64,000 nucleotides of DNA from Aminiphilus circumscriptus DSM 16581 (lineage in GTDB: Bacteria; Synergistota; Synergistia; Synergistales; Aminiphilaceae): positions 248,001 through 312,000 of the forward strand of contig NZ_JAFY01000005.1 of the NCBI RefSeq assembly GCF_000526375.1, in the 5' to 3' direction. Numbering within the stretch: the stretch's first letter is position 1; each line of letters opens with the position of its first letter. Positions 1 through 64,000 of this stretch are shown here, one piece after another. A model generated the notes under the pieces. The model was not told the origin of the DNA. It saw only the letters and a list, made by a program, of their open reading frames with translations, and made no database searches. A program made the position numbers and the translations under genes.

Positions 1-682
1 TTCGCAGGCCGAACAGCTCTTCCAGTCGCCAGACCTGATCTCTGGCGCAGACCACATAGCAAAGATCACCCGCAAGGAGCGCGTCCTCTCCGGAGGGAAC
101 AAATCCCTCTTCACCTCTGTTCACATAGATGACGACCGAGACAAGAGTCGGGAAGGATTTCCTTAATTCTTTCAAGGGCGTCGCAACAAGAGGGGACCTC
201 TCGGCGATGCGGAAAGCATAGACTCCCGCCTTTCCTCCGGCGATCTCCACGGTCCGGACAGCGGAGGAGACGGCGAGCAGTTCCTCGATCTCCCGGGCGA
301 CGGAACGTTCGGGGGAGATGAGCATGTCGATGCCGAGTTCCCGGGACCAGTTTTCGTTGTCCGTGAATTCCAGGCTCCTGGCCCGCCCCATCACCTTGGG
401 CGTTCCCGCCCGTTTCGCGATCCAGCATGCGAGGATGTTCACCTCGTCGTGATTCGTACAGGCAATGAGCAGATCCGTAGCACAGGGAATACAGATGCCA
501 GCCCGTTCGAGGACATGAGGACGGGCTCCGTTCCCCCGGACCACCATTACGTCGAGTTCGTTTTCAACCTTGGTGGCCTTGGCCTCGTCCGCCTCGACCA
601 CCGTGACGTCATGCCCCTCCTGGGAGAGCTGCGACGCAACGGCAAATCCCACTTCCCCCGCTCCGACGATCACTATGCGCAC
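1..682 (-). CDS. trkA: Trk potassium uptake protein TrkA, N-terminal part (runs off the window)
   Basis: Peripheral NAD-binding regulatory subunit of a Trk/Ktr-type potassium channel, acting at the inner face of the membrane. Translation from a GTG at 682 gives a Rossmann beta-alpha-beta start with the GAGEVG dinucleotide-binding motif at residues 7-12, then an acidic residue after the second strand (VVEAD). The stretch VVRGNGARPHVLERAG and the later LLIACTNHDEVN follow the TrkA-N pattern. The start is set by an AGAGGTGAG ribosome binding site just upstream; no ATG fits. The C-terminal half lies beyond position 1. It is divergent from the asparaginase-like gene at 774, with a 91-nt shared upstream region. 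The channel subunit TrkH/TrkG would be expected further left and cannot be seen. Confidence 0.9.
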   Translation of the reverse strand, partial: MRIVIVGAGEVGFAVASQLSQEGHDVTVVEADEAKATKVENELDVMVVRGNGARPHVLERAGICIPCATDLLIACTNHDEVNILACWIAKRAGTPKVMGRARSLEFTDNENWSRELGIDMLISPERSVAREIEELLAVSSAVRTVEIAGGKAGVYAFRIAERSPLVATPLKELRKSFPTLVSVVIYVNRGEEGFVPSGEDALLAGDLCYVVCARDQVWRLEELFGLR

Positions 683-773
683 GATCTCTCACCTCTTCAC
701 AAACCAATGAACGTTTCCTCATCCCCGCTTTGGTGGTACACTCTTCCGGGAATTTTCAAGGAGGTGTCATCTC

Positions 774-1757
774 TTGCCCAGACGTGGTACGTTCGCCCTC
801 GTCATCGCCGGCGGTCCAGCCCTGCCATCTTCCCCAAAAAAAGGGGAAGAGAACGGCAAAGAACATCCTCTTTGCGACCTTTCCATCTTTCCAGACTTGA
901 GAGAACTGGACGTGGAGCTCGTGGAATGGAGCCGCCAACCCACGAGCCACTATACCATACGGATGGCGACGGATCTGGTTGAACTCCTGCGAAAACTCGT
1001 CGAAGACGGTGTTTCCGGCATCGTCGTCTCCTCCGGCACTGACCTTCTGGAGGAAGTAGCCTACCTCACGGACCTCCTTTGGGTCTACCCGCAACCATTG
1101 GTCTTCACCGGAGCACTCGTCCAGTGGGAAAACCTCGGCTCCGATGCGCCGGTCAATCTGTATCAGTCCTTCCTCGCCGCTACGTCGGAAGCCGTGTGGG
1201 GACTCGGCGTCGTGGTGTGCATGCAGGACCAGATCTTCAGCGCCTCGGAAGTGACAAGAGACGTGAGTCATCGGAGAGATGCCTTCGCCGCCCCTGGAAG
1301 AGGCCCCATCGGTGAAATCGTGGGAGAACGGCTCCTCATCAACCGGCGCCCCACACGCCCCACCGCACTGGGAGAATCGGTCATTCCCGCCAGGGAAGTC
1401 GAACTGATCACCGCGTCTCTGGGAAGCGGAGACCGCCTTCTCGCCTGCCTGAGCCAGACATCGGACCTGGATGGACTCGTCATCGCCGGATTCGGCATGG
1501 GCAATGTCCCCCCCTCGTGGCTGCCCCACCTGAAAAACCTCGTGCGTAAGGAAATTCCCGTGGTCATCACCTCCCGGTGCAATCAGGGGAGAGTCGTCAA
1601 GAACCGATCCTACGAGGGAAGCGCCACCAGGCTCATGGAAATGGGCGTCCTCGACGGAGGCGCCCTCCGCCCTCAACAGGCACGTCTTCGCCTCGCCGTC
1701 GGCCTCGGCGCCGGACTCGCCGGGAAAGACCTCCAGCGTTACCTCCTAGAGGGCTGA
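774..1757 (+). CDS. Asparaginase-family protein lacking key catalytic residues
   Basis: Belongs to the L-asparaginase/GatD fold by overall pattern. The conserved second region appears as SSGTDLLEE near residue 83, matching the family HGTDTMEET, and further matches are the DAFAAPGRGPIGEI and IAGFGMGNVP segments. The first signature, normally TGGT with the nucleophilic threonine, reads AGGP near residue 13. The lysine of the VTKT segment is replaced by arginine (VTRD). The canonical asparagine-hydrolysis mechanism therefore should not work, so the protein may be a non-catalytic or altered-specificity paralogue. The start is TTG at 774, 6 nt after an AAGGAGGTG ribosome binding site. Length (327 aa) is normal for the family. 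An MFS carrier follows after 22 nt and is probably co-transcribed. Confidence 0.8.
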   Translation: MPRRGTFALVIAGGPALPSSPKKGEENGKEHPLCDLSIFPDLRELDVELVEWSRQPTSHYTIRMATDLVELLRKLVEDGVSGIVVSSGTDLLEEVAYLTDLLWVYPQPLVFTGALVQWENLGSDAPVNLYQSFLAATSEAVWGLGVVVCMQDQIFSASEVTRDVSHRRDAFAAPGRGPIGEIVGERLLINRRPTRPTALGESVIPAREVELITASLGSGDRLLACLSQTSDLDGLVIAGFGMGNVPPSWLPHLKNLVRKEIPVVITSRCNQGRVVKNRSYEGSATRLMEMGVLDGGALRPQQARLRLAVGLGAGLAGKDLQRYLLEG

Positions 1758-1779
1758 GAGCACGCGCCCTTCCGAACCC

Positions 1780-2937
1780 ATGACCTGGAAAAGGGACTAT
1801 CTCCTTCTGTGGAGCACGGCGTTTCTCCACCTGTGCGTCGCCATGACGTTCTTCGCCTTCCCCATCCAATTGGTCCGATGGGGGTTTTCAACCATGGACG
1901 TGGCCTGGCTCGCTTTTTCCATGGATTGCGCGCTCGTCCTCGCTCGTCCCGCCGTCAAATGGGTTCTCGATCACATGGGACCTAAATCGACCCTCATACT
2001 CGCCTCCGCGCTTCTCGCCTTGGCCTCCCTGGCGATGTACCTGGCGGGCAACCGCTTCTGGCTCCTGGTTCCGGCAAAAATGCTTCACGGCGTTTCTCTG
2101 TCGTTTCTTCTCGTGGCATACATCGTCTACGCCTCACACGCGCTTCCCCTCCCCCTCCTCCAACGCGGGCTTTCCTGGCTCGGGCTCACCACCATCCTGC
2201 CACAACTGGTGATCGTTCCCTTTGCGGAAAAACTCCTCCTTTCGGAACAGGTGGGGGCTTTCTTCCTCTCTCTCGGCATCCTGGCCCTCGCCGCCCTGGG
2301 CTGTGCGTCCCTCCTCACCTTTCGGGACACGTCCCCGGAGGAACACCGAAGCACTCCCGAAAACATGCTGCGAAATTCTCTTTTCCGGCAGATTCTCACG
2401 ATCACCTTCGCGCAAAACCTCGTAAACTGCATCGTGCAGACATTCGTCGCACTCCTCGCTGCATCCAGAGGCAGCTACGCCTCGGCCTTTTTCATTCCCT
2501 ACAGTCTCGGGAATCTCCTCACTCGGGGCATTCTGGCCCGGCGCATCAGCCTCTTCCTCCCCATGTCCGTGGTCCTCACCTCGCTTTGCGGCATCTCCGT
2601 CGCCGTCTTCGGCATCAGCCTGGCAAAGACAACCGCAGTCCTTGCTCTTTTCTCAGGACTCTACGGCCTCTTTCAGGGGCCGCTCGACCCCTCGATGATG
2701 GCTCTTACGGCACGACTGTTTCCGAAGAACCGCAATGCCGCCTTCACGGGATACATGACGTCCCAGGACACTGCGTGGGCGCTTGGTCCGCTTTTCGGGG
2801 GCAGCATCGGCGGCCATTCTCTCGCCTCGATCTTCTTTCTCTCCGGGGGATTGGCCGTCACCACCACGGTAGCCTGCTGGAAATGGTTCCGCCCCCAGGC
2901 CGCACCGACATCTTCCGATTCTCCCTCCTCTTCCTGA
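1780..2937 (+). CDS. MFS transporter
   Basis: Integral membrane protein of 385 aa with about 12 hydrophobic segments in the order expected of the major facilitator superfamily. The loop between helices 2 and 3 carries a degenerate motif-A-like stretch (ARPAVKWVLDHMGPKS), and basic residues flank the helices. It is likely a secondary transporter of a small molecule; the substrate cannot be read from sequence. It starts at ATG 1780, 22 nt after the asparaginase-like gene, and probably shares its transcript. The C-terminal tail is Pro/Ser-rich. No frameshift is seen. Confidence 0.85.
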   Translation: MTWKRDYLLLWSTAFLHLCVAMTFFAFPIQLVRWGFSTMDVAWLAFSMDCALVLARPAVKWVLDHMGPKSTLILASALLALASLAMYLAGNRFWLLVPAKMLHGVSLSFLLVAYIVYASHALPLPLLQRGLSWLGLTTILPQLVIVPFAEKLLLSEQVGAFFLSLGILALAALGCASLLTFRDTSPEEHRSTPENMLRNSLFRQILTITFAQNLVNCIVQTFVALLAASRGSYASAFFIPYSLGNLLTRGILARRISLFLPMSVVLTSLCGISVAVFGISLAKTTAVLALFSGLYGLFQGPLDPSMMALTARLFPKNRNAAFTGYMTSQDTAWALGPLFGGSIGGHSLASIFFLSGGLAVTTTVACWKWFRPQAAPTSSDSPSSS

Positions 2938-2980
2938 AGAAAAACGACCGAACATTTCCTCCTGAAATTCGCCTTGCCCA

Positions 2981-3008
2981 TTGTACTTCCACTGTACTAT
3001 GGTAGAAT
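2981..3008 (+). promoter_or_regulatory. Sigma-70-type promoter for the PPC-domain gene
   Basis: TTGTAC (2981-2986) and TAGAAT (3003-3008) with a 16-nt spacer, 35 nt ahead of the ATG at 3043. This separates the PPC gene from the asparaginase-MFS pair. Confidence 0.6.
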
Positions 3009-3042
3009 ACAAGTAAACACAAGAAACGAGGAGGTGGAGACC

Positions 3043-3468
3043 ATGCGTTACGCGGCGACCAGCGAAATAGTGGCCATCCGGCTCTCCGAGGGTGAAGATG
3101 TGCGGAGCTGTATTGCCCAAGTGTGTGAGGAGAACAACATTGACTCCGCCGTGGTCGTAGGCGGTGTGGGAATGCTACGGGACGTTACGTTCGGCTGGTT
3201 CAACGGCAACGAATACGTGACGAAGGAATACGGTGAGGTCTTCGAACTTCTTGCGTTGAGCGGCAATGTGAGCATCAAGGACCAGGCACTCTACCCCCAC
3301 CTGCACGGCGCCTTGAGCAAACCCGATCACTCCGTGGTGGGGGGGCACCTCCTCCGAGCAGTGGCGGACCATAATGTGGAACTCTTCCTCAAACCACTGA
3401 ATACCATCAGTCTCGCCCGCAAGTTCGACGGGTGGTTCGACGCGATTCTTCCGCTCAAAAGAGAATGA
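3043..3468 (+). CDS. PPC/DUF296-domain protein
   Basis: Single-domain protein of 141 aa of the PPC (plant and prokaryote conserved, DUF296) family. In plants this domain is attached to AT-hooks; in bacteria it occurs alone as a trimer of uncertain role, often called a DNA-binding protein. The family pattern is visible: an N-terminal RLSEGEDV strand-turn, GGVGMLRDVTFGWF, LSGNVSIKD, then HLHGALSKPDHSVVGGHLL near residue 95. The start at ATG 3043 is fixed by GAGGAGGTGGAG just upstream. It has its own promoter and is followed by a strong hairpin at 3512, so it is monocistronic. Confidence 0.85.
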   Translation: MRYAATSEIVAIRLSEGEDVRSCIAQVCEENNIDSAVVVGGVGMLRDVTFGWFNGNEYVTKEYGEVFELLALSGNVSIKDQALYPHLHGALSKPDHSVVGGHLLRAVADHNVELFLKPLNTISLARKFDGWFDAILPLKRE

Positions 3469-3511
3469 CCGGGAACAAGGCGACAACAGGGAACGCAGGG
3501 AACGCACGATG

Positions 3512-3545
3512 CGCAACGAGGGAGCCCTGTGGCTCCCTCGTTGCG
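3512..3545 (+). terminator. Hairpin after the PPC gene
   Basis: Perfect 15-bp stem (3512-3526 with 3531-3545) and a 4-nt loop, 43 nt after the PPC stop. There is no T-run after the stem, so it may work as a weak or bidirectional terminator between the convergent PPC and YbaK genes. Confidence 0.5.
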
Positions 3546-3597
3546 TCGGATGCATTGGAGCGGTTACGGAAAAGGCACCTCGAGCCCAAAGACATCG

Positions 3598-4080
3598 TCA
3601 CTTTTTGATGTCCCTGGCCTCGCCTCCGGTGATGCGTCGCAACTCCTCCGGCGAAATGGGGAAGAAAGCGTGATCCGAGCCTGCCGCCGCCCATACCACG
3701 GGGAACTGAAAGAGTTCTTCATCAAGAAGCGCAAAAGGCTGCTCCGGGTATCCCACGGGAGGAACTCCGCCGATGCGGAACCCCGAATAGGCGAAGACAA
3801 AATCGGGATCGCACATGCGCACCTTGCGGGCATTCAGATGCCGCTTCACTTTCTTCAGGTCCACCTTGTTCGGACCGCTCATGAGAGCAAGCACGGGCCT
3901 TTCATCGGCGAGAAGCAGAATACTCTTGAGAATCTCCGACGGCGGCACGCCCACGGCCATGGAGGCATCCTCCACGGTGAAGATAGTCGCCTCGGTCATC
4001 CGGATCTCAACGGGAAATCCCGCTTCGTGGAGCCATTTACGGACTTTTTCGACAGAATCCGTCTGCTGCGTCTGCTGCAA
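3598..4080 (-). CDS. YbaK/EbsC-family aminoacyl-tRNA deacylase-like protein
   Basis: Protein of 160 aa of the YbaK/ProXp family, whose members hydrolyse mischarged aminoacyl-tRNAs. Seen: TEATIFTVEDASMAVGVPPSEILKSILL, the conserved LMSGPNKVDLKKVKRHL segment with the family lysine, and GFRIGGVPPVGYP near residue 105. The chosen start is TTG at 4080, preceded by GAGGAGGGG at good distance; the frame is open further upstream but runs back into the transglycosylase gene. It lies 26 nt downstream of that gene and is likely the last cistron of the glutaredoxin-LysR-transglycosylase run. Which mischarged tRNA it edits cannot be told. Confidence 0.85.
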   Translation of the reverse strand: MQQTQQTDSVEKVRKWLHEAGFPVEIRMTEATIFTVEDASMAVGVPPSEILKSILLLADERPVLALMSGPNKVDLKKVKRHLNARKVRMCDPDFVFAYSGFRIGGVPPVGYPEQPFALLDEELFQFPVVWAAAGSDHAFFPISPEELRRITGGEARDIKK

Positions 4081-4106
4081 CGGCTGTTCCCCTCCTCGGT
4101 GTTTCT

Positions 4107-6269
4107 CTATTCCTGGGCCGGTTCCTCCTCGACGAATTCCTGCACTTCCATCTCGGAGGGGATCTCCGAAGCCTCCCCTCCCTGCAAGACCCCGCCGTTT
4201 TCGCCGGACGACGGTGCGGACCCGGCATAAAGCAGGCGGTACACAAAGTGATTGGCCATGACCTTGCGGACATATCCGTTGGTCTCCTCGTAAGGAATAC
4301 TCTCCACCCATTCACGAATGTCCCGCCCGTTTTCGAGCCAGCGCTTCACCGCCCCACCACCGGCGTTGTAGGCGGCGACGGCATGCTCGATGGCGTCGAA
4401 ACGTTTGAGGTTCATGGAAAGATGGGCTGTTCCCAAGAGAATGTTCGTCTCCGGCTTGTAGGCGTTCCCCAGCTCCATGCCCAATCCTTTCGCTTCGCCC
4501 TTTGCCGTGGCGGGCATGAGCTGCATGAGTCCCATGGCACCCACATAGCTGGTGGCGTTGGGGTCGAAGGCACTTTCCTGACGCATCACCGCCCAGAGCA
4601 GATGCGGGTCCACTCCAAAACGCTGTGCCGCAGCGAGGATTTCTTTTTCGTGAGGCCGGGGATAAAGCATCTCCAGCAACTCCCGCGGAAGCGTCTTCCC
4701 CTGTTGAAGAAGCCCTGCCAACGTTCCCGCCAGATGATAGGCACCCCGAATGTCCCCCTGCCATCGGGCGATTCGGGCCGCGTGAAAACGGTCCTTGGGA
4801 GAGGAACTCTTTCCTAGTTGGATTCTCGCATAAGTGATGAATCCCCATTGCTCGAGGAGACTCCCCTCCCCCTGAAGAACAGGAGGCAGATCATCGGAGA
4901 TAGGTTTCGATCCCTGGGGATTCAGCCAAAAGGTATAGATGCTCGTTGGAAACGACTCGCCCAGGCGCTGGCGGTTCCGGACAGCGGATGCACCGTCTCC
5001 GATTCGCTCCCGCGCCTCGGCGCTCCAATAGAGAAACCTTGCAGGCCAGTCGCCTCCGGCGGAGGTTTCGAGCCCTTGTTCCCAGAACCGCGCGGCGGTC
5101 TTCCACTCGTCGCGCAGCCAGGCACGCCAACCATCCTCCCAAAGAAGCTCCGCCGCATAGAAGCTGCGGGGAGCCCCCTTCAACAATTTTGCCCGCCATT
5201 CCAGGGCCTTTTCCGGAGCGCTCTTTTCCTGAAGCCGCACAAGATAGTACGCTGCGGCCTCTCCTGGTTTGCCCGTGCGTTTTTCCGCCACTTCGGACAG
5301 AAGAGGAAGAACAACATCGCGATAGCCGTTTCTCGCGGCAATGTCCAGCCGCTTCACCGCTCGTTCCGCATAGCGATCTCCCGAGATCGCCACAGTCCCC
5401 CAGAGAGCGATCCCTTCATTTGCCTTCCCCATTCGGTACAGTGAAAAGGCGTGCCAAAATCGGGCCCTTTCCCCTGCCCCCTTCTTTTCCGCATCCTTGA
5501 GGAATTGCGCCGCCTTGGCGTAGTTTTGATCCACGTAAGCGGCATATCCCAGCTTCGTCAGGGCGTCGGCACCGAGATTCTTCTTTTTTCCGAGAAGCTT
5601 GAGGGCTGTTCGATTCATGGGGTAGTCGTCGAGCATGCGGAGCGCATCGGACACTTCCGCCTCGGGAAACGCCAGCAGTGCGTCGAGTGCAGGCTTGCGC
5701 AGCGTCTTGTCGTCTCCGAGTTTCACCATCTGGCGGAACCATGTGCGGCTCGCCGCGGTGTTGCCGAGATCCCGTTCGAGCCGGGCCAGCGCATACGCAA
5801 CATAATATTTGAGCCCTTGAGGTGCGGTTTTCCAGAGGCTCTTCGCCCTTTCAAGCCCCGCTTGCTTTCTGTCCGAACGCTCCTCTCCGAGAACAAAGAG
5901 CATCTCCATATAGGGGTGTAATTCCTGGGGGCAATCTTTTCCGATTCTGTGAAAAAGTTCCATGGCCTCTCCGTAACGCCGCTGCATCCAAAGGGCATTC
6001 GCAGCGACAGAGAGTTCCCGGGGAGACAAATCGGCACTCCTGGCAACGACAAGAGCATTCAGAGGCTGCCATTTTCTGTTCCAGAAAAGGACGTCTACGG
6101 AATCGTTTTCTTTTGCCTCCGCTCCGGAAGGTTGTCCGGCAAAAACGAAGACACAAAGCCCGAGGCAAAAGAAGAGCGACAACGGCGTCCGGATTCGCCC
6201 TCGTGGAAGGAACCGCGAACGCCCCGAAGACAGGAAGTGGAAGAAACCTTTCTCCGCGAACAAGCTCAC
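4107..6269 (-). CDS. Soluble lytic murein transglycosylase
   Basis: Secreted or periplasmic peptidoglycan lyase of 720 aa. A long basic stretch and a hydrophobic segment (about residues 30-48) form a signal peptide. Residues 60-500 are helical repeats like the superhelical U-domain of Slt70. The catalytic goose-type lysozyme domain starts near residue 550: LLWAVMRQESAF with the catalytic Glu near 565, then GAMGLMQLMPATA and HAVAAYNAGGGAVKRWL. The tail (about residues 690-720) is acidic and low complexity. The start is GTG at 6269, overlapping the LysR stop as GTGA, which suggests translational coupling. YbaK follows closely. Confidence 0.93.
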   Translation of the reverse strand: MSLFAEKGFFHFLSSGRSRFLPRGRIRTPLSLFFCLGLCVFVFAGQPSGAEAKENDSVDVLFWNRKWQPLNALVVARSADLSPRELSVAANALWMQRRYGEAMELFHRIGKDCPQELHPYMEMLFVLGEERSDRKQAGLERAKSLWKTAPQGLKYYVAYALARLERDLGNTAASRTWFRQMVKLGDDKTLRKPALDALLAFPEAEVSDALRMLDDYPMNRTALKLLGKKKNLGADALTKLGYAAYVDQNYAKAAQFLKDAEKKGAGERARFWHAFSLYRMGKANEGIALWGTVAISGDRYAERAVKRLDIAARNGYRDVVLPLLSEVAEKRTGKPGEAAAYYLVRLQEKSAPEKALEWRAKLLKGAPRSFYAAELLWEDGWRAWLRDEWKTAARFWEQGLETSAGGDWPARFLYWSAEARERIGDGASAVRNRQRLGESFPTSIYTFWLNPQGSKPISDDLPPVLQGEGSLLEQWGFITYARIQLGKSSSPKDRFHAARIARWQGDIRGAYHLAGTLAGLLQQGKTLPRELLEMLYPRPHEKEILAAAQRFGVDPHLLWAVMRQESAFDPNATSYVGAMGLMQLMPATAKGEAKGLGMELGNAYKPETNILLGTAHLSMNLKRFDAIEHAVAAYNAGGGAVKRWLENGRDIREWVESIPYEETNGYVRKVMANHFVYRLLYAGSAPSSGENGGVLQGGEASEIPSEMEVQEFVEEEPAQE

Positions 6270-7141
6270 GGCATCCCCACCTCCTGACGGAGAAATTCCA
6301 CAAGGGTCTTCACCGGCCGAAAAGCCAGGCTGCCGTGAACGAAGAAGAACGGGCGCAGGAGAGGCGGTGCGAAGGAACGCGCCACGAGGTTGCCGTCGGA
6401 AGGAACCGCAAGCGAGGAGACCACCGCCATCCCTCCTCCGGCGGCGACGGCCCTCACCAATGCGGCGGTATGACCGAAACGCAGCGGAGAGGCTGGAATC
6501 GCCCGACCCCCATTCCGGAGTGCCTCCTCGAGGACATGGCGAGTTCCCGATCCGTCGATGCGCCCCACCAATTCCTGCCCGGCAAGATCTTCCTGCAGAA
6601 TGGACTCCCTTTTAGCGAAGGGATGTTCCCGAGGGCAAAGCAGCACAAGTTCATCCGTGAAGAAGTGGGTACTCGCAAGTCCCGGCAGGTTTCGCTCGGC
6701 TCCCACCACAGCCAGATCCGCACGTCGTTCCATCAGATCCGACAGCGCCTGCTTCGTGTCCGAGACGGACACCTCCACTTCAACCCGGGGATAGCTCCTG
6801 TGAAAACGAACGAGAAGTTCCGGCAGGAGGAAGTCGCCCGGAATCGAACTGGCGCTGAGGCGGACAAGCCCCTCCACTTCTCCGGAAGTCTCGGCGATCT
6901 CCTTGCGAACAGCCCTTTGGAGTTCGAGGACCTGCAGGGCATAGCGATAGACGACCTCTCCCTGACGGGTCAACAACGAGCGTGCGTGCCCACGAACGAG
7001 AAGATCCGTTCCGAGTTCCTCTTCAAGTTTGGAAATATGTTTGCTCACTGCGGGCTGAGAGAGCCCCAGAAAGGCAGCCGCTCTCGAAATACTCCCTTTT
7101 TCGACAGTGGTGATGAAACTCTCGAGTTCCCTGCTGTCCAC
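6266..7141 (-). CDS. LysR-family transcriptional regulator
   Basis: Regulator of 291 aa. The N-terminal winged helix reads LESFITTVEKGSISRAAAFLG, then LSQPAVSKHISKLEEELG and the wing. The C-terminal part is a periplasmic-binding-like effector domain with VRLSASSIPGDFLLPELLVRF. GTG at 7141 is taken as the start since it gives a standard-length N-terminus; the frame is open through the glutaredoxin gene but that part is not LysR-like. It sits 16 nt after the glutaredoxin gene and overlaps the start of the transglycosylase. The ligand is unknown. Confidence 0.88.
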   Translation of the reverse strand: MDSRELESFITTVEKGSISRAAAFLGLSQPAVSKHISKLEEELGTDLLVRGHARSLLTRQGEVVYRYALQVLELQRAVRKEIAETSGEVEGLVRLSASSIPGDFLLPELLVRFHRSYPRVEVEVSVSDTKQALSDLMERRADLAVVGAERNLPGLASTHFFTDELVLLCPREHPFAKRESILQEDLAGQELVGRIDGSGTRHVLEEALRNGGRAIPASPLRFGHTAALVRAVAAGGGMAVVSSLAVPSDGNLVARSFAPPLLRPFFFVHGSLAFRPVKTLVEFLRQEVGMP

Positions 7142-7157
7142 GATCTTTTCCGAAGAA

Positions 7158-7403
7158 TCAGCTCGCCTCGACGAACGCGCCGAGCGCGTCGTCGATGGCG
7201 TCCCGGTCGAATCCGACAATGACGCGCCCATCGATGTCGAGGACGGGAACGCCCACTTGGCCCGTGAGCGTTTTGATGGTCTCCACCGCGCTCGGATCCC
7301 TGGCAATATCACATTCCTCGAACGCCACCTCCCGCCTCCGAAGGTATGCCTTCACCTTTTCACACCAAGGACATGTGGATGTGCTATAAAGCCGGATAGT
7401 CAT
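7158..7403 (-). CDS. Glutaredoxin-like protein
   Basis: Small thiol-redox protein of 81 aa with the glutaredoxin fold: strand IRLYSTSTCPWCEKVKAYL with active site CPWC at about residues 10-13, the cis-proline in QVGVPVLDIDG, and the GFDRDAIDDAL helix. It resembles NrdH/glutaredoxin-type proteins of anaerobes. The second ATG (7403) is preferred over 7418 because the GGAGGA ribosome binding site lies between them. It is the first gene of the run leading to LysR and the transglycosylase. Confidence 0.88.
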   Translation of the reverse strand: MTIRLYSTSTCPWCEKVKAYLRRREVAFEECDIARDPSAVETIKTLTGQVGVPVLDIDGRVIVGFDRDAIDDALGAFVEAS

Positions 7404-7461
7404 TCCGTTTTCCTCCATTCGACGAAATCTTCAGGGATTGTACCACGAGGTGCAAACCCCT

Positions 7462-7971
7462 TCACGACTCGTGGACAATCTCCGAAGAATCTCCACAAGT
7501 GCAGGAATCGCTGTGATCACAACTGCATCGGACAAGTTCGCCCGTCCTGAGGTACTCATGATACCGCTGGAGCCAGCGCGGCGTCGGTAAAGAACAGACG
7601 TGGAGGAAACGGAGAAAGGCAGTAAAACGCTCCTGGCACACAGGTGTAATGCAATGCTCCACCGCACATGCGTTCGACAATGCCGCGTCCTCGTCGAGGC
7701 CGAGAACATCCTGGAAAAAAGCGCCGAGAAGCCGTTCTCTTTCGAGAATCTCCTCAGCCAGACCGGCCCCAGCCTCCGTGAGTTCCAAATAACCGTACCG
7801 CTCCTGCCGGACAAGCCCCTCTTCCTTGAGGGGGAGCACGCCCCCCACTGCAGTGGGCGCCCGAACACCGAGTTCCGCGGCGAGATCTTTCATGCGCACT
7901 ACCTTGCGTTCCCGCTGGAGCTTGTATATTGTCTTCAGATAATCTTCGCCCCGGGACGTCACGGTTGCCAT
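7462..7971 (-). CDS. DtxR/MntR-family metal-dependent regulator
   Basis: Regulator of 169 aa. The N-terminal winged helix is YLKTIYKLQRERKVVRMKDLAAELGV followed by APTAVGGVLPLKEEGLV, the DtxR layout. Residues near 95-105 (ALSNACAVEHC) carry the Cys/Glu/His ligands typical of the metal-sensing helix, so it probably senses Fe2+ or Mn2+. The C-terminus is Cys- and His-rich (RCSCDHSDSCTCGD), beyond the usual ligands. The ATG at 7971 has AGGTGGA upstream. It is divergent from the CitG-like gene across 230 nt. No metal transporter is adjacent, so its targets are elsewhere. Confidence 0.88.
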   Translation of the reverse strand: MATVTSRGEDYLKTIYKLQRERKVVRMKDLAAELGVRAPTAVGGVLPLKEEGLVRQERYGYLELTEAGAGLAEEILERERLLGAFFQDVLGLDEDAALSNACAVEHCITPVCQERFTAFLRFLHVCSLPTPRWLQRYHEYLRTGELVRCSCDHSDSCTCGDSSEIVHES

Positions 7972-8201
7972 CTATACATCCACCTACCTTTGTTAGTGCT
8001 TTCTATTTTAGTTCGAGTATGCCTCACGTCGCACTTTCCGTCAACACGAATCATTACCTTGACCCTATCCTTTTGATGGAGAAGAAGGTACCACGAGATC
8101 CTTCGTTTCCGGGTGGAACACGAAGCGCCATCATCCCTCCGCATCGCGGAAAAGATCGGGCAAAACAGCGACGAGCCACACAGACAGGGGAGGTCTCACA
8201 C

Positions 8202-9077
8202 ATGCCCGCAGACGCACTTTTCGGATTTCTCGCCGCCGCCGCCACCCTTTGGGAAGTTTACGCAGCGCCGAAGCCAGGCCTTGTGGATCGTTTTTCCTCG
8301 GGAGCCCACAAGGACATGGATTTCGACCTCTTCGTAACGAGCGCCCGGTCTCTCGCGCCTCAATGGCGGGAACAGGCCCGGGTGGGTCTGGAGGCCGTCC
8401 CTCCCGAAAAAGCGCTCACCCGCCTCCGGGAAAACGGTCTTTTCATGGAGAAAACCATGTTCTCCGCAACGGGAGGTATCAACACCCACAAGGGCTTGAT
8501 CTTCATTCTCTCCCTGCTCCTGTACGGCGGAGGACGGTGTGTGGCACAGAAAACCCCACCCGCGGCAGTGCCCCTCTGCCACATCGCTTCTCTACCCGTC
8601 CGGGGATGCGTGGCCAAAGAACTCGCACCGTTGCGCTCATCCCTCCCGCCGAGACCCCTGACCCATGGAGAGAAACTCTACCTGGAGCACGGCGTCACCG
8701 GCATCCGAGGCGAAGCCGAGGCAGGATTTCCCTCGTTGCTTCACCATGGCCTTCCCGCCCTGAAAGATGCGTTGCAAAGAGGAAGTTCCTTCAACGACGC
8801 AGCCCTACACTGCCTGCTTCACCTCATGCTCGTCGGCGAGGACAGCAACGTCATGCATCGAAAAGGGTTTCTCTTCTGGATGGAAGAATACAAACAGATC
8901 GTTCTGGACGTGCTCGAACAGGGAAGCGTCTTCACCACCGAGGGACGAAGCAGGTTATACTCCCTTGACGAACGGTTCTCCTCCGAAGGGATCAGCCCGG
9001 GAGGTGCGGCGGACCTTCTCGCGGCAACAGTGTTTCTCCACTGGTGCGAGGAAACTGGAAGCCGGTTTTTCGAATGA
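8202..9077 (+). CDS. CitG/MdcB-family triphosphoribosyl-dephospho-CoA synthase-like protein
   Basis: Protein of 291 aa. CitG makes the prosthetic-group precursor 2'-(5''-triphosphoribosyl)-3'-dephospho-CoA used by citrate or malonate lyase. Family motifs seen: KPGLVDRFSSGAHKDMDF near residue 23, ATGGINTHKG near 92, GVTGIRGEAEAGFP near 165, and GGAADLLAAT near 270. The start is ATG 8202 after CAGGGGAGGT; the frame is open far upstream without a better site. No citrate lyase (citCDEF) or malonate decarboxylase genes are in the window, so its partner is unclear. It may be a stand-alone CitG paralogue. It faces the DtxR gene. Confidence 0.85.
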   Translation: MPADALFGFLAAAATLWEVYAAPKPGLVDRFSSGAHKDMDFDLFVTSARSLAPQWREQARVGLEAVPPEKALTRLRENGLFMEKTMFSATGGINTHKGLIFILSLLLYGGGRCVAQKTPPAAVPLCHIASLPVRGCVAKELAPLRSSLPPRPLTHGEKLYLEHGVTGIRGEAEAGFPSLLHHGLPALKDALQRGSSFNDAALHCLLHLMLVGEDSNVMHRKGFLFWMEEYKQIVLDVLEQGSVFTTEGRSRLYSLDERFSSEGISPGGAADLLAATVFLHWCEETGSRFFE

Positions 9078-9327
9078 GATCTTTTCTCGGAACTCGGAAC
9101 ACGAAAGAGCGCTTTCTCGAGAGAGATGACACCGATGAGGAAAAGCGCGGAGACTCTCGTCCCCGCTCCCCGCGTCGCATCGAGGAACGATACGGGAAAT
9201 GGATCCCGAAGCGTTTGAGATATCAGGGCGAAAAGGGCACCCCCCGGCCCTGACCGTGACACGAGAGGAAACCGTCGTCGCTGAGAATGAGAAGAGGGCG
9301 CGCATATCTCCTGGCCCGCAGCAATCC

Positions 9328-9356
9328 TTGTCAACGGGGGGGCTGCCGCGTATAAT
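9328..9356 (+). promoter_or_regulatory. Sigma-70-type promoter for the radical SAM-MATE pair
   Basis: TTGTCA (9328-9333) and a perfect TATAAT (9351-9356) with a 17-nt spacer. It lies in the 380-nt gap 9078-9457, whose remainder shows no convincing gene, and leaves a leader of about 95 nt before the ATG at 9458. Confidence 0.75.
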
Positions 9357-9457
9357 GCCTCCCGCATCCGGAGAAGCGCCCGCAACAACCGAGACAGACC
9401 TAGGGGAAAACCGACCGAAACTTTTCCGCTCTTCGACGGAGCAGGGGGTACAAGACC

Positions 9458-10540
9458 ATGCGGCGGATTCCTTTTTTTCTTCCAATGAGAGGGTGCCCTT
9501 CCCGCTGCGTCTACTGCGATCAACGGGAAATCACCGGAGTGGAACCGCCCTCTCCTCGGGATGTCGCAGAAACCATTTTCACCCGCAGCAGAGGCATCTC
9601 CTCGGAAAAAGGGCAGAAAACGACATCTCCCGAGCCGTTCGAAGTCTGCTTCTTCGGGGGCAGTTTCACCTGCCTTCCCAGATCTCTTCTTCGAGAATAC
9701 CTGCAGTCCTTCCGAAAAGCTCCTCCGGGAAGCCTGCTCCGTTTCTCCACACATCCCCGCTGTCTTGACGACGCCTCTCTTCTGGAAGAATTGGAAACCT
9801 ATCCGATCTCAGTGGCAGAACTCGGGGCCGCTTCGCTCGATGCAAGGGTCCTCGCCGCATCACACCGGAATCACGACGGAGAAACAGTTCTTTCGGGCAT
9901 CGAAAAACTGCGTGCCCACCGCATACCCGTCGGAGTCCAACTTATGCTGGGTCTTCCGGAGCAAAACCTTTCCTCGGTGCTGGAAGACCTCCGCCGCCTC
10001 GCAACCCTCTCGGACCCCCGGCAACTTCCGTTGCGCCTGTATCCCTGTCTCGTTCTTGCCGGTACGGAATTGGAACGGTGCTTTCGCCAGGGACGATACG
10101 AACCGCTCTCCGTGGAGGACGCGGCAATACAGGGGGGCCGATGGCTTCTGCATGCGAAAAAACTCGGTTTTCCCGTTCTGCGTATCGGACTCCAGGAAAC
10201 AATTTCCCTACGAAAGTCCGTTGTCGCCGGCCCCTACCACCCAGCCTTGGGTGAACTGGTTCGAGGTTCGGCCCTGGCACTGGAGCTTGCCGAAACAAAC
10301 CCCCGAGGTCCCTGGGGCGTTCCCGCAGCACAGCGATCCCTGCTCACGGGACACGGCGGATGGGGAATACGCCTTCTCTCCCGCATCACCGGCGCGGAAC
10401 CCGTCGAGGTGCTCCGTCTTCTTTTCTGGACTGGAGGTGTGAAAAACCGGAGAGGAAGCGACGTCTCGAAAAACATGCCCGGCGACAAAGACAACGAGGC
10501 GCCTGGAGCGAAGGTGGACGAAGAGAGGAACGTACCTTGA
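9458..10540 (+). CDS. Radical SAM protein, Elp3-like
   Basis: Radical S-adenosylmethionine enzyme of 360 aa. The [4Fe-4S] motif is at C13, C17 and C20 (CPSRCVYC), very near the N-terminus, followed by the GGSFTCLP segment for SAM binding and QLMLGLPEQ typical of the Elp3/HemN-like subgroup. The order and the short N-terminus match bacterial radical SAM proteins annotated as Elp3-like, without the acetyltransferase half of true Elp3. The substrate is unknown; tRNA modification is possible by analogy only. It has its own promoter at 9328. Its stop overlaps the TTG start of the MATE gene. Confidence 0.85.
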   Translation: MRRIPFFLPMRGCPSRCVYCDQREITGVEPPSPRDVAETIFTRSRGISSEKGQKTTSPEPFEVCFFGGSFTCLPRSLLREYLQSFRKAPPGSLLRFSTHPRCLDDASLLEELETYPISVAELGAASLDARVLAASHRNHDGETVLSGIEKLRAHRIPVGVQLMLGLPEQNLSSVLEDLRRLATLSDPRQLPLRLYPCLVLAGTELERCFRQGRYEPLSVEDAAIQGGRWLLHAKKLGFPVLRIGLQETISLRKSVVAGPYHPALGELVRGSALALELAETNPRGPWGVPAAQRSLLTGHGGWGIRLLSRITGAEPVEVLRLLFWTGGVKNRRGSDVSKNMPGDKDNEAPGAKVDEERNVP

Positions 10541-11961
10541 AGGGAAATGCCGGTTCGGAACACGAAAAAACGACACGTTCTCCGGAAGACGGCGTGATCG
10601 GGTTTTCCCGAAACAAAGGCCTGGACATGGGTTTCGGTCCTGTGGGCAGGACTCTGTTGCGCCTTGCCCTTCCCTCCATGGCATCCATGCTCTTTCATAC
10701 CCTTTTCTATCTTGTTGACACGATTTTCATCGCCTGGCTCGGCGGAGTCCCCCTTGCCGCGGCATCCCTCACCTCTCCTCTTCTGTTCATCTCTTTTGCT
10801 CTTACCAACGGCATGGCCGTGGGATGCACGGCCCTCGTGAGCCGAAATCTGGGGGCGAACGATCTTGCAAGCGCCCGTACCACCGCACGGGCAGGACTCA
10901 TCCTCACGCTTCTCCTCTCTCTGACGACCATGCCCCTTCTCTACAGGCCTTTTTCGGATATCTTCTTCGCGGCCCTCGGCGGCGAGGACATAGTCCTGGA
11001 AGAGTGCTACCGCTACAACTACTGGATTCTTCTCGGCATGCCCTTCATGGCCTATTCCATCCTCGCGGACAGCACCTTCCGCAGCCAGGGCAACACGATG
11101 GTTCCTCTGGTGAGCATGGTCCTCGGCAACGGGCTCAACGCTCTGCTGGATCCGTTGTTCATGTTCGCCTTCGGCTGGGGTATCGCGGGGGCGAGCCTCG
11201 CAACTCTCATGGGCCGCATCGTCTCGATCCTCTACGTCGCCGCCGCACTGCGCAGGTCAAGCGACATCCCCCTTCCTCTTTTCCCCCTTTGGGAACCGAC
11301 CTTTGCCGCTACCTGGAGGCGTATCATCGCTGTGGGACTTCCCGTTTCTCTCTCCCAGAGCAGCATGTCCCTCGGCATGGCTGGCGTGAACAAGGTTCTC
11401 TCCACGTTCGGGGCCGACGCAATAGGCGCCTGGATGCTCGGGAACCGCATCGAGGGACTGGCTTTTCTGCCCGTCTTCGGCATCAATGCCGCACTGATCC
11501 CCTTTGTGGGATACAATCTCGGCAAAGGCGACCTCGGACGGATAAAGGAAGGCGTCCACCTGGCAGCGACGACCAACACGATCATGATGCTCGTCGTGGG
11601 AACACTCATCTTCGCGTGTCCCTATCCCCTGCTTGCCCTCTTCCGCCCCGATCCGGACGTCGCCGCCATGGCGGCGGCTTCCATTCGCGCCTCGGTAACA
11701 GGCTACGTCTTCACCGCGCTGGACATTACCTACAACGGCTTCTTTCAGGGGATAGGGTACACGTTCTTCGGAATGACAGTCCAGATTGTGAGGACCCTCG
11801 TCGTTCGAGCCCCTGCGGCATATCTCTTCGCGATGCTCTGGGGCATCGACGGTGTCTGGTGGTGCCAGCCTCTCTCATCGCTTGTCTCCTTTGTGCTCTC
11901 CCTGGTCTTTCTCTCCATCGCACAAAAACGAATAGAAAAACTCGATGCCCCTTCGTCTTGA
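10537..11961 (+). CDS. MATE-family efflux transporter
   Basis: Membrane protein of 474 aa with about 12 transmembrane segments in two similar halves, the MATE (multidrug and toxic compound extrusion) layout. It likely exports a cationic compound in exchange for Na+ or H+. Seen: LLRLALPSMASMLFHTLFYLVDT at the first helix, and the repeat in the second half, RRIIAVGLPVSLSQSS. The start is taken as TTG 10537, overlapping the upstream stop (TTGA) with GAGAGG before it; an internal ATG at 10627 would remove a charged, non-membrane extension and is possible. It is coupled to the radical SAM gene. Confidence 0.88.
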   Translation: MKGNAGSEHEKTTRSPEDGVIGFSRNKGLDMGFGPVGRTLLRLALPSMASMLFHTLFYLVDTIFIAWLGGVPLAAASLTSPLLFISFALTNGMAVGCTALVSRNLGANDLASARTTARAGLILTLLLSLTTMPLLYRPFSDIFFAALGGEDIVLEECYRYNYWILLGMPFMAYSILADSTFRSQGNTMVPLVSMVLGNGLNALLDPLFMFAFGWGIAGASLATLMGRIVSILYVAAALRRSSDIPLPLFPLWEPTFAATWRRIIAVGLPVSLSQSSMSLGMAGVNKVLSTFGADAIGAWMLGNRIEGLAFLPVFGINAALIPFVGYNLGKGDLGRIKEGVHLAATTNTIMMLVVGTLIFACPYPLLALFRPDPDVAAMAAASIRASVTGYVFTALDITYNGFFQGIGYTFFGMTVQIVRTLVVRAPAAYLFAMLWGIDGVWWCQPLSSLVSFVLSLVFLSIAQKRIEKLDAPSS

Positions 11962-11985
11962 CTTTCCTCCTGTATTCCGTACACT
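11958..11985 (+). promoter_or_regulatory. Promoter of the rpiR-family gene
   Basis: TTGACT (11958-11963) and TACACT (11980-11985) with a 16-nt spacer. The -35 box overlaps the last codon of the MATE gene. Confidence 0.6.
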
Positions 11986-11988
11986 AAA

Positions 11989-12004
11989 GTGACGTTAATG
12001 TTAC
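11989..12004 (+). promoter_or_regulatory. Candidate operator at the rpiR transcription start
   Basis: The 16-nt sequence GTGACGTTAATGTTAC is an imperfect palindrome (12 of 16 positions self-complementary). It covers the expected transcription start of the promoter at 11958-11985, a usual place for autorepression. Confidence 0.4.
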
Positions 12005-12038
12005 CGAAGTTCATCACGCTCACAGGATGGTGACCTCC

Positions 12039-12905
12039 ATGGATCGCTCGCATCTCCAGGCGCTGATGCAGGAAAAAATGGAACAGATGCCCACCAAGGC
12101 AAGGCGAGCCGTAGCCTATCTCCTCAGCAACATGAGGGAGGCTGCATTTCGCTCCATCGGCGAAGTGGCGGACGAACTGGAAGTGTCCAAGGCACAGCTG
12201 GTACGCGTGGCACGCATGCTCGGGTTCGCCGGCTATGCGGAACTCAAGGACGCGCTGCAAGAAGCCATTCTCGAGCAGGTGAATCCCGCAGCGATGCTCG
12301 CGAAATCCATGGACAGGGAAGAAAGCCTTTACGAGACCATTCTTCGCATGGAGCATGCCAATTTGGATGACACCTGGACCCAGCTCAACCAGGAAAAAAT
12401 CCTCGCCTTCTGTCGCCTGATCCGCAAGGCGCGCGATATCTACTGCCTCGGCTGGGGCATCTCTTCTCTCGTCACGGAATCTCTCTATATACGCCTCCGC
12501 GTCATGGGACTCGGCGGACATTCCCTTCGGCGGGGCTCCCTCACGCTCATCGAACAGGCCCGCTCCGTCGGGCCTGAGGATCTCCTCGTGGTCTGCGAAC
12601 TGCCCAGTTATGTGGTTGAAGTCACCGAAACCGTCGCGATCTGCCGAAAAAAAGGCACCTCGGTGATCAGCATTACCGACAGTCCCGCCGCTCCCGTCTG
12701 CAAGGAGAGTGAACTCACCCTCTTCGTAAGCGCCGCGAGCCCGACCTTCGGAAGCAGCATCATCGGACCGCTCTTCCTCGTACACGTCCTCACCTCGGCC
12801 CTCGCCATCAGCCTGGGGGAACAGGCGAAAAAGGCACTGGAGGAGCAGACGGCCTTTCTGTATGACACGCGCATTTTCCATCCCATCTTCGGTCTCAAAT
12901 ACTGA
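12039..12905 (+). CDS. RpiR/MurR-family regulator (HTH plus SIS domain)
   Basis: Regulator of 288 aa. The N-terminal HTH_6 domain reads FRSIGEVADELEVSKAQLVRVARMLGF. Residues about 125-260 form a sugar-isomerase (SIS) domain (ARDIYCLGWGISSLV, then TSVISITDSPAAPV) that in this family binds a phosphosugar. An in-frame ATG at 12027 is also possible; 12039 is chosen because AGGATGGTG stands before it at better distance. No sugar-metabolism gene is adjacent, so the regulon is not evident. It has its own promoter and a strong hairpin after the stop. Confidence 0.88.
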   Translation: MDRSHLQALMQEKMEQMPTKARRAVAYLLSNMREAAFRSIGEVADELEVSKAQLVRVARMLGFAGYAELKDALQEAILEQVNPAAMLAKSMDREESLYETILRMEHANLDDTWTQLNQEKILAFCRLIRKARDIYCLGWGISSLVTESLYIRLRVMGLGGHSLRRGSLTLIEQARSVGPEDLLVVCELPSYVVEVTETVAICRKKGTSVISITDSPAAPVCKESELTLFVSAASPTFGSSIIGPLFLVHVLTSALAISLGEQAKKALEEQTAFLYDTRIFHPIFGLKY

Positions 12906-12945
12906 TCCCCTTCCAGAGGCGCGGATGCGCCTCTGGAAGGGGATC
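12904..12945 (+). terminator. Terminator-like hairpin after the rpiR-family gene
   Basis: Perfect 19-bp stem (12904-12922 with 12927-12945) and a 4-nt loop, starting in the stop codon. Only a short T-rich stretch (GTTTC) follows. Confidence 0.65.
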
Positions 12946-13020
12946 CTCCGTTTCATCCCGAAATCTGCACAGATCTTCCGAGTCCAGGCCGACATGGAAA
13001 CCCGTGTCGGCTGATCCGTC

Positions 13021-13701
13021 TCAAAGGGTGAGCGCTTCACCGGGGTCGAGAATCCGCACCTCCGTTTTCCCCCGCAAAAGGGAGGCAAAATGCTCCGGGT
13101 CGGCAGAAATGAGCGGGAAGGTATCGTAATGCATGGGAACGGTGATTTTGGGACGCAGCAACCCCACGGCCCTCGCGGCGTCCTCCACGTCCATGACGTA
13201 GTTCCCTCCGATGGGAAGCAGCGCCACATCGATTCCTTCGTCGCCCAGGAGTTGCATTTCCATGGTAAGCCCCGTATCGCCCGCATGGTAGAGTTTCCTG
13301 CCCTCGAGTTCCAAGAGAAAGCCCGCGGGAGTTCCCCCGTAGAGCACGGTATCGCCGTGGGCAATGCCCGAGCCGTGCCATGCCGGTGTCAGCTTCACTC
13401 TGCCGAAGGGAAAGGTGGTCCGACCACCGATGTGCATGGCGTGGGTGGCGACTCCTTGTCGCTCAAGATAGGCTGCGAGTTCGAAGTTCGTGATCACCGT
13501 AGCCCCGGTGCGTTTCGCTATGGCCACGGTATCACCGAGATGGTCCCCGTGACCGTGGGTGAGAAAAATGTAGTTCACGTCCTTCGCGGAGTCCGCCGTC
13601 CATGCGGCCTTTGGATTTCCCGAGAGAAAGGGATCGATGAGACCCGAGAGCCCTTCACTCTTCACGTAAAACGCGGCATGTCCGAGAAACGTTATTTGCA
13701 T
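13021..13701 (-). CDS. UPF0173 metal-dependent hydrolase (metallo-beta-lactamase fold)
   Basis: Protein of 226 aa. Starts with ITFLGHAAFYV, the usual UPF0173 beginning. The metal-binding motif THGHGDH is near residue 49, GDT near 142 and MHYDTFP near 190. It is a cytoplasmic hydrolase of unknown substrate. The second ATG (13701) is preferred because GAGGAG abuts the first (13707). It lies downstream of aspS but is separated from it by a strong terminator, so it is probably transcribed alone. Confidence 0.88.
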   Translation of the reverse strand: MQITFLGHAAFYVKSEGLSGLIDPFLSGNPKAAWTADSAKDVNYIFLTHGHGDHLGDTVAIAKRTGATVITNFELAAYLERQGVATHAMHIGGRTTFPFGRVKLTPAWHGSGIAHGDTVLYGGTPAGFLLELEGRKLYHAGDTGLTMEMQLLGDEGIDVALLPIGGNYVMDVEDAARAVGLLRPKITVPMHYDTFPLISADPEHFASLLRGKTEVRILDPGEALTL

Positions 13702-13784
13702 TCCCATCTCCTCCTTGTTTCGGAATTTGCGCGGGGGCCCGCACTTCCATCGGCTCCATTATACCGAAACCATCCCGGCCTTCT

Positions 13785-13841
13785 CGAAAAAAACGTAACA
13801 ATGCGGAGAGGAGTGCCCATGGACTCCACCTCCGCATTGTT
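13785..13841 (-). terminator. Rho-independent terminator of aspS
   Basis: On the minus strand, a 12-bp stem (13830-13841 with 13797-13808) is followed by ACG and then seven T residues. It stands about 40 nt after the aspS stop and ahead of the UPF0173 gene. Confidence 0.85.
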
Positions 13842-13881
13842 TCCCTCGTTCCTTTTGCCGCGAGGACTCCGTTTTTCGAGC

Positions 13882-15678
13882 TTATTCCTTTGAGGAAAGC
13901 GCTCTCGTCACATGAAGTTCCGCCAGCTGGCGATCCTCCACCGGGCCCGGTGCTCCGGACATGAGACACTGAGCCTTCTGTGTCTTTGGAAAGGCCATGA
14001 CATCCCGTATGGATCGCCCGCCACAGAGCAACATGGCCAGGCGATCCAACCCGAAGGCGATGCCTCCGTGCGGCGGTGTTCCGCTTCGCAGCGCATCGAG
14101 AAGGAAGCCGAAGCGCTCCTCCGCATCCTGAGGCGTGAAGGCCAGGGCGCTGAAGAGTTTCTGCTGCACCTCCGAATCGTGGATGCGTATGGAACCTCCC
14201 CCCACCTCGTTGCCATTGAGGACCATGTCGTAGGCCCGGGAACGCACATTGCCGGGATCGCTCTCCAGGAGCCCGAGATCCTCCATGTTCGGCGAGGTGA
14301 AGGGATGGTGCACGGCAACCCACCGATTCTCTTCCTCGTCCCGTTCGAGAAGGGGAAATTCCGTGACCCAGAGAAAGCGCCATCCTTCCTCGACAAGGTT
14401 CCGTTCCCGAGCGAGTTCGAGCCGCAGCGTGCCGAGGATGCCACAGGCTTTCCGCCAGTCCTTGTCCGCCACGACGAGGAGCGCATCACCCTCGCCGATT
14501 TGCCCCGCGACAAGGAGTCGCTTCTGAGCCGCCTCGTCCAGGAATTTGACAAGAGGTCCCTTGAGAGTACCTTCCTTGACCTGAAAAACCGCCAAACCCG
14601 CCGCACCGAGGGCTTTGGCTCTCGCCTCCAGATCGGCGAACTCCTTTCGCGACAGCGCCGCTCCGCCGATAAAGGGCAATCCGCGGACACTTCCCCCCTC
14701 GGTGAGGAGGGTGCGGAACGCCTCCATTCCTGAGTCGGCGAAGACATCGTGAAGATCCACAAGTTTTGCGGAAACGCGAAGATCCGGCTTGTCGCTTCCG
14801 TAAGACTCCATCGCCTCTCTCCAGGTCATCCTGGGAAAAGGCAACAAAAGCTCCTCGCCGAGAATGTCCTTGAAAAGTCCCTGCATGAACTTTTCCATAA
14901 GGGACTGAATGTCCTCTTCGGTAATGAAGCTCATCTCGATGTCGATCTGGGTGAATTCAGGCTGTCTATCCGCACGAAGATCCTCGTCGCGGAAGCATTT
15001 CACGATCTGGTAGTAGCGGTCGCAGCCACCAACCATGAGAATCTGCTTGAAGATCTGGGGAGATTGGGGAAGAGCATAGAACATCCCCGGGTTGACCCGA
15101 CTGGGAACAAGATAGTCCCGAGCGCCCTCGGGCGTGGATTTGGTCAACATGGGCGTCTCCACTTCGAGGAAGCCCTCGTTGGAGAGAAAGTTTCTCGTAA
15201 ACAGGGCGATCCGGTGGCGGACCCGGAGATTCTGTTGCAACCTGGGGCGCCGCAAATCCAGATATCTGTAGCGGAGACGGAGGTTTTCGTCCACCTTGTC
15301 CACATCGTTCATGTCGAAGGGAAGGGCACGGCTCGGGGAGAGGAGCAGAAAATCCGAAACCGCGACCTCGTGAAATCCTGTGGGAATCGAGGAGTTTTCC
15401 GTTCCAGCGGGTCTGGCGCGGACCACGCCCCGGACAGCGAGCACGTACTCGTTCCGCAGTTCTCCCGCCAAGTCATGGATCGCTTCCTGTTCCTCGGGGT
15501 TGAACACGATCTGGACAATTCCCGTATGATCCCACAACTCGATGAAGATGATGCCCCCCAGATCACGGCGGCGACGAAGCCATCCGTTGAGACACACTTC
15601 TGTTCCTTCGTGACGTGAGCCGACTTCCCCGCAATAGACCGTTCGTTTCCATGTCGCATCGAAAAACCGCCGCTCCAT
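13882..15678 (-). CDS. aspS: Aspartyl-tRNA synthetase
   Basis: Class IIb synthetase of 598 aa charging tRNA-Asp, or tRNA-Asp and tRNA-Asn if non-discriminating. It has the N-terminal OB-fold anticodon-binding domain (VCLNGWLRRRRDLGGIIFIELWDHTGIVQIVF), then the catalytic core with motif 2 CFRDEDLRADRQPEFTQID near residue 220. The bacterial GAD insertion domain follows (about 290-420), and then motif 3 GIAFGLDRLAMLLCG near 540. The start ATG 15678 follows AAGGTGATG; an in-frame extension to 15747 is not needed. It lies 84 nt after hisS, a common gene pair, and ends in a clear terminator. Confidence 0.97.
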   Translation of the reverse strand: MERRFFDATWKRTVYCGEVGSRHEGTEVCLNGWLRRRRDLGGIIFIELWDHTGIVQIVFNPEEQEAIHDLAGELRNEYVLAVRGVVRARPAGTENSSIPTGFHEVAVSDFLLLSPSRALPFDMNDVDKVDENLRLRYRYLDLRRPRLQQNLRVRHRIALFTRNFLSNEGFLEVETPMLTKSTPEGARDYLVPSRVNPGMFYALPQSPQIFKQILMVGGCDRYYQIVKCFRDEDLRADRQPEFTQIDIEMSFITEEDIQSLMEKFMQGLFKDILGEELLLPFPRMTWREAMESYGSDKPDLRVSAKLVDLHDVFADSGMEAFRTLLTEGGSVRGLPFIGGAALSRKEFADLEARAKALGAAGLAVFQVKEGTLKGPLVKFLDEAAQKRLLVAGQIGEGDALLVVADKDWRKACGILGTLRLELARERNLVEEGWRFLWVTEFPLLERDEEENRWVAVHHPFTSPNMEDLGLLESDPGNVRSRAYDMVLNGNEVGGGSIRIHDSEVQQKLFSALAFTPQDAEERFGFLLDALRSGTPPHGGIAFGLDRLAMLLCGGRSIRDVMAFPKTQKAQCLMSGAPGPVEDRQLAELHVTRALSSKE

Positions 15679-15762
15679 AATACCCATCACCTTCGTATTC
15701 CTAGAGTTTCGTCGCTTTTCGAAAAGAGGAACCGCTGATGCGGCCAAAAAAGCTCGCCCGGC

Positions 15763-17055
15763 TCAGCCGTCTTTCCGGGAAATACCCTTGTTCGAGAGGA
15801 GACTGCGAATCGATGCGACTCCTTCTTCTCGAGCGTACAGATGCTGCTCCCCGCTTTCGAGATCCTTGACGGCCATCCGGGAAGCACGCAGCTCCTCGCT
15901 GCCGAGAATGCAGGCCAGGAGCGCCCCCTTGCCCGCCGCAACCTTCAATTGCGCTTTCATTCCCTTCCCGGTGAAGTCCATGTCCGCAGAGACACCGGAC
16001 TGCCGCAGAAGATGCAGCAACGCGAACGCCTCCGGGCGTGCCTCTTCGTCGGGACAGACCACGAAGACAGCCGGGTGGGGAGCCGAGCCCGTAAAGCATC
16101 CCTGCTGTTCCATGGTCAGAACAATCCTTTCGATGCCCGAGGCAAAACCGACACCCGGCACATGTGGTCCGCCTATGGCCTCGGCGAGATTGTCGTAACG
16201 TCCTCCGCCGCACACGGCGTTCTGGGATCCCAGATCCCCCGAGAGCACTTCATAGGCGGTCTTCGTGTAGTAGTCGAGCCCCCGCACCAAGCGCTTGTCC
16301 AGGGAGAAACTCGCTCCGATTTCTTCGAGCCCACGCTGCAGAAGCCCGAAATGAGTACCGCACTCCCCGCAGAGACTTTCCACCACCGATGGCGATTGCT
16401 CCGCGATGGCCGCACACTGGGGGTTCTTGCAATCCAAAATGCGAAGAGGATTCCTGTCGAACCGGCCTCGGCAAGTATCGCACAGCTCGCTCAAGCGGGG
16501 TTCGAGAAAGCTCCGCAGCGTCTTTCGATAGGTGGGACGACATTCTGGACACCCCACGGAATTGATCTTCACTTCGAGATTGGAGAGCCCAAGACGCCGA
16601 TACAGTTCCAAAGAAAGGGCAACGATCTCCACATCGACGAAGGGATCCGACGCACCAATCGCCTCCACGTCAAGCTGCCAGAACTGACGGTAGCGCCCTT
16701 TCTGAGGACGCTCGTAGCGGAACATGGGACCGGCACACCACAGCTTGACGGGCTGCACTCCCCGGTGCATGCCGTGTTCGAGATAGGAACGAACCATGGA
16801 GGCCGTGGCCTCGGGGCGGAGAGTAAGGCTCCGTTCCGCTCGATCCTGGAACGTGTACATCTCCTTTTCCACCACATCCGTCGTCTCGCCGATCCCCCGG
16901 GAAAAGAGTTCCGTGTGCTCGAACACGGGAAGATGAACTTCCGCGTAGCCGAAATCCTCGGCGGTTCGACGGGCGACATCCAGGACAAACGCCCATTTCC
17001 ACGACTCTTCGGGAAGGATGTCCCGAACTCCACGGGGCGCCTTGATGCTCTCCAT
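15763..17055 (-). CDS. hisS: Histidyl-tRNA synthetase
   Basis: Class II synthetase of 430 aa. Motif 1 region IKAPRGVRDILPEE at the N-terminus, motif 2 MFRYERPQKGRYRQFWQLDVE near residue 110, the histidine-specific LVRGLDYYTKTAYEVL near 258, and motif 3 GVGFASGIERIVL near 305. The C-terminal anticodon-binding domain follows from about 330. The start ATG 17055 has GAAGGAGGC upstream. A terminator after spoVS separates it from the gene upstream; aspS follows. Confidence 0.97.
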   Translation of the reverse strand: MESIKAPRGVRDILPEESWKWAFVLDVARRTAEDFGYAEVHLPVFEHTELFSRGIGETTDVVEKEMYTFQDRAERSLTLRPEATASMVRSYLEHGMHRGVQPVKLWCAGPMFRYERPQKGRYRQFWQLDVEAIGASDPFVDVEIVALSLELYRRLGLSNLEVKINSVGCPECRPTYRKTLRSFLEPRLSELCDTCRGRFDRNPLRILDCKNPQCAAIAEQSPSVVESLCGECGTHFGLLQRGLEEIGASFSLDKRLVRGLDYYTKTAYEVLSGDLGSQNAVCGGGRYDNLAEAIGGPHVPGVGFASGIERIVLTMEQQGCFTGSAPHPAVFVVCPDEEARPEAFALLHLLRQSGVSADMDFTGKGMKAQLKVAAGKGALLACILGSEELRASRMAVKDLESGEQHLYAREEGVASIRSLLSNKGISRKDG

Positions 17056-17093
17056 GCCCTACGCCTCCTTCTGGTTTCTGATCCATCCATATG

Positions 17094-17119
17094 AAAAAGC
17101 GACCCGACCCGGAGGGTCG
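17094..17119 (-). terminator. Terminator after spoVS
   Basis: On the minus strand, a short GC stem (17114-17119 with 17105-17110, 3-nt loop) followed within a few bases by five T residues, about 40 nt after the spoVS stop. Confidence 0.55.
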
Positions 17120-17161
17120 AGCCGCCGCGCACGCACGCACGAATCGCACCGGTGACCGTGT

Positions 17162-17422
17162 TTAGCGGGGTTCCACCTGAAATTTGATAGCGGTGCGTTC
17201 CTCGCCGTCAATCTCGATCTTGGCGAAAGCAGGTATGCAGATCATGTCGATACCGTTGGGCGCCACGTACCCTCTGGCGATGGAAATGGATTTCACCGCC
17301 TGATTCACCGCCCCGGCACCGACGGCCTGCACCTCGACGCCCCCTTGTTCCCGAAGGACTGCGGCAATAGCACCCGCCACAGCCTTGGGTTGCGAGTTCG
17401 CGGATACCTTCAGGACCTCCAT
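17162..17422 (-). CDS. spoVS: Stage V sporulation protein S (SpoVS) homologue
   Basis: Small Alba-like protein of 86 aa, the exact usual length of SpoVS. It starts MEVLKVSANSQPKAVAGAIA and ends KIEIDGEERTAIKFQV, nearly the family consensus. In spore formers it affects septation and coat assembly; in non-sporulating bacteria it is widespread and probably binds nucleic acid. No other sporulation gene is in view. The start ATG 17422 follows GAGGAGGCGG. A frame extending to 17497 is upstream but unlike the family. It has its own promoter at 17564-17592. Confidence 0.93.
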   Translation of the reverse strand: MEVLKVSANSQPKAVAGAIAAVLREQGGVEVQAVGAGAVNQAVKSISIARGYVAPNGIDMICIPAFAKIEIDGEERTAIKFQVEPR

Positions 17423-17563
17423 GGACTTCCGCCTCCTCTCGGTCACACTTGAAAGCGAGACGGATTGAAAACCTGCATCCGCCATCTCTTCGTCCATAGT
17501 GGATCTCGCCGCGAAGAAACACTACATGAAGAAACAGTAATCAGAGACAGAGATCCGATGGTG

Positions 17564-17592
17564 AGTATATCCCTTTCTCAGAAACCGCGCAA
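17564..17592 (-). promoter_or_regulatory. Promoter upstream of spoVS
   Basis: On the minus strand TTGCGC (17592-17587) and TATACT (17569-17564) with a 17-nt spacer. The leader to the spoVS ATG is about 135 nt. Confidence 0.5.
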
Positions 17593-17632
17593 GCAAAGGA
17601 AGAACCAGCCCGCCATGGGGGAAAATCAAACG

Positions 17633-17691
17633 AAAAAAGACTGGAGAAGGCGAAGATCCCGATGGAATGCGGTCTTCGCCTTCTCCAGTCT
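17633..17691 (-). terminator. Rho-independent terminator of the small secreted protein gene
   Basis: A 19-bp stem (17673-17691 with 17638-17656) on the minus strand, followed directly by a run of T residues (17633-17638 read in reverse). It stands about 30 nt after the stop at 17720. Confidence 0.85.
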
Positions 17692-17719
17692 TCCGAGATC
17701 GCAAAAGGGCGAAACGGGT

Positions 17720-18142
17720 CTACTTCGCCACCTTCTTCATGTACACGTTGCCCTGAGGGATATAGTATTCGCCCTCGGGATAATTCACGAGCTGCCAGAG
17801 AAGGACCTTTCCCTTGTCCTCCAACCGCATCATGGCCCGCCCCTTGGTGTCGCTGACAAAACTCCGGAACTCCACAAGAAAGGCTCCATCCACGTATTTC
17901 CCGTAGATGCTGATCTCGCCATTGCTGGAGTCCACCTTGGCCCCATTTTCGGCGGTGGCCTCATGGGACCCCTTGATGATGTCATTCTTCTGCGTCAGAT
18001 TGATGGTGAAGGTGTCCCCCGCCTCGTTTTTCCACGTCCATTTCCCGGAGAAATTCGGAATGGTCGCCGCCGCCAGAGACGCGCCGGCGAAGAGAGCCAG
18101 AAGAGCGACAGCGGTGCATACTGCAAAAAGAGACTTCTTCAT
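17720..18142 (-). CDS. Small secreted protein, function unknown
   Basis: Protein of 140 aa with a clear signal peptide (MKKSLF, hydrophobic core, cleavage likely after ASLAA). The mature part begins IPNFSGKWTWKNEAGDTFTINLTQ, a pattern of beta strands like lipocalin-type or META-like small barrels, but no specific family is recognised. The ribosome binding site AGGAGG lies before ATG 18142. It is single-gene, with a strong terminator. It is probably periplasmic or secreted. The gap 18143-18393 shows nothing definite. Confidence 0.75.
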   Translation of the reverse strand: MKKSLFAVCTAVALLALFAGASLAAATIPNFSGKWTWKNEAGDTFTINLTQKNDIIKGSHEATAENGAKVDSSNGEISIYGKYVDGAFLVEFRSFVSDTKGRAMMRLEDKGKVLLWQLVNYPEGEYYIPQGNVYMKKVAK

Positions 18143-18393
18143 GATTCGAGATTACCTCCTTAGATGTCTGGCTGAGCTTCGTTTTTTCCTTGATCTCTCG
18201 TGCCCAAGCATAGAGCGTCTTGCAAACCCTCGCGTGCCGCCCTCGACGTCGCCTTCAGGCGAGACCGAACACCCCCTTTTCGGGAAGAATTCGCGAGTTG
18301 AACGCAGTCGAACAAAAGACTAGCACACCTCGAAGAAGAGACATGCGTAATTTCCCGTAGAACCACGGAGGCAGGGAGGCTTTTTCCCGTGAC

Positions 18394-19029
18394 TCACTCG
18401 TTTCGTTCCGGGGAATGCGCGTTTTCCGTGGAACGCGCCGCCTTGGAAACCGGCATGATGTGTCTTTCATCGAGAATTCCGAACACGATCAGGAGAAAGA
18501 GCAACCCATTGCCGAAATAGACGGCTTTCAACGGGGCGGGAATATGCATGCAGTCGAGGAAACCCAGCGAAGGGTAGGCCGATTCGAGATGAATGCCCGC
18601 AACGTGATACCCCACGTATTCCACGAAAAGAAGACACGGCACATAGAGAAGATATCCGAGCAAAACTCGTCCCCCTGCGGAAACGACACCGACGGATTCG
18701 GCGACGCGCTTGGTCAGGTAATGAAGCAGACAGAAGGCCGTAGGCCATGCGAAAAGGGGGAAAAGGGGAAAGGACAGGAGCTTCACGTCAAACCGCCCGT
18801 AGGAATACACGTTCCTGAAAATACACAGATATCCGAAGGAGATCAAAAGCCCCACGGCAAAATGAAGGGGGACATCCTCCCGAGAGACGAAATGGAGATA
18901 GCCTAAGGCAAGCGCGGATGTCACGACAAAGAGCGCACCCGGAGCCACGCCCCAGAGGAAAAAGAGAATCAGGAGCCCGAGAAAGAACAGGATGTCGCCC
19001 TTCGGCAGTTTTCGACGGTTCACGGACAT
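18394..19029 (-). CDS. Integral membrane protein, function unknown
   Basis: Protein of 211 aa with about six hydrophobic segments, beginning just after a basic N-terminus (MSVNRRKLPKGD) and ending in a charged tail. Charged or polar residues in the membrane part include YVGYHVAGIHLES near residue 145. No family is recognised. The ATG at 19029 is chosen over 19107 because AAGGAG stands before it and the longer frame overlaps the upstream gene. It lies 16 nt after the DUF1571-like gene, so the two are likely one transcript and may act together at the envelope. Confidence 0.7.
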   Translation of the reverse strand: MSVNRRKLPKGDILFFLGLLILFFLWGVAPGALFVVTSALALGYLHFVSREDVPLHFAVGLLISFGYLCIFRNVYSYGRFDVKLLSFPLFPLFAWPTAFCLLHYLTKRVAESVGVVSAGGRVLLGYLLYVPCLLFVEYVGYHVAGIHLESAYPSLGFLDCMHIPAPLKAVYFGNGLLFLLIVFGILDERHIMPVSKAARSTENAHSPERNE

Positions 19030-19045
19030 TCTCTCCTTACCACGA

Positions 19046-19855
19046 TCACCGGGACGGGGAGTTGCCGGGAAAATCGTAGGCGGGATTTTCCGGAGAAAAC
19101 TCCGCATCCGAAAAACCGGGATTTTCCCTCAGGTCCTCGTACATGTAGTCCTCCACAAGCCGTTGGTCCCCGTCCTCAAAATCCCAGCTCCGAACCCGCT
19201 TCGGAAGCGACGTCTCTTTTTGGAAACAGAATTCCGTCCTGTAGCAGTAAAGGTCGGCGTTCTTCCACTTCGGCAGCTCAAGGATGATACACTCTTCCTC
19301 TCCATCCTCCGGAGAGGGATAAAGGCGCAAGCCGCTCGCGCTCGTTTCCCGGAGCAGTTCCACATTTTCCCGAAGGATGCGGAACAGATACGGCAATCCC
19401 GCTTCTGTCACGGGATGCCTGCTCGAGGCAGTCGCCTTCGCTCCCAGAGGATCGAGATTCACGGCGACGAAGGAGCCGAACCCGCCGGGATGGACGTGAA
19501 TTCTGCCTTCATTCCAGTCCGGCCTCCACAGAAGTTCCTGCCCCTTCTTCTCCGTCCCGACCCACCGCATGTAGACACTTCGCGGATCGACCCTGAACTT
19601 GAGAAAAATCACTTCCTCCGGAAGCTGCCGTCCGTCCTTCCACTCCCGCTTGGTGAACAGGCAGGAATACTCCCGGAGTCCTCCCATCGCGGCCTCGAAT
19701 CGAGCAAGCAGTTCCTCCGCCGCGGCAAGGGCGTCCCCGTCACGGAGCACACGCTCGTCACCGAAAGAGGAAAGCACGGTCAAACAGAGCAGACAGATCG
19801 CGACAAAAAAAGAAGCAAGACAACCTCGACTCCGGATTCCTCGATGCAGGAGCAT
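19046..19855 (-). CDS. DUF1571-like secreted protein
   Basis: Protein of 269 aa with an N-terminal signal segment (CLASFFVAICLLCLTVL) and probable periplasmic location. The pattern GLREYSCLFTKREWKDG, then FLKFRVDPRSVYMRW and HPGGFGSFVAVNLDP, is that of DUF1571 proteins, which are thought to have a LolA/LolB-like fold and may bind lipid. This assignment is by eye. ATG 19855 has GGTGGAG just before it; a TTG at 19888 is less likely. It is paired with the membrane protein gene downstream and divergent from the PNPOx-like gene at 20047. Confidence 0.7.
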   Translation of the reverse strand: MLLHRGIRSRGCLASFFVAICLLCLTVLSSFGDERVLRDGDALAAAEELLARFEAAMGGLREYSCLFTKREWKDGRQLPEEVIFLKFRVDPRSVYMRWVGTEKKGQELLWRPDWNEGRIHVHPGGFGSFVAVNLDPLGAKATASSRHPVTEAGLPYLFRILRENVELLRETSASGLRLYPSPEDGEEECIILELPKWKNADLYCYRTEFCFQKETSLPKRVRSWDFEDGDQRLVEDYMYEDLRENPGFSDAEFSPENPAYDFPGNSPSR

Positions 19856-20046
19856 TTTTCTCCACCGTCCTCTCCGCTTCCGGTTCAAGAATCCGCCCAG
19901 GGTTGCCCGCTTGCTTTTTCCCTTTTTTCATTCTACCATTCTCGCGGTCTACTGAACATTTTTGCGGAGAGAAAACGCACTCGCGCATCGGGCCCGCCGC
20001 CGTCACTTCGCCCAGAAGCGCTCCTGTGAGTAGGGGAGGGAATGCC

Positions 20047-20514
20047 GTGAGAAGAAAGGACAAGGAAATCACCGAGCGCCACCTTCTGGAGGATGTTCTG
20101 CGAAGGAGCGAGATCTGCCGCCTGGCCCTGTTCGACGAGGAATATCCCTACATCGTTCCCCTGAACTTCGGCTACGAGGACGGAAAACTCTTCCTTCACG
20201 GCGCGACGTCAGGGAAAAAACTCGACCTGATCCGCAGAGACCCTAGGGTCGCCTTTGAAGTGGAGACGGATCTGCAGATTCTGACCGCGGAAAATCCCTG
20301 CAACTGGAGCATGCGCTACCGCAGCGTCGTGGGCCGCGGAACGGCGACCATCCTTGAAACCCCCGAAGAAAAAAGACACGGATTGAACGCTGTGATTACC
20401 CATTACGGGAAGGAACCCTTTCCTTTTTCCGACGCGGCGCTTCAGGCCGTTGCGGTGATCCGGGTGGACATCGCGGACATGACCGGCAAAGAATCAGGGT
20501 TCAAGCAATCCTAG
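20047..20514 (+). CDS. Pyridoxamine 5'-phosphate oxidase-like flavoprotein (NimA type)
   Basis: Split-barrel flavin-binding protein of 155 aa. Seen: RLALFDEEYPYIVPLNFGYEDGKLFLHGA, GKKLDLIRRDPRVAFEVE and SVVGRGTATIL, the usual order in PNPOx-like proteins related to nitroimidazole reductase NimA. It probably reduces a small molecule using FMN; the substrate is not evident. The start is GTG 20047, 6 nt after GGGAGGG. A MITE is inserted at its stop: the terminal CTAG is the target duplication and includes the stop codon. Confidence 0.85.
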   Translation: MRRKDKEITERHLLEDVLRRSEICRLALFDEEYPYIVPLNFGYEDGKLFLHGATSGKKLDLIRRDPRVAFEVETDLQILTAENPCNWSMRYRSVVGRGTATILETPEEKRHGLNAVITHYGKEPFPFSDAALQAVAVIRVDIADMTGKESGFKQS

Positions 20515-20613
20515 GGAAGCTCTGAATAAAGGCCTTTCGCCTTCCCTTGACTCGGGTCGCATCAGGCTCTGCGAGGCGCCCCGCGGGGCTGACGCAGCCT
20601 TTTCAGAGATTCC
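20515..20613. repeat. MITE copy A (99 bp) with CTAG target duplication
   Basis: Non-coding element with imperfect terminal inverted repeats: the left end is GGAAGCTCTGAATAAAGG, and the right end read in reverse is GGAATCTCTGAAAAGGC. It is flanked by the direct 4-bp duplication CTAG at 20511-20514 and 20614-20617. About 85-90% identical to copy B (21818) and, reversed, copy C (29912). End sequence and YTAR-like target resemble IS5-group elements. The gap 20618-20866 after it holds no clear gene. Confidence 0.85.
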
Positions 20614-20866
20614 CTAGCGGGAAGAACATCCTAGCCAGGGTCTTTTTTCGCAGGTTCGCCTGGTTCTTTGCAGCAGGGCATCGCACCAGGCGGATCTGCG
20701 TTGTCTCCGGCTGGGAAGAGAGGCGTTTCGGAGGAATTTTTCCGAGACACCGTAGAAAACAAAAAGAGACCGTGTTCCAGGCAATGAGAGCCCTGATGCG
20801 GTTTTCCCGCGCTTTCCGCTTCCGCCTCCTTCGTCCTCCGTCTCTTGAAAGACCTCCTGCCGTCTC

Positions 20867-21796
20867 TCAGCGCTCGTCGAAAAGGGACTGGGGATCCACA
20901 AGCTGTCCTCCGAGACAAAGCCCGAAATGGAGGTGTGGCCCCGTGGCTCTGCCGGTCATTCCGGACTTTCCGAGAACCTGTCCCCTCCGCACCAGATCGC
21001 CTTCTTTCACTGCAATTTCCGAGAGATGCATGTAGAGGGAGATCATGCCGTTCCCCGAATCGATGTAAACACTCTTGCCCGCATAGTAGTGCTCTCCGGT
21101 GAGGATGACCATGCCCTCCACCGCAGCTTTCACGGGTGTTCCGGAGGCTGCGCGGAAATCGACTCCACCATGGGGGGCTCTCGGTTTGTCGTTCAGGATA
21201 CGTCTTCCCCCGTAGGGGCTCGTGACCACGCCGGGCACCGGACGCTGGAGGGGCAATGTCCAGTAACGCCGCGCCGTGAAGGTCTTCCGGGCTTTCAGGA
21301 CCTGCTCCCGCTCCCGGGCGATACGCTCGAGAACATCCTTTGGAGGGGTCACCATCTTCTCCGGAAGCGAGAGTCTGGTCTCGGGATAGTGTTTTGCCCG
21401 CACTGCGATCTTCCGCTGCAGGACAACTTTCTCCCCTTCTACATCCGCCACGAGACGAAGCGTCTGCGTCCCCGGCTTGGCCTTGCCCACCTCGGTACCG
21501 AGAAGGATCTCTCCCTCGCAATCACCGCCACGGCAGCGCAGCTCCACATCCAGGGAAATACCGAGCCAGGCCACCCGGAGCGTTTTCGGCTTCGAGACCG
21601 CAGGAAGGCGGACTCGAAGCCGAAAGGGTTCGCCGATGTGCACGGTCTCCGGACACTCCACCCCTATCGGCGCAACGGCGATGGCCGTGGAAGCACTCAC
21701 TCCCATCCCGAAGAGAAACCAGGCGAGAAAAATCAGAGAGGACCATCGCCGCCCCTTTTCCGCGGAACCTTCCCTTCCGTCACTCCTCCGTTCCAT
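20867..21796 (-). CDS. M23-family peptidoglycan endopeptidase
   Basis: Secreted or periplasmic LytM-type protein of 309 aa. It has an N-terminal signal or anchor segment (about residues 20-40), then beta-sandwich-like sequence with a CRGGDC loop (about 45-140). The C-terminal M23 domain has HGGVDF (zinc His and Asp near 209) and HLHFG near 289, so the metal site is complete. It probably trims cell-wall peptides. The start ATG 21796 has GGAGGGGA upstream. MITE copies flank it on both sides (A downstream, B upstream). Confidence 0.9.
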   Translation of the reverse strand: MERRSDGREGSAEKGRRWSSLIFLAWFLFGMGVSASTAIAVAPIGVECPETVHIGEPFRLRVRLPAVSKPKTLRVAWLGISLDVELRCRGGDCEGEILLGTEVGKAKPGTQTLRLVADVEGEKVVLQRKIAVRAKHYPETRLSLPEKMVTPPKDVLERIAREREQVLKARKTFTARRYWTLPLQRPVPGVVTSPYGGRRILNDKPRAPHGGVDFRAASGTPVKAAVEGMVILTGEHYYAGKSVYIDSGNGMISLYMHLSEIAVKEGDLVRRGQVLGKSGMTGRATGPHLHFGLCLGGQLVDPQSLFDER

Positions 21797-21817
21797 ATTT
21801 CCCCTCCTTTATATTTT

Positions 21818-21917
21818 GGAAGCTCTGAAGAAAGGCCTTTCGCTTTTCCTTGACTCGGGTCGCATCAGGCTCTGCGAGGCGCCCTGCGGGGCTGACGCAA
21901 CCTTATTCAGAGATTCC
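21818..21917. repeat. MITE copy B (100 bp) with TTTT target duplication
   Basis: Same element and orientation as copy A. Ends GGAAGCTCTGAAG and, reversed, GGAATCTCTGAATAAGG. Flanked by TTTT at 21814-21817 and 21918-21921. It sits between the M23 peptidase start and the glycosyltransferase gene, so it may affect the promoters there. Confidence 0.85.
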
Positions 21918-22192
21918 TTTTCATTTTTCACAGGCCATTCACGGCATTCGTCGCAACACGTTCCATGACCGTTTCCCTCGTCATCGACCGCTTTGGCACC
22001 CCACAAGGTGCCATTCTCCCTGCTTCATGCGGCGGTGGCAAGATCCCTTCCGATCCGATTCCGCCATTATGCGGCTTGACCGAAAAGAAGCCATGCAAGA
22101 AGATTGGGGAAATCATCGGTATCACACGAACAGCGACCCCGGCGGCGATGTGCGGCACTCCGCCTTCCTCGCCGTAATCCTCTGGAGGCGTC

Positions 22193-23347
22193 ATGAAACC
22201 TGTGCAGATCACCTACATCACCGCCGGCAACGGCCACAAAACCGCTGCCATGGCACTTCGAGAAGCGTTGAACGCACGAAACGTTCCCAACGTGGTCACG
22301 GACATCTTCAATTTTTCCAACACCGTCTTCCGTTGGTCCTACAGCGATGCCTACGACTTCATCAGCGAACATTCTCACCTGGCCTGCCGCTTCGTCTACG
22401 AACTGCTCGACCGCGACAGAAATTCCAGCGGCGTGGTTCGCCTCGTGGAAAAGCTCCGTGTGAACAACGTGAAGGGATTCATGCGCTTTATCGAGGAAAA
22501 CATGCCCGACGTGGCGTTGTGCACCCATTATTTTCCGGCGAACGTCCTCTCGCGCATGAAAGAACAGGATCTCTACCGAGGAAAGATTTACACGGTGGTC
22601 ACCGACTACGGCCTTCACAAGCTCTGGAAAAACGACTGCGTGGACGGTTACTTCGTGGCCGGAGACTGGGTCCGTGACGCCCTTCTGGAAATGGGAGTGG
22701 AACGAGAGCGTATCGTCCTCTCGGGAATTCCCGTGCTCCGAAAGTATGCGGCCCTGCATCCCGAGGCCGCGGAGGTCGCCCCAAAAACACCCGTCTCGCC
22801 TCCGCCGACGCTCTGCCCTCCCAAAGAAGAGCTTTTCTCGGTACTCTTCGTGACAAGTGCGATTCCGGACAACCAGGCCATCCGGATCATGCGGGACATC
22901 TTCGACGCGGGAATGCCTCTTGCGCTGACGGTGGTGACCGGAAGAAACCGGGATCTCCTGAGAAAGATCGACGACATGGATTCCTCGGAAACGGTCGTTT
23001 TTCGCAAGTTCGGTTTTGTGAACAATCTTCACGAACTCATGGCCGGAGCGGACGTGATGATCACAAAACCGGGGGGGCTCACCGTGAGCGAAGCCCTCTG
23101 CGCAGGCGTCCCCCTCCTTTTGGTGAACCCCATCCCCTATCAGGAGTTGTACAACGCCGCCTATCTCCAGGAAAAAGGTGCGGGCATTCTCGCTCCGGAC
23201 GAAGAGGACGTAGTCACCTATCTCCGCCTTCTCTTCGCCGACGAGGAAAAGCGTCGGGAAATGCGCAGGAACGCACTGGCCATCGCGGCCCCCCTGGCGG
23301 CAGATGTGATCGCCGAGACGATCATCGCTGAAGGAGTATGTTCCTGA
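22193..23347 (+). CDS. UgtP/MGDG synthase-like glycosyltransferase
   Basis: GT28-type glycosyltransferase of 384 aa. The N-terminal part has the MGDG-synthase pattern: ITYITAGNGHKTAAMALREAL, and DVALCTHYFPANVLSRM. The C-terminal nucleotide-sugar site is GFVNNLHELMAGADVMITKPGGLTVSEAL near residue 285. It probably transfers a sugar from UDP- to a diacylglycerol or related lipid at the inner membrane. ATG 22193 follows CTGGAGGCG. The 270 nt before it show no other gene. Downstream is a terminator shared with the next, convergent gene. Confidence 0.88.
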   Translation: MKPVQITYITAGNGHKTAAMALREALNARNVPNVVTDIFNFSNTVFRWSYSDAYDFISEHSHLACRFVYELLDRDRNSSGVVRLVEKLRVNNVKGFMRFIEENMPDVALCTHYFPANVLSRMKEQDLYRGKIYTVVTDYGLHKLWKNDCVDGYFVAGDWVRDALLEMGVERERIVLSGIPVLRKYAALHPEAAEVAPKTPVSPPPTLCPPKEELFSVLFVTSAIPDNQAIRIMRDIFDAGMPLALTVVTGRNRDLLRKIDDMDSSETVVFRKFGFVNNLHELMAGADVMITKPGGLTVSEALCAGVPLLLVNPIPYQELYNAAYLQEKGAGILAPDEEDVVTYLRLLFADEEKRREMRRNALAIAAPLAADVIAETIIAEGVCS

Positions 23348-23412
23348 GGCATGGAAAGACAGCTCTCGAAAGGCGGGGTGACATCCTTTTCCCCCGGGAA
23401 AACACCGTATCC

Positions 23413-23444
23413 AAAAAAGGTGGAGGCCGAAAAGCGCCTCCACC
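23413..23444 (-). terminator. Terminator between convergent genes
   Basis: 9-bp stem (23436-23444 with 23419-23427) followed on the minus strand by six T residues (23418-23413). It ends the small coiled-coil gene at 23451 and can also stop reading from the glycosyltransferase. Confidence 0.8.
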
Positions 23445-23450
23445 GCGAAT

Positions 23451-23693
23451 TTACCCGCTTCTCTTCCGCCGGAGTTGTTCCAGTTCGCCCCGCGTTTTCT
23501 CGATATCCGCCGAGATCGTGCGAATCCATTCGTTCCGTTTCGCCTGATCCATCGTCTTTGATTTCGGATCGCTCTGGAGAAAACGAAGCTTCTTCTCCTG
23601 GATTTCCAGCCACTCTTCTTTCATCTTCTCCAGCTCGAAATCAGCCCGATCGTCCGCAGTTTCGTTCTCTTCCCGGACGAACGCCCTGCTCAT
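23451..23693 (-). CDS. Small coiled-coil protein, function unknown
   Basis: Protein of 80 aa, highly charged, almost entirely heptad-like helix (ELEKMKEEWLEIQEKKLRFL, then ISADIEKTRGELEQLRRKR). No family is recognised and no signal peptide is present. AAGGATTG stands about 10 nt before ATG 23693. It has a strong terminator right after the stop and follows the 147-aa protein gene by 63 nt, so it may be the last gene of the dehydrogenase operon. Confidence 0.6.
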   Translation of the reverse strand: MSRAFVREENETADDRADFELEKMKEEWLEIQEKKLRFLQSDPKSKTMDQAKRNEWIRTISADIEKTRGELEQLRRKRSG

Positions 23694-23756
23694 CGCGCAT
23701 CAATCCTTCCTTTTTTCTTTTTTCATCCTCTCGGAGTCGCTCCTTGCCGGAGCATT

Positions 23757-24200
23757 TCAAGACTCTCCCGGAGAAAGGGAATCTCCGTCGTCATCCACCA
23801 CACACGGCCACGAGGCCACCGAGGTTATCCCCTTGGCACTTTTCACGTTCGTCTGCCTGAGGCGGATCTCGTGGGTCGCCGCGTTCACTTCGCTCAAGAA
23901 AACCGACAGGGTCTTCGGCACGGGACCGTCGCTCATGAGAACGATCCACAGAGGGTCCTCACCTTCTCCGCTTTCTTGCGTACCATCCCGAAGATCGGTG
24001 CGCAACACGAGAAAACGCGCATTTTTCTTCCGTTTTCCCTGGGACCTCACATAGGCTTTCGCTCGCTCGTTGGAGCTGAACAGCCGCACCGAGGCAATGC
24101 GCCCCTCTTCGTCATTCGACTCCACCACTGCATTGTAAAGGATCCGCCGTTTTCGTTCCCGTACTTCTCCGGCCTCCCCCACGCTCAACCCCTCTTTCAC
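23757..24200 (-). CDS. Protein of unknown function (147 aa)
   Basis: Not recognised. Charged soluble protein; ILYNAVVESNDEEGRIASVRLFSSNERAKAYVRSQGKRKKN suggests a small alpha/beta domain, and the C-terminus is acidic. GTG 24200 is chosen since GGAG of the upstream gene end serves as ribosome binding site. Only 1 nt separates it from the dehydrogenase stop at 24202, so the two are translationally linked. A longer frame starting at 24338 lies inside the dehydrogenase gene and is rejected. Confidence 0.6.
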   Translation of the reverse strand: MKEGLSVGEAGEVRERKRRILYNAVVESNDEEGRIASVRLFSSNERAKAYVRSQGKRKKNARFLVLRTDLRDGTQESGEGEDPLWIVLMSDGPVPKTLSVFLSEVNAATHEIRLRQTNVKSAKGITSVASWPCVVDDDGDSLSPGES

Positions 24201-24201
24201 G

Positions 24202-25116
24202 TCATCTCCGGTAGAGTTTGAACAAGGCCTGGGTTCCCTCGTTTTCTCCGCCCTCTCCGGCGAGGCGCTCGTAAAGACCGAGAGAGGTTCTGAGGCCGGG
24301 AGTGTCCAAATGCAGCTCTTCCGCCGACGCAAGGGCAATGCGCATGTCCTTGATGAAATGTTTCACATAAAAACCGGGCTCGAAATCCCCCGCGAGCATT
24401 CGTGGTCCCAGCTTCGACAGTGTCCAGCTCCCCGCTGCACCGCTCTCTATACTGGCAAGCACCTTCCTTGGGTCCAGACCAGCTTTCTCCGCGTAGGCAA
24501 GGGCCTCGCACACGCCCATCATCTGAGAGGCGATGACGATCTGGTTCGCCATTTTTGTGTGCTGACCGCTCCCGGCCTTCCCCTGGTAGACGATGTTCTT
24601 GCCCATGACCTGGAAGAGCGGGAGAATGCACCGATAGGCATCCTCGTCACCACCGACCATGATGGAAAGCCGTGCTTCCCGCGCTCCGAGATCGCCTCCC
24701 GAAACCGGCGCATCCAGTGCCGCGACTCCTCGTTGCGACGCTTCGCCATGAATGCGCACCGCCAACTCCGGGCTGGAAGTGGTCATATCCACCACGTAAC
24801 ATCCCCTGCGTACGGAAGCCAGGATGCCCCCTTCACCAAAATAAACTTCTTCCACATCCCTGGGGAAACCCACCATGGTGATCACGACATCGCTTCGAGC
24901 GGCAAGCTCTCCTACCGTGTCACACCAAAAGGCTCCCTGCGCGACAAGTTCCTCCGCTCTGGATTTGGTTCTGTTGTAAACGCAGAGAGGATATCCCGCG
25001 GCATGTATATGCCCCGCCATGCTCCGTCCCATGACACCAAGGCCGATGAATCCCACGACGGGCAGTGTCGTATTCGATCCATCCCCACAACCGAAGGAAA
25101 CAGCCATTCCGTCCAT
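24202..25116 (-). CDS. Beta-hydroxyacid dehydrogenase (3-hydroxyisobutyrate dehydrogenase family)
   Basis: NAD(P)-dependent oxidoreductase of 304 aa. Rossmann motif GFIGLGVMGRSMAGHI near residue 20, substrate loop DAPVSGGDLGAREARLSIMVGG near 130 and the catalytic lysine in GSGQHTKMANQ near 180. It probably reduces or oxidises a small 2- or 3-hydroxy acid such as tartronate semialdehyde or hydroxyisobutyrate; the substrate is not fixed by sequence. ATG 25116 has AAGGAGGAGAGG before it, better than the upstream TTG. It heads a likely three-gene run with the 147-aa and coiled-coil proteins. Confidence 0.9.
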   Translation of the reverse strand: MDGMAVSFGCGDGSNTTLPVVGFIGLGVMGRSMAGHIHAAGYPLCVYNRTKSRAEELVAQGAFWCDTVGELAARSDVVITMVGFPRDVEEVYFGEGGILASVRRGCYVVDMTTSSPELAVRIHGEASQRGVAALDAPVSGGDLGAREARLSIMVGGDEDAYRCILPLFQVMGKNIVYQGKAGSGQHTKMANQIVIASQMMGVCEALAYAEKAGLDPRKVLASIESGAAGSWTLSKLGPRMLAGDFEPGFYVKHFIKDMRIALASAEELHLDTPGLRTSLGLYERLAGEGGENEGTQALFKLYRR

Positions 25117-25327
25117 GTCCTCTCCTCCTTGCATCACCAACAGATTCCGGACGCCTCACTCTCTGAAAACAGGGACCGGAAACCGTTCAAAGAAAACCCT
25201 CGCGGGGTTTCCGCATGTTCCTCCATTGTACCAAACTACCGGAATTCCGGAGCACCTTCGCCAGCCGAGAGCGTGCTATACTGCGATAAAGAAAGAGCGA
25301 CAGATCCGCTATCGGAGTGATGATCTC

Positions 25328-25918
25328 GTGTACACAGTGGGTATTCTTCTCTTTCGCCACGTGGAAGAACTCGATTTTGTGGGTCCTTTCGAGGTGCTTT
25401 CCTACGTGAACAAGATTTTTCCGGAAAGCACTCGCGTCTTGCTCACGGCGGAAACACTCCACCCCGTGGACTGTTTCAACGGCATGCGCGTCCTTCCTCA
25501 TGCGACGTTCGACGAGTGTCCCCCCCTAGATGTTCTTGTCGCCCCTGGAGGCAAAGGGCGGATCGACGCCATGAAGCACATGCGAATACTCGATTTTGTG
25601 CGGAACCAATCCCGCTCGGCCCGGTACGTCACGTCGGTGTGTACCGGAGCATTCCTTCTTGCGGAAGCCGGGCTGCTCCGGGGAAAATGCGCCACCACTC
25701 ACGGTAACGCCCTTGTGGAACTCGCGGCATACCCTTTCGTGACCGTAACGCAAAGAAAGGTCGTCCAGGACGGAAACATCGTCACGGCCGGAGGCGTGAG
25801 TTCCGGCATCGACCTCGGCATACACATCCTGGCGTTGCTTTTCGGTCACGCTGTGGCGAAAAACGTGGCACACCTCATCGAATACGAACCGAACATATCC
25901 ACTTCGGGAGATTCCTGA
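25328..25918 (+). CDS. DJ-1/PfpI-family protein
   Basis: Class I glutamine-amidotransferase-like fold, 196 aa. VGILLFRHVEELDFVGPFEVL at the N-terminus, the elbow SVCTGAFLLAEAGLLRG with Cys near residue 102, then ATTHGNAL and GGVSSGIDLGI. The layout is close to isonitrile hydratase-type and AraC-N-terminal-like DJ-1 proteins. The reaction is unknown; the nucleophilic Cys is kept. The start is GTG 25328 with CGGAG upstream; a TATACT at 25277-25282 may be the -10 box. It is divergent from the dehydrogenase gene and followed by a secreted protein gene after 45 nt. Confidence 0.83.
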   Translation: MYTVGILLFRHVEELDFVGPFEVLSYVNKIFPESTRVLLTAETLHPVDCFNGMRVLPHATFDECPPLDVLVAPGGKGRIDAMKHMRILDFVRNQSRSARYVTSVCTGAFLLAEAGLLRGKCATTHGNALVELAAYPFVTVTQRKVVQDGNIVTAGGVSSGIDLGIHILALLFGHAVAKNVAHLIEYEPNISTSGDS

Positions 25919-25963
25919 CACTGGCGCAGGACACAAACCGAAAAAAGGAGCTGGAGAGAAACC

Positions 25964-27202
25964 ATGAACAGAGTGGCAAAAACGGTTGTATTGGGTTTGC
26001 TTTTGTCGGTCCTCGTGGTTCCCGGCTCGCTGGCGCAGGAGAACCCGCTCTTCCTCCTCTTTCCCCATCTGAAAAGCATGCCCGCGCCTCCATGGGTCAA
26101 GGAGGGTATGCGCCTCACCTACTATTCCTCCGCGGCAAGCATCCCGGAAGGACGTCATCTCTACTTCAAAGATGAGAACGGGTCATGGGTGGACGACCAG
26201 GGAAACCGGTACAGGCAGGAGGAAAGCGTCGGTGCAGGTGGCCATGGCTATACCCAGATCGACGTGGCGGCTCTGGAGGGACAGCGCGTCGCTCTCCACA
26301 TCAAAAGCCTCGGAATGACCGGCATCGGCGCACAACAAAGCGCTCTTTCGCTCCTCGGCTTCGACGCGTACGAGGGGCCTTCCGCGGCAGGCTCCGACTG
26401 GTGGATTTCTCCCCAGTTCCTCGCCTCGGTGGAGGAACGAAACGAAGGGGGGCTCCGCATTCTCCGCATGCCCTATCCGCTGGGGCAGACCACCTACCGC
26501 GCCATCCGCTTCCAGACGGAGGACCCGCAGGGGCGCCACGTCCGGGTCTACGATCTGGACTCAGGCGTGCTGCTTCACGCAGGGAGCGCCGTTTCGGGAC
26601 GCATCTCCGGTTCCTTCACGCAGGAACTCCGCCCGGGGACGTCGGGTATGCTGAGCCAGAGCACCTTCGTAGGGGCTCGTCAGGTGACGCTTCCCTGGAT
26701 GCAGGGGACACCCCCGCCCTGGCTCGCCACACTCCAAGCGCTCCGCTACGAGGGGACTACCACGGTCTACATCCCCGGCTCTCCCGCGTTTCCCCTTCCC
26801 GTGGCGCTCACGGCACAAACGGTCGCCCAAGGAGGGAGATGGCTGCTTCTCCGTGCGATCGATCTCCTCGCGTCGGTTCCCGGCCTTCCGCCTTCCGAAA
26901 GGCATTCATCCCGGATCAGCGGCATCGCCCAAACGGGCGGATTCTGGCTGCCTCCGGACGGTATCGGGACACTCCAGCCCGGCCAACATCTCGACACGGA
27001 CCCCGTGACGGGCATCGCCACCTCCGTGAGCTTCCGCGGAGCCGGCCAGGACGGGCGCCCTCTGGTGACACTGGTCGAGTCCTGTTCCGGCTACTCGCTC
27101 GAATGTACCTACGACGCAGAAAGCGGTCTGCTCGCCGCATTCCGGCACGAGGACAGAAAACTCAACCAGGTCACGGAAATGCGCCTTGTGCAGACTCAAT
27201 GA
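25964..27202 (+). CDS. Secreted protein of unknown function (412 aa)
   Basis: Signal peptide MNRVAKTVVLGLLLSVLVVPGSLAQ with cleavage likely after SLAQ. The mature part is beta-rich, with many Gly/Ser/Pro turns and repeating pairs such as GRHVRVYDLDSGVLLHAG and SLECTYDAESGLLAAF near the end. No family is recognised. AAAGGAG precedes ATG 25964. It is convergent with another secreted unknown (27306-28127), which may be functionally related. The protein is probably periplasmic or surface-exposed. Confidence 0.75.
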   Translation: MNRVAKTVVLGLLLSVLVVPGSLAQENPLFLLFPHLKSMPAPPWVKEGMRLTYYSSAASIPEGRHLYFKDENGSWVDDQGNRYRQEESVGAGGHGYTQIDVAALEGQRVALHIKSLGMTGIGAQQSALSLLGFDAYEGPSAAGSDWWISPQFLASVEERNEGGLRILRMPYPLGQTTYRAIRFQTEDPQGRHVRVYDLDSGVLLHAGSAVSGRISGSFTQELRPGTSGMLSQSTFVGARQVTLPWMQGTPPPWLATLQALRYEGTTTVYIPGSPAFPLPVALTAQTVAQGGRWLLLRAIDLLASVPGLPPSERHSSRISGIAQTGGFWLPPDGIGTLQPGQHLDTDPVTGIATSVSFRGAGQDGRPLVTLVESCSGYSLECTYDAESGLLAAFRHEDRKLNQVTEMRLVQTQ

Positions 27203-27305
27203 GGATGAAGCGCCTCCCAGGTTTGACCGTAGAGGAGGCGAGGAGCTGCAGCCGCTCTTCCACCTTTGTCCTCAACGCGAGAAAAAACGGAACAACCTAC
27301 GTGCT

Positions 27306-28127
27306 TCACCGCAGAGGAATGAACAGGCGAGGCCCGTCGCTCTCCAGAACCCTGTAGAGCCGTCCCTTCTCCCGGTCCCAGGCAAAGGGACCGCTTGAGG
27401 CGGGGCAGCCGAATCCGTCGAGAAAAACCATCCCGCGCCCCACGGCGGTCTCGGAGGAAACCAGACCCCGGAGCGGCACCGCAAGGGGTTGCTTTCCGAG
27501 AACACGCCGCTCCCCCCAACTCCCCCGGGGCGGAACGAGATTCCGGGATGTCATCTCCCGGAGCAACAGGTCGGCCTCGACCGGGCAGGTGGACAGAAAG
27601 AAGAATGTCGCCCTCGTCGAGGCGGCAAACCTGTCCAGAAGCCAGAAGGCAAGCCACTCCGCTCCGGGAGGCGCCCCTTCGCGGAGCAAACTTGCCGCCG
27701 CCCAGAACACCGCATCCACCGCGGCGAGCGATTTGGGGATCTCTCGGGAGTTCCAGAATCCCGAGACGGCATCCCATTTTCCGGGATCACCCTCGGGGAA
27801 AAGGGATTCCACCAGCGCCAACGCCTCCGCGGCAATCTCCATGGAAAAAGGACCCTTCGGTGCGGCACGGCCATCATCGCTTCGGAACGCTTTTTCGAGG
27901 GCCGTCCATCGCTCCTCCGGGGAAGCACTCCTGGCGAAGGAGAGAATCAGCTCCTTCGCGGGGAGAATCTTTTCCCTCCCCGCCATACGCTGCTCATACC
28001 GATGCAACAACTCCTCGTAGGCGCTTTCGCCCCACGCCGTTCCTCCGGCACACGACATGGAAAACACCAAAAGCACACACACCGCGGCGGTACCGAAAAT
28101 ACCTTTTGCAACCCTCCCTGATTTCAC
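27306..28127 (-). CDS. Exported protein of unknown function (273 aa)
   Basis: GTG 28127 with a GGAGGAG ribosome binding site begins a typical signal peptide (VAKGIFGTAAVCVLLVFSMS). The CAGG that follows is not a good lipobox, so signal peptidase I cleavage near TAWG is favoured. The mature part is helical at first (YEELLHRYEQRMAGREKILPAKE), then mixed; the end contains FAWDREKGRLYRVLESDGPRL. No family is recognised. It follows the isochorismatase-like gene by 62 nt. The open frame further upstream (to 28343) lies inside that gene and is ignored. Confidence 0.65.
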   Translation of the reverse strand: MKSGRVAKGIFGTAAVCVLLVFSMSCAGGTAWGESAYEELLHRYEQRMAGREKILPAKELILSFARSASPEERWTALEKAFRSDDGRAAPKGPFSMEIAAEALALVESLFPEGDPGKWDAVSGFWNSREIPKSLAAVDAVFWAAASLLREGAPPGAEWLAFWLLDRFAASTRATFFFLSTCPVEADLLLREMTSRNLVPPRGSWGERRVLGKQPLAVPLRGLVSSETAVGRGMVFLDGFGCPASSGPFAWDREKGRLYRVLESDGPRLFIPLR

Positions 28128-28189
28128 CGGTCTCCTCCCCCCTTCTTGCAAAATCTCACCACCAGTGCGGCTGCACAAACCGTACGACG

Positions 28190-28708
28190 TCAGCCCGGAA
28201 TACCGTTCAAAACCTTTCCGAGCGCTCCGCAGGAGATGAGTTCGTTCACACGCTCCACAAAAGGAATGTTCTCGGGACAAATGCTCGCCAATCCCCCCCG
28301 GAGAAGAATGGAGGAATAGCCGAGATCGCGGGCTCCGCGGCACGAGGAGAGCACACAGAATTCCGCACAGAATCCGGCGAAAATTACCGTATCCACCCCA
28401 AGGGAGCGGAGCCGTTCGTCCAGATCGGTACCGCAGAAGGCATTGCCCTTCTCCTTCACGACCCGGAGATCCTCCGGAGCGACGACAAACGCCTCGGGCA
28501 GATCGAATCCCTTTGCCCCCGGGACGAGTCCATCCTCGGCATCACAATGCTGCACCCACACTACGGGCAGCTTCTTCGCCCGAAAGAGGGGTACGACGGC
28601 GTTGATCATCGCCTGCGCCTCTTCAAGGGAGCGTCGCGTCACTTCGTTGTGCCCATAGAACAAATTCTGCATGTCCACGACAAGAAAAGCCGGCTTCATG
28701 AAAAACAT
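28190..28708 (-). CDS. Isochorismatase/nicotinamidase-like cysteine hydrolase
   Basis: Cytoplasmic hydrolase of 172 aa. Catalytic triad visible: Asp in LVVDMQNLF near residue 12, Lys in KEKGNAF near 88, and Cys in GFCAEFCVLSS near 120. The cis-peptide region before the Cys is kept. The family includes nicotinamidase, isochorismatase and other amidases; the substrate is unknown. ATG 28708 is chosen (GGAGAAGGAG upstream); ATG 28699 is possible. The exported unknown protein lies directly downstream. Confidence 0.85.
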   Translation of the reverse strand: MFFMKPAFLVVDMQNLFYGHNEVTRRSLEEAQAMINAVVPLFRAKKLPVVWVQHCDAEDGLVPGAKGFDLPEAFVVAPEDLRVVKEKGNAFCGTDLDERLRSLGVDTVIFAGFCAEFCVLSSCRGARDLGYSSILLRGGLASICPENIPFVERVNELISCGALGKVLNGIPG

Positions 28709-29288
28709 CGCTCCTTCTCCATTCGGATTGTCCACCCGAGGCGGTGCTCCCGTCTCTCTTTACGAACACAACGCTGAGACAAGGGTCGTTTTCGAGGACC
28801 TCCTCCTGTTTCCCGGCTTCGCTCCTCCGCGTGGACAAAGAGATTGTACGGCAAATTCGCCTCCCGGAGGAGAGAAGATCGTTGTTCAGCAGGTCGTTTT
28901 TTCATCCGGGAAAGAGCGGAGAATCCGAAGAGGGAGCGGAGAAATGCCTTTCCGAGAAAAGGCTGTCGCTCCGGTCTCGGCGAGGAGGAACGGCTTCCTT
29001 TGCGACGAAGCGAACCCCTTCGCCTCTGCCGGAAAAATCCGGGCCCGGGCGAGGTCCGATGTTCCGCCCTGCCGCAAAAACTCACTCGTGCCGGGAGAGC
29101 CCCTTCACGACCTTGTCGATCGCTTTCCGCTCTCCGTAGAACGCCATGCCCACGAGATTGAGTTTCTCTCCGGGAACACCGAGCACCGCCGCACGGTTCG
29201 CCTCGTCTCCCGAGGTTCTGAAAACGGTGAGGCCACATCCCCGTCTCGCGCTGAAACAGCCGGAGAAACGAGAACGGCGAAAGGTCGA
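28709..29288. other. Unassigned stretch with a probable gene fragment
   Basis: No complete gene is convincing here. On the minus strand, 29082-29288 encodes a protein-like C-terminus (VLGVPGEKLNLVGMAFYG then ERKAIDKVVKGLSRHE, stop at 29082) with no start, because the IS5-type relic begins at 29289. This looks like the 3' end of a gene cut by the insertion; the family is not recognised. 28709-29081 shows only overlapping frames without ribosome binding sites. Confidence 0.4.
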
Positions 29289-29911
29289 GGAATCTCTGAA
29301 AAACTCGCGGATGTCGCCGTTTTTCCCTTGAGACCGTAAAATGAATCCCAAAGTCACCATGTTCCTCCGGTGCGACCTTCTTTCCAGGGGGCTGAGGTAC
29401 GAGAAAGCGACAGAAAACTTTCGCGAGCGCCATTTCGTTCGAGAAAGACCGAAAACCCACCAAACGGGAACTCTTTCTCGCCGAAATGGAACAGAGAGTC
29501 CCTTGGAAAGAGCTTTGCGCTCGTCTCGAACCCTTCTATCCGAAAGAGGGAAAGGGACGTCCTCCCATAGGGCTGGAAATGCTTGCGGCTCCACGTTCTC
29601 CAGAACGAGTTCGGGCCTTGAGCGACAGGGGTGTAGAAGAAGCCCTCGTGTGACGTGGAGTCCATGCGGCGCTTCGCCCGTATCGATCTTGCGCAACGAA
29701 CCCGTTCCGGACGCACGATTTGCACGTTCCGCCATCTTCTGGAAACCCACAAGCTCGCAAGAGTCCCTTCGAGGCGGGAAATCTTTCTCTCGCCTCCCGG
29801 GGCTTAAAACTCTCCGAGGGAACCAACGCGCCCGCCACGATCCTCCATGCTCCTTCGCAGGCGAAAACCTGAGAGAAGAAACGCGACCCGGAGATGCATT
29901 CCACGAAGAAG
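29289..29911 (+). pseudogene. Degenerate IS5-family transposase and left end
   Basis: The left end GGAATCTCTGAAAAA at 29289 matches the terminal repeat of the MITE family. About 105 nt later broken reading frames give IS5-type transposase pieces: FEKDRKPTKRELFLAEME then RVPWKELCARLEPFYPKEG at 29422-29545, ALSDRGVEEALV ending at a stop near 29645, TICTFRHLLETHKLA near 29716, and EKKRDPEMHSTKKGN near 29875. Several frameshifts and stops separate them, no start codon remains, and the catalytic C-terminal half is missing where MITE copy C begins. It is dead, and probably a past source of the MITEs. Confidence 0.75.
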
Positions 29912-30011
29912 GGAACCTCTGAATAAGGCTACGTCAGCCCCGCAGAGCGCCCCGCAGAGCTTGATGCGACCCGAGCCAAGGGAAAGCGAAAGGTTTTTAT
30001 TCAGAACTTCC
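29912..30011. repeat. MITE copy C (100 bp, reversed)
   Basis: Same element as copies A and B in the opposite orientation and more diverged. Left end GGAACCTCTGAATAAGG; the right end reversed is GGAAGTTCTGAATAAAAAC, followed by a tandem repeat of the last 12 bp. No clear target duplication is left. It sits at the truncation point of the IS5-type relic. Confidence 0.75.
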
Positions 30012-30095
30012 TCAGAACTTCCCTAAGAAACACGCCTTCGAGAGAGGAAACTCTGTGGAAATCCGTAAATTCCCGGTCGCTCCGTTTTCTCTCTT

Positions 30096-30620
30096 TCACG
30101 GCGCGCCTTTTTGCGTCCCGACGGACGTGCCAGGCCAGACATAGGGCAGATCGGGAGGTTCCGTCCATCCGAATCGGCCGTACCACGATGGATCCTTGCG
30201 GAGCAGGTTGGACCGATGCGCCCTGTGGAAAGCCTCGTCCCCGAACCAGAAAGGGAGAAAACCGCGTTCCTCGCCCTTCATGGCACGGACATACCGCTCC
30301 GCCAGCTGCACCGCAAGCGCTTCGCCTTCGGAAGACGCTCCTTCGAGGCGGAAGGCGACCGCGAGAATCTTTCCTCTGCATGTGTCGGCGAAACCGAGAG
30401 AGATCCAGCGGTCACAGACGACGACACCGAAATGCGCGAGCGCGGCGGTGTGTCCCTCCCACATGATTCTGGCCGGGTGCGAGCGCCACCCCGTCAAAGC
30501 GCGACCGGGGAGAAAGGTGTTGAGAAGCTGCAACACCTCCACGCGCTGCTTACCGAGGCGTTTCGGATCGAGTACGGCGGCACTCGCCGCGAAGTCTCCG
30601 TAGGGAAGAAAGGTCTGCAT
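30096..30620 (-). CDS. MSMEG_6728/Pyr_excise-family protein (T4 endonuclease V-like)
   Basis: Protein of 174 aa resembling the family that contains T4 pyrimidine-dimer glycosylase. Seen: MQTFLPYGDFAASAAVLDPKRLGKQRVEVLQLL at the N-terminus, WRSHPARIMWEGHTAAL near residue 45, then DTCRGK. In phage T4 the enzyme removes UV dimers; for the bacterial proteins this is inferred from the shared fold. ATG 30620 follows GGGAGAG. It stands alone between mobile remnants, and 30621-30825 shows no gene. Confidence 0.8.
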   Translation of the reverse strand: MQTFLPYGDFAASAAVLDPKRLGKQRVEVLQLLNTFLPGRALTGWRSHPARIMWEGHTAALAHFGVVVCDRWISLGFADTCRGKILAVAFRLEGASSEGEALAVQLAERYVRAMKGEERGFLPFWFGDEAFHRAHRSNLLRKDPSWYGRFGWTEPPDLPYVWPGTSVGTQKGAP

Positions 30621-30825
30621 GATTGCTCTCCCGCAATAGATACACCCGTCATTGCCCTCTCAAAACGGAAGGGGCTTTTCTCGCCCGGCAAGGATCCCGA
30701 CCGGCACTTCGCTCCGGCACGTCGCATCCGGGCACCTTCGCTCCTCGGCGGACATCATTCTTCGAATCAGCATAGACGAAATCCATCACAGGAGCCAGAC
30801 CCCTTTTCCCTCTTTGGCACCAAAA

Positions 30826-31628
30826 AGTTGTGTGCGTCAAGTTGTGCAAAAAGATTTTCATGGTGTTTGGCGGCCGTCTGCGGCGATGAGCCACACTTTT
30901 CCAAGAGTGCCTTTTTGTGTTCGATCAACAGGTCCCTGCCCGAGGTAGCGACTGGACTCCAGCCACGCCTCGGAGGTTTCGACGCACAGTGCCCGTATCA
31001 GGCGCTGACATGCATCGGTGTTTGGGAAGATACGGACGACCCGGGTCCTTCTCTTGATCTCTTCGTTGAGCCGTTCCAGCATGTTGGTTGACTTCAGATG
31101 CTTGTGATGTGCTCTGGGAAGCCGGTAGAAGGTCAGCGTCTCCTCTATGTTCTCCTCCACCCAGTCAACAAGCTTCGGATATTTCCTCTGCCATTTGGTG
31201 ATCCAGGACGTCAGATCCCGGTGGGCCTCCATAATGTCCCGGCGGTCGTAGATCCAGCGGAGTTCCTGGAGACAGTCGTCATCGGCCTTACGGGGCGGAT
31301 GATCCAGAGCATTCCGCAGAAAATGGACGTAGCAACGCTGCCAAGATGCTTCGAGCAGGGTCTCTCCGATGGCCGAACGAAGTCCTGCGTGTCGGATACC
31401 ACGAATTCGACACCGCGCAAACCCCGTAGCTTGAGCCCGAGAAGAAACTCTTTCCAACTGCTTGCCGTTTCACGGGGAGCCAATTCCACCGCCAAGATCT
31501 GCCGCTGCCCCTCCCGGTTGATTCCGATGGCGATCTGTACCGCCTGGGAATGGATAACTCCGTTCTCGCGAACTTTCTCGTAGCGGGCATCCAGAATCAA
31601 ATACGGGTACGCTACAATTCCTCGGTAA
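30826..31628 (-). mobile_element. IS256-family insertion sequence, 5'-truncated copy 1
   Basis: Carries the last two thirds of an IS256-type mutator transposase in two frames. One starts YPYLILDARYEKVRENGV and reaches EFVVSDTQDFV near 31390; the frame then shifts to RHAGLRSAIGETLLEASWQRC and runs to the stop at 30858. The N-terminus is missing; it ends at 31626 against the 318-bp repeat. The terminal end GTTGTGTGCGTCAAG is at 30828. It is inverted relative to copy 2 (43150-44352) and shares its internal deletion and frameshift, so it cannot make transposase. Confidence 0.85.
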
Positions 31629-31946
31629 TCGGTACTCATGAGAACGGCCCCCTTCTCGAAGAGAAGAGGGCCGTTTGGAGTGCGGCAGAGCGAAAACCTA
31701 CTCGATCACCGACGCCTTGAGGATCACCACCGGCTCCAGGGGAACGTCCTGAAAAAATCCGACGTTGCCGGTGTCCACGGTCTTGATGGCATCGACCACA
31801 TCTTTTCCCTCCACAACGCGGCCAAAGACGGCATACCCCCATCCTTGCACGTTCGGCGCCGTGTGGTTGAGAAAAGCATTGTCCTTGACGTTGATGAAGA
31901 ACTGCGCCGTCGCCGAATGGGGATCCTTTGTCCGGGCCATGGCAAC
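31629..31946 (-). repeat. 318-bp direct repeat, left copy, holding a ppiB 3' fragment
   Basis: Nearly identical to 45458-45775 (one difference noticed, G/A at 31759/45588). It contains the end of the cyclophilin gene (codons for [15 protein letters not shown] to the stop at 31698) and the hairpin downstream of it. At 31946 the match stops after GTTGCC, and the next bases belong to the helicase gene region instead of ppiB. The fragment keeps an in-frame ATG at 31940 and could give an 80-aa truncated protein lacking the first half of the cyclophilin fold. Confidence 0.9.
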
Positions 31947-31956
31947 TGGATGTCTG

Positions 31957-34900
31957 TCAAACGCCTCTTTGCTCCATCAATCTCTTCTTTAACCGCTCTT
32001 TGACGCGCAGAACTGTAATTTCGTTTCTCTTGTAACTCTTCAGAAGGCTCTCGGCCTCTCTGCACGCGGAGTCTAGACCTGCCTTGAAGAGAAGGACGGG
32101 GACGGAGATCGTGGCTGTTCGACCAAGTTTCGGGATGTCCAGCTCGAAAAAGACTTCCGGCAGTTTTTTCAAGGGATTCGTCTCCATATCGATGACGGGA
32201 ATGACGTCCTTTTCCCCGAGACACTGGTCAAGTCCCTGCACGACTCCCCAAAAGAGGTCCTCGTCCCTCACACCGATCATGGAAAGGCTTTTTATGTAGC
32301 AATACGCAACAAACCACTCCAGCCATCTCTGCGTTTTCGCAGCCGTCTCGTTGATCCTCAGGACCCGATTGTAGACCGACCGTTCGTAGGCCACGACGTC
32401 TTTCTCGATCTCCTCGAGCCGGGCCTTCAGCTCCTTTTCGAAGTCCGGGAGCTTCCCCTCTTGGGGCGCCTCGTCGGCAAGACTCACCCCCTCCAGATCC
32501 GCAAGACCTGTAACGAGCCGTTCCCCCTGTTCGGTGTTGACCACCAGGGCCTCCACCGGTCGATAGGCATCCAAAGCCAAAGGCGCAACGGAGATCGGAG
32601 GCTCGGCTGCCTCGAGGACCGCCTCCATCAGGCGCTCGAAAACCGGGTCCAGATAGGTCGCCAAATGAAGCTCGCACTCCAGACCCGGAATGCCCGTCTC
32701 GAGGACCGCCCGGTCGCCGGTCAGGCAACACCCCCTTGGAATGCCCGGAATTCCCGCGAGGCGCAACACCTTCTCGTTCGTTCCGGGCACGAGTTCGCAC
32801 CCCAGGTCACACAGGTACCGGCAATTCGCCAACAGCCCCCAGATGCTTTCCAGTGTCACCGGCATCGCGCCGGTCCGTCTCCGCTCGGAAATCCTCCGGT
32901 AGAAATCGTAAAGCTCCTCGGGGGGCACTTCCATGGCCTCGATCTGCCGTTTCTGCCTTTCCATTCGTTCCTTCGCCACTTGCTCAAGTTTAAATTCCGA
33001 AATCTTTCCTGCGGCGTAGGCGTCGAAATCTTCCTCGGAGAGAGGAAGGATGGAGAACGGAATCGAGCCCGTCATCTCTTGAGCGACCCGGAGGCGATCC
33101 AAGAGCCTCCCGTAGATGATTTCCTCCACGGAATCCAGCATGCAGAGGTTGAGGACGAAGATTTCCTCGTGCTTCTGGCCGATGCGGTCGATGCGACCCA
33201 CCCGCTGTTCCACCTTCATGGGGTTCCAGGGCAGGTCGAAGTTGATCAACAGATCGGCGGTCTGCAGGTTCAGCCCCTCCGCCGCGGCGTCCGTGCAGAG
33301 CAGGACGTCCACTTCGTCGCGAAGAAATCGCTTTTTCACGTCCTCCCGGTCCGTATTGACGAGCTCCCCCCGGCTTTCGTCGTAATACGCGCAATATCTT
33401 CCGCTGTAGACTCCGAGCCGGAGGTTCGGTGCCTGCCGCCGCAACGTCCGGCGAAGATCGTCAAGGGTGTCGAGATACCGGGTGAAAAGAACCGTCTGCC
33501 TGATCCGGCTGTTGTCCTCCTTCCTCCTCCTGCCCTCAAGACATTTCAAGAGCTCTTTCGTCTTCGACGAAATGCCCGTCAACGCCTCCAAACGCTTCAG
33601 GATTTCCGCGATGGCATCCCTCTCCCACTGCAGGTCCTCCGGACTCCGGTTTTCCAGGACCTTGTCCAGCGGATTTTCATCCGTGTCCCGCTCCTCCGGG
33701 TTGAAGTCCTCGGGTTCTTCCGGAGCGGCTCCCAAGGCAAGAAGCGTTCGCTCGACCTTCTCCCTGCGCCTCTTGAGGGATTCCTGCAAGGCATAGAACG
33801 AAGAGCTGCACCGCTGGCGCAGGAAGCTCAAATAGAACCCCAGACTGGCCCGGTTCTCGCTTTCCGTACCGGATTCCTCGATTTTCCGGGCCAATTCCTG
33901 GCAATATTCCTGGAGACCGTCGTAAACATCCTTTTCTTCCGCAGTGAAAACGATCCTTGGTATCGGAAGGATGGTTCGCGTCGCCAGGTTCTCCCGCAGT
34001 TGGCCCTTTGCCTTGTAAAGCTCAAGGAGTTTTCTCGTATGCCGGAGCATCACCCTGGACAGCGGAGCAGCGGCAAAAAGCAGCCTTCGGATAAAGGCAT
34101 GGTCCGCCGTGCGAGGGGACCGGTTTTCCTGGAGCCAGTCTTCCAGGATGGTCCTGACGCGTCCCTGGATGATGCCATCGCTCAGGTAATTCCATAGCCA
34201 GGGATCTTCCTCTTGGATCCTCTCGATCGCCCGCTTGAGAAGTTTCCATTCGGAGGGATCGAGCGGCTCGTTGCGTCCCAGCTTCCCCAGCCCTTCGTAA
34301 TAGGCTCGCACCAGGGAAGGCGATGCCCCAAAGGCCCCCACCCGTTCGCAAAGCCGGAAAAGGTCGTAGGCCTCGATCCAATCCAACTGCACCGGAGTCG
34401 CGGTGGCCATCCAAAGGGCTTCGGCCTTTTCCCCCAGGTGTTCCTCGATGGTTTGATAGAGCTTGCCGTAGGAGGGATCCGACCGGCAGCTGTCCTCCGT
34501 GTTGGGGTTTTTCCGACGGGCGTAATGCGCTTCGTCCACGAGCACCACATCGAAGGAATCCGCCTTCAAAAGTTCGAAAAGCCGCTCCTCTCTCACAACA
34601 AGCCCGCTGGAAAGGATGCAAAGGTCTGGCTCGAAGAGGTTCTCCGCGGAGAAACTCTCTTGATCCGGAAAGAGAACCTCGTGTTTCTTGGCGGGACTAG
34701 CGATGCCACGCCGGAAGGGAAGAGAGAACTTGGAGGCCATTTCCCGTTGCCACTGCTGGGTCAGGCTGGCAGGTGACACCACAAGAACCCGCTCGATCAC
34801 CCCGGACAGGAGGAGGGAGCGCAGGGCCAGCCCCGCCTCGATGGTCTTGCCCAGTCCGACCTCGTCGCAGAGCATGAAGCTCGAGGGCCAGTTTTCGATG

Positions 34901-35823
34901 AGCCGCCGCGCCACCACCTCCTGATGGGGCCAGGGGGAGACCGGGGCGGTTTCCATGCCCACCCAGAGTCCGCCCGGCATGTGAGGCGCCATCCGAATCA
35001 CCTTGAAGGCCAGCCATTCCTCAGGGGAGGGTTTTGGTGGAACCTTTCGCGGAGTGCCGTCCACCTCCCGGGGAACGCTGACCCGCTCTCCCATCTTCAC
35101 CAGTTTTCGATGGACCGCCTCCGGCAGGGTCAGGACCCGAAAATGAGGATGCCGGTTCTCCCAAAGGGCCTCGAAATCCCTCTGATGGTCGGAAATCCGG
35201 CTTGATGACGGTCCTTCCCACCAATCGCAGTCGACGTTCAGGTTTTCCGCGTTCAAAACCAGAGCTGTTTTCGATTCATTCAAGGACCCGGACGCCAAAA
35301 TCCGGTGCCCCGCCGCGTCCCGAAAAAGCGCCCATTTTTCGTGGACGTATCCGTCCTCCTGGGACTCGAACGGCAGAGGTTCCGCCGTCTTTCCATGCAG
35401 GCGGAAGGCAACCCGCACCTCAAGAAACCCCCTGCTGACCATCCAGGCCAGAAGCTCGACTCCGCGGGTCACGTTTTCAGGCCAGGTCCCCTCCAATTGC
35501 GACAACAGGTGCTTTTCGAGGCGGGCTTGTTCCCCGGAAAGGACGGCCGCCACGTCGTCCGGGCTCATGTTTGCTCCGGCGATGAGCCGCATCCGTCCAT
35601 CGTGGGCCGTGAAAGCCGAATATCCCTGCGAAGCCGCGGCCAAAGACGAGGAGGTGAAGTAGCCCGCCACCCGGTCGTACGCCACAGAACGCTCCAGAAC
35701 CGGGATGTAGAACTCGTGGAGGATGTCCACGAGGCTTCCGTCCTCCCGGAGGGTCGAGGTCTTGTAGGCGTAGTTCCAAGTCCGGTCGCGGAAGCGAAGG
35801 CCGCCCTCACCCAGGCGAGCCAT
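31957..35823 (-). CDS. PLD-nuclease/SNF2-type helicase fusion of a defence operon
   Basis: Large protein of 1288 aa. Residues about 30-230 form a phospholipase-D-like domain with VHEKWALF (HxK near 163) and [10 protein letters not shown]. The helicase core follows: Walker [14 protein letters not shown] near 321, DEAH box [11 protein letters not shown] near 429, TATPVQ near 465, and the C-terminal lobe with [22 protein letters not shown] and [11 protein letters not shown] near 878. The last 350 residues are unlike known domains. It is the last gene of the operon, 2 nt after the methyltransferase. In helicase-methylase-ATPase systems it would process or translocate on foreign DNA; this role is inferred. 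The stop at 31957 is followed after 16 nt by the ppiB fragment. Confidence 0.9.
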
Positions 35824-35825
35824 TC

Positions 35826-38800
35826 TCAGGCCTCCAAAAGTCCCAGCCCGAACCGAATCGCCCGGGCTTCCTTCCTCAACGTCTCGTCCGCCACCTCCTC
35901 CGCCCAGACGCAGAGCAGGCTTTTCGCCACGGAAGCCTTTTCACCGGCCTTGTTCTGGAGATATCCCTTGGCGGTGATCTCCATCCCCTCCCGGTAGGCC
36001 ATGATCGTTCCCTGCAGGAGATCCCACTCCGTCTGGGGGCTTTCGAGGCGGCGAGGATCCCGCTCTTCGGGGAGAGCCAGGCGGAGCTTGCTTCCTTTGC
36101 GGACAAGCGGTGCGGCAAAACCGACTTCGTTGGACTTGAGCGCCGCCGCCCGCCGCTCGCTTTCCTGGGCGTTGATGCCGATAAAACGGCCATTCGCGGC
36201 ATACCCCCCGGTCTTGGCCTCCAAGGCGATGTTCAGGGACTTCGAGAGGCTCAAGGCATCGTCATAGTCGAACTCCTCAAGGCCGAAGATGCCGAAAAGA
36301 AGCACCGCCATGGCGGCCTCGGGCGAAAGGTCCGACAGGGAAAGTTTCCCCTTTGCGCTCTCCCGGAACTGGGCCTCGGCGACGACGCGGGAGGCTTCGA
36401 GCATGGCCCGCTTCGGCCCGACCGGGTCTTCCCCATCCAAAACGGGCCAATTTTCCGACAAAACCTGCAGGGCCCGGCCGTAGCAGGCGACCATCCGGTC
36501 CACCGGGTTCAGGTTCAGGTGGGCAAATTCCTCCAGTCCCTTCTCGACACCCGCCTGCACTTTCTGCTGGACGCCGCTGCCGCCAAAGCCCCTCCAGGAG
36601 CTCGGAGGACGATTTTCCTGCCGGACCGCCTTGCGACAGGAAATAAAGATAGAACTGACCGTAGCGGCCATATTCTGGTGATGGATATCTCTTTCCCCTT
36701 CAGACTCAACAGGCACAGTCGATGTGATGACAAACCCACTGTGTATGAGTGCTCGTGTGAGCGTTTCCCAAGCTTCCTGACTCTTGTGAGTGAACATCAT
36801 CGTCATAAGCCCGCCGTCTTTCAAAACGCGACGAGCCTCGAGGAAAATCTCTCCCATCATGCGCTCATACGCTGCCTTGGACTCCTTCTCCCCCCCATCA
36901 CGATCCGGGTTCGCAACGGCCTCTTCGTCCTTGTTTGTGAGACGTCGGTGAAAGAGGTCCGGATAGAGGTCCTTGAGGGTCCGTCTCTGCCAGACGTAGA
37001 AATAATCGGAGAGCTCCGCGTATTGGACATTGTTGTAGTAGGGGGGGTCGAAGCAAATGACGTCCACCGATTTATCCGATACCTGCGGCATCGCCGCCGC
37101 CGTCCCGTTAAAGAGCGTCAGGGGCGGGTTTCCCCGGGTTGCCCGCCTCACGGGCTCCAGGAGTTCGGCTATTCCTCCGTAGGCCTCCAAGATTTGAGAC
37201 AAACCCCATGCGGCACCAGAATTTGGTCCCGTAAAAACCATTTCCCCGAAAGTCCATTTTGTCGAGAAATCGTGACGAGTAAAAACATGAGCGATAACAC
37301 CTCTGTTTGCATGCCATAATGTTTGTATGCTGTTGTAATCCAATCCCTTATCGATGGCGAACTGAAGATAGGTCACCACAGCCTTGCCCTTTTCATGGTC
37401 CAGTTCCTTCAGAATTTGAGGCTTCAGGCGGTTCAGTTCCTCGATGAGGAAAAGGTGCCCCAGGAGTTGGCGTGGGGTGAACAGATCACACCACCGTTTC
37501 ATGCCAACCCGTAGGGGTTCTCTCGTCTTATGCCCTTCGGGAATAGCTTCCGTAGGGATCAGACCGGCGTCCTCCCAGCGGGTCCAGTTCTCCTTCAGCA
37601 TCCGCTCCGCCTCGTCCAGGGCGGCGAGGTCGCGTTCGTTCGGAGGACGGAAGAAATGGACCTTCTCCATCTTGATTTCTCCCGCCCTTTTCCCGGTCTT
37701 GACCCTTTGGACGCGTCCGTTTTTGTCGAGTTTGGGCTGATGGCGCACCGCCGCCACGGCATAGAGGCGGTCCTTCCACTTGCCGTGCTCGGATTCCCCG
37801 CGGGCCTGGCGCTTGATCTCCTCCGCGTCGATCCCCTGTCCGCAGTGGACGCAAAGCCCCTTGCCGCCGCGGACGGTCGAAAAATCGGGATCCTCTCCGT
37901 TGGATCCTTTCCCCGTCGTGACGCAGTAGGTCTTGAACCGAACCGTGCCATTCTTTCTCTTTCCGTCCGGTAGAACGGCAACCCCCCAGGGCTCTCCGTC
38001 CGCCTTGGAAAGCCAGCAGGTGTTGAGAAGCGGGGCTTCGCCTCCGCAATGGGGGCAAGTCACCTGCCGGACGTAGATGTAGTCCATGACGGACTCTTGG
38101 TCGAAATCGGTGATGGACGTGTCACAGCGACTCATGTGATCCTTCAGCCGTTGCATTTCCTCCGGAGGAATTTTTGATTCGGGGAATAAGTGAGAAATCT
38201 TGTCGTCTAGATTTTTCAGAAGGGTTTTCCCCCATGTTTCGATATCTTTTACAAGTTCCGATCCGAACCTGGCCGGGTAATTCAAGGTCGCGTCAAGGAT
38301 GACCGAGGCGACGGGGTTCAATTCGTTGGCCAAGGTCCTGCATCCCAAACGGAGGGCTTCGAACGGAATGGAACCTCCTCCCGCCGTAATGTCCATCACG
38401 GAGACATCCGGGTGCGAAGTCTTGGGAGGAGTTGTAAAGGCACGATCATACCCGTACATATCCTCCGGAGTCCAGTTTAGATCCATCCCCAAGACCCTTT
38501 TTACTCGGGGATCGGTCTTGAAGGCAATCCGCTCCTTGACATGGGCCGGATCCGCGGCGACCGTGCCGACGTCGAGCAGGGCATTGGAGGCGGGGCGCTC
38601 AAGAGGCTGGGTCTCCCTCTCCCATAGCAGGAGAACGGGGTCCTTCGCCAGGTCGGGATCGCTCTTTTTCAGGGTTTCTATGATTTGTCGGCATGCGGCC
38701 CGCCTCTCGTTCTCTTTGTCGAACGCGGCGGCGGCGGTTTCGTCGAAGACTAAGATTTCGGCGCCACCGTCGCCCACGCGGATAAGGTCCTTGTTCTTTC

Positions 38801-39074
38801 CCACAAGAACCCACTCGCCACCCTCCAGACAAAGGACCTTCCTCTCGATCCCCAATTCCTTCAAAAACCAGTCCGGATCGGTGTCCGCCGGAAGGATGGA
38901 GCCCAGGACCGCGGCGCGGCTGGGGGTCAGGGGTCGCCGGGCCCACCAGACGTGAAGGTAATAGAGGGGCGGCAGAGCCGAGCTGGAGCCTCGTTCCCGC
39001 TGCGTTTCGGCCCCCACCTGATGACAAGGAAATCCTGCTTCGATGAGCCTCCGGTCGTTCTCTTTCTCCGTCAT
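35826..39074 (-). CDS. DUF1156-type DNA methyltransferase of a defence operon
   Basis: Protein of 1082 aa. The N-terminus (RLIEAGFPCHQVGAE then LYYLHVWWARRPLTPSRAAV) is the DUF1156 signature. Methyltransferase motif I (VMDITAGGGSIPFEALRLG) is near residue 228 and catalytic motif IV FDPPYYNNVQYAEL near 675, as in N6-adenine or N4-cytosine enzymes. The 450 residues between them hold two Cys pairs (CPHCGGEAP near 341, CVHCGQG near 408), probably a zinc site. It probably marks host DNA so that the helicase and ATPase partners spare it; the target sequence is unknown. It lies 19 nt after the 202-aa protein and 2 nt before the helicase. Confidence 0.9.
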   Translation of the reverse strand: MTEKENDRRLIEAGFPCHQVGAETQRERGSSSALPPLYYLHVWWARRPLTPSRAAVLGSILPADTDPDWFLKELGIERKVLCLEGGEWVLVGKNKDLIRVGDGGAEILVFDETAAAAFDKENERRAACRQIIETLKKSDPDLAKDPVLLLWERETQPLERPASNALLDVGTVAADPAHVKERIAFKTDPRVKRVLGMDLNWTPEDMYGYDRAFTTPPKTSHPDVSVMDITAGGGSIPFEALRLGCRTLANELNPVASVILDATLNYPARFGSELVKDIETWGKTLLKNLDDKISHLFPESKIPPEEMQRLKDHMSRCDTSITDFDQESVMDYIYVRQVTCPHCGGEAPLLNTCWLSKADGEPWGVAVLPDGKRKNGTVRFKTYCVTTGKGSNGEDPDFSTVRGGKGLCVHCGQGIDAEEIKRQARGESEHGKWKDRLYAVAAVRHQPKLDKNGRVQRVKTGKRAGEIKMEKVHFFRPPNERDLAALDEAERMLKENWTRWEDAGLIPTEAIPEGHKTREPLRVGMKRWCDLFTPRQLLGHLFLIEELNRLKPQILKELDHEKGKAVVTYLQFAIDKGLDYNSIQTLWHANRGVIAHVFTRHDFSTKWTFGEMVFTGPNSGAAWGLSQILEAYGGIAELLEPVRRATRGNPPLTLFNGTAAAMPQVSDKSVDVICFDPPYYNNVQYAELSDYFYVWQRRTLKDLYPDLFHRRLTNKDEEAVANPDRDGGEKESKAAYERMMGEIFLEARRVLKDGGLMTMMFTHKSQEAWETLTRALIHSGFVITSTVPVESEGERDIHHQNMAATVSSIFISCRKAVRQENRPPSSWRGFGGSGVQQKVQAGVEKGLEEFAHLNLNPVDRMVACYGRALQVLSENWPVLDGEDPVGPKRAMLEASRVVAEAQFRESAKGKLSLSDLSPEAAMAVLLFGIFGLEEFDYDDALSLSKSLNIALEAKTGGYAANGRFIGINAQESERRAAALKSNEVGFAAPLVRKGSKLRLALPEERDPRRLESPQTEWDLLQGTIMAYREGMEITAKGYLQNKAGEKASVAKSLLCVWAEEVADETLRKEARAIRFGLGLLEA

Positions 39075-39093
39075 GGCTTTCTTGTCATCTCCT

Positions 39094-39702
39094 TCAGTTA
39101 CGGCGCAGCTTCTCGAGCATCGTCTGGATGGCCGGATCGTGGGGCTGACCGGCCAGCATGATCCGAAGGCCCGTTTGAGCCCAGCGGTTCGCCTCCGGGC
39201 TGAAATCGGAGATGCGGGAATGCCAGTAGGCGGCCTCCTCCCGGGAGAACTTCTCCACGCGCCGGGCCATCAGTTCCACCCGGTCCAGTTCCTTCAGCCG
39301 TTCCTGAAGCTTGAACATGAGGGCGAACTTGAAGCCCGTCTCTTCGTCCAACGGCAAATTTCCCCGATAGGCGACGGGCAGTCCTTCGATGTATCTCTGG
39401 ATTTCCAGGGGGATTCCCTGTTCGCTTCGAATTCCCGACAGAATCTTTCGGACGATGGGCAAAAGGCGGACCAGGGCATCTCCGAACAAGGCCCCGCGAT
39501 CTTGGATGGTTTTTTTCTCTTTGCCCGAAGCGTCCTTTTCACCGGGAACAAGGAGATGTTCCTTCACGACGAAGACCGGGCTGGGCCTGCCCGAATGGTC
39601 CGTCACGCGAAGAATCCACCTGGCACTCTTCAACGCGGGCCTCAGGTAGGTGTCGAAATGCCGGTCCAAATCCAAGCCGGAGGAGCGAACGATCTTTCTC
39701 AT
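39094..39702 (-). CDS. Accessory protein of the defence operon, function unknown
   Basis: Protein of 202 aa, not recognised. It is soluble and basic overall, with a first half of mixed strands (SARWILRVTDHSGRPSPVFVVKEHLL) and a helical second half (MFKLQERLKELDRVELMARRVEKFSREEAAYW). It does not look like DUF3780, another small protein of such operons, as far as can be judged by eye. ATG 39702 begins 4 nt after the stop of the ATPase gene and uses AAAGGA from its end. The tight position between ATPase and methyltransferase suggests a structural or specificity partner. Confidence 0.75.
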   Translation of the reverse strand: MRKIVRSSGLDLDRHFDTYLRPALKSARWILRVTDHSGRPSPVFVVKEHLLVPGEKDASGKEKKTIQDRGALFGDALVRLLPIVRKILSGIRSEQGIPLEIQRYIEGLPVAYRGNLPLDEETGFKFALMFKLQERLKELDRVELMARRVEKFSREEAAYWHSRISDFSPEANRWAQTGLRIMLAGQPHDPAIQTMLEKLRRN

Positions 39703-39706
39703 GGGG

Positions 39707-42700
39707 TCATTCCTTTCCTTGCAATGCGCGCCGGAGCTCTCTGACCAGCAGACAGGTTTCGTCGGGATTTCCGATCTCCACAATGAGTTCGCTTTCCGAC
39801 GAAGGCGTCAGCATATCCCCCAGGATCTCGAACAGCTCTCCCAACTGCTTCATCCCTTCAGGGCCGACATCCCGCAGCATGAGGGAGAAACGCCCTCCCG
39901 TCGGGAGTTCGAATTCGGTCACGTCGAACCGGTGGAAACGGGTCTTCGCCCCCCTGGTGTAGAAGCTTCCGAGCTTTCTCAAGAACCCGGACGAGAAGAC
40001 CGCCAATCCTTCGGGACCGGAAATCTTCAGGGCATTGGGCTTTTCGGCGAGCCATCCTCTTCGGACGGCCTCGCCTCGGGTGATGACAACCAGTTCCGGA
40101 GTCGGTGTCATCCGGATGGCCTCGATGCCGGAGACCAGTTTTGGGGGCTTCTCGGACTGCTCGGGATCTCCTTCGTAGGCGAGAAGCTGCTCTTTCCGGG
40201 CCAGGTCCACAAGAGTTTCGTTGATGATCTCCTCCGGGGCGTCGTCGCGAAGTCCCTTGACGTGCTCCTGGACCTGGGCCACTCTGAGGCCTTTCTTCTC
40301 TTCCGTGGCTGACTCCACCAGGCAGCGGATCTCCTCTTTCGTTGGACCCGACTGAATCCCCCATCTCCGCTGCTTTGCCCCCTGAACCGTGACCAGAATG
40401 TCTTCGTCGCTCAACTCTTCGTGGATGGGAATTTCCGGGGTTTCGGCATCGTAGAATTTTCCCGGTTTCCCGGTTTTTTCGTCGAACTTTCCGGCCAAGC
40501 ACCAGTATCCTCTCTTGACGCCCTCCCGGGCGATGAGCGGCAGGCACTCCGGATCCTCCAGGACGGGCCAGCCTCGGTTCACGTGGAATTTCTCCCGGAT
40601 CCGACCCAAAGAGAGGTAATCCCCATCCGCAAAGAAAAGCGACTGGAGCTCGTGGAGGATTTCCTTTGTTACCGGGCCCGAGGGAATAATTTCTCCATTT
40701 TCCTTCAGGACCGTGCGGATTTGCTCGAACTGCGCGTCGCCTCCCTCGCCTCCAGCCGTTCGGATTTCCTTGAGGGCGAAGATCCCTTCCTTGACCGGAT
40801 AGGCGAGGAAGCGATAGGCGAGGCTCACCCGCCTTTCAAGGTCATTGTCCAGCTTCGGGAAGTCAATTTCCTTCACCTGGGAGGCCGAAATGCCATAGTT
40901 CTGGGGGTTGTCCTTCAGGATCTTGGTCGCAAGGACATTTCTTGCGAGAGCGTAAAGTTCGAATTTGGCCCGTTCCCGCTGCTCCTCCCCTTCCGGGATG
41001 AGGCGCCCTTCCTCGCCGGGACGGAGGATGCGGGCTGTTTCCGGAATGAACAGGAAGACGCTGTTCTGGTACAGACGAGGAACGCCCTTGCCCACGGTGG
41101 TGATGAAGGCGACAGGATCCACCTCGGCAAGCCGGATGGAGAGAACTCCCAGCAGCGAACGGTCCTGTTTGTCCGGAAGGTCCTGAGGGCCAATAACATC
41201 CGGCTTGACCAAAAAGCCCTGCCGGCTCTTTCCAAACAGATTTCGGGCCTTCACCTCCAGCTCGGTCAGAATCTGTTCTTCGGTGATGGACTCTCGGATC
41301 CTCGAAAGGGCCAAATTGACGTTCGGCTCGGAAACGGCGTAGTAGAGCCCGTTCTTCTCTCTGAGGTAGAAGGCTTTCGTCCGGATGTCCTCCAGGGCCT
41401 GCTTCACTTGTGCGGGGGTAAGCCCCGGCTGGGCCACGGCAAGCAGGGCGTCAGGTTCGTTGATCCCGAAAACGGGGCTCGCCAGGCCTTCCGCCTGTCC
41501 CGCAAGGCTGTTCAGAAAGACGGTCTTCCAGGTCAGGACATGGTACGGGATCTTGTCCGGATGAGGGTTCTCGTGGTCGGCCCGTTCGGCGTTGGAGCGC
41601 CCGCCCTGAAGCGCTGGAGTATCCGCAGTCCCGATGTCCGCGTTGAGCACCGGGATCATGGAAGTGTTGCCCGTGCGGCCCAAAAGTTCGTCCACGGTCC
41701 GGGCATCCATGAAGTCCAGATGGCCAGGATGGATCATGGGGACATCGTTTCCCGACTTCCAAAGAGCCCGCACCGCGAGTGCGAGGATTCTCAGGACGCC
41801 CCGGGTTTTCTGGAAGGTCGGGACCGTGGAGAGCTTTTTGTTCAACAGGTCCAACATGGCGGGATGGAAGGGATAGGTCGTTCGCATCTCCTCGAGGAAG
41901 GGCTCGAGCTGAAGGCCTCCGGGAAGAAGCGACGTGCTTCGCTCGTAGAGCTGTCGATACGCTTCCACGGTGCGGCGGGCTTCGTTCCGGTCGATGTGTT
42001 CAAAAAGACGCTTGCCGAGGACGGCGGAGAGGTCCTTTGCCTTGACGGGCACCACGACGGTTTCTGCTCTCGCCAGGATAGTGGTCAGTTCTCGAGCGGC
42101 ATCCTGCTGAAGCGACAGGGCCTGTCCGGAATCCAGGGGCTGGTTGGAGAGTTCCGAAAGGGTTTTGGAAAGCTCGGCCGTTTGTGCGGAAAATGCATCG
42201 TGAAGCCCCGCCAGGGTGACGACGATGGCGATGCCGGGATGTTGGGAGGCATACCCCAGGAGTGACATGAAGAAGGTGGGCAGCATGGTTTTTGCCTGCG
42301 GGTAGGCGACGGCCCACCGGGCGGCGTAATGCGCCAGCTCGTCGATGAGGATCAAGACCCTGCGGCCGCCGAAGAGTCGCTCGAAAAAGGCTTCGTCGGG
42401 AGAATCGAGACGGTCCAGATAGGAAGCAACGTCGTCGGACAGGTCGGTCCCGCCCAATTGCCGGGCGATCTCCGTCCACAGGGGATACGGTTTCAACTCG
42501 CTACCCCGCGTTTCCTTGACGGGAACGGCATCCCCGGCAATCGCGACGACATCGACCGTTCCGGGCTCGGGAAGGAGATCTTCCTCGATGAACTCGGAGA
42601 CGTAGGAGGCCAGCTCTTTTCCTTTTTTCGCCAGGTGGAGGCAGGCAATGAGGGTGTGGGTCTTGCCTCCGCCGAAACCGGTTTCGAGGCGCTTCAGGGC

Positions 42701-42937
42701 CGAGGCAGTGGTTTCTCCGCCGAGACGGAAGACGACATCCCGAAGAATCATCTTCATGTCCTCGGTGAAATAGGTCCCTTCGGAGAAGAACGCGGACGCA
42801 TCCGTGTAGAGAAGGTGTACCGATTTCTGGCCTTTGTAAAAGTTCGCCACCTGGCTTAGAGAGGCGGTAAAAATCTCCATGTTGATGGAGCCGGATAGAA
42901 GGTCCTTCCTCGGTTGACACGCTTTCAGTACGCCCAC
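39707..42937 (-). CDS. DUF499-type AAA ATPase of a defence operon
   Basis: Protein of 1076 aa with a P-loop near the N-terminus: ALKRLETGFGGGKTHTLIACLH (Walker A about residue 90) and RRVLILIDELAHYAARW (Walker B about 198). This is the pattern of DUF499 ATPases, which are found next to DUF1156 methylases. The remainder is long and mostly helical, with a winged-helix-like region (about 500-560) and a C-terminal strand-rich end. GTG 42937 has GGGGAGG before it. It is the first large gene after the promoter at 43112-43140. It probably is the motor or sensor of the complex; this is inferred. Confidence 0.88.
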   Translation of the reverse strand: MGVLKACQPRKDLLSGSINMEIFTASLSQVANFYKGQKSVHLLYTDASAFFSEGTYFTEDMKMILRDVVFRLGGETTASALKRLETGFGGGKTHTLIACLHLAKKGKELASYVSEFIEEDLLPEPGTVDVVAIAGDAVPVKETRGSELKPYPLWTEIARQLGGTDLSDDVASYLDRLDSPDEAFFERLFGGRRVLILIDELAHYAARWAVAYPQAKTMLPTFFMSLLGYASQHPGIAIVVTLAGLHDAFSAQTAELSKTLSELSNQPLDSGQALSLQQDAARELTTILARAETVVVPVKAKDLSAVLGKRLFEHIDRNEARRTVEAYRQLYERSTSLLPGGLQLEPFLEEMRTTYPFHPAMLDLLNKKLSTVPTFQKTRGVLRILALAVRALWKSGNDVPMIHPGHLDFMDARTVDELLGRTGNTSMIPVLNADIGTADTPALQGGRSNAERADHENPHPDKIPYHVLTWKTVFLNSLAGQAEGLASPVFGINEPDALLAVAQPGLTPAQVKQALEDIRTKAFYLREKNGLYYAVSEPNVNLALSRIRESITEEQILTELEVKARNLFGKSRQGFLVKPDVIGPQDLPDKQDRSLLGVLSIRLAEVDPVAFITTVGKGVPRLYQNSVFLFIPETARILRPGEEGRLIPEGEEQRERAKFELYALARNVLATKILKDNPQNYGISASQVKEIDFPKLDNDLERRVSLAYRFLAYPVKEGIFALKEIRTAGGEGGDAQFEQIRTVLKENGEIIPSGPVTKEILHELQSLFFADGDYLSLGRIREKFHVNRGWPVLEDPECLPLIAREGVKRGYWCLAGKFDEKTGKPGKFYDAETPEIPIHEELSDEDILVTVQGAKQRRWGIQSGPTKEEIRCLVESATEEKKGLRVAQVQEHVKGLRDDAPEEIINETLVDLARKEQLLAYEGDPEQSEKPPKLVSGIEAIRMTPTPELVVITRGEAVRRGWLAEKPNALKISGPEGLAVFSSGFLRKLGSFYTRGAKTRFHRFDVTEFELPTGGRFSLMLRDVGPEGMKQLGELFEILGDMLTPSSESELIVEIGNPDETCLLVRELRRALQGKE

Positions 42938-42961
42938 GGCAAGTCCTCCCCGTTTACAAAT

Positions 42962-43045
42962 CTACTTTTGGAGCGCGACTTGAAGCTCCTCGTTCGCCCA
43001 CTGCTCGTCCTCTTCGAACAATTCCTCTGTAAGCTTTTCCCTCAT
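42962..43045 (-). CDS. Possible 27-aa leader peptide before the DUF499 gene
   Basis: Short frame MREKLTEELFEEDEQWANEE and onward to LQVALQK, strongly acidic and protein-like, ending 24 nt before the GTG of the ATPase gene. There is no clear ribosome binding site, so it may be a leader, the remnant of a lost gene, or chance. It lies in the 338-nt stretch 42938-43275 that also holds the operon promoter and the left end of IS256 copy 2. Confidence 0.25.
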   Translation of the reverse strand: MREKLTEELFEEDEQWANEELQVALQK

Positions 43046-43111
43046 GGAAAGTGGCGCTTTCTTCAAAGAGACTTGAGGGTTCAAAATAAACATGCATAGA
43101 TGACCACGTCT

Positions 43112-43140
43112 AGTTTATCGTCATTAACGAGCGCTTTCAA
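43112..43140 (-). promoter_or_regulatory. Promoter of the defence operon
   Basis: On the minus strand TTGAAA (43140-43135) and TAAACT (43117-43112) with a 17-nt spacer. It is about 175 nt upstream of the DUF499 start and immediately outside the left end of IS256 copy 2. No other promoter is seen within the operon. Confidence 0.65.
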
Positions 43141-43149
43141 GGCAGCGAA

Positions 43150-44352
43150 TTCCGATTATGCTCTAAAGAGTGTGCAAAAAGTGCTTGCGGAGGGGGATTC
43201 AAAAAAAGAAGGTCATGGTGTATGTAGGTTGTCTGCAGCGCACAAGCAACCCGAGCCCTTAGGAGGCGATACACCATGACCGGAAAGAAGCATAGCAGTT
43301 GTTTCGCTGGCATGAAAGCCCTTTTCGGAAACGAAACGGACGCCCTGAAGACCCTGATGAAGGAAGTGCTGCAAGAGATACCTAGTCTGGTCACGCGAAT
43401 CGGCAAGCTGGAACTGCGGATTCCTAAAGACCGCAATGGAGAATTCTCCACGGCACTGTTCGAGCGTTATCAGCGCAGTGAGAAGGCATTGGTGGCGGCT
43501 CTGGCGGAAATGGATGTGCCGGGCGTGTCCACGCGCAACGTGACGGCGATCACCGAGGAATTGTCGCGTACCCGTATTTGATTCTGGATGCCCGCTACGA
43601 GAAAGTTCGCGAGAACGGAGTTATCCGTTCCCAGGCGGTACAGATCGCCATCGGAATCAACCGGGAAGGGCAGCGGCAGATCTTGGCGGTGGAAGTGGCT
43701 CCCCGTGAAACGGCAAGCAGTTGGAAAGAGTTTCTTCTCGGGCTCAAGCTACGGGGTTTGCGCGGTGTCGAATTCGTGGTATCCGACGCGCAGGACTTCG
43801 TTCGGCCATCGGAGAGACCCTGCTCGAAGCATCTTGGCAGCGTTGCTACGTCCATTTTCTGCGGAATGCTCTGGATCATCCGCCCCGTAAGGCCGATGAC
43901 GATTGTCTTCAGGAACTCCGCTGGATCTACGACCGCCGGGACATTATGGAGGCCCACCGGGATCTGACGTCCTGGATCACCAAAGGGCAGAGGAAATATC
44001 CGAAGCTTGTTGACTGGGTGGAGGAAAACATAGAGGAGACGCTGACCTTCTACCGGCTTCCCAGAGCACATCACAAGCATCTGAAGTCAACCAACATGCT
44101 GGAACGGCTCAACGAAGAGATCAAGAGAAGGACCCGGGTCGTCCGTATCTTCCCAAACACCGATGCATGTCAGCGCCTGATACGGGCACTGTGCGTCGAA
44201 ACCTCCGAGGCGTGGCTGGAGTCCAGTCGCTACCTCGGGCAGGGACCTGTTGATCGAACACAAAAAGGCACTCTTGGAAAAGTGTGGCTAATCGCCGCAG
44301 ACGGCCGCCAAACACCATGAAAACCTTTTTGCACAACTTGACGCACACAACT
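43150..44352 (+). mobile_element. IS256-family insertion sequence, copy 2, frameshifted
   Basis: Nearly full-length element. The left terminal region AGTGTGCAAAAAGTGC (43170) and the right end, read in reverse GTTGTGTGCGTCAAG, resemble each other. The transposase is split into three frames: 43276-43581 (N-terminus, ends ITEELSRTRI), a middle part from YPYLILDARYEK to EFVVSDAQDFV, and 43803-44320 (AGLRSAIGETLLEASW to the stop) with the catalytic region. A deletion of roughly 90 nt between TEEL and YPYL and a one-base shift after VVSD break it. Both lesions are also in copy 1. The boundaries are approximate. Confidence 0.85.
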
Positions 44353-44453
44353 GGGCAGGAACTGAACGAGCCGGGAGCAGATCTCCTGTTCACCTTTCGA
44401 AATACCTTTCGGAGCCCCGAGACACGGTGAGACCGAAAAATCCGCCTCAAACG

Positions 44454-44491
44454 ACAGCCCCTCTTTTCACAGAATTGAAAAGAGGGGCTGT
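44454..44491. terminator. Strong hairpin between IS256 copy 2 and the AraC pseudogene
   Basis: Perfect 16-bp stem (44454-44469 with 44476-44491) and a 6-nt loop, A/T-rich near the loop. There is no T-run on either side, so the terminator role is uncertain. Confidence 0.4.
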
Positions 44492-44494
44492 GTA

Positions 44495-45353
44495 GTGCCC
44501 ACCAAAGATGCACTTTCCGGTGTTTGCAAGGCTTCCCGTTTCAAACCCGGCGAAGTCGGGAAAAAAGAGGACAATCCGATCCGTTTCTTCCGCGATCCGT
44601 CCAGAGGAGCCTTCGAGATCAAACAGTACCGGAACGGTCTCCATGCGAAACGACCGCATTACCACGACGAAATCTCCATCGGCCTCGTGGAGAAGGGATC
44701 CTGCATGGTCTCCGTTTCGGAAGGACAGTTTCCCGTCTGCGAGACCTGGTCCTCTTCGCTCCCGGCACGTTGCACGCATGCCGCCCACGCGCCCGAGAAA
44801 CCTGGGGGGTTTCACATGCTCTATCGCGATCCGGCTTTTGCAGAGCGGGAATTCGGCGTCGTCCTTCCCCGGGGGGCACATCTCGTCTCGCCTTCCCCCG
44901 TGCGCAACGCGGAAAACGTCAAGGACCTTTTCACCTCTCTCATCGAAGAAGACGCCGAAAGCACTCGAGGACGCAACGCCATCGCCGCGCTTCTCGCCCT
45001 CATTCTCGCCGGCCGGCACGGGAACCAGGCGGGTTCGGTGCGGCGGAGCTGCGACGGAACCGGTTCCGTCGCAGCTCCGCCGCATGATCGAGAGCAGCCC
45101 CGAGGACAAGATCCCCCTGACGTTTCTCGCGTCACAGTCGAACACCACTCCCACATCCGTCCTGAGAGCCTTTCGCAGGAACCACGGCGTAACTCCCCAC
45201 GCCTTTCAAATGATCCTTCGGGTCAACCGTGCCAAAAAACTGCTGCTCCGCATGTCTTCTCTCGCCGCCGTGGCGAACGAAGTCGGTTTCTACGACCAGA
45301 GCCATTTCTCCGCTATTCGGCCATATGCCTCTTCGGGCCGAGCAGACTCGTGA
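44495..45353 (+). pseudogene. AraC-family regulator pseudogene
   Basis: Cupin-type ligand-binding N-terminus (KQYRNGLHAKRPHYHDEISIGLVEKGSC) and AraC HTH C-terminus (LTFLASQSNTTPTSVLRAFR, VANEVGFYDQSHFS) are present but not in one frame. One base is missing near 44739, so DLVLFAPGTLHAC falls in another frame. An extra G in the six-G run 44804-44809 restores it, and a 31-bp insertion near 45032-45062 shifts it again. Deleting those 31 bp joins NQA to VPSQLRRMIES in frame. No intact regulator can be made, unless these are sequencing errors. Confidence 0.8.
45039..45084. repeat. 46-bp perfect palindrome inside the AraC pseudogene
   Basis: Both 23-nt arms meet at the centre 45061/45062 (ACC then GGT) with no spacer and no mismatch. 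The right arm is original coding sequence (PSQLRRM), and the left arm is an inverted copy of it. Confidence 0.95.
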
Positions 45354-45457
45354 ACAGCCTCGCGGGAACGCTGCCGACGTTGAAATGACCTTGCGACGTC
45401 CTGTACGGACACTTGCGGTCTGAAGCATTTTTCCGGAGCCGTCTTTCACGTCTTTCG

Positions 45458-45775
45458 TCGGTACTCATGAGAACGGCCCCCTTCTCGAAGAGAAGAGGGC
45501 CGTTTGGAGTGCGGCAGAGCGAAAACCTACTCGATCACCGACGCCTTGAGGATCACCACCGGCTCCAGGGGAACGTCCTGAAAAAATCCGACGTTGCCGG
45601 TGTCCACAGTCTTGATGGCATCGACCACATCTTTTCCCTCCACAACGCGGCCAAAGACGGCATACCCCCATCCTTGCACGTTCGGCGCCGTGTGGTTGAG
45701 AAAAGCATTGTCCTTGACGTTGATGAAGAACTGCGCCGTCGCCGAATGGGGATCCTTTGTCCGGGCCATGGCAAC
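45458..45775 (-). repeat. 318-bp direct repeat, right copy, at the 3' end of intact ppiB
   Basis: Pairs with 31629-31946. It includes the second half of ppiB and a hairpin after it (45472-45479 plus 45481-45486 with 45490-45495 plus 45497-45504, one mismatch) that may terminate ppiB. The shared sequence starts at TCGGTACTCATGAG in both copies, and the DNA to the left of each copy differs. Confidence 0.9.
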
Positions 45776-46021
45776 GGTGTAGGCCTCGTTCTTCAAACCG
45801 TTGTTCGCCTCGTTCTGAATAGGATCCCGGGTCGGCTTCTGTGTCATGGTCTCGTCGAAGCCGCCTCCCTGGATCATGAATCCGTCGATGACCCGATGAA
45901 ACACGGTGCCGTCGTAGAACCCCTCCTTGACATACGCGAGAAAGTTTTCCACCGTCTTCGGCGCCTTTTCCGCGTCAAGCTCCAGCACGATATCGCCCTT
46001 ACTCGTCTCCAGTCTGATCAT
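45527..46021 (-). CDS. ppiB: Peptidyl-prolyl cis-trans isomerase, cyclophilin type
   Basis: Complete cyclophilin of 164 aa: [51 protein letters not shown] with the catalytic Arg in [15 protein letters not shown] and [18 protein letters not shown]. No signal peptide, so it is cytoplasmic. GGAGG precedes ATG 46021, and the gene follows the GNAT gene by 20 nt. Its 3' half is duplicated at 31629-31946, on the far side of the defence region. Confidence 0.95.
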
Positions 46022-46041
46022 CCGTCGATTCCTCCATTATC

Positions 46042-47313
46042 TCAATATTGCTCGTAGATCCAGGACCGTCGGGGCGGAAACAGCTCGCCCACCAACAATT
46101 CCGTCGGATCGGAAACCCGTTCCACCCGAGAACCTGTGTGAGAGAGCGCGGGGAAAACGTCCGGCCTGGTTTGCTGAAGCTCCCGCCAGGACCGATGCCC
46201 CAGGCAGAGCGACGGAAACAGCTCTCTGTGGACACAGAAATGCGCGGCACAAGATTTTGCGTCTCCCGGGCGGATCTCCGTAAGCCGTCCTCCGCACCAG
46301 ATCAGGTCCAGGCTCTCGTCGAAAAAGTCCAGGCGCAACACACCGGAGTAGCCGGAAAAAAGCCCGCGCTCCAGGCGTTTCTCCAGCACCGGTGCCAGAT
46401 GCAGCAACAACGTGCGATGATCGGGAACGAGAACCTGCCAGGCGTACATGTCCCCCAGGACCGCCCCCGACGCCAGAGCGAGCCGCGAAAGAGGGGCGTC
46501 GGGATGCAGGTCGAGCCGGATGTAGGGCTTTCCGCGATCCTCCGCGAGACGGCGGCAGTATCCCAGAAGCGCGGCCCCCATCTCCCAGGAAATCCCCTCG
46601 CTGACCTCGCTCACAATGAGGCCGCTGCCGAACCCGAACCGGGGAAGACGCGCATATCCCTTTCGTCCTTCGGCGTCCTCGAAAATCAAAAACTCCGAAC
46701 TGTACTCCGTCTTCTGTCCGTCCGTGAGCAGATACGTCCAGTGTTCCACTCCACGAACGGCGGAGACGACATTGGCTCGGGCAAATGCCTCGTCCTCCTC
46801 CACCAAAAAGGGAATGTCCCCGATGCCGGCGGGACGAAACGTCACATTTCCCGGCTCTTCCTTCGTCACCGCATGGAGAGGAAGGTCGATGTGCGCGCAC
46901 AAAGGCAGGGCATAGCGAAAACCCAACTTGTCATAGAAACCGGGGATGCCCTGGATGACGACAAGATGGAAACCCTTCTCCCGAACCGTCTCCATGAACT
47001 CGGCGTGCAGGCACCGCATCAGGCCCTGCTTGCGGTGCGCCTCGCCGGTACCGACGATTCCCAGTTCGGCCACGTCGAGGACGACATGCTCCATCCTCCA
47101 TTTCCACGGAATGAGCGCGCACCCCGCAGCGATCTCGCCGCTGGAATCCTCTTCCGCGAGAAACCACGAACGCCCTTCCATCCGTGGAAAATAAAGAGTC
47201 AGGGATTCCGCAAAATCCCCCACCTTTTCGGGGTCGAAAACCTGGTTGAAAAAACGGCGAAGTCGGGGTCCGTCCTTTCGAAGATCGGCACCCTTGAACG
47301 TATATCGATTCAT
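46042..47313 (-). CDS. GNAT-family N-acetyltransferase with Eis-like C-terminus
   Basis: Protein of 423 aa. The N-terminal acetyltransferase domain has LGIVGTGEAHRKQGLMRCLHAEFME near residue 90, the acetyl-CoA loop, and IQGIPGFYDKLGFRYAL. A second GNAT-like domain and a SCP2-like end (about 330-423) give the three-part layout of Eis proteins. It probably acetylates amines of a small molecule or protein. ATG 47313 has AAGGAG about 12 nt before it; the longer frame to 47343 is less likely. It is transcribed together with ppiB. Confidence 0.83.
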   Translation of the reverse strand: MNRYTFKGADLRKDGPRLRRFFNQVFDPEKVGDFAESLTLYFPRMEGRSWFLAEEDSSGEIAAGCALIPWKWRMEHVVLDVAELGIVGTGEAHRKQGLMRCLHAEFMETVREKGFHLVVIQGIPGFYDKLGFRYALPLCAHIDLPLHAVTKEEPGNVTFRPAGIGDIPFLVEEDEAFARANVVSAVRGVEHWTYLLTDGQKTEYSSEFLIFEDAEGRKGYARLPRFGFGSGLIVSEVSEGISWEMGAALLGYCRRLAEDRGKPYIRLDLHPDAPLSRLALASGAVLGDMYAWQVLVPDHRTLLLHLAPVLEKRLERGLFSGYSGVLRLDFFDESLDLIWCGGRLTEIRPGDAKSCAAHFCVHRELFPSLCLGHRSWRELQQTRPDVFPALSHTGSRVERVSDPTELLVGELFPPRRSWIYEQY

Positions 47314-47354
47314 GACAACTGTGCTCCTTTTTCGGTCCTTCACCCGTCATCGAC

Positions 47355-47465
47355 GAGTGTTTGCAGAGGGGCTCACGCTTTCCTCGCGACCGAAACGGCG
47401 GCACTGCAACGATTTTTCGATTCCATCACGCAGAGGCCGCTTCGACCGCGCCTCCGCAAACACTC
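47355..47465. repeat. Inverted repeat pair upstream of the GNAT gene
   Basis: GAGTGTTTGCAGAGG at 47355-47369 and its near-perfect reverse complement (14 of 15) at 47451-47465, 81 bp apart, in the 398-nt gap 47314-47711. It could be a regulatory looping site or the ends of a tiny element. The rest of the gap holds only a terminator; 47620-47711 is strikingly AT-rich. Confidence 0.5.
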
Positions 47466-47550
47466 CTCACGTCCCCCTGAGAGTTGAACATCCACACACG
47501 CCCTTTCCGTGAAATCATCCCGCCAGTGGCGAAATCCGGACAATCATATC

Positions 47551-47586
47551 ACAAAAGAAAAACCCCTCCCGAAGTTTGCGGGAGGG
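47551..47586 (-). terminator. Rho-independent terminator of the ten-gene organic-acid operon
   Basis: On the minus strand an 8-bp GC stem (47586-47579 with 47571-47564) followed by TTTTTCTTTT. It stands 125 nt after the AbrB-type gene, the last of the operon. Confidence 0.75.
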
Positions 47587-47711
47587 ATACGCACCGGAAT
47601 TCCTTCTCGAGGCCTCATTTTTCCAAAGTCGGGATCTGATGCCTACAATATATTCTTAAAATTAATAAAATCGATCAAAACAACACACGGTTTGATTTTT
47701 AAATATTTATT

Positions 47712-48752
47712 TTATATTGCCCATAAAATTATCCATGGATAAATTATTACGATACTAAGAATCCTTACCGTATGAAAAACAGAGGCAGTGAAAGAATCCA
47801 CACCAATCTCCTCGGCAAAGGCGGTTATCTGGCTAAGCCCTGCCGGCGCCGCACATAAAAGGCATGTCAGCATGTCCCATCCGCTCAGCCGGCGGAGCAG
47901 GAACGCGAGGGCAATCGATCCCGCGAGCATCACTGCCGTCGTCAACAACGCGGGGGCAAGGATCTCTCCCAATTGGGAGATCATGGCATACGTCATTCTC
48001 TGCCCCATGACGACCCCCAATCCAATCTGTGCGGCAAACCTCAGTCTCGCGTCGTAACAATACGATTTTTTAATGACAACAGCAAATATCCCTGATGCAA
48101 CCATTGCTCCCAGCATGGCACCCGTCGGGATTTTGAAATATGCGGCAATCCCCGCGCCGATGAATGCAACGAAAGTCAGGAGAACATAGTCAACCTTGGA
48201 AAAACAATCCGCCGGTGAAAGATTTTCCGGACTTTTCCATTGTGGCCGGTTTGATTTTCCCTTGTCAAGCACGGAGATAAACGGGATGAGCGTGAGGAAA
48301 ATGACTACCCTGAACAGTTGCAGACAGGCCACTATGGACAGGTCCGCGTTTATCGACATGCCAAAAATCATCATTTCGGTTATTCCGCCAGCAGATGTAG
48401 CAACGAGAGCGGTTTTCAACGAAACATCCGCAAATTTGAAGAACGTGAGACCGCACAACAGAGACAACAACATCAAACCAACCGTCATCGAAACAACATA
48501 CAGCGCGAGATCTCGAATCCGGCTTATAAGATTCCTGTCTATTTGACGACCCAGCATGACACCGATGACAACATTCGCCGAGAACGACACGGGCCATAAG
48601 GGAAAAGCGGGATAAAGGCCAGCGATGTTCATGAGTCCCGTACAGAACATCGCCCCGAGCAACGCAGGGTTTGGAATCTTCAGAAGGCGAAACACCACAA
48701 AACCGACGGCTCCAACCCCAAACGTCATCAGGATTCTCAGAATTTGCGCCAA
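47712..48752 (-). CDS. AbrB-family membrane protein (PF05145 type)
   Basis: Integral membrane protein of 346 aa with about 10 hydrophobic segments in two repeats: FGVGAVGFVVFRLLKIPNPALLGAMF and later GAGIAAYFKIPTGAMLGAMVA. This duplicated pattern and the ATSAGGITEMMIFG segment are typical of the AbrB/ammonia-monooxygenase-like family of putative transporters. The TTG start at 48752 follows GAGGGG. It is the last gene of the TTT operon and may be a second transporter or export route for the same acid. The substrate is unknown. Confidence 0.83.
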   Translation of the reverse strand: MAQILRILMTFGVGAVGFVVFRLLKIPNPALLGAMFCTGLMNIAGLYPAFPLWPVSFSANVVIGVMLGRQIDRNLISRIRDLALYVVSMTVGLMLLSLLCGLTFFKFADVSLKTALVATSAGGITEMMIFGMSINADLSIVACLQLFRVVIFLTLIPFISVLDKGKSNRPQWKSPENLSPADCFSKVDYVLLTFVAFIGAGIAAYFKIPTGAMLGAMVASGIFAVVIKKSYCYDARLRFAAQIGLGVVMGQRMTYAMISQLGEILAPALLTTAVMLAGSIALAFLLRRLSGWDMLTCLLCAAPAGLSQITAFAEEIGVDSFTASVFHTVRILSIVIIYPWIILWAI

Positions 48753-48800
48753 ACCAACCCCTCTTTCTCCAGTCTGTCCCGAATTATTTATGCCACTCTA

Positions 48801-50312
48801 TTATGCAATGGGAACGCTCTTTCTTGCTTTTATCGAGCCGTAGAGAGGATGCAAAAGTGCCCACAAGACGGAAAGAACCGCTATTCCAAAGAGAACGGAA
48901 CTGATTCCGGAGTTAAGGAAGACCCCCATGTAGCTACCTTTCGAAATGATCAAAGCCCTCCGCAGGTTGGCCTCCATAATGAATCCCAGGACAAATCCCA
49001 AAACCGTTGCCGTATGGGGAAGTTTTCCCCTCCTCATGGCAAGACCTGCCAAACCGCAGACAAGGGCGACACCAATATCAAAGATCTCTCCGCTGTACGC
49101 GTAGGCTCCGGTAAAGACCAGCGCGACGATCACCGCCAGAAGAGCCGGTTTGGAGATATTGGCGACCTTCACTGCACATTTGATGCAGAGTATTCCGGCA
49201 AAGAACATGAACAGGTTCGCCACGAACAACGCGCTGAAGATACCGTAGGGAATTTCTGGATTACTGATGAAAAGCATCGGCCCCGGCGTGATATTGTGAA
49301 TCATCAAGGCACCGAGCATGATTGCCGTGGAGTTTGATCCCGGAATACCGAGGGCAAGGAGCGGCACCATCGCTCCTCCTGTCACCGCGTTGTTGGCGGA
49401 TTCGGGAGCGACGACCCCCAAAGGGTTTCCCTTTCCGAAGGAATCCTGATCCTTACTCCATTTCTTGATCCCCGTGTAGGCGAGAAAGGACGCAACGGTC
49501 GCACCCGCTCCGGGCATGGCACCGACGACGACTCCGAGAGTGGAGCCGAAAATCCCGCAGGGAATCCAGCTTTTTATCATGCTCCATGCCGGAAACGACG
49601 TATCGAGTTCGATCTTGACGAGCTCGTTCCCGGTTCCCGCAAGGTCGCTCGCCTGGCGAAAGACCTCCGAAATCGCGAAAAGCCCCATCATGAGGGGAAT
49701 CATTTCGAGTCCGTCCGAGAGAGACGCCGTTCCCAAGGCCAGCCTCGGAACTCCCGCAAAAGGATCGAGGCCGATCGTGGAAAGCAAAATGCCAAGAAGA
49801 CCGGCCCAAATGCCTTTGAGCACATTCCCCTCCCCCAACGAACAGATCAGGGTCAATCCGACGAGGGCAAGAACAAAGTATTCGGCCGGACCAAATGCCA
49901 GGGCCACTGAAGCGAGTGGAACCGCTGTAAAGACGAGAACAACCGCACCGAACAGACCCCCGAAGACGGACGCCAACAGAGACGCATAAAGCCCGATACC
50001 CGTCTTGCCCTGCTTGTGCAGCTCATATCCGTCGAACACGGTGGCGGCGGCAGCATTCGTCCCCGGAGTACCGATCAAAACCGCTGGTATCGACCCACCA
50101 TACTCACCGCCGCAATAGACTCCAACCAGCATTATCACAGCAATTTCCGGACTCAGTCCCCAGGTGAAGGGAAGAAGCAGCGCCATTGCAATTGTCGCAT
50201 TGATGCCAGGAATCATTCCTCCGATCGTCCCCCAAAGAACCCCCGCCGCGATGGCAAATATTCCCTTCAACTGAAATACGGTCTGAAGCCCTAACAGTAA
50301 ATTTTCATACAT
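48801..50312 (-). CDS. tctA: Tripartite tricarboxylate transporter, large membrane subunit TctA
   Basis: Membrane protein of 503 aa with about 12 helices. The TctA signature is clear: GTIGGMIPGINATIAMALLLPFTWGLSPEIAVIMLVGVYCGGEYGGS, then IPAVLIGTPGTNAAAATVFDGYELHKQGK, and in the second half GAMPGAGATVASFLAY. It forms the cation-coupled carrier with TctB, fed by TctC. ATG 50312 lies 18 nt after tctB. The pathway context points to a di- or tricarboxylate-like substrate. Confidence 0.94.
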   Translation of the reverse strand: MYENLLLGLQTVFQLKGIFAIAAGVLWGTIGGMIPGINATIAMALLLPFTWGLSPEIAVIMLVGVYCGGEYGGSIPAVLIGTPGTNAAAATVFDGYELHKQGKTGIGLYASLLASVFGGLFGAVVLVFTAVPLASVALAFGPAEYFVLALVGLTLICSLGEGNVLKGIWAGLLGILLSTIGLDPFAGVPRLALGTASLSDGLEMIPLMMGLFAISEVFRQASDLAGTGNELVKIELDTSFPAWSMIKSWIPCGIFGSTLGVVVGAMPGAGATVASFLAYTGIKKWSKDQDSFGKGNPLGVVAPESANNAVTGGAMVPLLALGIPGSNSTAIMLGALMIHNITPGPMLFISNPEIPYGIFSALFVANLFMFFAGILCIKCAVKVANISKPALLAVIVALVFTGAYAYSGEIFDIGVALVCGLAGLAMRRGKLPHTATVLGFVLGFIMEANLRRALIISKGSYMGVFLNSGISSVLFGIAVLSVLWALLHPLYGSIKARKSVPIA

Positions 50313-50330
50313 TGATCTCTTATTCCTTTC

Positions 50331-50819
50331 TCAGAAAAATCTCTTCAGGATTCCCAGTGGAAGGTCCACGTTCAGACCAAAGGAAAACGAGACAAAGAGA
50401 ATCAATGTGGTCACGATCGATGTAATCGCAATCTTTTTCACATCGCGCACTCCCACCGAGAGCATGATCGCCGCGATCAAAAGGGGCATGGCGATCGGAT
50501 AGCCCACCGACGAAAGACACGCAATAAACACCGCGCTTGCAAGAGTAATGAGGACAACCGGCGTAAGGCTCTTCCTTTCCCTGCGCGGCAAGGTCTCCGT
50601 TTTACCCTTGCCTTTCTCCCGCCGGATCATGATCATTGACGTGGCGATATGCACCAACCCGATTGCAACCATGGCCCAGGCAATGATGGAGGGAAGAGCT
50701 GCTGGCCCGGCGGGGTCCATGGAATTCGAAACCTTCAACAAATCCCTTATATTCGCCAAAACAAACACACCGATCAAAATAGAAATCAATCCGAATATCC
50801 AATCATTCTTTTTAAACAT
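50331..50819 (-). CDS. tctB: Tripartite tricarboxylate transporter, small membrane subunit TctB
   Basis: Protein of 162 aa with four hydrophobic segments and the usual polar loop (RREKGKGKTETLPRRERK) between helices 2 and 3, followed by VGYPIAMPLLIAAIML. Sequence is weakly conserved in this family; position between tctC and tctA fixes the call. ATG 50819 follows GGGGGAGAG; the frame to 50912 is not needed. Confidence 0.9.
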   Translation of the reverse strand: MFKKNDWIFGLISILIGVFVLANIRDLLKVSNSMDPAGPAALPSIIAWAMVAIGLVHIATSMIMIRREKGKGKTETLPRRERKSLTPVVLITLASAVFIACLSSVGYPIAMPLLIAAIMLSVGVRDVKKIAITSIVTTLILFVSFSFGLNVDLPLGILKRFF

Positions 50820-50915
50820 CCGTCTCTCCCCCGGGTCGCATATTCTCTTCGCATCTTCCTTCCGGCCAAGCCTGCTCCAGCGAGCGAAGACAGGCTTGGC
50901 CAGAGGAAACACGCT

Positions 50916-51878
50916 CTACTTCTTCTGCTGTCCTATGGATTCTTTAACTTGTTCCGTCTGCAGAGCAAGAATTTTCGTGAATTCTTCGCCTTCCGCAAAT
51001 GCGGGGATTAAATTGTTCGCCGTATAATAGGCCTTGAAATCAGGATCCTCCATGGCTTCCTTCAACAGTTTCGTGAGCTTTTCGATGACGGGCTTCGGCG
51101 TTCCCTTGGGAACAAAAATCCCGCGTAGCTTTTCGACTGTCACATTCGGATAGCCAGCTTCCGCCACTGTGGGAATCGATTTGTCCTGCAGCTTATTGAA
51201 CGTCGCAAGAATGCGAAGTTTACCAGCCTCGGCAGACGAAGCTATTTCCGCATATTCCCCAACCCCTGCGGAGACATGTCCACCAAGAACGGAAACCGCT
51301 CCGTCACCACCGCCCTCGAAAGGAACGATTGAGACCTCGCATCCAGCTTCTTTCATCAGTTCGCGGGCAGCCACAAATTCGATGTTTCCGGCCGTTCCAC
51401 CAGCCAGAGTGACCTCCCCAGGCCTCTTTTTAGCATCAGCAATGAGATCTTCGAGCGTCTTGTAGGGAGAGTCCGCGGCAACAAAGAGACAAACGGCATC
51501 GATGAACATGCGCGCAACATGGTCGAAATTCTCGTAATTCACCGTAAGATTGTTTACCACGGGAGACGCCACTATCGTGGAAGAAACTCCAAGAATCGTA
51601 TATCCGTCGGGATTCGCCTTAGCGACTTTCATCCAGGCATTCGCGCCGGAAGCGCCCGTCACGTTGTTGACAATGACGGTCTGCCCCGTCTTCTTCTCGA
51701 GAAAACGCGCGAGTGCCCTCAGGTAAATATCACCCCCGGAACCCGCTTTGGAGTGCCAGATCATTTCGATTCTCTTTTCGGGCCAGTTCGTCTCCGTTTC
51801 TGCACAAACAGGAACGGATGACGTCAGGATAATCGAGAAAACGAAGGTCAGCGCAAGTGCAACGAATACCTTTTTCAC
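50916..51878 (-). CDS. tctC: Tripartite tricarboxylate transporter, substrate-binding protein TctC
   Basis: Periplasmic binding protein of 320 aa. Signal peptide VKKVFVALALTFVFSIILTS, cleavage likely after VCA. The Bug/TctC pattern follows: WPEKRIEMIWHSKAGSGGD, VNNVTGASGANAWMKVAKANPDGYTIL, then LRGIFVPKGTPKPVIEKL. GTG 51878 with GAGGGGGG before it is chosen over the longer frame. It delivers the substrate to TctAB. Bug-type proteins bind organic acids; the ligand is not fixed by sequence. Confidence 0.94.
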   Translation of the reverse strand: MKKVFVALALTFVFSIILTSSVPVCAETETNWPEKRIEMIWHSKAGSGGDIYLRALARFLEKKTGQTVIVNNVTGASGANAWMKVAKANPDGYTILGVSSTIVASPVVNNLTVNYENFDHVARMFIDAVCLFVAADSPYKTLEDLIADAKKRPGEVTLAGGTAGNIEFVAARELMKEAGCEVSIVPFEGGGDGAVSVLGGHVSAGVGEYAEIASSAEAGKLRILATFNKLQDKSIPTVAEAGYPNVTVEKLRGIFVPKGTPKPVIEKLTKLLKEAMEDPDFKAYYTANNLIPAFAEGEEFTKILALQTEQVKESIGQQKK

Positions 51879-51933
51879 GCAGAATCCCCCCTCATGTGCT
51901 TGCTCTTCTTTCCCGCAGGACATCGACAACGCA

Positions 51934-52428
51934 TCAGACCACCGTCCGCCTCTCCTCGTTGAGCGCCTGAATCAACCCCCCCTTCTTCAAATATCTGTTG
52001 ATAAAGTCCGGAAACGGATCAAAGCGAAAGTGGAGCTTCTTCGTCTCGTTCATGATCATTCCAGTTTCAAGATCCACCGAGAGAAAATCACCCTCTTCGC
52101 TGCCCATCACCGTCTCCGCGGAGACGATGACGGGCATTCCGATGTTGACACAGTTTCTGTAAAACAACCTGGCAAAAGAGATCGCGATGATCGCCCCGAT
52201 TCCGGCACCTTTAAGCGCAAGCGGCGCATGTTCCCTGCTGGACCCGTATCCCATGTTTTTCCCGACGAGAAGAATGTCTCCGGCAGCGATACCTTGTGAC
52301 ATTCCCGGCCTGATGTTCTCGAAAACATGCCTGCCGAGTTCCTCGATATCCGTCAGCGTCATGTATTGCGTGGAGATGATTTCGTCGGTGGAAATGTTGT
52401 TGCCGAACTTCCAGCATTTATGCGGCAT
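51934..52428 (-). CDS. Aconitase-superfamily dehydratase, small subunit (LeuD-like)
   Basis: Swivel-domain subunit of 164 aa: WKFGNNISTDEIISTQYMT, ILLVGKNMGYGSSREHAPLALKGAGIGAIIAISFARLFYRNCVNIGMPV, the LeuD/DmdB pattern. It joins the large subunit to hydrate or dehydrate a hydroxy or unsaturated acid. The start ATG 52428 overlaps the end of the large-subunit gene by 11 nt, so the two are translated together. The context (organic-acid transporter, ene-reductase) argues for a catabolic enzyme and not leucine synthesis; dimethylmalate or related dehydratases are possible. Confidence 0.88.
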   Translation of the reverse strand: MPHKCWKFGNNISTDEIISTQYMTLTDIEELGRHVFENIRPGMSQGIAAGDILLVGKNMGYGSSREHAPLALKGAGIGAIIAISFARLFYRNCVNIGMPVIVSAETVMGSEEGDFLSVDLETGMIMNETKKLHFRFDPFPDFINRYLKKGGLIQALNEERRTVV

Positions 52429-53653
52429 TGTCGTGTCTTCCTCCATCGGGCAGTACCTCTCTAGGGTCGGTGATGTATCCCGTGACGGCAGAAGCCGCAA
52501 CAGTCGCGGAACTACCGAGATACACGATGCCTCCTGCTCCCATCCGTCCAGGCATGTTCCTCGTGGAAGAACTGATACAAACCTCTCCTTCAGCGAGAAT
52601 TCCCACATCATGCCCTCCACACGCACCGCACCCCGGAGAGGAGATGATCGCTCCAGCCCTGCTGAGCACCTGAAGATATCCCCGACTGAGGGCATCGTTG
52701 TAGATCCTGCGTGTTGCGGGAATCACAAGTAACCTGGTGCCCTCGGCAACGGTCCTTCCATTCAGAATTTCCGCAGCGATTTCGAGATCGCTCAGGAGCG
52801 CTCCCGCGCAAGAAGCGATGGCCGCCTGATCGACACGAATTTTCTTCTTTGCGACTTCTTCTGCTAAAACGGCATTCGTAGGAAGGTACGGCACCGCGAT
52901 CATCGGTTTCACCGAATCGGCGTCGAAATAAACCACGGACTCGTATGCCGGAGCATCGGCGACGTCACGGACGAACAGAGCGTTCTTTGCTCCCATTTCC
53001 ATGCTCATGACACAGGTCATGATTCTCTCGTCCTGGCTCATACCGTCGAAAGCCTCACCACCAAACTCGACCGCACGGTAATTCGCACCGTCGGGGCCGA
53101 ACCGTGCAAGCACCAGGCTCACGAGATCTCTGGCATTCGCCCACTTCGGCAGTGTTCCTGTACCGTTTATCCTGATCGTTCCGGGAACCTTCAGCCATAC
53201 AGTTCCTTTTACGAGGACGGCTGCCATCTCCGTCGCCCCGATGCCGGTGGCGAAACTGCCGGACGCCCCTTGTCCCGTTGTGTGCGAATCGGTACCGACG
53301 ACGATTTCTCCCGGTCTGGCAAAATCGTTTTCGAGCATGACCACATGACTGATGCCACTGCCACAGTCGTAGAAATTGCGTATGGCATGTTCCCGTGCGA
53401 ATTTACGCATCAAGTTCTGATGCTTCACCGCTTTGGTCGACGTCGAAGGGGTATGGTGGTCGATGAAAAAAAAGACCTTTTCGGGAGCCCAGACTTTCGA
53501 CGAATAAATCATGTCAAAATTTTTTATGGTCAAGGCGGCATTGTTGTCGTGAATCATCGCTCTGTCCACAGCGACCTCGACGATGTCGCCAGGCTTGACA
53601 GAATCTTTGCCCGCGCCTCTCGCCAGGATTTTTTCGGTAGCCGTCATGGACAT
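52418..53653 (-). CDS. Aconitase-superfamily dehydratase, large subunit (LeuC-like)
   Basis: [4Fe-4S] subunit of 411 aa. Seen: TATEKILARGAGKDSVKPGDIVEV at the N-terminus, VGTDSHTTGQGASGSFATGIGATEMA near residue 125, a conserved Cys in IASCAGALLSDLEIAA near 288, and the CGAC pair in SSPGCGACGGHDVGILAEGEVCISSSTRNMPGRMG near 345. These Cys residues hold the cluster. ATG 53653 follows GGAGGTG. It resembles the methanogen-type/HacA or DmdA-like group more than enterobacterial LeuC. It acts with the small subunit. Confidence 0.88.
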   Translation of the reverse strand: MSMTATEKILARGAGKDSVKPGDIVEVAVDRAMIHDNNAALTIKNFDMIYSSKVWAPEKVFFFIDHHTPSTSTKAVKHQNLMRKFAREHAIRNFYDCGSGISHVVMLENDFARPGEIVVGTDSHTTGQGASGSFATGIGATEMAAVLVKGTVWLKVPGTIRINGTGTLPKWANARDLVSLVLARFGPDGANYRAVEFGGEAFDGMSQDERIMTCVMSMEMGAKNALFVRDVADAPAYESVVYFDADSVKPMIAVPYLPTNAVLAEEVAKKKIRVDQAAIASCAGALLSDLEIAAEILNGRTVAEGTRLLVIPATRRIYNDALSRGYLQVLSRAGAIISSPGCGACGGHDVGILAEGEVCISSSTRNMPGRMGAGGIVYLGSSATVAASAVTGYITDPREVLPDGGRHDNAA

Positions 53654-53669
53654 CCGAAACACCTCCTCA

Positions 53670-55547
53670 CTACTCGAACGTCACGGCGAGCGCCTTCTCG
53701 AAAGCGCCGTGTATAGCATCCATCGCATCCCCGTTTTTCTCCGCACTCCCTACCACCAAGGTCTGCTGCCCTTCCTTCATGAAACTACGCACCGCCCGCT
53801 CATCCGCAACATATCCGCAGGCAAGAACGTATTCGTAGCTCCCTTTTACGCAACCTTCCCTGCCCTCCGAATCGACATAGCGAAACCCCTCCCGTCCAAT
53901 CGCACTGACCGTGCTGCGACGAAACACCTCGACTCCCGCCTTCTCAAAGCGCGCCTTCATGAAATGCCACTTGGCGACACCCAGCAGATGAACGGGATCG
54001 CGAGGGTCGTTGCCGACCATCAAGACTCTTTTCCCCTTCTGCGACAGGTAATCCGCGACTTCATAGCCGACAAGGCCATCTCCGACGACGACGTACTCCA
54101 TCGCTTCAAGTCGCTCCTTTGCAAAAAGAGACTCTACGGAGAGCACATTCATCCCCTCGTCAATGTCGATCGACGGAACGAAATCCTTTCCACCGGTAGC
54201 AACGACGACAAGATCCCACGCGCCCTCCGGAACTGTCTCAAGCGGTGCTCCGAGATGAAAAACCACCTTTCTCTCCGAAAGCACTTTCGCGTAGTATTCA
54301 ATGACATCAAGGTAGCCACTCTTTCCCGGCGGCATACTCGCAAGACGAAAAAGCCCTCCTATTTCTGGCTTTTTGTCATAAATGGAGATTTCGCATCCGC
54401 GGCGAGAAAGGACATCGGCCGCTGAAAGCCCCGCCAATCCGGCTCCCACGACGCACACCTTCTTACCCACCGCGTCGAGTCCGATCACGATCTCGTCCTC
54501 CATCCCCGTAAGAGGATTCTGGAGACACCTGCAGACGGTCTTATTCTGCTCGCGCCGCGTTCGACAGCCCTGGTTACACGCAATACATTTCCGAAGAGGA
54601 TAGTCCTCCTTGCCTATCGAGCGCATCCAGTCGCCATCTGCCAGCACACTACGTGCCATGGCGACGAAATCCGCCTCGCCATCTGCGATGATCCTGTTGG
54701 CGACTCTCCAGTCAACAATGCGGCCGACGACGATGACCGGAACATGCAGCCTTCTCTTCAAATATCCGCTCATCCACGCGAGATGCCCCTCCTCGATCTC
54801 GGAGGGGGGACATTCCCATTCTTCACTCTCCGGCATGCCCGCAGAAACGTGTATCGCGTCCACTCCCGCCTTTTCGGCAAGAAGGCAAATCTCCGCAGAG
54901 CGCTCGATGGTACGGCCTCCCGGAATCCTCTCTTCACCACTGATGCGGAGAATAACCGGGAAATCCGCACCGCAAAGTTCTTTGATTCTCGAGATCATCT
55001 CGGTGACGTTCCTCGCGCAATTTTCCAAAGAACCTCCGTACCTGTCCTTGCGGGTGTTCAACAACTCCGAGAGAAGCAATGCAACTTCGTGTCCGTGCGC
55101 ACCGTGAATCTCGACACCGTCGAAACCAGCTTTTTTTGCCCGCAGAGCGCCTTGGGCATAGGATTCGATCATGGATGCGATGCCTTCAGTAGTCAGGCTG
55201 AAAGGAGATGTGACACATCCTGCCCGTCCGAACTGAATTCCAGAAGGATGAATCTGGTTGAAGATCTTGGCTCCATAGCTGTGAAGGATATTGAGAAGGG
55301 GCTTCCATTGGTTGATCCTGGAATCGTCAGCGAGAGAGCCTCTGGCTCTTTTGTTCTCTCCGTGGGGATTAGCGGGAATGATGAACGCACCAATTCCGGC
55401 TTCCGCTCTTTTTTCGTAAAAAGAAATCATCTTTTCGGTAACATCACCGTTTTTATTCGAATAGTACAAACACATGGACGAAACAACGACGCGGTTTTTG
55501 ATTTCAACGGAACCGATTCTCGCCGGAGTCAAAAGTACATTCTCCAC
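53670..55547 (-). CDS. Old-yellow-enzyme-like ene-reductase (2-enoate/2,4-dienoyl-CoA reductase type)
   Basis: Iron-sulfur flavoprotein of 625 aa. N-terminal TIM barrel (1-340) with LLTPARIGSVEIKNRVVVSSM and the substrate helix region FDGVEIHGAHGHEVALLLSELLNTRKDRYGGSLENCAR near residue 165. A 4Fe-4S Cys set CIACNQGCRTRREQNKTVCRC is near 330. Then an FAD/NAD(P) half begins with CVVGAGLAGLSAADVLSRRGC near 370. It reduces activated C=C bonds using NADH or a similar donor. GTG 55547 (AGGTAGGG upstream) gives a standard N-terminus; an ATG at 55589 is also open. It is placed between the ferredoxin-like pair and the dehydratase. Confidence 0.88.
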   Translation of the reverse strand: MENVLLTPARIGSVEIKNRVVVSSMCLYYSNKNGDVTEKMISFYEKRAEAGIGAFIIPANPHGENKRARGSLADDSRINQWKPLLNILHSYGAKIFNQIHPSGIQFGRAGCVTSPFSLTTEGIASMIESYAQGALRAKKAGFDGVEIHGAHGHEVALLLSELLNTRKDRYGGSLENCARNVTEMISRIKELCGADFPVILRISGEERIPGGRTIERSAEICLLAEKAGVDAIHVSAGMPESEEWECPPSEIEEGHLAWMSGYLKRRLHVPVIVVGRIVDWRVANRIIADGEADFVAMARSVLADGDWMRSIGKEDYPLRKCIACNQGCRTRREQNKTVCRCLQNPLTGMEDEIVIGLDAVGKKVCVVGAGLAGLSAADVLSRRGCEISIYDKKPEIGGLFRLASMPPGKSGYLDVIEYYAKVLSERKVVFHLGAPLETVPEGAWDLVVVATGGKDFVPSIDIDEGMNVLSVESLFAKERLEAMEYVVVGDGLVGYEVADYLSQKGKRVLMVGNDPRDPVHLLGVAKWHFMKARFEKAGVEVFRRSTVSAIGREGFRYVDSEGREGCVKGSYEYVLACGYVADERAVRSFMKEGQQTLVVGSAEKNGDAMDAIHGAFEKALAVTFE

Positions 55548-55643
55548 GAGGCACCCTACCTTTCCATGAACACTCGAGGCATCCATCAATTTGTTCCCAT
55601 ACGCCTTGGAATGTCGATTGTAGACAAAGCAGAGTCAAAAAAA

Positions 55644-56285
55644 TTATTTTCGAGTCTCCTTTTCAAGTTTTTCTTTCATAAGTGCGGCACACCTTCGCGT
55701 ATTAAAGATACCGCAGGTGCATGGCTTGGCTAAGATGAGGGCCCCTTCCTCGGGTGTCAGTTTTCCGCCCTTGACTTTCTCGATCACCGAACGGACCAGG
55801 TTCTGGGCAACGAGAGAGTGTCCGCACATCGTCGTAAATTCGAGAACTTCGTTTTCGGGGAGCATCGATGTTTTACCGTGAATCCCGAGTGAAATGAGTG
55901 CCGTGTGCGGCTTGAGACCCGCCTCGTGGGCGATTTCCACAACCTCTTCGATAAGACCGCTCACAACGGTCGATATGCCGAGCTGCGCCTCCTTGGCCTT
56001 TACGAGAACACCCTTGACGGCCTCGCGATCAGCGAACGTGGCGATGATTCCATAGGAATGATCCAGCGTTTTTGCATATTCTTCAGGGTCCAAGCCATTC
56101 AAAAAACACCTTCCGGCATGGCTCGACCCAAAATTCACCACATTTTCGGACAAATAGATTTTCAATGTCTCACGAAGTTTGTCCCCGCAGTTTTCCCTGT
56201 TGATCCCTTTCGCGGCTCTCGTGTAGATACAGAAATCATTTCTCAGGTTGTCCTCTGTTCCGAAACGGTGCAACGAATGACTCAT
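55644..56285 (-). CDS. Cys-containing protein of unknown function in the organic-acid operon
   Basis: Protein of 213 aa, not recognised. Helical and soluble, with several Cys residues: one near the N-terminus, CGHSLVAQNLVRSV near residue 160, and a C-terminal cluster KPCTCGIFNTRRCAALM that could bind an iron-sulfur centre or a metal. Starts at ATG 56285 with GGGAGGAG. It lies 12 nt after the ferredoxin-type gene, so the two are probably a complex, perhaps a reductase or electron-transfer module for the ene-reductase. Confidence 0.65.
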   Translation of the reverse strand: MSHSLHRFGTEDNLRNDFCIYTRAAKGINRENCGDKLRETLKIYLSENVVNFGSSHAGRCFLNGLDPEEYAKTLDHSYGIIATFADREAVKGVLVKAKEAQLGISTVVSGLIEEVVEIAHEAGLKPHTALISLGIHGKTSMLPENEVLEFTTMCGHSLVAQNLVRSVIEKVKGGKLTPEEGALILAKPCTCGIFNTRRCAALMKEKLEKETRK

Positions 56286-56297
56286 GTTTGCTCCTCC

Positions 56298-57017
56298 CTA
56301 GTCGATCAAAGGCCTACCCAGGCCCACGTTTATCTTCGCATTCGGGCGTACGTCAAATCCCATCCTACGCAACTTTTCTATCACAGGAAGCTTCGAGTTC
56401 TCGTCGAACCTGCTTACGAGTCCAACCGAAACAACTGTATTCAATGCTTCGAAAGAGAGGAACATTTTCTCCAGAGTCTCTTCCAGCTTGTCCTCCATGA
56501 TTCTGAGTTCCAATATGGCGGAGAGGACTTTCTCATTCACATATTCAGGCTTGAATCTGCCAGACATGTCTTCCTCAAGGAGACCATAAAGGGGATTGTC
56601 CTCAAGAATCGGGATACCCATTTTGCACATGGCCATGGTGACTTTCTCGATCTCCGTAAGCCTCGTCCCGGTACCGGGTCGCCCGAATTCAATGAGAAGC
56701 CCGTACTCGCCTCTTCCGAACTTACCCGTGACATCGTTGGTCTTCGCCTCTTCAGTTCCGCGGCCCCACGCCTTCAGATTGGGGTGCTGAACACCGGGAT
56801 CACTGAACTGCATCCGTATCGCACGCGGATATTCGAAACACTCCGACGGCATGTAAATCGCGTCCGTCGGGCAGATATCCGCTCTTTTACAGACCCCGCA
56901 ATCAACACATTCGTCGTGATCTATCGCCACCTTGCCGTCAACGACCATGATGCATCCCACGGGGCAATAGGGGATACAATTCTTGCACCCGACACATTGC
57001 TCTTCCCTAATTCTCAA
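56298..57017 (-). CDS. Ferredoxin-domain protein with unknown C-terminal domain
   Basis: Protein of 239 aa. Residues 1-60 are a 2[4Fe-4S] ferredoxin: CVGCKNCIPYCPVGC and CVDCGVCKRADICPTDA. Residues 80-239 are a separate alpha/beta domain with GEYGLLIEFGRPGTGTRLTEIEKVTMAM and INVGLGRPL at the end, not recognised. It probably carries electrons to or from the partner protein or the ene-reductase. The start is TTG 57017 with GAGGAGG at 7 nt distance. It follows the GntR gene by 31 nt. Confidence 0.75.
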   Translation of the reverse strand: MRIREEQCVGCKNCIPYCPVGCIMVVDGKVAIDHDECVDCGVCKRADICPTDAIYMPSECFEYPRAIRMQFSDPGVQHPNLKAWGRGTEEAKTNDVTGKFGRGEYGLLIEFGRPGTGTRLTEIEKVTMAMCKMGIPILEDNPLYGLLEEDMSGRFKPEYVNEKVLSAILELRIMEDKLEETLEKMFLSFEALNTVVSVGLVSRFDENSKLPVIEKLRRMGFDVRPNAKINVGLGRPLID

Positions 57018-57048
57018 ACCAATTCCTCCTCAACTTCCGTTTTTATTG

Positions 57049-57714
57049 TTACAGGAAAAGCGTCGATACAATCTCGATATTCGCCAGGATTGACTCCTTA
57101 CGTATCTTTTCCGCCTGCTCCGCATCCTTTTTTCTGATCGAATCGATGAGTATTTCGTGTTTTTTTATCGAATCTTGCATTTTTCCAGCAGACAACATAA
57201 CCTCAGATCGATAACGAATTGTTTGTTTATTAAAAACTTCCAATATGCCAATCAAACGTTGATTATTGCATGAATTAATAAGAAAACTATGAAATTCCTG
57301 ATTGCATTTCGCATAATTCCACGCGTCACCTTTTTCTGCAAAAAACAACATTTTTTGATTGATCTCCTGCAGGCGATCAGCCAAGGTTCCGTCGTCATTT
57401 TTCACGGCAAGATAGATTGCGAGGCTCTCCAGATTGGCACGAATCGTATAGACGTCTATGGCATCCTTTTTGCTCAATTCACTGACAAAAACACCTTTTC
57501 TCGCCTTATTGACAAGAAAACCGCGATTCTCCAGTATGCGAAACGCTTCCCTGAGCGGTGAACGACTGACTTGCAGCTGGTTGCACATTGCCTGTTCAAT
57601 CAATCGCTCCCCTGGTTTCAATTCCCCCCTGAGGATCCTCGCCTCGACATTTTCCACAATAGTCTCCACTAGGCTTTTGTGTTGAATCCCTTCGGAGTGA
57701 ATCGACGTCTCCAC
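57049..57714 (-). CDS. GntR-family regulator (FCD type) heading the organic-acid operon
   Basis: Regulator of 221 aa. Winged helix: LKPGERLIEQAMCNQLQVSRSPLREAFRILENRGFLV near residue 30; FCD ligand domain from about 80 with YTIRANLESLAIYLA and a His-containing metal/ligand pocket (CNQEFHSFLINSCNN). GTG 57714 is chosen: GGAGG lies 9 nt before it, and directly abuts the ATG at 57723. The longer frame to 57759 overlaps the promoter -10 box. It is first in the ten-gene operon, so it most likely controls it and itself. Confidence 0.88.
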   Translation of the reverse strand: METSIHSEGIQHKSLVETIVENVEARILRGELKPGERLIEQAMCNQLQVSRSPLREAFRILENRGFLVNKARKGVFVSELSKKDAIDVYTIRANLESLAIYLAVKNDDGTLADRLQEINQKMLFFAEKGDAWNYAKCNQEFHSFLINSCNNQRLIGILEVFNKQTIRYRSEVMLSAGKMQDSIKKHEILIDSIRKKDAEQAEKIRKESILANIEIVSTLFL

Positions 57715-57748
57715 AGAAAACATCCTCCTCAATGTCGCTCTATTGTCG

Positions 57749-57776
57749 ATTATATACAAAACCTCTATGTCGTCAA
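57749..57776 (-). promoter_or_regulatory. Promoter of the GntR-to-AbrB operon
   Basis: On the minus strand TTGACG (57776-57771) and a perfect TATAAT (57754-57749) with a 16-nt spacer. TTGT at 57760-57757 and ACAA at 57746-57743 are inverted repeats around the -10 box and could be a GntR site. It is the only promoter recognised for the ten genes. Confidence 0.75.
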
Positions 57777-57974
57777 GATTCCCACAAAAAGATCGCCTAC
57801 CCGATCTATCTCCCTCCGAAAACCACCCCTCCTTTCACATGCATAACACCACAAAGAATTATTATACATAAATCTATCTGAATTTGCGCGTAACAACCGC
57901 GCCATTGCATGAAGTTCTCAGCGATTATCAATTTTTTTCGTAAAACAATACCTGTGAAATCTCATATAAAATAT

Positions 57975-58017
57975 AAAAAAAGAGGAAACCCCCTTCCATC
58001 AATTCGGGAATTTCCTC
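57975..58017 (-). terminator. Terminator of the tRNA-Leu gene
   Basis: On the minus strand, a stem (58017-58011 with 57988-57982, wider with further pairs inside) followed by seven T residues. It stands about 20 nt after the tRNA. Confidence 0.8.
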
Positions 58018-58036
58018 ATAGATTACTATAACTGGT

Positions 58037-58120
58037 GCCGGAGGGGAGACTCGAACTCCCACAGGGGGTGAACCCTGGCGGATTTTGAGTCCGCTGCGTC
58101 TACCATTCCGCCACTCCGGC
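58037..58120 (-). tRNA. tRNA-Leu (anticodon CAA)
   Basis: 84-nt class II tRNA. The 7-bp acceptor stem pairs GCCGGAG with CTCCGGC, the anticodon loop CTCAAAA has anticodon CAA (58087-58085), the T arm reads GGGAGTTCGAGTCTCCC, and a long variable arm is present. CCA is encoded at 58036-58034. Strong own promoter and terminator. Confidence 0.96.
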
Positions 58121-58138
58121 TTTTTTTGACACGAAGGG

Positions 58139-58167
58139 ATCATACTCGATTCCTCAAACCACGTCAA
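58139..58167 (-). promoter_or_regulatory. Promoter of tRNA-Leu
   Basis: On the minus strand TTGACG (58167-58162) and TATGAT (58144-58139) with a 17-nt spacer, ending 18 nt before the tRNA. Confidence 0.75.
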
Positions 58168-58332
58168 GGATAGTACCCTGCACATCATTGACTTACAAAA
58201 AAGATCTTCGAGACTGCAGCGCAGTCCAATAGGGCGATCTGAGGAGAGAGGGGAAGGGAACTTTTGAGGAAAGGAGGGGGAAAAGGAAAACTTACGGCGA
58301 TTTTTCGCCTTTAATAAAAGGAGGAGCTTTCC

Positions 58333-58620
58333 GTGTCGAAACTGCTGGAGGAGTTCTTGCACTCCGAAGCCGCTCGGCAACGACAAAGACGACGATTGCC
58401 CCGGCAAGACCTCGTGGTCATTGCTGTTGACAAATCCGGTCCAGTCGGTAGTCTTGGGTTGTTCTCCGAAGAAAAATCGAAGAACTGGAGGGTTTTCCGT
58501 GAAAGCATGTCTGCGAAACCCCGGTTGCTTTGTCTGCGGAAGCACCGAAAGCAACCCCAGGGCATTGAACCTCGCCATTTTCTGGAACGAAGAAGAACAC
58601 CACACGGAAATACCCTTTAA
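58333..58620 (+). CDS. Possible small protein overlapping the thioesterase gene
   Basis: GTG 58333 has a very strong AAAGGAGGAG ribosome binding site and opens a 95-codon frame: MSKLLEEFLHSEAARQRQRR, then DLVVIAVDKSGPVGSLGLFSEEK. The last third overlaps the thioesterase in another frame and is rich in Arg, as expected for a shadow. It may be a small gene that lost its own stop, or a leader. The gap 58121-58498 holds otherwise only the tRNA promoter and a short hairpin at 58296-58309. Confidence 0.3.
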   Translation: MSKLLEEFLHSEAARQRQRRRLPRQDLVVIAVDKSGPVGSLGLFSEEKSKNWRVFRESMSAKPRLLCLRKHRKQPQGIEPRHFLERRRTPHGNTL

Positions 58621-58918
58621 AGCGGACGAAACCTGGTGCGGCTACAAAGGGATCGTTCATGGCGGAATCCTCTCGGCGATCACCGACGACGCCATGGCCT
58701 GGGCTCTTCGTGAAACCTGCGCGGACTGGGGGGTCACGGGCTCTCTTTCCATTCGCTTTTTGCGCCCGGTCCTAACCGGAAAGCCCTATACGGCTCTGGG
58801 CTGGGTGGAGGAGCACAAAGGAAGAAAAGTCGCCACCAAGGCACAGATCCTGAGCGAGGATGGAACGATCCATGTGGAAGCCAAGGCACTCTTCGTCATT
58901 CCCGAAAAAGGCGAATGA
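58499..58918 (+). CDS. PaaI-like hotdog thioesterase
   Basis: Acyl-CoA thioesterase-type hotdog protein of 139 aa. NPGCFVCGSTESNPRALNLAIF at the N-terminus, then GYKGIVHGGILSAITDDAMAWAL with the catalytic-region HGG near residue 56, and GSLSIRFLRPVLTGKPYTALGWV. The N-terminal CFVCG is common in this subgroup. GTG 58499 follows GGAGGG at 6 nt; the longer frame to 58421 is less likely. The DUF2703-like gene follows, with an overlapping alternative start. Confidence 0.85.
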   Translation: MKACLRNPGCFVCGSTESNPRALNLAIFWNEEEHHTEIPFKADETWCGYKGIVHGGILSAITDDAMAWALRETCADWGVTGSLSIRFLRPVLTGKPYTALGWVEEHKGRKVATKAQILSEDGTIHVEAKALFVIPEKGE

Positions 58919-58947
58919 CCGAACGGACCAATGAAGGAGGCTCTCTT

Positions 58948-59403
58948 GTGAGTGAAATCGTGATAACCCACTATACCCTTTCGGATGTTTCCTGCGAAAG
59001 CTGGAAAAAAACCGGGGAAGCCCTGCGCAAACTCTATGATCAGATGGCCCCGCGTTTTCGCCTTATGGGCGTGGAAGTGACCCTGCTGGAAAAGGAACTT
59101 TCCGGTACGGACGAGGAGACGGTACGCCGAGGCAATCTCGTCACCTTCACCTTGAGCGACCTCGGCGACCAAGAAATTCCTCTGGAGGATCTCATCGGCG
59201 CGGAGACATCCTTCGAGCCCTGCTCCTGCGGTGAAACGACCACCACATGCCGCACGATACGGTACGAAGGTCACGGATACCAGGAAATTCCTTCGGGGCT
59301 TCTTGCCGATGCCATGCTCCGGGCTTCCTTCAGCACGCTTGGAGGCGGGTGCGGCAGCGGATGTGAGAGCTGCGGAGGCGGGTGCGGCGGATGTGGTGTC
59401 TAA
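58948..59403 (+). CDS. DUF2703-like Cys-rich protein
   Basis: Protein of 151 aa. The region SFEPCSCGETTTTCRTIRYEGHGYQEIPSGLLADAMLRASF near residue 90 matches the DUF2703 pattern (Cys pair, CRT, YExIP) by eye. The C-terminus is a Gly/Cys-rich tail with many Cys (GCGSGCESCGGGCGGCG), which could bind metal. Starts at GTG 58948 with AAGGAGG upstream. It lies between a thioesterase and cobalamin adenosyltransferase; the role is unknown. Confidence 0.68.
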   Translation: MSEIVITHYTLSDVSCESWKKTGEALRKLYDQMAPRFRLMGVEVTLLEKELSGTDEETVRRGNLVTFTLSDLGDQEIPLEDLIGAETSFEPCSCGETTTTCRTIRYEGHGYQEIPSGLLADAMLRASFSTLGGGCGSGCESCGGGCGGCGV

Positions 59404-59467
59404 GGGCTTCCGTTCGGAGGTCCTCTGACGCCTGAAGTGTTCTCAAAAAACGGGGAGGTGAAACGGC

Positions 59468-60004
59468 ATGTCGGAGGTATGGATCACCACCAAAGGCGGC
59501 GATAAGGGCGACACATCCCTCGGGAGCGGCGAGCGGATCCCCAAGGACCATGTGCGGGTGGAAACCTACGGTACCCTCGACGAGTGTCAGGCCTCTCTCG
59601 GCATGGCCAGAGCGACCTGCTGCGACGAGGACATCGCGGCGGAACTTTTCCGGCTCGAAGAGGAATTGGGACGTGTGATGGGATATATCGCACAATATCC
59701 CGGCCTTCCAGAACCGGACCCCGCGACACTTGAGGCGCTGATTCTCAAAGTCCGGGACATCACCGGCGCCACGTTCCACTTCGTCCGTCCCGGCGATTCC
59801 GTACCCGGGGCGGCGCTTCACATGGCCAGAACAATCGCCCGCAGAGCCGAGCGGATCGCGGTCAAACTCTACCGCGAGGGAGCGCTTTCCGAGAACACTT
59901 ACCGCTACGTGAACCGCCTGTCCGATGCCATTTATGCTCTCGCACTCTGGACGGACAAGGTGAACCGGGCGTGCGAGGAGAAGTTGGCAGGCAAAAAGGG
60001 GTGA
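59468..60004 (+). CDS. Corrinoid adenosyltransferase, PduO type
   Basis: Enzyme of 178 aa converting cob(I)alamin and ATP to adenosylcobalamin. Signature TTKGGDKGDTSLGSGERIPKDHVRVETYGTLDECQASLGMA at the N-terminus, ATP-binding residues in ARTIARRAERIAVKL near residue 122 and YVNRLSDAIYALALWTDKVN near 150. GGGGAGGTG precedes ATG 59468. Supplies coenzyme B12 for B12-dependent mutases or dehydratases elsewhere. Its end is followed by the promoter of the GntR gene. Confidence 0.93.
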   Translation: MSEVWITTKGGDKGDTSLGSGERIPKDHVRVETYGTLDECQASLGMARATCCDEDIAAELFRLEEELGRVMGYIAQYPGLPEPDPATLEALILKVRDITGATFHFVRPGDSVPGAALHMARTIARRAERIAVKLYREGALSENTYRYVNRLSDAIYALALWTDKVNRACEEKLAGKKG

Positions 60005-60109
60005 TGAATCGATCCGTTCTACGGGGGAAGATTCGTACCCTTTTCGCCTCTTCCAAAGAGACTGTTTTTATTTTTTTGTCCACCCCAAAAAACACGACAA
60101 GAAAAAAGG

Positions 60110-60138
60110 CTGGCATCGGGCTCGGTCTTTTGTATAAT
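60110..60138 (+). promoter_or_regulatory. Promoter of the second GntR gene
   Basis: Perfect TATAAT (60133-60138) with an extended TG two bases upstream, and CTGGCA (60110-60115) as a weak -35 with a 17-nt spacer. Confidence 0.65.
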
Positions 60139-60186
60139 GAGCATCGTATGCTTCTTGTGATGCCATTTTCAAGGAGGGGTTTCGAA

Positions 60187-60867
60187 ATGCCGGCACGCCC
60201 GCTTTCCCCTGCCCAAAATCTAGATCTTCGGCAAATCGTTTATGAGAAAATCAAGGAAGCGATCATCGAGGGAATCATTCCCCCGGGAGAGCGTCTTTCC
60301 GAAGTGGATCTCGCGGAGCAGCTTATGGTGTCGAGAACGCCGGTCCGCGAAGCGATTCGGCAACTCGCCCAGACTGGGCTGATTACCCTGGTGCCTCGCA
60401 AGGGGGCCTACGTGACCCTTCCCACCATCAAGGATGTTCGGGATCTCTACGAACTCCGCATTACCCTGGAGGTTCTCTCGCTCGAACACGTTTGCGCGAA
60501 TCCACCGAGGGAGCAGTTGGAGGAATTCCGCAATCTCTTCCAGAGCGTCAAGGACACGGACGACCCGAACGAATACCTCCGGGGCGACAGGGCATTCCAT
60601 TCGATGATCCGGGAGGCCACCGGAAACCGCTTTCTCGGCAGCGTTCTCAACAACGTGATGGATCTCATCCACCTCTGTCGTCATTATTCCATCGAGGGCG
60701 TTCCTCTGAGCCACTCCGCTCAGGAACACGTGAAACTCATCTCGGCCATTCTGGACGGAGAGACGGATCTCGCGAAGGATAAACTGCGCACCCATCTGCT
60801 GGGTGCACTGGAGGCGCTGGTCGCATTCCTGAAGAAGCATCCTGAATTCATCAACCAGGAAGGGTAA
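60187..60867 (+). CDS. GntR-family regulator (FCD type)
   Basis: Regulator of 226 aa. Winged helix IIPPGERLSEVDLAEQLMVSRTPVREAIRQLAQTGLITLVPRKGAYV; FCD domain from about residue 80 with YELRITLEVLSLEHVCANPP and the ligand helix GDRAFHSMIREATGNRFL, later LIHLCRHYSIEGVPLSHSAQEHVKLISAI with His residues for metal. ATG 60187 follows AAGGAGGGG; the frame upstream to 59971 is not GntR-like. It is followed 21 nt later by the YdcF-like gene. Effector and targets are unknown. Confidence 0.9.
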   Translation: MPARPLSPAQNLDLRQIVYEKIKEAIIEGIIPPGERLSEVDLAEQLMVSRTPVREAIRQLAQTGLITLVPRKGAYVTLPTIKDVRDLYELRITLEVLSLEHVCANPPREQLEEFRNLFQSVKDTDDPNEYLRGDRAFHSMIREATGNRFLGSVLNNVMDLIHLCRHYSIEGVPLSHSAQEHVKLISAILDGETDLAKDKLRTHLLGALEALVAFLKKHPEFINQEG

Positions 60868-60888
60868 CCCCGGACAAGGAGCCCCTGC

Positions 60889-61659
60889 GTGATGGACCCG
60901 GCCTTCGTTCTCTACAAAATTCTCGGAACGTTCCTGGTACCGCCGGGAGTGTTTGTCTTGTTTTTCGTTCTTTTTGCAGCCGCCGCATTCCGACGCCCCC
61001 GAAAACCTTTCCTCGGCGGGGCACTGTCTGTGTCCGGTGTTCTCTTTTTTCTCCTCTGTCTTCCCGCAACCGCCCGACTGATCACGGGAACTCTGGAACA
61101 CGCCTGGAAGGCCGTACCTCCTCCGGAAAACTGCCGTTGGGCTGTCGTGGTCCTCGGCGGAGGAATCCACCTCGGTGAAGCACCGGAGGACGCAGCACCG
61201 GGAGCGCATACGCTCGAACGGCTTTTCGGAGCATGGGAACTCCTTCAGGATGATAAGGAATGGCCCGTGATCTTCTGTGGTGCGGCAACGCGGAAAGGAT
61301 TTCCCTCCGAGGCGAAAATCATGGAGGCGACATTGCGCAAGCTGGGATGGCGCGGAACAGCGATTCTCGACGAGAACTCCCGCACGACTTGGGAAAATCT
61401 CACCGCCGCGAGGGATCATCTCGGTCCCTTGAAAGCGGAGGGGGTTATTCTGGTGACAAATGCCTTTCACATGTCAAGAGCATATGAAACGGCTCTCCGG
61501 ATCCTTTCCGTACCGGTCCATCCCTATCCGGCGGGGTACCTTACGGACAAAGGGAGCCTCACGTGGTACGAATTCCTGCCCCAGGGAGGAGCATTTCTGG
61601 ACACTCTGACGGGGTTCAGGGAACGACTAGGTGCTGCAGCCTACCGCCTCTTCCGTTAA
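60889..61659 (+). CDS. YdcF/SanA-family membrane protein (DUF218)
   Basis: Protein of 256 aa with two N-terminal transmembrane helices (about 15-35 and 45-65) and a DUF218 domain: AVVVLGGGIHLGEAPEDAAPGAHTLERLFGAWELL, VIFCGAATRKGFPSEAKIM, ILDENSRTTWENLTAARDHL and VTNAFHMSRAYETAL. Members affect envelope integrity; a mechanism is not established. GTG 60889 is 7 nt after AGGAG. Its stop abuts the stop of the convergent receiver gene (61660) with no space between them. Confidence 0.87.
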   Translation: MMDPAFVLYKILGTFLVPPGVFVLFFVLFAAAAFRRPRKPFLGGALSVSGVLFFLLCLPATARLITGTLEHAWKAVPPPENCRWAVVVLGGGIHLGEAPEDAAPGAHTLERLFGAWELLQDDKEWPVIFCGAATRKGFPSEAKIMEATLRKLGWRGTAILDENSRTTWENLTAARDHLGPLKAEGVILVTNAFHMSRAYETALRILSVPVHPYPAGYLTDKGSLTWYEFLPQGGAFLDTLTGFRERLGAAAYRLFR

Positions 61660-63348
61660 TCACACCGGCGAGACGCTCAAAGAGCGCACGCGATCGAAAA
61701 ACACATCCAGGGGCTTTCCGTTCCCGGCGGCTTCTTCAAGGGCCAGCGCAATCTGGAATTCCTCGATCCTTCCCGCCTGGGCAGCCGCACCCTTGAGGCG
61801 GTTAGCCCATAATCCGATGATTTTCGCGTCCCCGCCTTCAAGGGCGCCGAGAAGTCCTTCCCGAATCTGGGGAAGCTCTTCCCGAAAAACCGCTGCCACC
61901 AGTCGTCCCATGTCCTCCACCTCGCCATCCTCCTCCACGACGAAACCCGTCCATTGGGCGAGGATGTCCCGGAGAAGCTGCGGTGTCACAGGCTTCATGG
62001 CATAATCGTCCATTCCTGCCTCGAGCGCTTCGAGAGCACCCCCTGCGCCACCCGCCGTGAGCGCCACCACCGGAACGGTAATGCCCCTTCTCCGTATCTC
62101 CCGAGTCGCTCCGTATCCACCGAGAACCGGCATGAAGACATCCATGAGCACAAGATCCACGGAATTCCGCTCCAGAAAGCCCAGCGCCTCTTCGCCATCC
62201 CTGGCGCAGAGGACATCGCATCCCCACCGTTGGAGAATGCCCTCGAGCAGTTTTCGGTTCACCAAACTGTCGTCGACGACGAGCACCGTCGGTGGCGTCG
62301 CCCGTTCCTCCGCCCTTCCGATCCTCTGTTTCCCCGAAACGAACAACGGGAGTCGAAGCTTCCAGAACAGTCCTCCCGAGGTGTGGGTGATGTTGCAGGA
62401 CTCGGCGTACATCTCGATCTGGCGATTCAGGAGGGACCGCAGAGGACCTGGGGTCACCTCTCCAGAGGAAAGAACCTCGAAGGCCACTTCCAGCTCCCCC
62501 TCTTCGAGCGTCGCCATGCAGGCCACCGCGGGGGCATTCATCTCGCAGAAACAGTATTCCACAAGTCCCGTCAGCAAAAACGCCGCCCCCTGGGAAAGAA
62601 ACCTCTCCTTGGGAAACGACGCAAAGGTGCAACTCCACTCTCTCCCCAAAAGATTACGCCACGCCTGCCCCAAAGCGTCGAGACGGGCAAGGGAATCACC
62701 AAGGGAAAGAAGCATGGGGGAAAGATCCCGCACACAGGAAGCACACAGGAGTGCCTCCACGTGCGCCCGGAGAAGGACGAGCTGCTCCCGCACTCTTTCG
62801 GAATCGGCGTTGCCTCGCCCGGATGCGGACAGATCCTCCATGCCGAGATCCAGGGAGAGAAACGCGGCGTTGATCTGTTCTCCGAGAACGATTCGTCGGC
62901 TCTCCATCTGCCAGGCCGTCCGGGCATCCAGAGCGAGAATCGCCAACGTCGCATCGTCCTCGAAACAGGCATGTTCACGTTCCGTGTAGGCCGTCTCGCA
63001 CCCCGCGACGAGAAAAAGCTCCTCCCCTGCGAGGCTGCTGCGCCTCAGAAGCAGTCGGGGATCGAGACGCCGCCCTCGGAGAAGGGGCGCCACGTCGCTT
63101 TCGCGCTTGTTCCCGGGAAGACCCGCAAGGATGTGCACCACCGCCAAATCGTCCCTTTCGAGACGAAAGAGGCGTCCGGAATCTCCGCAGTAGAGCCAGC
63201 CGGCGCGGCGGGGCGCCGCACAGCGCCAGAGGGCATATCGGCTTTCCGTGCGTTCCGCGAGATAAGGCAGCAGAATTCCTGCAAAATCCTCGCTGCTGGG
63301 GGCTTCTTTGAGTTTCTGTAACAGGTCCACGAACCGGCTCTGCGACAT
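61660..63348 (-). CDS. Receiver-domain protein with kinase-like N-terminus and degenerate Hpt-like tail
   Basis: Protein of 562 aa. Residues about 1-130 look like a GAF-type sensor; 150-340 resemble a histidine-kinase ATPase region without an H-box or clear N/G boxes. A full receiver follows from 352: TVLVVDDSLVNRKLLEG, phospho-acceptor in LVLMDVFMPVLGGYG near Asp 402, the Thr of ALTAGG, and Lys in AMKPV near 452. The tail (about 475-562) has an Hpt-like helix FREELPQIREGLLGALEGG then LWANRLKGAAAQAGR; the place of the phosphorylated His is Asn (near 514). It cannot relay phosphate through that site. It has no membrane segments and so is cytoplasmic. Confidence 0.8.
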   Translation of the reverse strand: MSQSRFVDLLQKLKEAPSSEDFAGILLPYLAERTESRYALWRCAAPRRAGWLYCGDSGRLFRLERDDLAVVHILAGLPGNKRESDVAPLLRGRRLDPRLLLRRSSLAGEELFLVAGCETAYTEREHACFEDDATLAILALDARTAWQMESRRIVLGEQINAAFLSLDLGMEDLSASGRGNADSERVREQLVLLRAHVEALLCASCVRDLSPMLLSLGDSLARLDALGQAWRNLLGREWSCTFASFPKERFLSQGAAFLLTGLVEYCFCEMNAPAVACMATLEEGELEVAFEVLSSGEVTPGPLRSLLNRQIEMYAESCNITHTSGGLFWKLRLPLFVSGKQRIGRAEERATPPTVLVVDDSLVNRKLLEGILQRWGCDVLCARDGEEALGFLERNSVDLVLMDVFMPVLGGYGATREIRRRGITVPVVALTAGGAGGALEALEAGMDDYAMKPVTPQLLRDILAQWTGFVVEEDGEVEDMGRLVAAVFREELPQIREGLLGALEGGDAKIIGLWANRLKGAAAQAGRIEEFQIALALEEAAGNGKPLDVFFDRVRSLSVSPV

Positions 63349-63478
63349 GGCACACTCCTCGACGATTCGCTTCGGCGGATCACATGTCCTTCCCGGGGCG
63401 CGCTGAATACATGACTATCCTATTACAATCATACGGCGTGCATGCAAAGAGTGCAAACAGGTTCTTCCCGAAAATGCC

Positions 63479-64000
63479 TCAGGGCTCCTCGTCCCGAAAA
63501 CGGCGCCAGAAACCCCGGAGGCGGGCACCCATCTCCCGCTCCGCCCCCAGCGTTCCCGGGAAATAGCTTCGGAGGAGACGATCCATATAGTTCTGGGGAA
63601 CCCAGTGCCGCGGGTCATCGTGAGGATAGACGTAGCCCGATCCGTGGGGACGGAGGTGTTCGGGCACTTCCTGAACATTTCCCTTCTCCAGGGATGCCAA
63701 GGCGGTGTTCACCGCCTGATAGGCGCTGTTGCTCTTGGGCGCCGAGGCCAGATAGATCACCGCCTCGGCGAGAATGATCCTGGCCTCGGGAAACCCCGTC
63801 ATGTCCGCCGCATAGGATGCAGCGGCGGCGAGTAGAAGCGCCTGAGGATCGGCAAGCCCCACGTCCTCCGCGGCGAAGATAAGAAGACGTCTGGCGACGA
63901 AACGGGGATCCTCGCCCGCGGCGATGAGACGTGCCAGCCAATAGATCGCCGCGTCGGGATCGGAGCCGCGCATGCTCTTGATGAGGGCGGAGATGACCAT
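63479..64000 (-). CDS. rarA: Replication-associated recombination protein A, C-terminal part
   Basis: C-terminal 173 aa of the RarA/MgsA clamp-loader-like ATPase, which acts at stalled replication forks. The tetramerisation region is typical: ISALIKSMRGSDPDAAIYWLARLIAAGEDPRFVARRLLIFAAEDVGLADP, PEARIILAEAVIYLA, then PEHLRPHGSGYVYPHDDP. The ATPase core lies beyond 64000, so this is partial at its 5' side. It ends 3' at 63479, and the receiver gene begins 130 nt further on. Confidence 0.93.
   Translation of the reverse strand: MVISALIKSMRGSDPDAAIYWLARLIAAGEDPRFVARRLLIFAAEDVGLADPQALLLAAAASYAADMTGFPEARIILAEAVIYLASAPKSNSAYQAVNTALASLEKGNVQEVPEHLRPHGSGYVYPHDDPRHWVPQNYMDRLLRSYFPGTLGAEREMGARLRGFWRRFRDEEP

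What the first reader, a model, noticed from the sequence alone, without database searches (positions are those of the whole stretch)
31957..43140. Compact helicase-methylase-ATPase anti-phage-type operon
Seen: one minus-strand operon with DUF499-type ATPase, a 202-aa protein, DUF1156-type methyltransferase and PLD-SNF2 helicase, spaced by 19 nt or less, from a single promoter at 43112-43140. Known: DUF499 and DUF1156 proteins cluster in defence islands, and a helicase-methylase-ATPase layout (named Hma in PADLOC, as I recall it) is a proposed phage defence. Inference: this is a defence system in a probable Synergistota member, on a mobile or recently rearranged segment. There is no nuclease gene beyond the PLD domain, so the effector step is open.
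Basis: partly seen in the sequence, partly recalled or inferred. Interest (0 to 1): 0.8.

Follow-up and report, generated by a model that had tools for sequence, protein, structure and literature searches.

The report
Four-gene phage-defence operon with DUF7680
A Synergistota bacterium carries a four-gene set that most likely marks its own DNA and cuts unmarked foreign DNA; it belongs to a known group of phage-defence systems, but to a widespread branch that appears not to have been described, in which one small protein (DUF7680) is a distant, unrecognised cousin of the protein (DUF3780) used by the described branch.

Summary
The operon is real and as described: four intact minus-strand genes (DUF499 ATPase, 202-aa protein, DUF1156 methyltransferase, PLD-SNF2 helicase) with gaps of 4, 19 and 2 nt. 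The defence reading holds at family level, but 'Hma' is not the right name. Hma is type 1 of the DUF499-centred BREX-related (BR) systems; a true Hma locus sits elsewhere in this genome. The window system has the nuclease-helicase of type-2 BR with its HKD motif intact, so a candidate effector exists.

The new point is the 202-aa protein. It is DUF7680, found in 73 related loci from 12 phyla, in the slot where described type-2 systems carry DUF3780; no locus has both. Profile comparison (score 38.7; best of 200 shuffled controls 18.9), predicted fold and matching ASCH fusions indicate that DUF7680 is a homologue of DUF3780, for which 'no definitive homologs' had been reported. DUF7680 systems form their own methyltransferase clade.

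In a sister species the same chromosomal place holds 12.5 kb of other genes; here the operon lies between two damaged, inverted IS256-type copies. Defence, methylation and cleavage are inferred, not shown. Verdict: new variant of a known kind.

The parts
39707..42937 (-). DUF499 AAA+ ATPase (1076 aa, GTG start) with C-terminal DUF7744; first gene
   Evidence: Pfam DUF499 1.1e-28, DUF7744 3.4e-25; PADLOC HmaC 1.4e-63; Walker A GFGGGKTH 87-94 and Walker B LILIDEL 195-201, conserved in relatives
39094..39702 (-). DUF7680 protein (202 aa), proposed reader/adaptor, homologue of DUF3780
   Evidence: Pfam DUF7680 1.8e-32; in the same slot in 73 loci; profile match to DUF3780; model pLDDT 93.9
35826..39074 (-). 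DUF1156-type DNA methyltransferase (1082 aa), N6-adenine type inferred from DPPY at 676-679
   Evidence: Pfam DUF1156 1e-12; PADLOC HmaB 4.2e-70; motif I DITAGGGS and motif IV DPPY conserved in 67 relatives
31957..35823 (-). PLD (HKD)-SNF2 helicase (1288 aa), proposed motor and nuclease
   Evidence: Pfam SNF2-rel_dom and Helicase_C; PADLOC PLD_Helicase 5.4e-64; HEKWALFRD 161-169 and GSLNES 179-184, with H, K, D, G, N invariant in 58 relatives
43112..43140 (-). promoter-like site TTGAAA-17-TAAACT, outside the IS
   Evidence: 9 of 12 matches; this class of site is not above chance in the region
43157..44352 (+). right IS256-type (Transposase_mut) copy, internally deleted
30826..31631 (-). left IS256-type copy, inverted and truncated
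   Evidence: 806-nt inverted repeat, 99%; 3' end only
31629..31946 (-). duplicate of the 3' end of the isomerase gene at 45458-45775, joined to the truncated IS on one side and ending 10 nt beyond the helicase stop
   Evidence: 300 nt at 100%, junctions read

Best explanation
A restriction-modification-like phage-defence system of the DUF499-centred BREX-related group, in a DUF7680-bearing variant. Most likely working: the DUF1156 methyltransferase marks host DNA at a sequence motif (N6-adenine, inferred from DPPY). On unmarked invading DNA the complex licenses the PLD-SNF2 protein, whose motor moves along DNA and whose HKD domain cuts it. Shown here: gene set, order, intact catalytic residues, conservation across phyla, signs of horizontal spread, and relatedness of DUF7680 and DUF3780 at profile level. 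Inferred: methylation, sensing, cleavage, phage protection.
For: Operon and motifs. Order ATPase-DUF7680-MTase-helicase in loci from 12 phyla, ATPase and DUF7680 within 50 nt in 69 of 73. Patchy: 5 of 188 genomes of the phylum; different genes at the same place in the sister species. NCBI names the DUF3780 relatives 'anti-phage-associated'; PMC12839542 argues that DUF499 systems are RM-like defence. DUF7680 vs DUF3780: score 38.7 against a maximum of 18.9 in 200 column shuffles; the DUF7680 model has four strands and five core helices, the published description of DUF3780; ASCH fused to DUF7680 in two Chloroflexota loci, as published for DUF3780.
Against: No experiment on a DUF7680 system was found in the library. 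NCBIfam anti-phage models match far below their cut-offs (342 of 1100, 221 of 1000, 160 of 1200 bits). The DUF3780 model is only of medium confidence (pLDDT 69) and the two models could not be superposed with the tools at hand. Fold searches found no known relative for either model. Methylation could be regulatory rather than protective.
Confidence: 0.75

Rival explanations
1. A plain Hma (type-1 BR) system with one accessory gene.
For: PADLOC's best model is HmaB for the methyltransferase and HmaC for the ATPase; in the MTase and DUF499 trees DUF7680 systems lie nearer to Hma than to DUF3780 systems, with moderate support (89 and 84).
Against: The helicase has the HKD domain that Hma-order helicases lack and groups with the helicases of DUF3780 systems at full support; reverse gene order; DUF7680 conserved across phyla; separate MTase clade (97, starred).
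Confidence: 0.07
2. An ordinary type-2 BR system whose small protein is just a diverged DUF3780, already counted as such in the published survey.
For: Same gene order and HKD-helicase; DUF7680 is homologous to DUF3780; helicases group together.
Against: No DUF3780 (PF12635) match anywhere in the genome; the survey states that no definitive homologues of DUF3780 were found and that 98% of its type-2 systems have DUF3780; MTases of the two sets form separate, well supported clades.
Confidence: 0.25
3. Not protective: the operon is an inactive remnant, or a methylation system with a regulatory role.
For: It lies in a damaged, IS-bounded segment next to broken genes; activity untested.
Against: All four genes are full length with intact motifs despite the damaged neighbours; spread across phyla with nuclease-helicase always in the set.
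Confidence: 0.1

Closest known systems
Type-2 DUF499-centred BREX-related (BR) system (PMC12839542); the NCBI 'anti-phage-associated' DUF499/DUF3780/DUF1156/phospholipase D set
   Same: HKD-SNF2 helicase, DUF1156 MTase, DUF499 ATPase, a small gene between ATPase and MTase, same gene order
   Different: DUF7680 instead of DUF3780; MTase and DUF499 in other clades; helicase about 1280 aa instead of about 920; DUF7744 at the C-terminus of the ATPase
Hma (PADLOC 2021, PMC8565338) = type-1 BR system
   Same: Homologous ATPase, MTase and SNF2 motor; best PADLOC models HmaB and HmaC
   Different: Hma has helicase-MTase-ATPase order, no HKD domain, no small gene, often HEPN on the ATPase and a REase on the helicase; such a locus is elsewhere in this genome (L003)
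Type-3 BR and BREX systems
   Same: Related ATPase, MTase and helicase cores (PMC12839542)
   Different: They carry PglZ (and BrxB/iSTAND-like) genes; none is in this operon
DISARM / ARMADA (PMC12458937)
   Same: SNF2/RapA-like helicase and a methyltransferase; weak DrmD matches
   Different: No DrmA/YprA, DrmB or DrmC gene here; a DUF499 ATPase instead

Membership tests
DUF499-centred BR group | DUF499 ATPase + DUF1156 MTase + Swi2/Snf2 helicase in one operon | tested here: met
Hma / type-1 BR | HmaA, HmaB and HmaC as best models | tested here: inconclusive
   HmaB and HmaC are best; for the helicase PLD_Helicase and PbeA score above HmaA
Hma / type-1 BR | helicase without HKD domain (C-terminal REase instead) | tested here: not met
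   HKD and GSxN present and conserved; no REase or NOV_C match at the C-terminus
Hma / type-1 BR | helicase-MTase-ATPase order and membership of the Hma clade | tested here: not met
   order reversed; Hma MTases form their own group (99, starred) without the window
[quoted passage not shown]
   helicase tree joins DUF7680 and DUF3780 systems
Type-2 BR | standalone DUF3780 gene | tested here: not met
   no PF12635 match in the genome; a homologue, DUF7680, is in its slot
Type-2 BR | ATPase and MTase in the clade of DUF3780 systems | tested here: not met
   DUF3780 systems form separate groups at 100 in both trees
Type-3 BR / BREX | PglZ gene in the locus | tested here: not met
   only four genes between the IS copies; no PglZ match among them
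DISARM | DrmA, DrmB, DrmC genes | tested here: not met
   none in the operon
NCBIfam anti-phage DUF499/DUF1156/PLD equivalogs | score above the curated cut-off | tested here: not met
   160/1200, 221/1000 and 342/1100 bits
Any RM-like defence system | phage restriction and host DNA methylation | not testable with these tools
   needs plaque assays and methylome sequencing

The most novel reading that the evidence does not exclude
DUF7680 systems are a distinct, widespread, undescribed type of BR defence (a fourth type), with a type-2-like HKD-helicase and an ATPase and methyltransferase nearer to type 1; DUF7680 and DUF3780 form one superfamily of modification readers, the shared fourth component of HKD-helicase BR systems.
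Probability: 0.55. Interest if true: 0.6.

Novelty: new variant of a known kind. Interest (0 to 1): 0.5.

Why it matters
It links two uncharacterised protein families (DUF7680 and DUF3780), the second of which was reported to have no definitive homologue, and gives DUF7680 a concrete role to test. It shows that a defence variant found in at least 12 phyla is annotated as 'hypothetical protein' in public records that I saw and lies far below current naming cut-offs, so surveys probably under-count it. The alternation of DUF7680 and DUF3780 in one slot, with ASCH fusions in both families, makes the idea 'the small protein reads the DNA mark' directly testable.

Tried and rejected
Composite transposon: the IS copies are inverted, but no target-site duplication was found (CACCAAAA on the left, GGGCAGGA on the right) and both are damaged; rejected as an intact mobile unit. 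Foreign base composition: operon 59.1% G+C against 58.9% and 54.8% in the flanks; uninformative. A short ORF upstream of DUF499 (MREKLTEELFEEDEQWANEELQVALQK) has no counterpart in relatives; taken as leader or remnant. Small-protein profile scan of genomes: the alignment was too divergent for the pattern search; replaced by the methyltransferase profile. Fold searches of both models gave no match below E 0.001, so neither a known fold nor a viral relative was found. A first profile comparison with a poorer DUF3780 alignment was borderline (19.4 against a shuffle maximum of 19.2); with 33 DUF3780 sequences it became clear (38.7 against 18.9).

Full report
OBSERVATION. The four genes, their coordinates, strand and spacing are confirmed: DUF499 ATPase 42937-39707, small protein 39702-39094 (202 aa), methyltransferase 39074-35826, helicase 35823-31957, gaps 4, 19 and 2 nt. 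Comparison with the nearest relatives, from the same order of bacteria (45-66% identity), shows that all four proteins are full length. The proposed promoter fits the consensus, but sites of that class are not above chance in the region.

WHERE IT SITS. The genome (G000, 99.9% complete) belongs to the order of Synergistaceae UBA4066 (L011 and L059 are the same 18727-bp contig). In the only other genome held of the genus (G017) both flanks lie on one contig in the same order: window 24000-30814 corresponds to C47:34503-41605 and window 44560-47609 to C47:54118-57650, at about 90-95% identity. Between them G017 has 12.5 kb of unrelated genes, of which practically nothing is found anywhere in G000. 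The methyltransferase is absent from G017 (that genome is only 81% complete, but the locus itself is covered). In G000 the operon lies between two inverted copies of an IS256-type element of which the genome holds about nine long copies. The left copy is truncated and joined to a copy of the end of the isomerase gene (300 nt at 100% identity), which ends 10 nt beyond the helicase stop. The segment is thus recently rearranged, but there is no target-site duplication and neither IS copy is intact: it is IS-bounded, not a proven transposon.

RELATIVES. Scans of 84,980 species genomes and of IMG/VR with a methyltransferase profile, plus plasmid and phylum searches, gave 150 loci. DUF7680 is found in 73, from 12 phyla, with the order ATPase-DUF7680-MTase-helicase; one locus (L052) has ATPase and DUF7680 on the other strand. 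ATPase and DUF7680 are within 50 nt in 69 of 73. Between DUF7680 and MTase, and between MTase and helicase, more than 250 nt lie in 27 of 72 and 26 of 67 loci, often with inserted genes such as toxin-antitoxin pairs, a macro-domain protein, AAA ATPases or a Schlafen/AlbA protein. The window locus has no insert. Twenty-one loci have DUF3780 instead, in the same slot, and none has both; in the Synergistota the two families occur in 5 genomes each, without overlap. Twenty-nine loci have the Hma order helicase-MTase-ATPase without a small gene. Some members of the window's MTase clade lack DUF7680 in the stretch held; most of these are cut by contig ends, and a few IMG/VR contigs (L106, L112-L114) show the MTase without the ATPase as well.

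THE SMALL PROTEIN. PMC12839542 reports that DUF3780 marks type-2 BR systems (98%), that it has four strands and five helices, that it is sometimes fused to ASCH/PUA or RAMA reader domains, and that no definitive homologues were found. DUF7680 matches DUF3780 at profile level: score 38.7, probability 82%, against a maximum of 18.9 in 200 column-shuffled controls; with other alignments 37.3 against 18.5 in 150 controls. The shared features are a G..LA-like helix, an EE..(Y/W)W motif and a terminal ALR..L helix. The DUF7680 model is very confident (pLDDT 93.9), with four strands (29-34, 43-56, 62-72, 114-118) and five core helices (74-89, 120-132, 139-150, 154-165, 169-184). The DUF3780 model, of medium confidence (69.3), has the same order of its main elements. 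Two Chloroflexota proteins carry ASCH in front of DUF7680. Taken together I regard the two families as homologous (about 90%).

THE ENZYMES. In 58 helicases of DUF7680 systems the H, K and D of the HKD motif and the G and N of GSxN are invariant, and Walker A, DEAH and motif VI are kept; helicases of Hma order lack the HKD motif. The methyltransferase has motif I (D...GGGS) and DPPY, typical of N6-adenine enzymes (family knowledge); the ATPase has Walker A and B.

TREES. Methyltransferase: DUF7680 systems plus truncated contigs form one group (97, starred), apart from DUF3780 systems (100), Hma order (99) and a group from viral-collection contigs of unknown type (100). DUF499: DUF3780, Hma and the untyped group each form one clade; DUF7680 systems form one or two, nearer to Hma. 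Helicase: DUF7680 and DUF3780 systems together (100), against Hma and the untyped group. These are quick trees with long branches, and no representative of type-3 BR (with PglZ) was identified in the set, so the exact branching should not be pressed; the separateness of the DUF7680 methyltransferases is the safe part. The window's clade mixes Synergistota, Bacillota, Thermodesulfobacteriota and Pseudomonadota, which fits horizontal transfer.

HOW IT WORKS. Shown: gene set, intact motifs, conserved order, patchy spread, replacement at the locus. Inferred from the families and from the published model: host marking by the methyltransferase, DNA scanning by DUF499, reading by DUF7680, translocation and cutting by the HKD-helicase.

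KNOWN OR NEW. The system belongs to the DUF499-centred BR group. It is not Hma: a true Hma locus, with HEPN-DUF499, DUF1156 MTase and a helicase with a NOV_C domain, lies on another contig of the same genome. It works like type-2 BR, but fails that type's DUF3780 test and falls outside the clades of DUF3780 systems. No paper in the library mentions DUF7680. I file it as a new variant of a known kind; the main remaining doubt is whether the published survey counted such loci without naming DUF7680.

Noticed in passing
L003 5128-15009 (G000:C2:1073127-1083008): A second, type-1 (Hma) DUF499 system in the same genome: helicase with NOV_C, DUF1156 MTase, HEPN-DUF499; a further DNA methylase frame lies about 12 kb on (G000:C2:1094789-1095811).
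   Followed up: partly
L013 10249-17965, L014 10260-14460, L042 13731-14792, L089 2792-14506, L045 1100-17544, L051 5785-9901: Genes inserted inside DUF7680 operons at two preferred points (before and after the MTase): toxin-antitoxin pairs, macro-domain protein, Hsp70-like protein, AAA/NACHT-like proteins; gaps over 250 nt in more than a third of loci at each point.
   Followed up: partly
L041 3350-4321, L060 3288-4283: ASCH domain fused in front of DUF7680 in Chloroflexota; the N-terminal extensions of L046 and L030 have no Pfam match and may be wrong start choices.
   Followed up: partly
L138 4750-15030, L140 5929-16181 and further IMG/VR loci: Contigs from the viral collection with an ATPase (about 912 aa), a 330-aa protein, a DUF1156-related MTase and a SNF2 helicase without HKD motif: a separate clade that I could not type.
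   Followed up: no
L105, L107, L108, L109, L110, L111: DUF7680 operons on contigs of the viral collection; L108 has a recombinase-like ORF (992-2341, judged by eye) close by, so carriage on an integrative element or prophage is possible.
   Followed up: no
L030, L032, L105, just upstream of DUF499: An excisionase-like helix-turn-helix ORF (MTIDDLAAYLQVSKSSLYKLAQEG..., judged by eye) directly before the ATPase in Planctomycetota-type loci; a possible regulator.
   Followed up: no
window 44508-45388: AraC-type regulator gene, intact in the sister species (L167), but split over two frames and cut short here, with about 490 bp missing at 45311.
   Followed up: partly
window 30096-30620: Pyrimidine-dimer DNA glycosylase family protein (Pyr_excise) next to the left IS copy.
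   Followed up: no
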